DNA of 22,853 nt, taken from the IMG/VR virus record IMGVR_UViG_3300007516_000166, positions 1-22,853 of that record. One strand, written 5' to 3'. Made by a program: the position numbers and the translations under genes. Shown here piece after piece: positions 1 through 22,853 of this stretch. A model generated the notes under the pieces. It worked only from the letters and a program-made list of their open reading frames with translations, was not told the origin of the DNA and did not search any database. Source of the DNA: a virus. The stretch's first letter is position 1; every line of letters starts with the position of its first letter.

Positions 1-1
1 A

Positions 2-82
2 GAAGACGAGGAAGAAGACGAGGAAGAAGACGAGGAAGAAGACGAGGAAGAAGACGAGGAAGAAGACGAGGAAGAAGACGAG
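2..82 (+). repeat. 12-bp tandem repeat encoding Glu/Asp-rich tract
   Basis: Six perfect copies of GAAGAAGACGAG, plus a partial copy at the window edge, are read in frame as repeated Glu-Glu-Asp-Glu. The array continues off the left end, so its true copy number is unknown. Copies are identical at the DNA level, which points to recent expansion by slippage rather than to conserved protein sequence. Confidence 0.95.
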
Positions 83-391
83 GATGCTAATGAATCAGTA
101 TCTAGAATTAAGAAAAACACCTTTATTTTAGAATCATTTGATGATTTTGAAAGAAGAGGAGCTATACATACAAAACCACATAGAAATGATGTTAGTACTA
201 TTGAATTTGACTTTGGTGATGATCACCATGAAGAAGAAGAAGATAATGGAGAATGTTTTGTTACTTGTAAATCATGTGGAGCTAAGAAAGAGGTTGAGGC
301 GGGAGAATATCCAATGGGATTAGACAATGAAGTTAATCCAGAGTCATGGTGGCAAGGAGCTTCTATGGGAATGCAATGTGGATGTAAGTAA
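2..391 (+). CDS. Acidic-repeat protein with C-terminal Cys cluster, 5' partial
   Basis: I do not recognise the family. The frame is open from the window edge, so the start is missing. The visible 129 residues begin with the Glu/Asp repeat, then a short stretch SFDDFERRG that resembles the N-terminal motif of neighbouring small proteins, an acidic EFDFGDDHHEEEEDNG region, and a C-terminal cluster CFVTCKSCG followed by QCGCK that could bind one zinc ion. The stop overlaps the next start by one base (TAATG), so the two are probably translationally coupled. In T4-like phages acidic proteins of this type may sit inside the prohead, but that role is inference. It could equally be a small zinc-ribbon protein with a disordered acidic arm. 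Confidence 0.8.
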   Translation, partial: EDEEEDEEEDEEEDEEEDEEEDEEEDEDANESVSRIKKNTFILESFDDFERRGAIHTKPHRNDVSTIEFDFGDDHHEEEEDNGECFVTCKSCGAKKEVEAGEYPMGLDNEVNPESWWQGASMGMQCGCK

Positions 392-747
392 TGAATAAGA
401 TTAAGAAACATAGAGTAGCAGAAAGTTTCGGTGATTTTATCGGAGCTACTGAAGTAATGCAAAAGGGTAATTCTATACAACCTGCACATTTTGGAGCTAA
501 CCCTGATTCAAATGATGATACTGATCTTCCATTTGAATTTGAAAGACGTCCAGAAATAGGGGGAAATATAGGAAATATCACTTTGTTATTAGATAAGATA
601 CAATCTATTTCAAATGCCGGAATTAATAAATCTAAATTATTAGATAATAAAGGACATAATATTAGTCCATATATTGAAAGACAAATTAATTTAGCATATA
701 AACATTTACGTGAAGGTTATCTTAGGATGATGGACATGAATATATAA
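391..747 (+). CDS. Hypothetical protein, possible prohead-internal protein
   Basis: 118 aa, no family recognised. Residues 10-18 read ESFGDFIGA, close to the SFGDFINES seen at the start of the gene at 2850, which hints at a shared N-terminal targeting motif. The usual Asn-Glu cleavage residues are missing here. The second half (from about residue 60) looks helical: IGNITLLLDKIQSISNAG, then INLAYKHLREGYLRMM. The ATG overlaps the upstream stop by one base and lacks a Shine-Dalgarno sequence. It lies in a plus-strand run of small genes leading to a baseplate gene, so a virion or assembly role is plausible but unproven. Confidence 0.8.
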   Translation: MNKIKKHRVAESFGDFIGATEVMQKGNSIQPAHFGANPDSNDDTDLPFEFERRPEIGGNIGNITLLLDKIQSISNAGINKSKLLDNKGHNISPYIERQINLAYKHLREGYLRMMDMNI

Positions 748-766
748 AAAAACAAATAAATTTATT

Positions 767-1084
767 ATGAAATTATCAATTATTTTATTAACAATATCAA
801 TAGTGGCTGCTTATTATTTTCTAGTTAAGAAAGGAAAGATTGCAGATAAAGATGGAGATTTTATTCCAGATGCAGTAGAAGATGTAGTAGACAATATAAA
901 AGACGAAGTAGCTAACGTTAAAACCGAAGTTAAACGCAGAGCATCTAATATTAAGACTGAAATAAACGATGTTTCAAAAGCAGTAAAGGAAGTAGGTAAT
1001 CAAATGAGTGATGTAGTTGAAGCAGCTAAAGGTAAACAACGAAAAGGTAGAAAACCTGCAGCTAAGAAATCTACTAAGAAGTAA
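767..1084 (+). CDS. Small membrane-anchored, lysine-rich protein
   Basis: 105 aa. Residues 3-19 form a hydrophobic segment (LSIILLTISIVAAYYFL), which I read as one transmembrane helix or an uncleaved signal anchor. Next comes a DKDGDFIPDAVED stretch resembling a calcium-binding type loop, then a long amphipathic helix of repeating Val/Lys/Glu heptads (about residues 40-90), and a strongly basic end (GKQRKGRKPAAKKSTKK). The basic tail could contact DNA or anionic lipid. No enzyme motif is visible. It is the last plus-strand gene before the convergent minus-strand island, and its stop lies three bases from that island's last stop. The A/T-rich leader has no Shine-Dalgarno sequence. Confidence 0.8.
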   Translation: MKLSIILLTISIVAAYYFLVKKGKIADKDGDFIPDAVEDVVDNIKDEVANVKTEVKRRASNIKTEINDVSKAVKEVGNQMSDVVEAAKGKQRKGRKPAAKKSTKK

Positions 1085-1086
1085 TA

Positions 1087-1299
1087 TTACATTAGTTCAT
1101 CTCCCAGATTAGAATATAATATTCGATCATCCCAATTTAATAATACATCAGAAAGCTCGTCACTAATCATGGCGAGCATTTCTATTTTAACGAGAGGTTG
1201 TGATGGTCCCCTTCCAGTTAATATATTTTCTTCTATTAGTTTTACCTTATTAAGGATATCTTTGTGCAATTCAGAAATTACTATTTCACTTTCGTCCAT
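1087..1299 (-). CDS. Hypothetical protein (70 aa), end of GIY-YIG operon
   Basis: Small acidic protein with no recognised family. It reads as mostly helical (SEIVISELHKDILNKVKLIE, then KIEMLAMISDELSDVLLNWD). Its start overlaps the end of the GIY-YIG gene by 19 bases, consistent with co-transcription in the three-gene minus-strand island at 1087-1827. The stop abuts the convergent plus-strand gene. Function unknown; it could be a partner or regulator of the upstream nuclease. Confidence 0.65.
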   Translation of the reverse strand: MDESEIVISELHKDILNKVKLIEENILTGRGPSQPLVKIEMLAMISDELSDVLLNWDDRILYSNLGDELM

Positions 1300-1538
1300 A
1301 ATTCTTTTTTATTTATTTTACTCAATTTCTTTATTTTATATTCTTCTTTAAGTGCTTCTGATTTACAAGTCGTGACATTAGAGTACACTACAACAACTGG
1401 GCCACGTCCTCTTGTATATTTTGCACCCTTACCTGAATTATGCTTCTCGACTCTCCGAGTGAGATCGTTAGTTATCCCAGTATAGTATGTTCCATCACTG
1501 CATTCTAGTATATAGACTAGCCATTGTTTATTCAACAT
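1281..1538 (-). CDS. GIY-YIG nuclease domain protein (YhbQ/UvrC-like)
   Basis: 85 aa, the length of a stand-alone GIY-YIG domain. Residues 8-20 (VYILECSDGTYYT) with G21 form the GIY...YTG core, followed by TNDLTRRVEKHNSGKG (Arg28/Arg29 and His33-Asn34), ARYTR-like KYTRGRGP, and the helix with the catalytic Glu (EALKEEYKIKKL, Glu61 or Glu65). The spacing matches the YhbQ/URI branch rather than I-TevI-type homing enzymes, which add DNA-binding modules. The family cleaves or nicks DNA with a divalent metal. It lies in the middle of a minus-strand island inside a plus-strand block, overlapping both neighbours, which suggests acquisition as a unit. It may process phage DNA, attack host DNA or act as a minimal selfish nuclease; the sequence does not decide. 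Confidence 0.88.
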   Translation of the reverse strand: MLNKQWLVYILECSDGTYYTGITNDLTRRVEKHNSGKGAKYTRGRGPVVVVYSNVTTCKSEALKEEYKIKKLSKINKKELWTKVK

Positions 1539-1827
1539 ATCTAAGATTAGCTCTTAACGTTACGTAGAAACATAAAGTATCAGCGTTAATGTGGTCGGAC
1601 GATCTAACTGCTGCGGATAGATCGTTTTTCAATATAGATTTGACAAATGATCCAGGAAAAGTGTTAATTTCCCAAGTATTCATCATAATGCTAGTTCCAA
1701 TATTAACGATATGCTCAAATGATTCAATATTCATCAAATGTTTTTGTCTAATTAAAGTACTGTTAGTGTTTGCGTATTCCCTAACAGCAGTCTTTATTCT
1801 AGTTTCATGATCTATGTTATATTCCAT
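1528..1827 (-). CDS. Hypothetical protein (99 aa), first gene of GIY-YIG operon
   Basis: No recognised family. It appears soluble and mixed alpha/beta, with no clear motif. Its 3' end overlaps the start of the GIY-YIG gene by 11 bases, so the two are likely co-expressed. A TATAAT hexamer lies about 8 bases upstream of the ATG on the minus strand, which would give an almost leaderless message if it is a real -10 box. It diverges from the plus-strand gene at 1880 across a 52-base A/T-rich gap that probably carries both promoters. Confidence 0.65.
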   Translation of the reverse strand: MEYNIDHETRIKTAVREYANTNSTLIRQKHLMNIESFEHIVNIGTSIMMNTWEINTFPGSFVKSILKNDLSAAVRSSDHINADTLCFYVTLRANLRYVE

Positions 1828-1879
1828 ACTTGTATTATACTAACTTTACTCAAATAAATAAAATAAAATAGATGTTAAT

Positions 1880-2227
1880 ATGCGTTATATAAAATTAGAT
1901 AGATTAAACGAGGATCATGAGAATCAACTGTCTCCTGAATTATTAAGAATGACAATTGGAGAAATGTTGGTTAAAGCTGGAGAATTGGACACCCAAGGAA
2001 ATGCTGAGTATGAGGTTATCGAAGATGCATTAAAAGCAATTAGCGATTATATATTAGGAAACGGATATTCAAATGACGAGGTTAATTTTACACCAGGAGA
2101 TGGTGTTGAAGCTCCGGATGAACAAAAAGAAATAATATCAGATGAAGAGGAAGTTCCTACGTTTGATCAGGTCGCAGGTGGCAATACTGGTAAAACTAGT
2201 GGAGCTGTGGACGATTTTGAATTTTAA
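1880..2227 (+). CDS. Acidic hypothetical protein with N-terminal LNE motif
   Basis: 115 aa, no family recognised. The start MRYIKLDRLNEDHE resembles the N-termini of several small neighbours (basic residue, hydrophobic spacing, then Leu/Ile-Asn-Glu), which I interpret as a possible capsid-targeting or protease-cleavage peptide. Residues 20-60 are helical (ELLRMTIGEMLVKAGELD). The C-terminal 50 residues are acidic and low in complexity (DEQKEIISDEEEVPTFDQ) and end in DDFEF. The stop is one base from the next start. A virion-internal or scaffolding role fits the context but is inference. Confidence 0.8.
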   Translation: MRYIKLDRLNEDHENQLSPELLRMTIGEMLVKAGELDTQGNAEYEVIEDALKAISDYILGNGYSNDEVNFTPGDGVEAPDEQKEIISDEEEVPTFDQVAGGNTGKTSGAVDDFEF

Positions 2228-2228
2228 T

Positions 2229-2570
2229 ATGAATATAAAGAAATTTAACGTATTTATAAACGAAGGTATCGGTGCTATTACAATGAATAGAACACCAGTT
2301 GATAAACTAAATAATCCAAACCATAATATAGCGCAGTCTAGGCCTATACCAATGGGAGGTTCTAGCCATATGCCCGCACAATGGGGTAGAGGTCCAGGTA
2401 CTGCACAAGGTTCTAGATATGGTAGTAATCCTACTATTAAAAGTAGAGCAATGACATATAGTGAATTTATTAAAAACTATAATACATCTAAAGAATCTAC
2501 AGATGATACCGAGTGCTCAGATTGTGATTTAGCTGATGATAAAATAACGAATAACAATGGGACATATTGA
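2229..2570 (+). CDS. Putative internal head protein with FINE|G motif
   Basis: 113 aa. The ATG at 2229, one base after the upstream stop, is preferred over an in-frame start at 2142. The longer form would add 29 residues read through the coding region of the previous gene and would bury the N-terminal motif. From 2229 the protein begins MNIKKFNVFINEGIGA, very close to the T4 internal-protein leader MKTYQEFIAEA, with Ile-Asn-Glu|Gly fitting the gp21 prohead-protease rule (Leu/Ile-x-Glu). The middle is Gly/Pro/Ser-rich and probably disordered. A second similar segment, MTYSEFIKNYN, lies near residue 80, and a CSDCD pair lies near the C-terminus. The gene overlaps the next by 14 bases. Confidence 0.8.
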   Translation: MNIKKFNVFINEGIGAITMNRTPVDKLNNPNHNIAQSRPIPMGGSSHMPAQWGRGPGTAQGSRYGSNPTIKSRAMTYSEFIKNYNTSKESTDDTECSDCDLADDKITNNNGTY

Positions 2571-2850
2571 TAATTTTAAAAAATGGGGTAACAAGGTAAT
2601 TAACTATATAGAAGAACAAGAAGGAGCTCGTGATATAATGAGTGTTCCGGATGAATTCAAAGCTGAGAACGACGTAATAACACAGCATAGAAATTCTATA
2701 GTTCAGATAGAGACTAATCTTGCTACTCAGAAAAAACAACTAAATGACCTAGTTACAGCACTACAAGGTAAAATAGCCGCGAAGAATTCAGTAGACGCAA
2801 ATGCAGTAAAGACTGCTCCTGCTCCTGCTATGGTTCCACCTACTGTATAA
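2557..2850 (+). CDS. Small coiled-coil protein
   Basis: 97 aa, no family recognised. Residues 45-75 (NSIVQIETNLATQKKQLNDL) look like a short coiled coil, and the C-terminus is an Ala/Pro-rich linker (APAPAMVPP). The N-terminus MGHIDNFKKWGNKVINYIEE is only loosely like the capsid-targeting motif of its neighbours. It overlaps the previous gene by 14 bases and the next by one (TAATG), so it is embedded in a coupled run. A small virion or assembly protein is the likeliest role. Confidence 0.75.
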   Translation: MGHIDNFKKWGNKVINYIEEQEGARDIMSVPDEFKAENDVITQHRNSIVQIETNLATQKKQLNDLVTALQGKIAAKNSVDANAVKTAPAPAMVPPTV

Positions 2851-3491
2851 TGAAGAATATTAAAGCAAAATCATTTGGAGATTTTATAAATGAATCAGAA
2901 TCAATTAATGATAAAGCGGAATTACTTGCTAGTAAAATCAAAGATGCGATAAATGAAGTAGATGATAGTTTAAGTTATGAAGACTTAGCTAAGGCTATCG
3001 CTATTGTGCTTAACGATTCATACGGAAGCCATAATACAGTACCATTTTTAGATGTACTTACTGATAATGTTGATGGTGGAGACATAAACGAGGCAGAGCA
3101 AAAAGTAGTTTATAATACTAATTTTACTGGGATGGTACAGGGTGCAGTTGGAAGTATTCATAGCCAGGTTATGGCAATTGCTAAATCAATGGCGGATGAA
3201 AAGGAAGCACGTAATCCGCATAGATATAAAGTTGCGGATAAAACATCTGGAGTAGAAGAAGTAGATATAACAAGAGCATTAAATCTTATTTTTCATAGTG
3301 ATTGGAAGAATATGATAAAGGGACATCATGTTCATCAATGGGCTAAATCATGTATAGATAGAGCAACTAAACACGATGAACGATCAAATAAGAAAAATCA
3401 AAGAGCTATTAGAACTCAAAGTGGACAACAACTCGATAACTACAAAGTAGACTTAGGAACACAGGGACATAGTAGAGATCTTGGACATTAA
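2850..3491 (+). CDS. Putative prohead-packaged protein with FINE|S motif
   Basis: 213 aa, family unknown. It starts MKNIKAKSFGDFINESES. Phe-Ile-Asn-Glu|Ser resembles a capsid-targeting peptide with a gp21-type cleavage point after Glu. The body contains an acidic helical region (residues 20-70), then VYNTNFTGMVQGAVGSIHSQ and an Arg/Lys/His-rich C-terminal third (HHVHQWAKSCIDRATKHDE, then KKNQRAIRTQSGQQLDNYK) that could bind nucleic acid. No catalytic motif is evident. The ATG overlaps the previous stop by one base. Packaging with the DNA is inferred from the N-terminus and basic tail. Confidence 0.8.
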   Translation: MKNIKAKSFGDFINESESINDKAELLASKIKDAINEVDDSLSYEDLAKAIAIVLNDSYGSHNTVPFLDVLTDNVDGGDINEAEQKVVYNTNFTGMVQGAVGSIHSQVMAIAKSMADEKEARNPHRYKVADKTSGVEEVDITRALNLIFHSDWKNMIKGHHVHQWAKSCIDRATKHDERSNKKNQRAIRTQSGQQLDNYKVDLGTQGHSRDLGH

Positions 3492-3509
3492 GAAAATTAA
3501 TAAACTAAT

Positions 3510-4244
3510 ATGAGCGAAGCAGAATTAATTGCAGATATAAATGATGAGATTACATACTCTGGAATGTTACCATATTCTCTTCCAGATAAGGAGATAAAAC
3601 GTATTCTTGCGATTGATGCGGCGTATTTCTATGACAACTGGAGATATGCAATTGAATCTAAATATTTGTTACTACCAAAGTCGTTGTTTAAAACACCAGC
3701 CTTTAAAAACGGTAGACAAATACTATTACCAGACTGCGTACAATTTATGGTTGAACTAAAGGAAGCGAAAGGTGGATCAATATTTGCGTCAATTGATAGA
3801 GATTTCTCAGAAGGTAAATTCATGGGATCTGAAATATTTCTTACTCCATTCATGGGAGAGTCTATTATGTATAGAACAATCATGTTTTCATTCCTAGATT
3901 TAACCAAAGGGATGATATTAGATACTATTGCATATGACTACAATAAAAATACAAAGCTATTAGGAGTTGTCGGAAGAACACCTAAGGCTGATGCAGTAGC
4001 TAAAGTATTTAAGAAGATTGAGATTGATAAATTATATAACGATGAATTATATCAGCGTCACGTCAGAGCACACGCTAAAGTTAGACTATCACATATGTTG
4101 CAAACATTTAACTATCAACTTCCAGGAGATGTTACAATTAATTATCAAAACATGGTAGCAACAGCAGAGAAAGAAATGGAAGAAGTAAAGACTATGATAA
4201 AGGGAGAATCCACTACCGATTGGATGTTCCTCGTTCACCAATAA
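3510..4244 (+). CDS. Putative virion structural protein (neck/connector type)
   Basis: 244 aa, with the look of a conserved phage structural protein. It starts with the acidic helix MSEAELIADINDEITYSGML, followed by aromatic/Pro-rich stretches (AAYFYDNWRYAIESKYLLLP), a beta-rich middle and a C-terminal helical part ending TTDWMFLVHQ. I recall similar proteins annotated only as structural in large myoviruses but cannot assign a T4 counterpart; it is not obviously gp13, gp14 or gp15. It is larger than its neighbours, lacks the FINE motif and sits two genes upstream of the gp25-like wedge gene, which supports a head-tail or baseplate role. The leader has no Shine-Dalgarno sequence. Confidence 0.75.
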   Translation: MSEAELIADINDEITYSGMLPYSLPDKEIKRILAIDAAYFYDNWRYAIESKYLLLPKSLFKTPAFKNGRQILLPDCVQFMVELKEAKGGSIFASIDRDFSEGKFMGSEIFLTPFMGESIMYRTIMFSFLDLTKGMILDTIAYDYNKNTKLLGVVGRTPKADAVAKVFKKIEIDKLYNDELYQRHVRAHAKVRLSHMLQTFNYQLPGDVTINYQNMVATAEKEMEEVKTMIKGESTTDWMFLVHQ

Positions 4245-4259
4245 AATAAATAATATTAT

Positions 4260-4796
4260 ATGAAACGCAATATACAGACATACATTGAATTTATCAACGA
4301 AGCAAAGGAGAAAAAAGAGAAGTTTTCTGATATGCATGATAATTACATTGATACAGATTATCAATCAAGTCTGCGCGATAATCCGCAGCGATATAGAAAT
4401 GATAAATCAGGGTTAGCATTAAACATGCTTAAGTTTATATATTCAGCTGGAGAAAAAGGAAGAAAGCACGGTGAAGTACAGCGATTTTTCTATGAACATG
4501 GAGGAAAAGAAAGATCTAGAACAGATTACACACTAGATAAGACGACAAATCAGGATGCTAGAGTGACTACGAGAAGAGGATTCGACTCAGTTAAAGATAG
4601 AGGAATGGGATCTACTATGCTTAGTGGGGGAGATTATTGGGGAAGACAAACCGGTATATTAAATGCACATTGTGAAAAGAACGATAGTGGAAGATGGGTA
4701 TTAACAGATAGTAAATTGAAAAGTATGTTAGATTGGACTGATGCTCTAGATGGAGCGTCAGACAATGATTTAGAAGTTATGAAAAATTTATTTTAA
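4260..4796 (+). CDS. Putative internal head protein with T4 IP-like targeting peptide
   Basis: 178 aa. The start MKRNIQTYIEFINEAKE is the best match in the window to the T4 IPI/IPII/IPIII leader MKTYQEFIAEA: Thr-Tyr-x-Glu-Phe-Ile-x-Glu-Ala is shared. In T4 that leader targets the protein into the prohead and is removed by gp21 after Glu, and the mature protein is injected with the DNA. The rest is basic and polar (KSGLALNMLKFIYSAGEKGR, then ERSRTDYTLDKTTNQDARVT), ends with an acidic helix, and shows no known enzyme motif. It sits one base before the gp25-like gene. I infer a prohead-packaged, possibly injected protein. Confidence 0.8.
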   Translation: MKRNIQTYIEFINEAKEKKEKFSDMHDNYIDTDYQSSLRDNPQRYRNDKSGLALNMLKFIYSAGEKGRKHGEVQRFFYEHGGKERSRTDYTLDKTTNQDARVTTRRGFDSVKDRGMGSTMLSGGDYWGRQTGILNAHCEKNDSGRWVLTDSKLKSMLDWTDALDGASDNDLEVMKNLF

Positions 4797-4797
4797 T

Positions 4798-5175
4798 ATG
4801 GCAGATATCAGAGATTTTTATATGAGAGCAGACGGAGACCCTAAATATAGACCAGATCAAGTAGAAGTATACGACGAGATTGAAGCTAGTATAAATCAGG
4901 TCAAGATGACATTACTCACTAACAAGGGAGAAGTACTAGGAGAGCCAAGTTTTGGAGTTCAAGTAGAACAGTATTTATTTGAGTTTGAATTAGATCCATT
5001 TAAACTATCAGAGGATGCTAATAATCAGATTCAAAAATACGTAGGTGAAGCTAAAAAGAGAAAGATTCATGCAACTCCTATGTATATAACAGATAAACGT
5101 GATAGAAAGGTCTATGTATTACAAATAAACATAGACGGAAGACGATCTCCGTTTGCAGTATTATATGATAATTAA
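4798..5175 (+). CDS. gp25: Baseplate wedge protein, GPW/gp25 family
   Basis: 125 aa, close to T4 gp25 (132 aa). The family signature is clear: a helix ending in INQVKMTLLTNKGEVLGEP, then FGVQVEQYLFEFELDP, then a helix (SEDANNQIQKYVGEAKKRKI) and a final beta hairpin (VYVLQINIDGRRSP). The family forms part of the contractile baseplate wedge near the sheath start and is shared with type VI secretion TssE. It is the last plus-strand gene before a strong palindromic terminator. One base separates it from the preceding gene, so they are co-transcribed. Confidence 0.88.
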   Translation: MADIRDFYMRADGDPKYRPDQVEVYDEIEASINQVKMTLLTNKGEVLGEPSFGVQVEQYLFEFELDPFKLSEDANNQIQKYVGEAKKRKIHATPMYITDKRDRKVYVLQINIDGRRSPFAVLYDN

Positions 5176-5184
5176 ATAATATAT

Positions 5185-5228
5185 ACACATAAAAAAAGCC
5201 GACGATATCGTCGGCTTTTTTTATGTGT
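5185..5228. terminator. Perfect 44-nt palindrome, bidirectional terminator
   Basis: The stretch is its own reverse complement over all 44 bases, centred between 5206 and 5207. It has a GC-rich core (GCCGACGATATCGTCGGC) flanked by A7 and T7 runs, so both strands give a hairpin followed by a U-tract. It lies exactly between the convergent gp25-like and portal genes and should end both transcripts. Confidence 0.93.
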
Positions 5229-5237
5229 TAATTATGA

Positions 5238-6938
5238 TTATAGACTACCAGCTGCTCCGGTTTCTCCGCCTTCGATTGTTTCTCCGCCACCCCCTTCGGC
5301 CTCTCCCGCAGTAGCCATCGGAGCAGCTCCACCAGTTGCCGCCATCCCAGCAGCAGCTGCTTCATTTCCTTTGATTATTACATCCTGTTCCATTTCAAAC
5401 CATTTTTTATTAGCTTCAATTTCATCGTTAGTCATCCTAAGTTCTTTCCTAATTAAATATTCAGTGGAGAAGTAAGGTGTGCCATCGTCTCTAAGTACTC
5501 CTTTCTTAGCAGTGAATGATGCAATACGTTTAGCTTCTAATTCATTCTCTTTCATTTCTTCGAAAACATTATCGTTGTGATAATTTATTCCGATAGCATT
5601 TTTGAACTTATAATCATCCTTTAGTGATGGAAAATCTAAGCACATTTGAAGGTGCCATGGTTTTACCATTAATTCAGAGAAGGCAGAACGTAATCTTTTA
5701 ATAAACTTTTGATATCGAACTTCCTCTCTAGTAATACCTTCAGCATTTAATGTAAATGCTCCCATTCCAGATTGACCTTCCCATCTAGAATACGGAATCT
5801 TAGAATCCATTTTCAACTTCTTAGTGAAATATCCAAGTAATTCAGAATTTGATAAATTCGGACCGGGATATGATAATGCTTCGATTGATATTCCTTCTCC
5901 TCTATCATTAACAGGAGTAACATAATTCTTATAGAATAATATATTAGGTTTACCGTCTACTGTTAATTCTCCGGTATCTCCATTGAAAAATACATCCTCT
6001 TTTAAAAGATTCATAAATTCCTTAACATCTTCTTGTGCCTTTTGAAAAGATTTAGATCCGGTTGGAACTTTCGTCTGTAATCTAATTGGTGCATTCATAA
6101 CATGCCATATTACTTTACTATGTTCTAGTACTCTTAATAGGTTAAATGACCTAATTAAACGTTCAACAAATGATATTCTCTTTGTTTTAAAGTGATTAGC
6201 ATATGATATGTAAATAACCTGTGAATCAGATAATGTCCTAGTTCCTCCAGTAGACGGATCATACTGAGTCCACTGTAAATACATTTTCCCCTTGGCATCT
6301 TTGTTTAATTGGGGTGCAATTGATGCTGGATCTAATTCTTTGAAACCGATTATCTTTTTAGGTTTTTCAGGATTGTCATAAATTATTTCAAAACTTAAAT
6401 GACCTTCTATAAGAAATTGATATGAATATTGCCAAGCTGCTATACCTTCAGCAAACCCCCATGTGTTATACATTTCCTCGAAGGTAGATTGATACTTTTT
6501 AACAATATTATCTTGATAATTTAATCTCTCGGTTTTATTAGAACCCTGAAACATAATTTTACCAGTAAGATCATTAGCGTGACAAAATCTATTTTCATCA
6601 CTATATACAACCATATCATCGGCTATCGTATCTAGGATAAATTCTATTTCACCATTAGATGCAATATCTCTTAACCTTTCTCGCTTAACTGAGTAATCCA
6701 ACTGAAAGAATGCTATCGCTTTAGTTCTTAATTGCGACGTAGTATCCGCTAGCGCCATTGAGAATTTTAACAACTCATTATTTCCGTTACTTTGAGTTCT
6801 CGATGCCAATTGACTTTCGATGAATCCTATTGCTTTTGAATTCTTAAGTAATAGATCCTCGTATCGAGTTCCAAATTTACTTAAGTTTGATAGTGCGGTA
6901 CTTGTACCTCCACTTCTATTGTCTCCAAATCCTGCCAT
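5238..6938 (-). CDS. gp20: Portal protein, gp20-like
   Basis: 566 aa, slightly longer than T4 gp20 (524 aa). The conserved middle and C-terminal parts match the T4-type portal: a region around FNLLRVLEHSKVIWHVMNAP, then FFNGDTGELTVDGKPN (T4: YDTQTGQVKN), EALSYPGPNLSNSELLGYF, KIPYSRWEGQ, and ITREEVRYQKFIKRLRSAF (T4: ITRDELSFTKFVKRLQ). The portal forms the dodecameric ring at the special vertex through which DNA is packaged and ejected. The last roughly 35 residues are a Gly/Ala/Glu-rich tail not typical of T4 gp20. The gene is last in the minus-strand block with the 218-aa gene and gp4, one base after the former, and ends at the palindromic terminator. Confidence 0.93.
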   Translation of the reverse strand: MAGFGDNRSGGTSTALSNLSKFGTRYEDLLLKNSKAIGFIESQLASRTQSNGNNELLKFSMALADTTSQLRTKAIAFFQLDYSVKRERLRDIASNGEIEFILDTIADDMVVYSDENRFCHANDLTGKIMFQGSNKTERLNYQDNIVKKYQSTFEEMYNTWGFAEGIAAWQYSYQFLIEGHLSFEIIYDNPEKPKKIIGFKELDPASIAPQLNKDAKGKMYLQWTQYDPSTGGTRTLSDSQVIYISYANHFKTKRISFVERLIRSFNLLRVLEHSKVIWHVMNAPIRLQTKVPTGSKSFQKAQEDVKEFMNLLKEDVFFNGDTGELTVDGKPNILFYKNYVTPVNDRGEGISIEALSYPGPNLSNSELLGYFTKKLKMDSKIPYSRWEGQSGMGAFTLNAEGITREEVRYQKFIKRLRSAFSELMVKPWHLQMCLDFPSLKDDYKFKNAIGINYHNDNVFEEMKENELEAKRIASFTAKKGVLRDDGTPYFSTEYLIRKELRMTNDEIEANKKWFEMEQDVIIKGNEAAAAGMAATGGAAPMATAGEAEGGGGETIEGGETGAAGSL

Positions 6939-6939
6939 A

Positions 6940-7596
6940 TTATCCTAATTGTTTATTTTCAAATTTATTAAATATACTAGTAATATCCATGGCACCAGGT
7001 GCCATTTCTAATCCAGTAGTGTCGATGTTTGCTAATGGCAATTCCCCTATGTTATCCCAATCTAAAAGTTTAGCTTGTGTAATCTTGTCTAATTTATATC
7101 CACTTAACGCATATCCTATTTTAAATCCAGTGATTCGTTCAATCATTGATGGAGTGATATTGAACATTGGTAAGTTCATTTTCTTCCTATCTTCAATTGA
7201 AGCAAGGTTAGTGTTATTATCCCATAATCCTAATCTATCTAAATTTTCTTCTATTATATTTATATGTGCCATTATTATCTCTGCTCTATGTCCAGGTGGA
7301 ATTACTTTTAAATTTAAAATCAAGGCAGTTTCTTTCCATTTTGCATGCGCAAATAGTAATCCAATTGGCATTACGTCAAAGTATTCTCGATTCGTGATAA
7401 AGTTCTCCGGATTTTCTTTCCATTCGTCATGACTATTTGGTATCCATGATTGATTGAAATTAGATATTGGAATTTGTAATGCATAATAATGACCAGGCAT
7501 TATATCAGATCTAGAAATATCTACTCCGTACTCAGCAATTGATTGCGAAAGGCTTCTTTCTCTATTGTTAGTTGATATGTCTACTAGCTTCTTCAT
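6940..7596 (-). CDS. Hypothetical protein between gp4 and portal genes
   Basis: 218 aa, no family recognised. It is soluble, with features such as MPGHYYALQIPISNFNQSW, IGLLFAHAKWKETALILN and a C-terminal segment GLEMAPGAMDITSIFNKF. In T4 the gene after gene 4 is the baseplate gene 53, but I see no similarity to gp53. The position between head-completion and portal genes, 1 and 9 bases from its neighbours, supports a virion assembly role. Translation starts in an A-rich leader without a Shine-Dalgarno sequence. Confidence 0.8.
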   Translation of the reverse strand: MKKLVDISTNNRERSLSQSIAEYGVDISRSDIMPGHYYALQIPISNFNQSWIPNSHDEWKENPENFITNREYFDVMPIGLLFAHAKWKETALILNLKVIPPGHRAEIIMAHINIIEENLDRLGLWDNNTNLASIEDRKKMNLPMFNITPSMIERITGFKIGYALSGYKLDKITQAKLLDWDNIGELPLANIDTTGLEMAPGAMDITSIFNKFENKQLG

Positions 7597-7605
7597 TTGT
7601 ATCTT

Positions 7606-8112
7606 TTACATCTTACCGAACAAAAAGTTCTCTGTTATTATCCCAAATCTCATATTATGTGCTTTAGCATATGCTTTTGCTGCTTTAAATTTATCAGTGT
7701 TAACTAAGTATGCCTTTGCATGATTAACAAAACTGTGTGTTTGCTTATCAGTCATACGTTTAGGAGGAGTAGGTGGAAGGATATACTTGTTAGGTTTAAC
7801 CTCTATTAGCCATTCTTTTACTTGTCCTTGTACATTTTTAGTTTTCATATATCCATCGACCCAGTATGTTGCCTCTCTTTTATCAACTGAATGCCAATAT
7901 TTAACGCCAACTAATTCTGATCCATATTCTAAAACCATCGGATTATCATCACAGAACTTAAAGAACTTAAATTCCCATCCTGATCTATATATAATTTGAG
8001 TAACATCACCCTTTACTTTACTAGGATTTTTAGGTATAAAATAACCTTGACGGATCCTCTTACCTATTCTAGGTTTAAGAAAAGTCTTTATATTTTTATC
8101 CTTGTTGCTCAT
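7606..8112 (-). CDS. gp4: Head completion nuclease, gp4-like
   Basis: 168 aa, near the T4 gp4 length (about 150 aa). Residues 24-56 match the T4 family strongly: YFIPKNPSKVKGD, then the IYRSGWEFKFFKFCDDNP pattern. The later D86 and E104-V-K106 (WLIEVKPNKY) complete a PD-(D/E)XK-like nuclease core with Arg43/Trp46/Glu47, followed by the helix KFKAAKAYAKAHNMRFGII. gp4 of T4-like phages has been shown to be a nuclease needed for maturing filled heads before tail attachment. It heads the gp4-unknown-portal run. Its nuclease domain resembles the homing-endonuclease-like gene at 14885-15697 in this window. Confidence 0.9.
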   Translation of the reverse strand: MSNKDKNIKTFLKPRIGKRIRQGYFIPKNPSKVKGDVTQIIYRSGWEFKFFKFCDDNPMVLEYGSELVGVKYWHSVDKREATYWVDGYMKTKNVQGQVKEWLIEVKPNKYILPPTPPKRMTDKQTHSFVNHAKAYLVNTDKFKAAKAYAKAHNMRFGIITENFLFGKM

Positions 8113-8119
8113 ATATACT

Positions 8120-8127
8120 TATTTATC
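8120..8127 (-). promoter_or_regulatory. Possible T4-type late promoter before gp4
   Basis: GATAAATA on the minus strand differs by one base from the T4 late -10 box TATAAATA. It sits between the putative terminator at 8134-8155 and the gp4 start, where a late promoter would be expected. It lies only 8 bases from the ATG, implying a nearly leaderless message, and the region is A/T-rich, so chance is possible. Confidence 0.3.
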
Positions 8128-8133
8128 ATAAAG

Positions 8134-8155
8134 CAAGCCCTACATAGAGGGCTTG
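8134..8155. terminator. Hairpin between acidic gene and gp4
   Basis: An 8-bp stem CAAGCCCT/AGGGCTTG with a 6-base loop. On the plus strand it is followed by TTTT, on the minus strand by CTTTAT, a weak U-tract. It separates the replication genes and small acidic gene from the head genes, and could end or attenuate minus-strand transcription so that the head genes rely on their own promoter. Confidence 0.6.
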
Positions 8156-8204
8156 TTTTAAGTAATTTATTATAATTACACAATGTAAAATATTAGTGTT
8201 GATG

Positions 8205-8516
8205 TTAGTCTCTATCTTCTAAGAATGAATCGGCTTCCTGTGGTCCAAGCTTTCCCTTTTCGACAAGCTTAAGTATTAATGCTGATATAGCAAGATTTTC
8301 TCCAGATTCTCCTTCTTTGAATTCTACTTCATTTTTCTCAAATGATGCGTTTAGTTCTTCAAATGCTTCTTTTGCACATTCTTCAACATCCTCTTCGGAT
8401 CCAACTAGCTCTACTAATTTATCTAGGATAGTTTCATCCATATCGATCGGAGTTTCAGCGTTTTCGTATATTTGTTTGGCATTGAATGCTGCGAATGATA
8501 AACTTAAATTCTTCAT
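8205..8516 (-). CDS. Small acidic hypothetical protein
   Basis: 103 aa, strongly acidic and mostly helical (PIDMDETILDKLVELVGSEE, then VEECAKEAFEELNASFEKNE). The start MKNLSLSFAAFNAKQIYENAE vaguely recalls the N-terminal motif of the prohead-type proteins (a Phe-x-x-Phe pair followed by Asn) but has no Ile-Asn-Glu. The gene lies between the primase gene and the hairpin ahead of gp4. No function can be assigned; an internal head or scaffold-like role is possible. Confidence 0.75.
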   Translation of the reverse strand: MKNLSLSFAAFNAKQIYENAETPIDMDETILDKLVELVGSEEDVEECAKEAFEELNASFEKNEVEFKEGESGENLAISALILKLVEKGKLGPQEADSFLEDRD

Positions 8517-8545
8517 TTTAATTAAACTTTTTATTATTTATTACA

Positions 8546-9691
8546 TTATACAAATAATAAATCAAACTCAGACTCCGAGAAGTAACCTATTATTAGATCA
8601 TTAAATTCGTCAAATGTCATTTTATTATTAACCGCAATGTAAAAGTTATAAAGGTTATTAATATCCTTTATTTTATTAATTTGTTTACGCTCACTTGGAT
8701 ATTGATTACGTAGATCCCCTATTAGCTTAGACCACATAAATACCTTATATCCTTCCTTTAATAATTTGAATGTTTCCTTCTTTCCGGCATCATCATTATC
8801 GAAGAGTATACGTGCATTCTTTTTTGATATTAAGGTACCAAGTATATTCTTACTTTTAGTTACGCCAGTGGTCGCGATTGCATTCCTAAGGAACATGGCG
8901 TCTATTTGGCCTTCTAACACTATTATTGGTAGGTTAAATTGTATATTTAGTATGTTATAATAACTATTAATAATATCAATCTTAACTATTGTTGCCTCAT
9001 CGGATTTAGGAATTAGACCATTCTTTATAAACTGTGAGTAATTCTTAATATCATACTTGGGACCAGGATAATCATCACTTATTCGTCTGATTGATAAACC
9101 AAGTACGCGATCGGATCTATAATCAATATTAAAAATATACATCTTATCTTCTCTATTGTCATAATAACAGGACTTTTCGAATGCAGGAAGATCCATTAGA
9201 TTTCTGCCTCTAACATATATTCCAATAGGAGAATCAATGGGAGCATCTTTACATGGAGTTAAGAAGAATCGGTCAGCGAGTTGTTTGAAGTTTATTAATA
9301 TGTCTTTTACCTTAGGGTTCATTAGAAATTCTATGAGGGCTCCTCGTTTTGTTCCAGTCTCAACCTTTATATTACCGGCGTCACTTGATACATTTGGAAT
9401 AGGTAGTGAATACTTAGCAGCAAAATCTGTTATGAATCTAGTAAGCTTTGTGAACTTTAAACATCCGTCATTGAAACATTTATAAGTAGCAGTTTTAATA
9501 TATAAATTACCTCTCTTTTTTCCGGAATCTGTTTGTGAATCACCACAGTATGGACATGCAAAGTTAAGTTTATCATCGTCCTCATTATTAATTGACTGCT
9601 TAAACCTATTCCCTGGAAATGTTTTCTTGAGAACATCATTTACAAAATCAACAACTAGATATGTATTTTTTGTTTCTATAATATTATGCAT
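8546..9691 (-). CDS. gp61: DNA primase, gp61-like (zinc finger plus Toprim)
   Basis: 381 aa, near T4 gp61 (342 aa). An N-terminal zinc-binding domain has Cys46, Cys49, Cys72 and Cys77 (CPYCGDSQTDSGKKRG ... KCFNDGC). A Toprim-type catalytic region follows with EGQIDAMFL (first acidic motif, near residue 255) and RILFDNDDAGKKE (near 295). The family makes short RNA primers for lagging-strand synthesis with the replicative helicase. It overlaps the end of the polymerase gene by 8 bases, so the two are co-transcribed and probably coupled. No helicase domain is fused, unlike T7 gp4. Confidence 0.88.
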   Translation of the reverse strand: MHNIIETKNTYLVVDFVNDVLKKTFPGNRFKQSINNEDDDKLNFACPYCGDSQTDSGKKRGNLYIKTATYKCFNDGCLKFTKLTRFITDFAAKYSLPIPNVSSDAGNIKVETGTKRGALIEFLMNPKVKDILINFKQLADRFFLTPCKDAPIDSPIGIYVRGRNLMDLPAFEKSCYYDNREDKMYIFNIDYRSDRVLGLSIRRISDDYPGPKYDIKNYSQFIKNGLIPKSDEATIVKIDIINSYYNILNIQFNLPIIVLEGQIDAMFLRNAIATTGVTKSKNILGTLISKKNARILFDNDDAGKKETFKLLKEGYKVFMWSKLIGDLRNQYPSERKQINKIKDINNLYNFYIAVNNKMTFDEFNDLIIGYFSESEFDLLFV

Positions 9692-11246
9692 TTGATGCTA
9701 TTTTGTTATCGCGGTCAATGGCGCGCTGTTGTTTATCGGCCTGTCTTGCTATCGCGTGTTGTAGCTTCTCCTCGGACTTTCTAGTTTTTTCAAGTTCCCT
9801 TTCTACAGCAAGTAGATCCGATGCTATTATTCCAGCTGGACTAAACGCTCCAATTCCAAGCTTTTTTGATACTCTATTAATAAACGGTTTTAAGTTTTTA
9901 TTAATTATAAATGTGGTGTTTAACCCGTATCTTGTTATAAGTTGAAGGTATTCATCAAAGTCTTCTTCTGATACATCTTGATCCGGATCTCCAATAATAT
10001 CCCAGAATTTTTCTGGAACTTCTTCATGTGCTAATGTTGCTTCACATATTACATGATATGGATACATTTGATCTCGTGTCATTGGAGTATTAGTATTTGA
10101 TGTTTTAAATATTACAGATCTTCTCAATTTTTGGTCAATTGTATTAAGACCGATTGCTTTTAATATTCTATTAATAGGCTCGACAATTAGAATAAAAAAC
10201 TGCTGATCTAAATCTAGTTCAGGAATAATCTTAGTTGGATATTGACCAGGATTATATGCAAATAAGTCAATACCAAATTCGTTTGGTTTACAATATAGCA
10301 TTTTGTATTTTGACCCCTGTCGTATTCTAGGATATCTTCCTTCTAGATTATTCTTAAGTATTAGATAATTATGATGAACTACTGCCTTTGGGCCATTTGC
10401 GGCTCCCTTCTTTAGTACACAGTTTGCCTCACTTGTTATATACTTATCATATTGCCTAAGATTAAAACTTTGAGAGAATTCGTCAGGATGTAGTGTTAGG
10501 AATTCAGACTTTACTGTTTCAATCAGCGGAATCAAATCATTTTCTAAATCAATGTCAACTCCATTTTCTAGAAAGTATTTAATGAAATCAGTTTGATGTT
10601 TTCTTGCCCATTCCGGATATGACGCTTTAATTGGTTCTAATCCTTTAATTAATAAATACCTATCAGACTCATTATATAGTTCCTCCTTGGGATTAGGTTC
10701 ATATGATACCTTGAGCACATAGTTTTTCTTCTTTATCCATACTGCATTTTGTGCAATAAGTTCAAGTTTAAATGTCTGCCTATTGTCAGTATTAAACATC
10801 TTAGACCATTTTTCAAAAGCAGAATCATAAAATTCTCCAATTCTAAACTTATCAATTTCAATACATATTTTAATGCCTTCATCTTCTGTATAATCAAGGC
10901 CCTCAATTGATTTAAGCGCTGGTTCAAAATTAACATATGTAGAATCAGTATCTGTGTATATGGCTATAATAATGTTAGGATCTATCATATTAATAACGTG
11001 ATCAGATATTCCTAAATGTTGGTGAAGTTCAGTGTCTAGATGCCATCTATGTTTAAAATAAAAGTCAATCGCTTTATTTGCGAATTTAATCATGTCTTGC
11101 CCCTGGAGTGTAATAGACTGTGCTATTTCCGTATTATAAAAATAAAACCATTTATTTCCAAATGCTCCGTATATCGAATTAATTAAAATCTTGATCGCTC
11201 CTTGTTTAAGGGACAAATGTTTGATTAATTTTGACTTATCTTCCAT
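9684..11246 (-). CDS. gp43: DNA polymerase family B, C-terminal half only (split gp43)
   Basis: 520 aa. The protein starts almost directly at motif B: K19-ILI-N23-S24-I-Y26-G27, then the palm motif C Y-T-D99-T-D101-S102, then thumb-type sequence. The 3'-5' exonuclease domain and motif A (DFxSLYP), which precede motif B in every complete family-B enzyme, are missing. In-frame stops lie within a few codons upstream of the ATG at 11246, and the next gene upstream is on the other strand, so the N-terminal half must be encoded elsewhere. The C-terminus carries a helical charged extension (ELEKTRKSEEKLQHAIARQ). No intein-C sequence precedes the motif, so non-covalent assembly of two subunits is likelier than splicing. 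Split gene 43 is known in some T4-like Aeromonas phages. Confidence 0.88.
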   Translation of the reverse strand: MEDKSKLIKHLSLKQGAIKILINSIYGAFGNKWFYFYNTEIAQSITLQGQDMIKFANKAIDFYFKHRWHLDTELHQHLGISDHVINMIDPNIIIAIYTDTDSTYVNFEPALKSIEGLDYTEDEGIKICIEIDKFRIGEFYDSAFEKWSKMFNTDNRQTFKLELIAQNAVWIKKKNYVLKVSYEPNPKEELYNESDRYLLIKGLEPIKASYPEWARKHQTDFIKYFLENGVDIDLENDLIPLIETVKSEFLTLHPDEFSQSFNLRQYDKYITSEANCVLKKGAANGPKAVVHHNYLILKNNLEGRYPRIRQGSKYKMLYCKPNEFGIDLFAYNPGQYPTKIIPELDLDQQFFILIVEPINRILKAIGLNTIDQKLRRSVIFKTSNTNTPMTRDQMYPYHVICEATLAHEEVPEKFWDIIGDPDQDVSEEDFDEYLQLITRYGLNTTFIINKNLKPFINRVSKKLGIGAFSPAGIIASDLLAVERELEKTRKSEEKLQHAIARQADKQQRAIDRDNKIASNA

Positions 11247-11275
11247 GTTTTAAAGTTAAATTGTGTAGTATCTTA

Positions 11276-11283
11276 TATAAATA
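11276..11283 (+). promoter_or_regulatory. T4-type late promoter consensus
   Basis: An exact TATAAATA box 18 bases upstream of the plus-strand ATG at 11302, in the divergent gap after the polymerase start. In T4 this box is the complete late promoter, read by the gp55 sigma factor. The A/T-rich context allows chance matches. Confidence 0.45.
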
Positions 11284-11301
11284 ATTAAAAGCTGGTTTCA
11301 T

Positions 11302-11922
11302 ATGAAAGATGATTTAAGCAAAAAACTTACCAACGAATCCGAGGTATTTGACGCATACCCATTCTTATTATCATTTCCATTTAACGAGTATGTTATGTCA
11401 ATGGAAAAGGATGATGATTTTGCAACGTCATCTGGTATCGACCCAGTTGTCATAAGTGAGGCTGGGAAATACGTTAAGTTCGAATTTATTAATTTTAATC
11501 ATCAGAGTAAATATACTAAAATTACGCTGTCTTTTTATACTTATGATATAATGTATGTATCAGAAAACACAGAAAAAATTAAAAAGCTTGACTCAGTTAG
11601 AGAAAACTTAGATATGGGACTCACATCAAATAATATACTAGAAAAGATAACATGTATTAAGAGTGGAGAGGCCTTCCTTAAAAAAATAGGAAGTAGTCTA
11701 CCAGTAGGAAAGGCGCTAGATGGGATGTTTGACAAATTGTTAATATCTGGAGGATTCGAATTGAGTAAAAGTGAGACCCGAAAGATAAAGTCAATGTTTA
11801 AAACAATAAAGGAGGACGATTATGAACATGGTATCCAGAGCGTTATTAAATCGTTTTATAATATTCATTTACATCACATTAAGATATTATTAGGAGTAGT
11901 TATTGCATGTAAGATACATTAA
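11302..11922 (+). CDS. Hypothetical protein upstream of phoH
   Basis: 206 aa, no family recognised. It has an N-terminal acidic part (KKLTNESEVFDAYPFLLSF), a beta-rich central section (KYVKFEFINFNHQSKYTKIT), and a helical C-terminal half (SKSETRKIKSMFKTIKEDD) ending in a hydrophobic stretch, HHIKILLGVVIACKIH. That stretch is short for a transmembrane helix but could be membrane-associated. It is followed 13 bases later by the phoH-like gene and preceded by an exact late-type promoter box. The two plus-strand genes form a small island between minus-strand replication and recombination blocks. Confidence 0.75.
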   Translation: MKDDLSKKLTNESEVFDAYPFLLSFPFNEYVMSMEKDDDFATSSGIDPVVISEAGKYVKFEFINFNHQSKYTKITLSFYTYDIMYVSENTEKIKKLDSVRENLDMGLTSNNILEKITCIKSGEAFLKKIGSSLPVGKALDGMFDKLLISGGFELSKSETRKIKSMFKTIKEDDYEHGIQSVIKSFYNIHLHHIKILLGVVIACKIH

Positions 11923-11935
11923 AAAAACAAGTAAT

Positions 11936-12721
11936 ATGGCAAAAGGAAAAAAGAGTAAGTCGTATGGTGATGATTTCAACGTTGATGCTGAAATAGCGTC
12001 ATGGGAAGATGATAGAAAAATTAAAGAGACTAAGACTATGCTAAAGGTCAAGGGGATCAATATTAAATGTAGGGGAAACAGACAGAAGGATGTTATTAAA
12101 TTAATCGACGAAAAGGATATTAGCATAGTGATTGGACCACCGGGCACAGGTAAAACATATTTAGCGTGTGCTAAGGCTCTTAAGTTTGTTAAAGATAATC
12201 CGTTGACATATAAGAAAATAACCCTGATTAAATCAGTGAATGTACCAAAGGATGAAGAAATAGGCTACTTAAAGGGATCGATGGAAGAAAAGATGGAAAT
12301 GTATATGTATCCATTTATTAGTAATTTTGAGAAGATAGTAGGTAAGGTTGAAACTAATGCACTCAGAACAAACGGGGTTATAGATATTCTCCCTATTAAG
12401 TTTGCACTCGGAGTTACATTAGACGATTCAATTGTTATAATTGACGAGGCTCAACAAATATCTAAGGATAACCTGAGAACGTTAATGACTAGAATTGGAC
12501 AAAATACTAAAATCATATTCTTAGGTGATGTTAAACAAAAGTCAGTAAATAAACGACACAAAAGTGCCCTTGAATTATTAATAGAGCATTTTGGTGGAGT
12601 TGATGAAATGGGATGTGTAGAACTTACGGAAGATGATGTAGTTAGACATCCAATTATTAAGAAGATAATTAGAGTGTTTGAAAAAATAGAGAAAGCCGAA
12701 GATCTAAACGGCCAAGGATAA
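11936..12721 (+). CDS. phoH: PhoH-like P-loop ATPase
   Basis: 261 aa. Walker A is GPPGTGKT (residues 67-74), followed by YLACAKALKF. Walker B is IVIIDEAQQ (near residue 158), with a later FLGDVKQKS sensor region: the PhoH/RhoB-type helicase-like ATPase core. The ATG at 11936 is preferred over an in-frame start at 11903, which would lie inside the previous gene; MAKGKKSKSYGDDF then follows an A-rich leader. PhoH-like genes are common in marine phages, and their role (proposed RNA or nucleotide metabolism) is unsettled. The gene converges on the UvsW C-terminal piece with a hairpin at 12731-12760 between them. Confidence 0.9.
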   Translation: MAKGKKSKSYGDDFNVDAEIASWEDDRKIKETKTMLKVKGINIKCRGNRQKDVIKLIDEKDISIVIGPPGTGKTYLACAKALKFVKDNPLTYKKITLIKSVNVPKDEEIGYLKGSMEEKMEMYMYPFISNFEKIVGKVETNALRTNGVIDILPIKFALGVTLDDSIVIIDEAQQISKDNLRTLMTRIGQNTKIIFLGDVKQKSVNKRHKSALELLIEHFGGVDEMGCVELTEDDVVRHPIIKKIIRVFEKIEKAEDLNGQG

Positions 12722-12729
12722 TATTGTAT

Positions 12730-13078
12730 TTAAACTGGAGGAGTAAAATCCTCCAGTTTAACAATCTTACTATTTAAAATTTCAAACTCCTGATCATTAT
12801 AAATATCAAGCCTAACATTTGAATGCTTAACTGAATATCCACTTAGATCATCGATGATGTCCCATATGATTACGACGTTCTTACCAACTAAGAATCTCAT
12901 TCCACGTCCAACCGCTTGTCTAATAGTTATTTCGGCTTTAGTTGATTCTGCAAATATAATGTGATGAACATTTTTACAGTCAATTCCAGTAGCAAAGGTT
13001 CCGTCAATACGAGGCAACTATAATAGCTGCCTCGTTCTTGTCCTCCGTTATGTTTTTATGAAAAATTGGTTTCGCCAT
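12730..13078 (-). CDS. uvsW: UvsW helicase, C-terminal piece (needs +1 frame change)
   Basis: The frame opened by ATG at 13078 reads a 15-residue leader MAKPIFHKNITEDKN, then EAA and the conserved IIVASY, and stops at UGA (13006-13004). The sequence resumes in the +1 frame as GTFATGIDCKNVHHIIFA, then ITIRQAVGRGMRFLVGK (motif VI) and VVIIWDIIDDL, to the stop at 12730. T4 UvsW has IIIVASYGVFSTGI here, so four extra bases (TGAC, 13003-13006) sit between the Tyr and Gly codons. Without recoding, only a TTG start at 13017 would give a 95-aa product, MPRIDGTFATGI.... The piece could be made by +1 frameshifting, by the TTG start, or not at all (a pseudogene). The ATG overlaps the end of the HNH gene by 23 bases. 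Confidence 0.7.
12731..12760. terminator. Hairpin between convergent phoH and uvsW genes
   Basis: A perfect 12-bp stem (TAAACTGGAGGA/TCCTCCAGTTTA) with a 6-base loop. It overlaps the last codons and stop of the UvsW C-terminal piece, so the stem's sequence encodes Pro-Pro-Val-stop. Neither strand has a long U-tract after it, so termination may be partial; protection of 3' ends is another possible role. Confidence 0.6.
13010..13034 (-). other. Strong RNA hairpin one codon before the uvsW UGA
   Basis: On the minus-strand RNA an 11-bp stem (CGAGGCAGCUA / UAGUUGCCUCG) closes a UUA loop. All pairs are Watson-Crick except one G-U wobble, so the pairing is better in this mRNA than in the opposite strand. 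The 3' arm ends immediately before UAU-UGA-C. The right arm encodes the conserved VAS of UvsW and the left arm lies in the non-conserved leader. Confidence 0.7.
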
Positions 13079-14033
13079 ATTTAGTATAATTAAATTTCCA
13101 ACCTATAGTATTAGCTACAGATTCTTTATTTTTTACATTATTAGATATTACAGGTTTTCCTGAGTTTCTAAATTTATTAATCAATCCTCTATTAAAATTA
13201 TGTGTCTTAACCATTAATCCTAATCCGTTAAATTCATGTATATTTCCAGATGGTGAGATTGCTATTACCTTACGATTAGATGTCTTTCGATTATTCATAT
13301 TTTCTCTAAATGCAGGATCCTTCCATTTTTGTTTAATTGATTCGCTAGCACTTGCTCGTTTAATCGGATCTTTATTAACAATGTTCATTGTGTTATTAAA
13401 TCGCTGCTTATCTATAGGATTCATATTATCCCACATTTTACTAGATCGATTTGACATCTCGTTTGGATTATTCTTAAAGTATTCAGTCATTTGTTTACTT
13501 TTAATATTTCTCCGGTCAGATGTCCAACTGTTCTTATTAGATATGCAACGCTCAATATATTGAGATTCAGTTAGATTATCCCACATTAATTGGGATCTCC
13601 TAGATCTTTCGATGCTACTTAATGATTTAATATGCTCAGATCTATCATCACAAAATTTCTTATATTTAACGGGATTGTTCTTTAATTTAATCCATCCTTT
13701 CTTAGCAGCTTTAGATATTAATTCAGTATTCTTAGATGTTTGACTTTTCATAAAATTCAAAGGACGTAATGTTGCTCTATTTATATATGCGTTTGCTAAT
13801 AACTCATGTGAAAAAACATGATCACTATATAATAAATTAACTATATTCCAGCTATCGTTCTTATAATCTTTGAATAATGATCTAGGCAGAATATGATGAT
13901 TTTCTGAATATCCGTCACATGTGCTTACATAATTTAGTGTAAAATCTAAATATTCATTTAGAAACTCAATTGAATCAGGTTCTCCTAATTCAGTGATCAT
14001 TATATCTATAATTTTATTTTTCATATCAGTCAC
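13056..14033 (-). CDS. HNH homing endonuclease interrupting uvsW (second break)
   Basis: 325 aa. The HNH core is near the N-terminus: His46-His47 (ENHHILPRSLF), Asn63 (WNIVNLLYSDH) and His72/His76 (DHVFSHELL). After it come about five short basic repeats built around Trp and Asn-Pro (GWIKLKNNPVKYKKF, LMWDNLTESQYIER, EYFKNNPNEM, MWDNMNPIDKQ, KWKDPAFRENM), typical of DNA-recognition modules in phage HNH homing enzymes. A NUMOD1-like segment ends the protein (AISPSGNIHEFNGLGLMV). The gene is free-standing, lying 18 bases after the stop of the UvsW middle piece and ending within the leader of the C-terminal piece. Such enzymes cut intron-less or insert-less alleles to spread their own gene. The surrounding spacers are far too short for a group I intron. 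Confidence 0.88.
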   Translation of the reverse strand: MTDMKNKIIDIMITELGEPDSIEFLNEYLDFTLNYVSTCDGYSENHHILPRSLFKDYKNDSWNIVNLLYSDHVFSHELLANAYINRATLRPLNFMKSQTSKNTELISKAAKKGWIKLKNNPVKYKKFCDDRSEHIKSLSSIERSRRSQLMWDNLTESQYIERCISNKNSWTSDRRNIKSKQMTEYFKNNPNEMSNRSSKMWDNMNPIDKQRFNNTMNIVNKDPIKRASASESIKQKWKDPAFRENMNNRKTSNRKVIAISPSGNIHEFNGLGLMVKTHNFNRGLINKFRNSGKPVISNNVKNKESVANTIGWKFNYTKYGETNFS

Positions 14034-14051
14034 AGTCCTAATAGCTTTTAG

Positions 14052-14888
14052 TTATTTATTAGACTCTATCCATGAATTAGCAACATCGTCATCTAATGTT
14101 ATATCTTTTGCTAATTTAACTTTTTTATTAGTTAGTGTAACTCTCTTAAATTGACTAACTTTAATTTCAATATCATCCGCAAACCTAAGTATTGTTTTTG
14201 CGCTAGGTTCTTCCATCACATTTTTTGCGTCTTCCCGATCTGGGGTTTCAACTCCTCCATCAATATAAAAAGTATTTGGGTTCCATTCTTTTATTGCATT
14301 GTGAATTCTAAATCCATACTCATTCTTAACATCTGAAAATAGTATCAATGTGTTCTTTCCAAATTTCTTAGTAATTCTACTTATGAATTCGATTCTCTCA
14401 TTAGAGTCAAATATAATTTCCTTCTCTATTTCAAGCATACGTTTACCGAATTCCATAGGATCTCTGAATTGATCCTTTACTTTCTTACGTAACGTCTTGT
14501 TAGTTTGTATCTTTACATACTCGGCTATTCGTGGGTCATTCATATCATACTCGAGGAACACCTGCTTGATTTTAATATCAGGAGAGTAATCATTGTCCAT
14601 TAGGAATTTAGCACTAAGTGTCATAACAAGTGGACCAGTTCTTTCTTGCATTGTATAGAAGTCAGAATACTCTAAATCAATTTTCATTGTTCCAGATAAT
14701 CCAAGTTTATATTCCCAGTTTACACATGATGCTAAGATATCTCCAATTGACTGCCCACGTGCCTTGTGACAATTCGATACGCTAATTCCATTAGCTATAT
14801 AATTATGGTTAAGTCCATCCTCTGATTTTATTCTAAGATTATATACATCACCTACATAATCTATTTTATTGATTGATTTAATTCTCAT
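14052..14888 (-). CDS. uvsW: C-intein fused to UvsW middle piece with Hint-like tail
   Basis: 278 aa in three parts. Residues 1-39 are a split-intein C fragment: MRIKSINKIDYVGDVYNLRI, then HNYIANGISVSN with terminal Asn39. The +1 residue is Cys40, giving CHKARGQS, which completes the DECH box started in the upstream gene. Residues 40-233 are UvsW: KLGLSGTMK (motif III), NTLILFSDVKNEYG (motif IV region), FYIDGGVETPDRED, then NVMEEPSAKTI. Residues 234-278 (LRFADDIEIKVSQFKRVTL to SWIESNK) are not UvsW. They resemble the block-B end of the N-intein at 15739-16032 but lack its Thr and His. ATG overlaps the previous stop as ATGA. After trans-splicing the product is UvsW up to motif V. Confidence 0.92.
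   Translation of the reverse strand: MRIKSINKIDYVGDVYNLRIKSEDGLNHNYIANGISVSNCHKARGQSIGDILASCVNWEYKLGLSGTMKIDLEYSDFYTMQERTGPLVMTLSAKFLMDNDYSPDIKIKQVFLEYDMNDPRIAEYVKIQTNKTLRKKVKDQFRDPMEFGKRMLEIEKEIIFDSNERIEFISRITKKFGKNTLILFSDVKNEYGFRIHNAIKEWNPNTFYIDGGVETPDREDAKNVMEEPSAKTILRFADDIEIKVSQFKRVTLTNKKVKLAKDITLDDDVANSWIESNK
14772..14888 (-). other. Split intein, C-terminal fragment (39 aa)
   Basis: Block F (VYNLRIKSEDGLNHNYIANG) and block G (GISVSN|C) are clear. The terminal Asn and the +1 Cys needed for trans-splicing are present. The penultimate residue is Ser, not the usual His. With the 98-aa N fragment the total is 137 aa, the size of an endonuclease-free mini-intein. Confidence 0.92.
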
Positions 14889-15697
14889 ATAAATTGTTTT
14901 AATAATCTCTTTAACCTATCTTTTTCTAATTGATTTTCTAATATTTCATTACTGTAATTATCTTTGAACCATTTACCTGAGATGACTTTGAATTTAAAAT
15001 CATTTAATTTCGCCCAATCTTTTGCTGCGCTGAACTTTATTTTATTAACTCGAGTCTCCTTTAAACTATCCGGTTTTATCTCATATAATATTTTATTATT
15101 AATATCGACAAAATCCATTACGTAATTATGAAATTCACCGTCTATAAAATATGGAACTCTTACTTTTTCGTATAATAAATTTGGATTGACAATTTGAAAA
15201 TATGCATCCCATGATGATCGACATTTAACTATAATATCCTTTCCGTTTTGGTTAATATTAACCTTGCATCTGGATTTGGCCCAGCTATTAGTTACACATG
15301 GAGTCCATTCTCCGTTTGATATTTTAGCCTTTAGTGTATTAGAAATCTTCCGGTTTGCAGCATGTTTAGTTTCATCGGACATCTTATGACTATTGTTATT
15401 ATCGCCAATCATATTATCAGATCTCCATTTATATAAACAATATCTAGAGCAGAAATTTTTATATCCTTGTCCAAAATTTTGAAACGTATTACTATTTCCA
15501 CATCTGCAATATTTACCATTATTATCTAATAGGTGGTCGTATATATTTTGCTCTGTTATAATAGATATAGGGATGTTTATATTTTCCTTATTTAACCAAT
15601 ATATATATTTATCGTCTTTACACTTAAATCCATTCATCATAATGAAATATTTTCTATTTACTTTAATGTATTCGTAGAGTTCTAAGTTGCTCATCAC
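14885..15697 (-). CDS. PD-(D/E)XK homing-endonuclease-like gene between split-intein halves
   Basis: 270 aa. A treble-clef-like zinc site (Cys64, Cys66, Cys83, Cys87; CRCGNSN ... NFCSRYC) is followed by a NUMOD3-like stretch (GDNNNSHKMSDETKHAANRK) and a nuclease domain: Arg160-S-S-Trp163-Asp164, Asp195 (VMDFVDINNK), Glu206-I-Lys208 (ILYEIKPDS), then KFSAAKDWAKLNDFKFKVI. This is the PD-(D/E)XK/Vsr-like core and closely parallels gp4 in this window. Its position, between N- and C-intein genes of one host protein, matches the 'fractured gene' arrangement known from marine metagenomes, where a Vsr-related endonuclease lies between split-intein halves. It overlaps the C-intein gene by 4 bases and has an exact late-promoter box upstream. 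Confidence 0.85.
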   Translation of the reverse strand: MMSNLELYEYIKVNRKYFIMMNGFKCKDDKYIYWLNKENINIPISIITEQNIYDHLLDNNGKYCRCGNSNTFQNFGQGYKNFCSRYCLYKWRSDNMIGDNNNSHKMSDETKHAANRKISNTLKAKISNGEWTPCVTNSWAKSRCKVNINQNGKDIIVKCRSSWDAYFQIVNPNLLYEKVRVPYFIDGEFHNYVMDFVDINNKILYEIKPDSLKETRVNKIKFSAAKDWAKLNDFKFKVISGKWFKDNYSNEILENQLEKDRLKRLLKQFI

Positions 15698-15712
15698 TTA
15701 TGATCTTTATTT

Positions 15713-15720
15713 TATTTATA
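15713..15720 (-). promoter_or_regulatory. T4-type late promoter before the split-intein endonuclease
   Basis: An exact TATAAATA on the minus strand, 15 bases upstream of the ATG at 15697 and just after the stop of the N-intein gene. It would give the endonuclease and C-intein/UvsW piece their own late transcript. T4 intron endonucleases also use late promoters. A chance match is possible in A/T-rich DNA. Confidence 0.45.
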
Positions 15721-15735
15721 ATAGATTCATAAGAA

Positions 15736-16887
15736 TTAATCATAAATTGATAGAATGTCATCATCTAATGTAAGAAGATCAACTCTTTTATATTCTCCGG
15801 ATATTAATTTAACTTTATGGTTGCCCGTAATTTTTACTGTTTCATTATTATCTAATTCAAGTTCATACATTTGATTATTCTTTGATAAATTTTTATGTAT
15901 ATAATCAACTTCTCTATTCTCAATATCAAATGTATTATCATTAACAGTTTTTACAATATCTCCTTTTTGTATATCGCATATCTTTACAATATCTCCATTT
16001 GATTTAGTAATCATCATATCTGGGTGTAAACATTCATCTACACATACAACAGAGAAATCTGAGCATATATCCATGATCTTAGCGTTTGCTAGTTTACGCT
16101 TCAGGTTCATTAGATCAGTTTGACGCTTCTCCTCTTCTCCTTTCTTAATACCTTTCATGATTAAGTTCCCGAGTTTATTATCTAAACATTTAGGAACAAG
16201 ATTAAGCATACTTTGATACGTTGTAATTAACATATCACATTTAGCAAATTTATCTGCGTCGAATTCTCCTTTCTTTCCTCCAACACAATGAATATTCCAA
16301 TCAACTAATCCGTTAGAATATTGATGGAATGCCTTAGCCGTTTGATTAACTAGACTTACATTAGGTACAATCAGAAGCATCTTTGATTTCTTGTTAATTG
16401 TTCCTACATATTTTAGATAAGAAGCATATGTATAGAATATAGATGTTTTCCCACTCGATGTTGCGAGCTCCTCACAGCAAAACTTATACTTAAGTGCACG
16501 ATATGCTCCTTCAAATTGATAATCTCTTGGATAGAATGGTTCACCCTTGTCAGTAAGTATACCTTTATATAAAGACTTGACGAATTTCTCATAATTATGT
16601 CTATTTAGTTTTAGGTCGAGCATTGGTTTTATTGCATCAACATCAGTAGGTATGTCATAATTAGCGGTGAAATTAGCTAATTCTTTCCATAACCCGATTG
16701 GAATTGTCCATTCCTTTGTCATAAAATGATCCATACCATCCCATGTTCCATTTTCAACAGCCTTATTAAAGTCCGCATCCTTTGACTTCTTTTTAAAGAA
16801 GCTATAAAGATAATCTCTATGTGAATTTAATTCATACGATACGACTTTAAGATTCTTTAAGTCATCCGTGACTTCTAATCTAATCAT
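15736..16887 (-). CDS. uvsW: UvsW helicase N-terminal piece fused to N-intein
   Basis: 383 aa. Residues 1-285 are the N-terminal and first RecA-like domain of UvsW: FYPRDYQFEGAYRALKY (Q-motif region), ATSSGKTS (motif I, 142-149), LLIVPNVSLVNQ (Ia), ITTYQSML (Ib) and VVCVDE (281-285, first part of motif II). At Cys286 the sequence changes to an intein N fragment of 98 aa ending at the stop. UvsW is an ATP-dependent SF2 branch-migration helicase that unwinds recombination intermediates and R-loops and shifts T4 from origin- to recombination-dependent replication. Unspliced, this piece has half of the DECH box and should be inactive. It starts directly after the UvsY stop; T4 likewise places uvsY next to uvsW. 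Confidence 0.93.
   Translation of the reverse strand: MIRLEVTDDLKNLKVVSYELNSHRDYLYSFFKKKSKDADFNKAVENGTWDGMDHFMTKEWTIPIGLWKELANFTANYDIPTDVDAIKPMLDLKLNRHNYEKFVKSLYKGILTDKGEPFYPRDYQFEGAYRALKYKFCCEELATSSGKTSIFYTYASYLKYVGTINKKSKMLLIVPNVSLVNQTAKAFHQYSNGLVDWNIHCVGGKKGEFDADKFAKCDMLITTYQSMLNLVPKCLDNKLGNLIMKGIKKGEEEKRQTDLMNLKRKLANAKIMDICSDFSVVCVDECLHPDMMITKSNGDIVKICDIQKGDIVKTVNDNTFDIENREVDYIHKNLSKNNQMYELELDNNETVKITGNHKVKLISGEYKRVDLLTLDDDILSIYD
15739..16032 (-). other. Split intein, N-terminal fragment (98 aa)
   Basis: Block A is CLHPDMMITKSNGDIVKICD followed by IQKGDIVKT, with Cys1 as the nucleophile. Block B is YELELDNNETVKITGNHKVK, with the conserved Thr and His (TGNH). The fragment ends RVDLLTLDDDILSIYD. 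The insertion point lies between Asp-Glu and Cys-His of UvsW motif II, a conserved active-site position typical for inteins. Confidence 0.93.
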
Positions 16888-17319
16888 CTACATTCCTATC
16901 GTTTTTTCTATCTCAACTCTTGTTTTAATTCCATATAGTACGTTATCTACGGTTTTAATGGAATCAACAAAGAAGGATATTTGATTTTCTATAGTATCTA
17001 CAATTTCTTTAATATTAGCGGTTGCGCCATCTATTAAAACTGTCTTTTCATTATATTGATATCTATGTTGTAAATTAGTAGAGATACTTTCCATCTGTTT
17101 AGCGCGTTCATTTCTATATTTACGTTTAACCGAGGAAAGATTTTCAATAAGAATATGATTATCTTCAAGTAATCGCTGTCTTAGTGATAGCATTTTAATC
17201 TGAACCTCTTTGAGCCCAGTCATACTTGACATTTTTTCGATACATTCTCTAATTTCTTGAGAAATATCACCACGTGTCTTTCCATACTTAGCTGCAATTC
17301 CATCTAATTTATCTGACAT
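16888..17319 (-). CDS. uvsY: UvsY-like recombination mediator
   Basis: 143 aa, close to T4 UvsY (137 aa). The C-terminal half follows the T4 pattern: a basic stretch (KRKYRNERAKQ), RYQYNEKTVLIDGATANIKE aligned with T4 RYEKSEMKTVLSADKDVLK, then a helix ISFFVDSIKTVDNVLYGIKT ending shortly after. UvsY loads the UvsX recombinase onto gp32-coated single-stranded DNA as a heptamer. The gene lies directly upstream of uvsW with no spacer, as a recombination pair. The N-terminal half is less conserved and helical. A generic helical protein cannot be fully excluded. Confidence 0.75.
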   Translation of the reverse strand: MSDKLDGIAAKYGKTRGDISQEIRECIEKMSSMTGLKEVQIKMLSLRQRLLEDNHILIENLSSVKRKYRNERAKQMESISTNLQHRYQYNEKTVLIDGATANIKEIVDTIENQISFFVDSIKTVDNVLYGIKTRVEIEKTIGM

Positions 17320-17383
17320 AAGTTAATTGATTTTGTATATTTTACTCATGTTTCAATATTAGTTTTAGAAGAGAGTTGTAATA

Positions 17384-17860
17384 TTAGCTTATAAATTTGT
17401 AGTATTTTGAATCAATTGAGTAGAAATCATCACCATCAAGTTCATCTATGTTGTTTGACGTAAATAGATTTTCACCGATATCGACTCTTTCTCCTTGAAT
17501 GTATAAGTCTGGATTATTTGATCCATATTCCGCGATTACAATTCTTAGAATATCAAAACGTTTGGTTAGTTTACGTACTCTTTTATCAAGATCAGTTCCT
17601 TCTCCGAATATAAAAACACTTGGATATAAATCAGCAGCATTATCAGATCTCTTTAGATGGAATGTTTGTTTGATATATTTTTCATCAAATAATTCACCCT
17701 TTATACATTTATCCAATGCTTCCTCTGTATTAAAGTCAATAATGATATATGGTAATTTAGATTGTATTGTATTACGAACGTCGGGCCATGAGTAGTGTTT
17801 TTCTAAACTCTTCTCTTCAAGGTCGGTATATTCTTCATATAAACGGATATATTTACGCAT
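17384..17860 (-). CDS. Hypothetical protein, first gene of recombination block
   Basis: 158 aa, no family recognised. The start MRKYIRLYEEYTDLEEKS resembles the targeting-peptide pattern of other small proteins here (basic residues, Tyr/Phe pair, Leu-Glu-Glu). The body has strands such as LPYIIIDFNTEEALDKCIKG and a central FIFGEGTDLDKRVRKLTKRF. It is separated from uvsY by 64 bases of A/T-rich sequence without a clear signal, and diverges from the kinase-like gene at 17956. An AATAAATA box upstream could be a weak late promoter. Confidence 0.75.
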   Translation of the reverse strand: MRKYIRLYEEYTDLEEKSLEKHYSWPDVRNTIQSKLPYIIIDFNTEEALDKCIKGELFDEKYIKQTFHLKRSDNAADLYPSVFIFGEGTDLDKRVRKLTKRFDILRIVIAEYGSNNPDLYIQGERVDIGENLFTSNNIDELDGDDFYSIDSKYYKFIS

Positions 17861-17955
17861 ATAACTTCTTTTTGTTTATTTATTCATTAAATCAAACATA
17901 TTAATTTAAGTGAAAGCTATTATAGTATATTATATGTAAACCAAATCAAATTATT

Positions 17956-18546
17956 ATGATAGTATTATGTGAGGGGCCCCGTGGAGCGGGAAAGTCGCAT
18001 TTGATTGACAATTTCTTCGCTCAAAATAATGATGATAGATTCATGTATTACAAATGGGACTTTGTGTCATTAGTTGAAACGCTTGGGCTTGAAGAAAAGG
18101 GTGAAGTTATTCATTATTTTAGTCTAGCTAATATATTAACAATTCTAGAAATGGGAAATACTATATTTAAAGATAAAGTATTAATATTAGATAGGTCAAT
18201 ATTCTCAGCATATGTGTGGGCTTTATATAGAAAGAGACTTATTAGACATGAATTAATCACTGAATTTATGAAGATATTAGATAGTCAATTATATTCTAAC
18301 TGCAAATTAGTTTATATAACAAGAGATGACGGGATATCAGATTTTAACAGGGGTAATAAGGACATATTTGACAAGTATGAGAATTATAATCTAGAAAAGC
18401 AAGAATTTGATAAATTATTTAGTATGTTTAGTGAGTATATAGACAAACGCGAGGCTGGAAATTCAAATATTATCTTTAATAATATGTTCAATACTAAAAG
18501 TCAATATGAATTCAATAAATTATTAGGTAGTTTTGTTGATAAATAA
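17956..18546 (+). CDS. P-loop deoxynucleoside/thymidylate kinase-like protein
   Basis: 196 aa. The N-terminus has Walker A G7-PRGAGKS (residues 7-14) directly after the first strand (MIVLCE). ILDRSIFSAYVWA has the Asp-Arg-Ser signature of dNK and thymidylate kinases, and KLVYITRDDGISDFNRG gives the strand before the lid region. These enzymes phosphorylate nucleosides or nucleoside monophosphates with ATP to feed phage DNA synthesis. Substrate cannot be decided; it could also be a polynucleotide-kinase-like P-loop protein. The gene has a long A/T-rich leader without a Shine-Dalgarno sequence and is followed 17 bases later by a small CTS-type gene. Confidence 0.75.
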   Translation: MIVLCEGPRGAGKSHLIDNFFAQNNDDRFMYYKWDFVSLVETLGLEEKGEVIHYFSLANILTILEMGNTIFKDKVLILDRSIFSAYVWALYRKRLIRHELITEFMKILDSQLYSNCKLVYITRDDGISDFNRGNKDIFDKYENYNLEKQEFDKLFSMFSEYIDKREAGNSNIIFNNMFNTKSQYEFNKLLGSFVDK

Positions 18547-18563
18547 TAAAAAATTCATTGAGT

Positions 18564-19106
18564 GTGAAGAATCGCGTTAATAATTTTAAAAAGTTCGAAA
18601 GATTGAACGAACAAGACGAGGCTGTAAAAGCAGAGACATCACCACTAATAGGATATTCAGAAGATATGATAGTTAGCAGAATATCAGAGCTAATGGAGAT
18701 AATGCCAGATAGCACTAAATTTGGAGTTCCTGCTGATAATAAAGGAGCATCATTATCATATAGAGATGCAAACGGAGCTATCCAGAAAATTCAAGATATT
18801 GCACATTACTATAACAGTAAGTCAGAAGAAGTAAAATTCTATTGCTGGAATATCAGTTATGCTGGATCTTGGGATGCTACTAAAAGTTTAAGAGAAAAGA
18901 TCGATGAAGCAGGTGGATTCGGAACCGAGCAGAATATGAACCTTAAAAAGGTAATCAAATATTTTACAGCAAATCCTGAAGATGTAGATAACGTAAGAAG
19001 TTTATCAATTTCGATAGATGCTATGTCAATTAGAAAGAGCAAGGAAAGTAGTAGTGACGATTCTGCAAACTATCCACAACCTGATGAAACTGAAGGTAAA
19101 GATTAA
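18564..19106 (+). CDS. Putative prohead-packaged protein, GTG start
   Basis: 180 aa from GTG at 18564. An in-frame TTG at 18558 would add only Met-Ser, but GTG gives MKNRVNNFKKFERLNEQDEA, which fits the MK...F..F.(I/L)NE leader of the other small genes. Leu-Asn-Glu|Gln suits prohead-protease cleavage. The body contains AIQKIQDIAHYYNSKSEEVK, a Trp-containing WNISYAGSWDATKSLREK segment, and a Ser/Asp/Glu-rich tail ending DETEGKD. Family not recognised. It sits between the kinase-like and ligase/NMNAT-like genes. Confidence 0.75.
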   Translation: MKNRVNNFKKFERLNEQDEAVKAETSPLIGYSEDMIVSRISELMEIMPDSTKFGVPADNKGASLSYRDANGAIQKIQDIAHYYNSKSEEVKFYCWNISYAGSWDATKSLREKIDEAGGFGTEQNMNLKKVIKYFTANPEDVDNVRSLSISIDAMSIRKSKESSSDDSANYPQPDETEGKD

Positions 19107-19133
19107 GTATAAAACTCAATAACACTTTACAAT

Positions 19134-20954
19134 ATGGCAGGTATTAATAACTTAAAACTGGTACACGATAAAAAGGGAGATGATTTTTTAGATAATCTCC
19201 TTAATAATTTCGTTATAATAAATGAGAATATCGATGGAACTTTCTTTGGAGTTAAAAAGGATAAGGATACAGATAGATTTAGATATTTCAAGAAGTCAGG
19301 AGAGATTACGTATGTAGATCGAATGTTGATTAAATATTATAATCCTGCTATTTCTTACTTTGAGAACTTATCAGTTGAGAAGAAGCAACGAATCCCTTCT
19401 AATTTTTATTTTGGATTTGAATATGTAACAGGTAGAGATATGAAAGCATCTAATTTTTCTAGAATGCCTAAGAATAATTTAGTTCTTTCATATATTCATA
19501 GGTTAGGAGAAGATGGTAAGCCTGAGGAAACACTACAAACAAAAGATGATCTCGATAGATGGTCTTATTATTTAGATGTAGAACCGCCAGCTATTATATT
19601 CGAAGGTAAACTAGATGATGATCAAAAACGATCAATATTAGAGTTTGTGTATGCAAACACTTCTGAATTAGAAGATAAGTTCAAGACTATATCATTCACA
19701 AAATTTATTATTTCAGTCCTTAGTTCTACAGAAAGAGAATCGATTGTTAGACATGGGCTAGGCGGTGACATGGGTAGTATAATATTTAGATTTTATGATG
19801 AGAATGACGAGGATGCAAAAGCAAATGCATTTCTTGCTAAACTGGTGGATCCTATATTTTATAGTAAAGGAGAAACAAATAAGAAATCAAATACAAAGAA
19901 GTCAAATGATTATATTTGGCTAATTGTAATTGACCTTATGAACCGTATTGAGATGTACAGTGAAGATCAACTTAGACAATTATGTGAAGGCGACAGTGAA
20001 TATGATGAGAAATACGTTAAATTAATGAACTCTATATTTAAAGACTTTATTAAAGATTATTCGTATAAGTATGACGGACTTCAATTAGACGTTCCAGAGT
20101 ATTTAAAGAGACCTGAATTTGAGGTTGACTTTGATCTAATAAATGATGAGGGTGTCATTAAACATGTTAAAGGTAATGATACATTTAAAGAAATATACAG
20201 AATATTAGTAAACTTCTTTAGGAAACCTAGAAAGAAGTCAACATCTAGCTTTTTTAATGATTCATTATTAACTCAACTTAATATTCAAATAAAGAAGATT
20301 AAGAGGGTTATAATGGGAGACGTTTTATATGAGGGACTATTTCCTTCATTTGGAGAGTTTGTAGGAGATTCGGTTTTCGTAGGAGAACATGAAAACTTAG
20401 AAAAGAAATCTAAAGGTAAAAAAGTTAAAGTAAAAAAAGTGAATGTATTAATTGGAAATTTTCAACCTATACATAACGGACATATCAAAGCTGCTGAAAA
20501 GTTAAAGGAGAAGAATGGATTACCGTGCGTTCTAGTTGCGATAGTGCAAAAGAATAAAAGGTACCCATTCTCAGAAAAATCTGTTTTAATAATGCTTAAT
20601 AAAGTGCAACAATCAAATTCTGAGTTGTTTTCAGATGTAAGAATTGTAAAAGTAAGTACTATTAAAGAGATTCTATGTGAGCTTAGACCTAATTTTGATC
20701 CTATCTTATGGGGATCTAGTGCTAGAAATATTAAAGATTATGTACTACAGATGGATTATATTAAGAAGAAGGATATTCCATTGAGAATATCAGATGAGTT
20801 TAAATTAATAGAAGTTCCAAGTTATCAAAAAACAGATGATGTGATCACATCTATTGAAAACGGAGATTTTAACACGTTTAAAGATATTGTACCAGGTGCA
20901 ATAAGCTCAGAGTTTTTTAACTTACAGAAGGAGTTAGATTTCTTTGAAAAGTAG
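19134..20954 (+). CDS. Fused ligase-like nucleotidyltransferase and NMNAT-like protein, degenerate
   Basis: 606 aa. Residues 25-260 resemble the Rnl2/DNA-ligase adenylation fold: ENIDGTFFGV (31-40) at motif I, FYFGFEYVTG at motif III, then SIIFRFYDEN and AKLVDPIFYS near motifs IV and V. The motif I lysine nucleophile (KxDG/KxHG) is Asn32, and the usual Glu of motif IV is not seen. After a helical middle, residues from about 445 form a nucleotidylyltransferase: VLIGNFQPIHNGHIKAAEKL with the HxGH motif intact. The later ISxTxxR motif is replaced by KTDDVITSIENGDF (no Arg). The linker holds PSFGEFVGDS, like the targeting motifs of nearby genes. NAD+ or RNA metabolism is the family context; activity of the first domain is doubtful. 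Confidence 0.75.
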   Translation: MAGINNLKLVHDKKGDDFLDNLLNNFVIINENIDGTFFGVKKDKDTDRFRYFKKSGEITYVDRMLIKYYNPAISYFENLSVEKKQRIPSNFYFGFEYVTGRDMKASNFSRMPKNNLVLSYIHRLGEDGKPEETLQTKDDLDRWSYYLDVEPPAIIFEGKLDDDQKRSILEFVYANTSELEDKFKTISFTKFIISVLSSTERESIVRHGLGGDMGSIIFRFYDENDEDAKANAFLAKLVDPIFYSKGETNKKSNTKKSNDYIWLIVIDLMNRIEMYSEDQLRQLCEGDSEYDEKYVKLMNSIFKDFIKDYSYKYDGLQLDVPEYLKRPEFEVDFDLINDEGVIKHVKGNDTFKEIYRILVNFFRKPRKKSTSSFFNDSLLTQLNIQIKKIKRVIMGDVLYEGLFPSFGEFVGDSVFVGEHENLEKKSKGKKVKVKKVNVLIGNFQPIHNGHIKAAEKLKEKNGLPCVLVAIVQKNKRYPFSEKSVLIMLNKVQQSNSELFSDVRIVKVSTIKEILCELRPNFDPILWGSSARNIKDYVLQMDYIKKKDIPLRISDEFKLIEVPSYQKTDDVITSIENGDFNTFKDIVPGAISSEFFNLQKELDFFEK

Positions 20955-21042
20955 TGTATACATGTTGCAGTTGTGTTAATTAGCATCAGACAATTAAAAC
21001 CCTTACCATTTCTAATGATATAATAAACAAAGAAATACATAT

Positions 21043-22722
21043 ATGAGATTTAAAGAACTAACGCAAGCGAATACGGATTTTATAAAACACACATATTTAG
21101 ATAAGTCTATCAAATGGGACGACAGAATGATAATGTTAACCGAGTATACTAAAAAATCACGTAGGACAGTTCAAAAATGGATTCCTAAACTGGGTCTTAA
21201 ACAGCAACCTGATATTGAATCTCCAGAGTTTGAAAAAGCAAAGACTAAGAAATTTAATTCAAATAAGAATAGATTTATAATTACATGGGCTCAGAATAAT
21301 ACGCCAGTGCATGAAGTATTCTTAAAGAACATTGAATCATATGCTAAACATATTAGTGCAGATATACATGTAATAGCAGGTAGATATAAAAATCCAACTT
21401 CTATATTTTCGGATAAAGAGCATGACACATGGCACCATTCAGTATCTATGTATTTAGACGCAGCTAGACATGATGTACATAAATATCTTTCTATTATGTC
21501 AGATGTTAAAGTGCAACCTACTGCAATTAATCCTATGACAGGAATGACAGGAATGTCTGGTATTAATTCGTGTGTGTTTGGATCGCCTAGATTACAATTA
21601 GAAATGATTCCAGTACTAGAGGGGTGTAAACCTAAAATGATGATGACAACCGGATCATGTACAAAGGCTAATTATACAGATTCTAAATCTGGAAAACAAG
21701 GAGAATTTCACCATACCTTAGGATTTGTTGTTATTGAAATTAAAGATGATGATACATTTTTTGCTAGACAAGTTTCAGCTGATATTCATGGTAACTTTAC
21801 GGATTTATATAACGATGTATATTTTGACGGTGTTAAAAGTGATATAGATTTTAGTAATGAGGATTTTCCAACAATTGCTAGAACAAAATGGATGAAGGCT
21901 AATTTTGGTGAAAAACCTACAACGTGGATAGGAGATTCAATAATTAACAGAATAACTGAAATAGATGCATGTGTATTAGGAGATCTACATTATGGTAACG
22001 AAGATCTTGAAGTAATAAAGGGAACCAAAACATTATTAGCTAATTTAGTTCCACATCATGTTATATTACATGATGTGTTTGATGGTAGTTCAATTAATCA
22101 CCATGAATCAAAGGATCCATTTGCTCAATATAGAAATGAGGTTAAAGGAACTAATGATTTAAAGAAGGAAGTTGATTATATGTTGAATCAATTAGAAATG
22201 TTTAAGAAATATAACAACGTGGTTGTAGTTAGAAGTAATCACGATGATTTCTTAGATAGATGGTTGAAGAATGAAGATTGGAAGAAGATGCCTACTGCTA
22301 AGAATTCAATGGAATATATGCAATATAGTCAAATACTTCTTAGACAGTATGGAGAAGCTCCACAGGTTAAGGGAGTTATTCCTGAGTTAATCAATAATGT
22401 TTATCCAGAGTTCATAACGTTAGGTAGGAGTGATAGTTATATTGTTAATGGATGGGAATTAGCATGCCATGGAGATATTGGATCAGGTGGATCAAGAGGA
22501 TCACTTCAGCAATTTAGAAAACTTAATACTAAGATAATAACAGGACATTCACATACTCCAGGTAGGAAAGACGGAGCATTGGCCGTCGGAACTTCTACTA
22601 TTATGCGAGTGGGTTATAATATTGGTCCAAGTAATTGGTTTCAATCTCACGTTATTATACACAAGAGTGGAAAGGCACAACATATTCACTTTGTTGATGG
22701 TGAATACTCAACATTTAAGTAA
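21043..22722 (+). CDS. Calcineurin-like metallophosphoesterase, T5 A1-like
   Basis: 559 aa. The C-terminal half carries the five phosphoesterase metal motifs in order: GDLHYGNED (from 313), HDVFDG (343-348), SNHDDFLDRW (398 on), CHGDIGSGG (near 475) and TGHSHTPG (near 500). The N-terminus has a helix-turn-helix-like SRRTVQKWIPKLGLK (39-53). Length and architecture resemble phage T5 protein A1 (556 aa), which is needed for host DNA degradation and second-step transfer. The residues 75-300 region is conserved-looking but unassigned, with repeated MTGMTGMSG. I infer a DNA-directed phosphodiesterase acting early; the T5 analogy is from memory and not proven. Confidence 0.78.
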   Translation: MRFKELTQANTDFIKHTYLDKSIKWDDRMIMLTEYTKKSRRTVQKWIPKLGLKQQPDIESPEFEKAKTKKFNSNKNRFIITWAQNNTPVHEVFLKNIESYAKHISADIHVIAGRYKNPTSIFSDKEHDTWHHSVSMYLDAARHDVHKYLSIMSDVKVQPTAINPMTGMTGMSGINSCVFGSPRLQLEMIPVLEGCKPKMMMTTGSCTKANYTDSKSGKQGEFHHTLGFVVIEIKDDDTFFARQVSADIHGNFTDLYNDVYFDGVKSDIDFSNEDFPTIARTKWMKANFGEKPTTWIGDSIINRITEIDACVLGDLHYGNEDLEVIKGTKTLLANLVPHHVILHDVFDGSSINHHESKDPFAQYRNEVKGTNDLKKEVDYMLNQLEMFKKYNNVVVVRSNHDDFLDRWLKNEDWKKMPTAKNSMEYMQYSQILLRQYGEAPQVKGVIPELINNVYPEFITLGRSDSYIVNGWELACHGDIGSGGSRGSLQQFRKLNTKIITGHSHTPGRKDGALAVGTSTIMRVGYNIGPSNWFQSHVIIHKSGKAQHIHFVDGEYSTFK

Positions 22723-22755
22723 ATAAATAACAGTAGTGTCCGATAAAAATAATTC

Positions 22756-22792
22756 AAAAGCGGGATTTTCTAGTTAGAATTTCCCGCTTTTT
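22756..22792 (+). terminator. Rho-independent terminator after the phosphoesterase gene
   Basis: A 10-bp stem AAAAGCGGGA/TCCCGCTTTT ending in T5. The interior TTCTA/TAGAA can extend the hairpin. It is 33 bases after the stop codon. Confidence 0.88.
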
Positions 22793-22824
22793 AGTAATTT
22801 GGTTTTACCATAAACTAAAATACT

Positions 22825-22853
22825 ATGAGCAAAAGTAAAAATTTTAGCGGACA
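22825..22853 (+). CDS. Start of a further gene, 3' partial
   Basis: ATG followed by an open frame reading MSKSKNFSG to the window edge, 32 bases after the terminator in an A/T-rich leader like the others. Too short for any assignment; it could be a chance ATG. Confidence 0.4.

Follow-up and report, generated by a model that had tools for sequence, protein, structure and literature searches.

The internal proteins of phage T4 are injected into the host, and its gp67, gp68 and gp22 are structural components of the prohead core. The T4 leaders bring proteins into the scaffold core and are then removed by gp21 (PMC5694885; PMC3012670). The leader itself also targets foreign proteins (PMC3012670). 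The DNA analysed here (the window) is a virus record of 22,853 bases with a gp20-type portal, a gp25-like baseplate gene and a neck-like gene. Its source is an uncultured T4-like phage, of which the window is a fragment. Using the portal, we gathered relatives from IMG/VR, 80 loci and then eleven longer records. Genes were called with a simple in-house caller, so individual starts may be wrong.

Several otherwise unrelated proteins of this clade begin with the same short leader. We believe, with good confidence, that it is a T4-type capsid-targeting sequence which has expanded in the clade and is cut after its Glu during head maturation. We infer that the leader proteins bind, are cleaved, enter the head and, by analogy with T4, may be injected.

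Leader-bearing genes of the window

The full leader form, M..IK.[FY]..FINE/[AGS] (a slash marks the predicted cut throughout), opens the three window genes that start at 2229, 2850 and 4260. The original prediction singled out this shared leader, and it is real, with letters and coordinates correct. The features are as follows, with scores from the leader profile described in the next section.

1880..1912, + strand: short form, site only, MRYIKLDRLNE/D, of the 1880-2227 protein; low profile score
2229..2264, + strand: full leader MNIKKFNVFINE/G of the 2229-2570 protein; predicted cut after Glu12, profile score 18.7
2557..2616, + strand: possible weak site NYIEE/Q of the 2557-2850 protein; orthologues mostly have [IL][TE]E/Q
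2850..2894, + strand: full leader MKNIKAKSFGDFINE/S of the 2850-3491 protein; predicted cut after Glu15, profile score 23.9
2895..3092, + strand: extra segment of the 2850 protein between leader and conserved core, with two further INE sites
4260..4301, + strand: full leader MKRNIQTYIEFINE/A of the 4260-4796 protein; predicted cut after Glu14, profile score 20.8
8463..8516, - strand: doubtful site AKQIYE/N of the 8205-8516 protein
17834..17860, - strand: possible leader of a different form, MRKYIRLYE/E, of the 17384-17860 protein
18564..18611, + strand: short form (RLNE) MKNRVNNFKKFERLNE/Q of the 18564-19106 protein; low full-profile score

The proteins at 1880 and 18564 had been described as RLNE variants. 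Their letters are right, but the full leader is lacking, and only its [IL]-x-E end is kept. Some orthologues of the 18564 protein do have a full leader, for example FTQYLKE/E and FKQFLNE/A. Three looser forms had been proposed as well, and they part ways on inspection of orthologues. At 17384, L[YF]E is conserved in most orthologues with a full N-terminus, although it is a different form from the main leader. At 8205 there is an I-x-E in close relatives but not in the wider family. At 391 we reject a cleavable leader, since orthologues have no conserved [ILV]-x-E. The weak site at 2557 was missing from the original list.

The extra segment of the 2850 protein is about 63-66 residues long and is absent from every other orthologue. 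Its second INE (Glu81) restores the usual junction, INE/AEQKVVYNTNF. The segment would be excised if the protease model set out below holds.

The genes with clean leaders adjoin neck and baseplate genes and belong to families that recur in several to many relatives. None of the window's leader proteins matched Pfam over the cut-off, and the 2850 protein had no match among 50,697 phage records. Residues 6-38 of the 4260 protein touch PHROG 2667 (internal head protein) at E 0.016, a weak match in the right place, and it is the sole window protein to touch that family. Structure models are of low confidence, with mean pLDDT of 61 (2850) and 58 (4260). A fold search with the 4260 model returned mostly winged-helix-type rows (best Z 5.7), which is too weak to use, and viral models gave nothing useful.

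Other genes of the window have peculiarities of their own. On the minus strand at 12730-16887 a UvsW-like helicase appears, by eye, to be split over three ORFs. Its first break has intein-like halves (VDECLHPDMMI... and ...YIANGISVSNCHKARG) with a nuclease-like ORF at 14885-15697 between them, and its second holds an HNH-like ORF at 13056-14033, both also judged by eye. At 9684-11246 on the minus strand a DNA polymerase is represented by its C-terminal part only. Because an opposite-strand ORF (11302-11922) lies where the rest would be expected, the gene may be split or moved. The 19134-20954 protein has a nucleotidylyltransferase-like motif, NFQPIHNGHIKAAEKL, in its C-terminal part, and its N-terminal part looks ligase-like by eye. 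A small ORF at 1281-1538 on the minus strand, VYILECSDGTYYTGIT, resembles a GIY-YIG endonuclease, again by eye.

Enrichment of the leader and its match to T4

Within the window F[IL]NE occurs four times in the first 24 residues of proteins and never internally. One of the four, the FLNE of the 13056 ORF, is not a leader; we reject it as a chance match inside a homing-endonuclease-like ORF. The original prediction had also proposed a genome-wide motif search, and this was carried out on nine related records (1,120 genes), leaving out G001 and G007 as near-duplicates of the window virus and of G008. Every gapped three-residue word in the first 25 residues was compared with internal segments. Among 55,876 N-terminal words, INE (43 observed against 7.8 expected, p ~1e-18) and F.NE (35 against 6.5, p ~1e-15) are the two most enriched, and the next-ranked words (K..NF, NF..F, FI.E, K.F..F) are pieces of the same pattern. 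This pooled count includes orthologous genes from different records repeatedly, so it is the counts for single records that matter. For these, 40 non-redundant leaders were turned into a position-specific profile, from which the genome under test was left out each time. It finds an excess in every record, with observed and expected numbers of 16 and 1.1 in G021, 13 and 0.55 in G024, 11 and 0.85 in G027, 8 and 0.28 in G008, and 3 and 0.54 in the window. The codons for the shared residues vary from gene to gene in G021, which means that the likeness is held at the protein level and that recent copying of a DNA cassette is not its cause there.

Strong leaders mark 75 proteins, which fall into 44 core families; 32 of these families were seen once. 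What these proteins have in common is the hallmark of a T4-type capsid-targeting sequence, an N-terminal leader of 10-20 residues on otherwise unrelated proteins. The relatives also encode 116 homologues of core T4 genes, for replication, portal, protease, tail and other functions, and not one of these has the leader. Most leader proteins have no recognisable domain, and Pfam gave no match for ten further ones. The domains that Pfam does recognise include NUDIX, peptidoglycan-binding, chitinase-like and nucleotidyltransferase. Two NUDIX-type proteins have a full leader; one (L127:3341-3835) is a Pfam match and the other (L102:10051-10542) was grouped with it by BLAST. The idea that the phage loads a large and variable set of proteins fits the relatives, with their 32 once-seen families, better than it fits the window.

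The proposed likeness to T4 internal proteins has held up well. A profile trained without T4 ranks IPII first (19.8 bits) and IPIII second (18.9 bits) among 518 T4 ORFs. Third is gene 61.1 with 13.9 bits, and the next ORF scores 7.6.

Gene 61.1 deserves a comment of its own. It lies at 18966-19130 of NC_000866 and reads MKTFKEFIKE/DMVAGDSGGNPENISIGTTSGAV. Past the predicted cut it resembles the mature N-terminus of gp23 (GD.G.N..NI..G.TSGAV, 14/28 by eye). It has matches in 1,386 phage records, and among the matches listed all 12 of 12 are unnamed or hypothetical. It may be an overlooked head protein.

Predicted cut site, protease and scaffold-like repeats

Across orthologues the Glu and the Ile, Leu or Val two residues before it are nearly fixed, and the residue between them varies, as is typical of protease sites. 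All 31 complete N-termini of the 2850 family have Glu at the cut and I or V two residues before. The 1880 family has [LI]-x-E in 9/9, with N, H, S, L or F in the middle. In the 2229 family, counted by hand on the alignment, 21 of 22 keep [LIV]-x-E, with any of nine residues in the middle; the site persists even in leaders reduced to MKRLxE/G. The major capsid protein has [LV]-F-E/Q at about residue 54, and one relative has I-N-E/S at the same aligned place. The capsid protein of Sphingomonas phage PAU is reported to be shortened from 585 to 520 residues (PMC5646251), and we find that this falls within one residue of LME64 (LME/N). The sites in orthologues, capsid protein and PAU together fit a protease that reads [ILV]-x-E.

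It could be argued that the leader is a protease site only, which marks proteins for trimming while targeting resides elsewhere in the protein. Orthologues that retain just [LI]-x-E after a very short start, such as MKRLTE/G, are what this argument would expect. However, the upstream [FY]..[FY] is conserved across unrelated proteins, and the T4 leader is itself able to target foreign proteins (PMC3012670), so we think this explanation unlikely.

No gp21 or Peptidase_S77 gene was found in the window, which is a 22.9-kb fragment. Among the longer relatives, 13 of 28 have a Peptidase_S77 over the curated cut-off (40-48 bits against 27), as do all five of the named phages tested that have a related portal. 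In the PF03420 controls, four known T4-like phages passed the cut-off and the control genomes did not. The relatives' protease also matches PHROG 207, head maturation protease (E 2.6e-31). Its ORF has about 660 residues, and the C-terminal part is a run of 14-residue repeats with the consensus KSINYSEY[LIV]AEKLN over 70 repeats; autocorrelation peaks at 14 and 28 in 8/8 proteins. We infer that this region is a scaffold, because it follows the protease and precedes the capsid gene and because of how the fused protein of phage PTm1 is annotated.

The repeats look like leaders. The leader profile finds 3-8 sites in the repeat region, whereas shuffled copies contain about 0.2 on average and never more than 2, and among all proteins of the relatives it is the protease-scaffold protein in which internal leader-like sites are commonest. 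The T4 leader YQEFIAE is intermediate between the repeat YSEYLAE and the clade leader FSQFINE. In LR756500 the scaffold repeats keep the 14-residue period, but a profile of that phage's own leaders did not single out its scaffold, and the likeness to the repeats was not reproduced there. From these sequence comparisons we suggest, tentatively, that the leader is one copy of the scaffold's own repeat. A cargo tag would then pack like an extra 14-residue repeat of the protease-scaffold fusion and carry the same cut site, and in this clade it would serve as a general loading code with which a phage could take a dozen or more unrelated proteins, enzymes among them, into its head and exchange them.

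A leader with some function unrelated to heads, such as translation start, membrane contact or a partner shared by infection proteins, seems to us very improbable. Short N-terminal segments do act in many ways, and the leader part of the structure models is predicted to be helical, at low confidence. Such a function would not account for the resemblance to T4 internal proteins, for the leader-like repeats of the scaffold or for the site in the capsid protein.

If the leader is a capsid-targeting sequence, the following course of events can be proposed. The [FY]-x-x-[FY]-[ILV]-x-E segment is probably a short helix and would join the scaffold core while the prohead core is forming. In the relatives this scaffold is fused to the protease and made of 14-residue repeats of similar form. 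Once the shell is complete, scaffold, capsid protein and leaders would all be cut by a gp21-type protease at their [ILV]-x-E sites, just past the Glu. The trimmed, mature proteins would stay in the head with the DNA.

This leaves the question of what the marked proteins do. They could all be structural parts of the prohead core, like gp67, gp68 and gp22 of T4, which are cut and partly cleared, with no cargo delivered and nothing injected. In favour of this, most relatives have the 2850 and 2229 families, beside neck and baseplate genes, and the scaffold repeats contain the same sites. Yet the 32 strong-leader families seen once, some with NUDIX, nucleotidyltransferase or cell-wall domains, are unlike a fixed core part, and as a general account we find this one rather doubtful, if well worth keeping in mind. 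We prefer a capsid-targeting leader that serves both kinds of protein. The conserved members at 2229, 2850, 1880 and 18564 are probably head-core or internal proteins. The variable members found in the relatives probably form an interchangeable cargo, part of which would enter the host in the way T4 internal proteins do. Because their families recur in relatives and adjoin neck and baseplate genes, the three clean window proteins may be head-core parts and not injected effectors.

Comparison with known systems

If these ideas are correct, the head-carried proteins of many uncultured T4-like and huge phages could be predicted from N-termini alone. It would also become possible to say, in concrete and testable terms, what a capsid-targeting sequence recognises, namely the scaffold repeat. 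The leaders would further point to a set of proteins, most of them unknown, which may affect the host or its defences as infection starts. A literature search that covered few subscription papers found no report of such a leader in this clade.

The closest likeness is to T4, where the IPII/IPIII leader MKTYQEFIAE/A and gp21 offer the same short N-terminal [FY]-x-x-F-I-x-E on unrelated proteins, Glu at the predicted cut and a related protease family. The residue before the Glu differs, being Asn in the clade and Ala in T4. The number of marked proteins per genome also differs, reaching up to 16-24 as opposed to 3 in T4, and gp21 and gp22 are separate genes in T4 whereas the relatives fuse protease to repeat scaffold. 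Such leaders are few in the classical T4-like phages (3 in T4, 5 in KVP40, 2 each in HTVC008M and phiM12, 0 in S-PM2) and in PTm1 (2), while LR756500 has 24 leaders in 340 kb.

In the giant phages of the SPN3US and phiKZ type the prohead protease likewise cuts head proteins after x-x-E, but the motif is A-x-E in SPN3US, and there are mostly long propeptides with no short leader common to many proteins (PMC5694885). The 'prohead core scaffolding protein and protease' of Tenacibaculum phage PTm1 is also a protease fused to scaffold-like repeats, but the repeat sequence is another one, and despite the protease hardly any genes bear a leader. PAU has a gp21-type protease and one leader, MKT[LI]xxLYE, on 19 genes, two of them annotated as internal capsid proteins; its leader letters are different, and its protease is a separate protein of 246 residues with no repeat region. 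The general idea seems to be shared among related phages, in dialects that differ between them.

What the first reader, a model, noticed from the sequence alone, without database searches (positions are those of the whole stretch)
14052..16887. UvsW helicase rebuilt by a split intein placed inside its DECH box, with a nuclease gene between the halves
UvsW-N ends VVCVDE and runs straight into a 98-aa N-intein (Cys1, TGNH block B). The gene after the endonuclease begins with a 39-aa C-intein ending in Asn, followed by CHKARGQS. Joining the exteins restores V-D-E-C-H, as in T4 UvsW (NDECH). Fractured genes with split inteins and a Vsr-related endonuclease are known for other replication and metabolic genes in marine metagenomes; I do not recall one in uvsW. 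Helicase activity would depend on trans-splicing.
Basis: partly seen in the sequence, partly recalled or inferred. Interest (0 to 1): 0.9.

Follow-up and report, generated by a model that had tools for sequence, protein, structure and literature searches.

The report
Phage helicase gene in three pieces
In this virus the gene for the repair helicase UvsW is broken in two places by mobile nuclease genes: one break is probably mended at the protein level by a split intein, and the other leaves a last piece that the ribosome can apparently read only by hopping over a stop codon, a trick so far known among T4-like phages from a single T4 gene.

Summary
UvsW-N ends VVCVDE and runs into a 98-aa N-intein (Cys1, TGNH). 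A nuclease ORF follows, then a 39-aa C-intein ending in Asn before CHKARG. Close relatives have the empty site. Trans-splicing is the likely outcome. The same fracture lies unremarked in deposited genomes (Salmonella S16-like phages, Proteus PM2, Prevotella Lak-B), so it is a new member of a known kind. The nuclease is TnsA-like PD-(D/E)XK, not Vsr.

Splicing alone does not rebuild UvsW. The gene is broken again just before motif V. The middle piece ends in a 51-aa remnant of an N-intein. Then come an HNH nuclease gene, a 24-codon leader ending IIVASY-UGA and, out of frame, GTFATGID. I found this second cassette as about 15 distinct alleles in viral contigs. Between leader and helicase lie 4, 6, 7 or 11 extra bases, and directly before them a perfect 9-14 bp hairpin, absent from all 13 gapless or intact controls. 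The best explanation is programmed ribosome bypass linked to a homing nuclease, as in T4 gene 60. A review had asked whether T4-like phages hold a second case. Nothing here is tested experimentally.

The parts
16033..16887 (-). UvsW-N extein, residues 1-285, ending VVCVDE (N domain, motif I to the middle of motif II)
   Evidence: Pfam DEAD 4e-10, UvsW_N 2e-5; phrog_16259, phrog_16 DNA helicase
15739..16032 (-). N-intein, 98 aa, Cys1, block B TGNH
   Evidence: Hint, Intein_splicing, TIGR01445; alignment A5 with S16, PM2, Lak-B2, L004, L027, L101
14885..15697 (-). Site-1 endonuclease ORF, PD-(D/E)XK, TnsA-like; its stop overlaps the ATG of the next ORF
   Evidence: PF08722 8.7e-6, phrog_15427 3e-26; 79% identical in L004
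14772..14888 (-). C-intein, 39 aa, ends VSN before Cys+1
   Evidence: TIGR01443; alignment A7
14208..14771 (-). UvsW middle extein, CHKARG... to ...DREDAKNVMEE
   Evidence: phrog_9690, phrog_16; UvsW HMM positions 280-476
14055..14207 (-). 51-aa C-terminal tail: vestigial second half of an N-intein, no Cys1/block A, block-B His lost
   Evidence: hhalign against site-1 N-inteins prob 95.6, E 1.2e-8; AlphaFold pLDDT about 90; aligns to residues about 45-98 of solved inteins; dN/dS about 0.2
13056..14033 (-). Site-2 HNH homing-endonuclease ORF (GTG 14033 or ATG 14024)
   Evidence: phrog_12434 HNH endonuclease 6e-20, phrog_655 homing endonuclease 1e-11
13007..13078 (-). 24-codon leader ORF MAKPIFHKNITEDKNEAAIIVASY; its ATG overlaps the HNH gene; last codon UAU 13007-13009 is the proposed take-off codon
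   Evidence: same kind of leader in about 15 distinct alleles
13010..13034 (-). 11-bp hairpin, loop 3 nt, directly 5' of the UAU codon
   Evidence: synonymous-shuffle p 0.002, z -3.6; changes on both sides of pairs among alleles; absent in controls
13003..13006 (-). 4-nt coding gap UGAC (stop plus one base) relative to uninterrupted uvsW
   Evidence: comparison with L007 and L005; same gap in L003, L004, L006 and others
12733..13002 (-). UvsW C piece, GTFATGIDCK... (motifs V and VI to the end)
   Evidence: Helicase_C 0.001, phrog_9690 4e-20; dN/dS 0.10 against L006

Best explanation
uvsW in this T4-like virus is a gene in three pieces, broken by two different homing-nuclease elements. Site 1 (in motif II): UvsW-N-intein and C-intein-UvsW-middle are made separately, associate and trans-splice, giving one UvsW chain up to just before motif V; the TnsA-like nuclease between the halves is or was the mobility gene. 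Site 2 (just before motif V): an HNH homing-nuclease cassette has split the gene again. The middle piece ends in a tail that was once part of an N-intein and no longer has its catalytic half. The C piece has its own start codon, a leader of 24 codons, and then a coding gap of 4 nt beginning with UGA. Ribosomes translating the leader are proposed to leave the UAU codon at the stop, helped by a hairpin that refolds directly behind that codon, and to land just before GGA, joining IIVASY to GTFATGID. The C piece then assembles non-covalently with the spliced N-middle chain. The gap lies where the HNH nuclease most likely cuts, so it would also protect the carrier. Shown by sequence: the three pieces, the intein halves and their key residues, the tail's likeness to inteins, the hairpin and its link to the gap, selection on all pieces, recent transfer of the cassette. 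Inferred: splicing, bypass, assembly and cleavage site.
For: Site 1: intein profiles; invariant C1, TGNH, terminal N and C+1 in seven copies; empty alleles; dN/dS of the intein halves 0.10 and 0.17; intein halves outlive the nuclease in L027. Site 2: the same anatomy in about 15 distinct alleles found through the HNH gene and through the hairpin pattern. Gap lengths are 4, 6, 7 and 11 nt; only skipping the gap gives the native V-A-S-Y-G-T-F-S-T-G in every case. Hairpin stem 9-14 bp in 15 of 15 gap alleles and none in 13 controls; synonymous-shuffle p 0.001-0.013 in each gap allele; changes on both sides of a pair in 28 of 166 cells. Gapless relatives of the same split gene (L033, L035, L039, LIMEstone1) run straight through from the same kind of leader and lack the hairpin. 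C piece dN/dS 0.03-0.10 where dS is not saturated. Window and L006 are almost identical across the cassette up to 11 nt after the gap, while flanking 60-nt bins are mostly 62-88% identical: recent homing. Landing triplets resemble take-off codons (UCG to UCG in L157, CUU to CUG/CUA in L028/L037; p 4e-4). T4 gene 60 precedent: HNH mobA, stop after take-off, 5' stem-loop (PMC5009743, PMC3014915, PMC11194080).
Against: No experiment. The penultimate intein residue is Ser, not His, in this lineage. L028/L037 have no stop directly after the presumed take-off codon. The landing triplet in this window (GAC for a UAU take-off) fits only at two positions, and the landing test was made after seeing the data. 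No nascent-peptide motif or take-off stem-loop 3' of the codon, as in gene 60, was tested. The gap alleles share descent by horizontal transfer, so the pair counts are not independent events. A sequence search of the PDB with the tail profile did not find inteins, and its structure matches are modest (Z up to 4.7; Foldseek E above 1).
Confidence: 0.74

Rival explanations
1. The C piece is a separate protein started inside or just after the hairpin (UUG of GUUGCC, or AUU of UAUUGA), after termination of the leader; there is no bypass.
For: In the window and many alleles an in-frame UUG lies in the hairpin's 3' arm (one search shows LPRIDGTFATG). Leader stop and restart would be close.
Against: L029 (in-frame UAG UAA then GGA) and L149 have no AUG, GUG, UUG, CUG or AUU between the last stop and the conserved motif. 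The leader's IIVASY or GVVLVASY keeps the local lineage's own UvsW sequence, with only synonymous changes between window and L004 over EAAIIVASY, which a restart would not need. The start would delete the motif V strand.
Confidence: 0.13
2. Plain +1 programmed frameshifting at UAU UGA C, as in the RF2 gene, adding one residue.
For: Fits the 4- and 7-nt gaps, the UGA C context and an upstream stimulator.
Against: Gaps of 6 nt (frame 0, two stops) and 11 nt (+2) need another event; tRNA-Tyr slipping from UAU to AUU would mispair; 7-nt gaps would insert two foreign residues (EV, ED, EN, RC) in motif V.
Confidence: 0.12
3. The HNH gene sits in a self-splicing intron that joins middle and C pieces at the RNA level, as the LIMEstone authors proposed for I-LimI.
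For: The LIMEstone1 record and paper call it a putative intron.
Against: No Rfam intron match in the window (gathering, and E up to 5 for the uvsW stretch) or in eight related loci. The tail after the break is conserved as protein (dN/dS about 0.2), the C piece has its own start codon, and a frame break remains after any such splicing.
Confidence: 0.04
4. uvsW is decaying, or the frame break is an assembly error; the pieces make no working helicase.
For: Stops and two foreign genes inside one gene; HNH genes are deleted in L006, L037 and L113.
Against: Other assemblies agree at the junction; all pieces are under purifying selection; the gap with its hairpin recurs in about 15 distinct alleles.
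Confidence: 0.05
5. Site-1 intein halves only associate and do not splice; UvsW works as a non-covalent complex.
For: Split polymerase and split NrdA proteins of related phages work without ligation (PMC2988022). The penultimate His is absent here.
Against: Catalytic Cys1, block B, terminal Asn and Cys+1 are invariant in seven copies. At site 2, where splicing residues are gone, block A has been lost altogether, which shows what happens without selection for splicing.
Confidence: 0.07

Closest known systems
Fractured genes with split inteins and a free-standing nuclease gene (Dassa et al. 2009; gp41-1, NrdJ-1, IMPDH-1)
   Same: N-intein and C-intein on separate ORFs, nuclease gene between them, insertion in a conserved active-site motif of a replication or repair gene
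   Different: Host gene is uvsW; the nuclease is TnsA-like PD-(D/E)XK rather than Vsr-like (the Vsr-like type is from memory; that paper is not in the library)
uvsW of Salmonella phages S16/STP4-a/SEA1, Proteus phage PM2, Prevotella Lak-B phages
   Same: Split intein at the same DE|CH position with a related nuclease gene between
   Different: No break at motif V; N-inteins 43-48% identical to the window's; not annotated as inteins in the records
T4 gene 39-mobA-gene 60: HNH homing nuclease with a 50-nt translational bypass
   Same: HNH gene splits a replication gene; the downstream ORF carries a stop-led coding gap a few tens of codons after its start; upstream stem-loop; native protein only if the gap is skipped
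   Different: Gap of 4-11 nt instead of 50; hairpin ends at the take-off codon; landing codon usually imperfect; leader of about 18-26 codons; gene is uvsW; many viruses instead of one phage
I-LimI in uvsW of Dickeya phage LIMEstone1
   Same: Same insertion point, same intein-like tail on the N piece, same MKPT leader on the C piece
   Different: No gap and no hairpin; the authors call it an intron, for which no evidence was found here
nrdA of Aeromonas phage Aeh1 split by mobE
   Same: HNH nuclease makes a gene in pieces that still works (PMC2988022)
   Different: As described there, no recoding and no split intein in the same gene

Membership tests
Naturally split intein | N-intein with nucleophile at position 1 and block B TxxH | tested here: met
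   Cys1 and TGNH; TIGR01445 and Hint above cut-off
Naturally split intein | C-intein with blocks F/G, terminal Asn, Cys/Ser/Thr at +1 | tested here: met
   TIGR01443 above cut-off; N39 and C+1 invariant
Naturally split intein | Empty allele with the exteins joined | tested here: met
   L005, L006, L007, L009, L010
Naturally split intein | Trans-splicing of the two products | not testable with these tools
   needs co-expression
Fractured-gene arrangement (Dassa type) | Nuclease gene between the intein-bearing halves | tested here: met
   ORF 14885-15697
Fractured-gene arrangement (Dassa type) | Nuclease of the Vsr-like family | tested here: not met
   TnsA-like PF08722 and phrog_15427; no Vsr match in Pfam, PHROGs or NCBIfam
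Gene-60-type programmed translational bypass | Coding gap led by a stop codon, native protein only if the gap is skipped | tested here: met
   window UGAC; 4-11 nt in others; L028/L037 lack an adjacent stop
Gene-60-type programmed translational bypass | mRNA stem-loop upstream of the take-off codon | tested here: met
   hairpin in all gap alleles, none in controls
Gene-60-type programmed translational bypass | Matched take-off and landing codons | tested here: inconclusive
   exact in L157, same Leu box in L028/L037, two of three positions in most, one in L017
Gene-60-type programmed translational bypass | Nascent-peptide signal (KKYK) and A-site stem-loop at take-off | not tested
   leaders share M(A)KPT or MAR starts, but gapless leaders do too
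Gene-60-type programmed translational bypass | Fusion protein made from both reading frames | not testable with these tools
   needs reporter or mass spectrometry
Group I intron | Intron core recognised by a covariance model | tested here: not met
   no Rfam match in the window or eight loci
UvsW helicase | UvsW N domain, DEAD/DEAH core and helicase C domain, collinear with T4 UvsW | tested here: met
   intact relative L007 against 2OCA E 1e-35

The most novel reading that the evidence does not exclude
Programmed ribosome bypass is not a T4 gene 60 oddity but a recurring partner of homing nucleases: an HNH cassette that splits uvsW of many T4-like viruses leaves a 4-11 nt, mostly stop-led gap with a hairpin directly upstream, and the helicase survives through short-range ribosome hopping; in this virus, in L101 and in L027 the same protein also needs split-intein trans-splicing.
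Probability: 0.68. Interest if true: 0.88.

Novelty: new variant of a known kind. Interest (0 to 1): 0.8.

Why it matters
A 2010 T4 review (PMC3014915) calls bypassing apparently unique to gene 60 and asks whether other genes of T4-like phages use it. Here is a set of about 15 natural variants in another gene, with short gaps of four lengths, four kinds of take-off codon, and gapless sister alleles: a ready-made comparative system for what a bypass needs. It also ties recoding to homing nucleases a second time, and shows one repair protein held together by protein splicing at one break and by recoding plus assembly at the other. The intein-like tail shows what a split intein may turn into after it stops splicing.

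Tried and rejected
Rfam for introns and known RNA elements: nothing at gathering, only chance-level hits at E up to 5. Search of PDB sequences with the tail profile: no intein, weak ataxin AXH hits, E 0.055; Pfam on 14 tails: one weak Hint-type hit. Foldseek with both models gave only E above 1, although inteins recur among the top rows. The hairpin-pattern scan of viral contigs also returned 17 loci outside uvsW; none shows a coding leader and resumed frame. HNH searches in isolate phages found LIMEstone-type gapless splits but no cultured phage with the gap. The large-phage records LR756500, LR745206 and LR756502 are intact uvsW controls. The scan with alignment A4 gave no further gap alleles. 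Assembly error was rejected because other contigs agree at the junction; these may come from related samples. Plain +1 frameshift was considered first and dropped after L029, L147 and L157.
Full report
Observation. The reading frames in the finding are correct. ORF 15736-16887 (minus strand) is a UvsW N part that ends VVCVDE at residue 285 and continues as a 98-aa N-intein with Cys1 at nt 16032 and block B TGNH. ORF 14885-15697 is a nuclease. ORF 14052-14888 begins with a 39-aa C-intein ending in Asn, then CHKARGQS. Intein profiles match both halves above their curated cut-offs (Hint, TIGR01445, TIGR01443). The window is a whole IMG/VR record of 22,853 bases.

Site 1 in context. Seven copies of this split intein, the other six 43 to 86% identical to the window's N-intein, keep Cys1, the TGNH block, the terminal Asn and Cys+1. 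The window and L004 halves evolve under purifying selection (dN/dS 0.10 and 0.17; nuclease 0.08). In L027 the nuclease has decayed to 92 aa while both intein halves remain. Uninterrupted alleles are DEAH at the junction, so the insertion came with Cys at +1; DECH also exists without an intein in T4 (alignment) and in L017. The same fracture is present in cultured Salmonella S16-like phages, Proteus PM2 and the Lak-B genomes, where annotated as helicase plus hypothetical proteins. No paper in the library names both split intein and uvsW. The nuclease is TnsA-like PD-(D/E)XK (PF08722, phrog_15427), not Vsr.

The gene is broken a second time. The middle ORF matches UvsW only to model position 476; it then carries 51 residues without a UvsW match, PSAKTILRF...WIESNK. 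An HNH endonuclease ORF follows at 13056-14033 (phrog_12434, phrog_655). The last UvsW part, GTFATGIDCK..., is at 12733-13002. Just upstream, in another frame, is a short ORF, MAKPIFHKNITEDKNEAAIIVASY, then UGA. In uninterrupted alleles TAT (Tyr) is followed directly by GGA (Gly); here TGAC stands between them. So ligation at site 1 cannot by itself give UvsW: motifs V and VI are on a third piece.

The tail. All split alleles examined carry it, also those without the gap and those without the HNH gene. Profile comparison aligns it to positions 51-94 of the site-1 N-inteins (probability 95.6, E 1.2e-8). AlphaFold folds it with pLDDT about 90, and structure alignment places it on residues about 45-98 of inteins such as Npu DnaE and MchDnaB-1 (Z 4.5-4.7; rmsd 1.7-2.2 for the compact matches). 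It lacks the first half with Cys1, and the block-B His is replaced. I read it as a fossil N-intein still under selection as protein (dN/dS about 0.2), perhaps helping the pieces to hold together. A search of PDB sequences with its profile did not find inteins, so the descent is likely, not proven.

The gap and the hairpin. Searches with the HNH protein and with the hairpin pattern brought in about 15 distinct split alleles with a gap. Each has a leader of about 18-26 codons starting M(A)K, MAR or MAQ that ends in a motif V strand of UvsW type (IIVASY, VVIVASY, KVLVASY, GVVLVASY, ILIGSL), then a gap, then GT(F/L/T)STG or a close variant. The gaps are UGAC in nine alleles; 7 nt in L017, L103, L125, L149, L027, L028 and L037; 6 nt in L029; and 11 nt in L147 and L157 (for L157 the resumed frame is GGA ACA TTC, so the gap is TGAATAAATCG). 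They put the downstream frame in +1, 0 or +2, so no single frameshift explains them; skipping the gap does in every case. Directly upstream of the last leader codon is a perfect hairpin of 9-14 bp with a loop of 3-5 nt in 15 of 15 alleles, while 13 controls (intact uvsW, and the gapless split alleles L033, L035, L039 and LIMEstone1) have none in that position. Against sequences that encode the same peptide the hairpin has p 0.001 to 0.013 in each allele. Pairs vary on both sides in 28 of 166 cells, for example GAGGCA/UGCCUC, GAGGCU/AGCCUC and GGCGCA/UGCGUC. The triplet before the resumed codon resembles the take-off codon more than chance (20 of 30 positions, p 4e-4), exactly so in L157 (UCG...UCG); I made this test after seeing the data.

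Restart instead of bypass is unlikely as a general answer: L029 and L149 offer no start codon between the last stop and the conserved motif, and a restart would drop the motif V strand, whose coding is conserved. The C piece is under strong selection (dN/dS 0.10 window/L006, 0.03 L101/L113; dS saturated in the others).

Mobility. Window and L006 share the site-2 cassette almost base for base, from about 100 nt upstream of the tail to 11 nt after the gap (apart from the deletion in the HNH gene of L006), while flanking 60-nt bins of uvsW are mostly 62-88% identical. This points to recent homing with the cut near the gap, and suggests that the gap protects the carrier, as proposed for T4 gene 60 (PMC5009743). 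L006 and L037 have lost most of the HNH gene, and L113 and L111 lack it altogether; none has lost the tail, hairpin or gap. L101 and L027, like the window, carry both breaks.

Comparison. Site 1 belongs with the fractured genes that have split inteins. Site 2 works like T4 gene 39-mobA-60, where an HNH gene split a topoisomerase gene and a 50-nt stop-led gap in the downstream gene is bypassed with help from a nascent peptide, a 5' stem-loop, a take-off stem-loop and matched GGA codons (PMC3014915, PMC11194080). The hairpin here sits where the 5' stem-loop of gene 60 would act, by folding behind the ribosome and promoting forward sliding. I did not test for a nascent-peptide signal or an A-site stem-loop. 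LIMEstone1 has the same insertion without gap or hairpin and was described as an intron (PMC3296691); no intron model matches it.

Verdict. The finding is real and mostly read correctly, but it is one half of a stranger locus. Splicing at site 1 is very likely (about 0.9). Recoding of some kind at site 2 is likely (about 0.85), and short bypass is the best form of it (about 0.7). All of it awaits experiment.

Noticed in passing
window 9684-11246 (-); also L004, L005, L006, L007, L020: DNA polymerase gp43 C half starts at about SLRQGAIKILINSIYGAFG in all relatives; the gene appears split in this lineage and the N half is not in the window.
   Followed up: no
L006 3780-4010, L037 1607-2062, L113 12409-12432, L111: HNH gene internally deleted or absent while tail, hairpin and gap remain.
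   Followed up: partly
L101 8466-12618 and L027 1841-5283: Two other viruses carry both the motif II split intein and the motif V cassette in uvsW.
   Followed up: yes
L039 3979-5350: HNH remnant followed by unrelated ORFs (216 aa and 78 aa); the C piece has no gap and only a weaker remnant of the hairpin.
   Followed up: partly
L135 (Lak-B2) 1666-5000: UvsW N part and nuclease need TAG read as a residue (code 15) on the way to the split intein, so unusual decoding and protein splicing meet in one gene.
   Followed up: no
window 1281-1538 (-): GIY-YIG nuclease ORF of 85 aa (Pfam 5.6e-20), possibly another homing nuclease.
   Followed up: no
window 1-84: Tandem GAAGAAGACGAA-type repeat at the contig end coding an E/D-rich stretch.
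   Followed up: no
L132 2488-7929 (Vibrio phage 1.244.A): DNA polymerase B in several pieces next to an HNH gene related to the site-2 nuclease; not examined for tail or gap.
   Followed up: no
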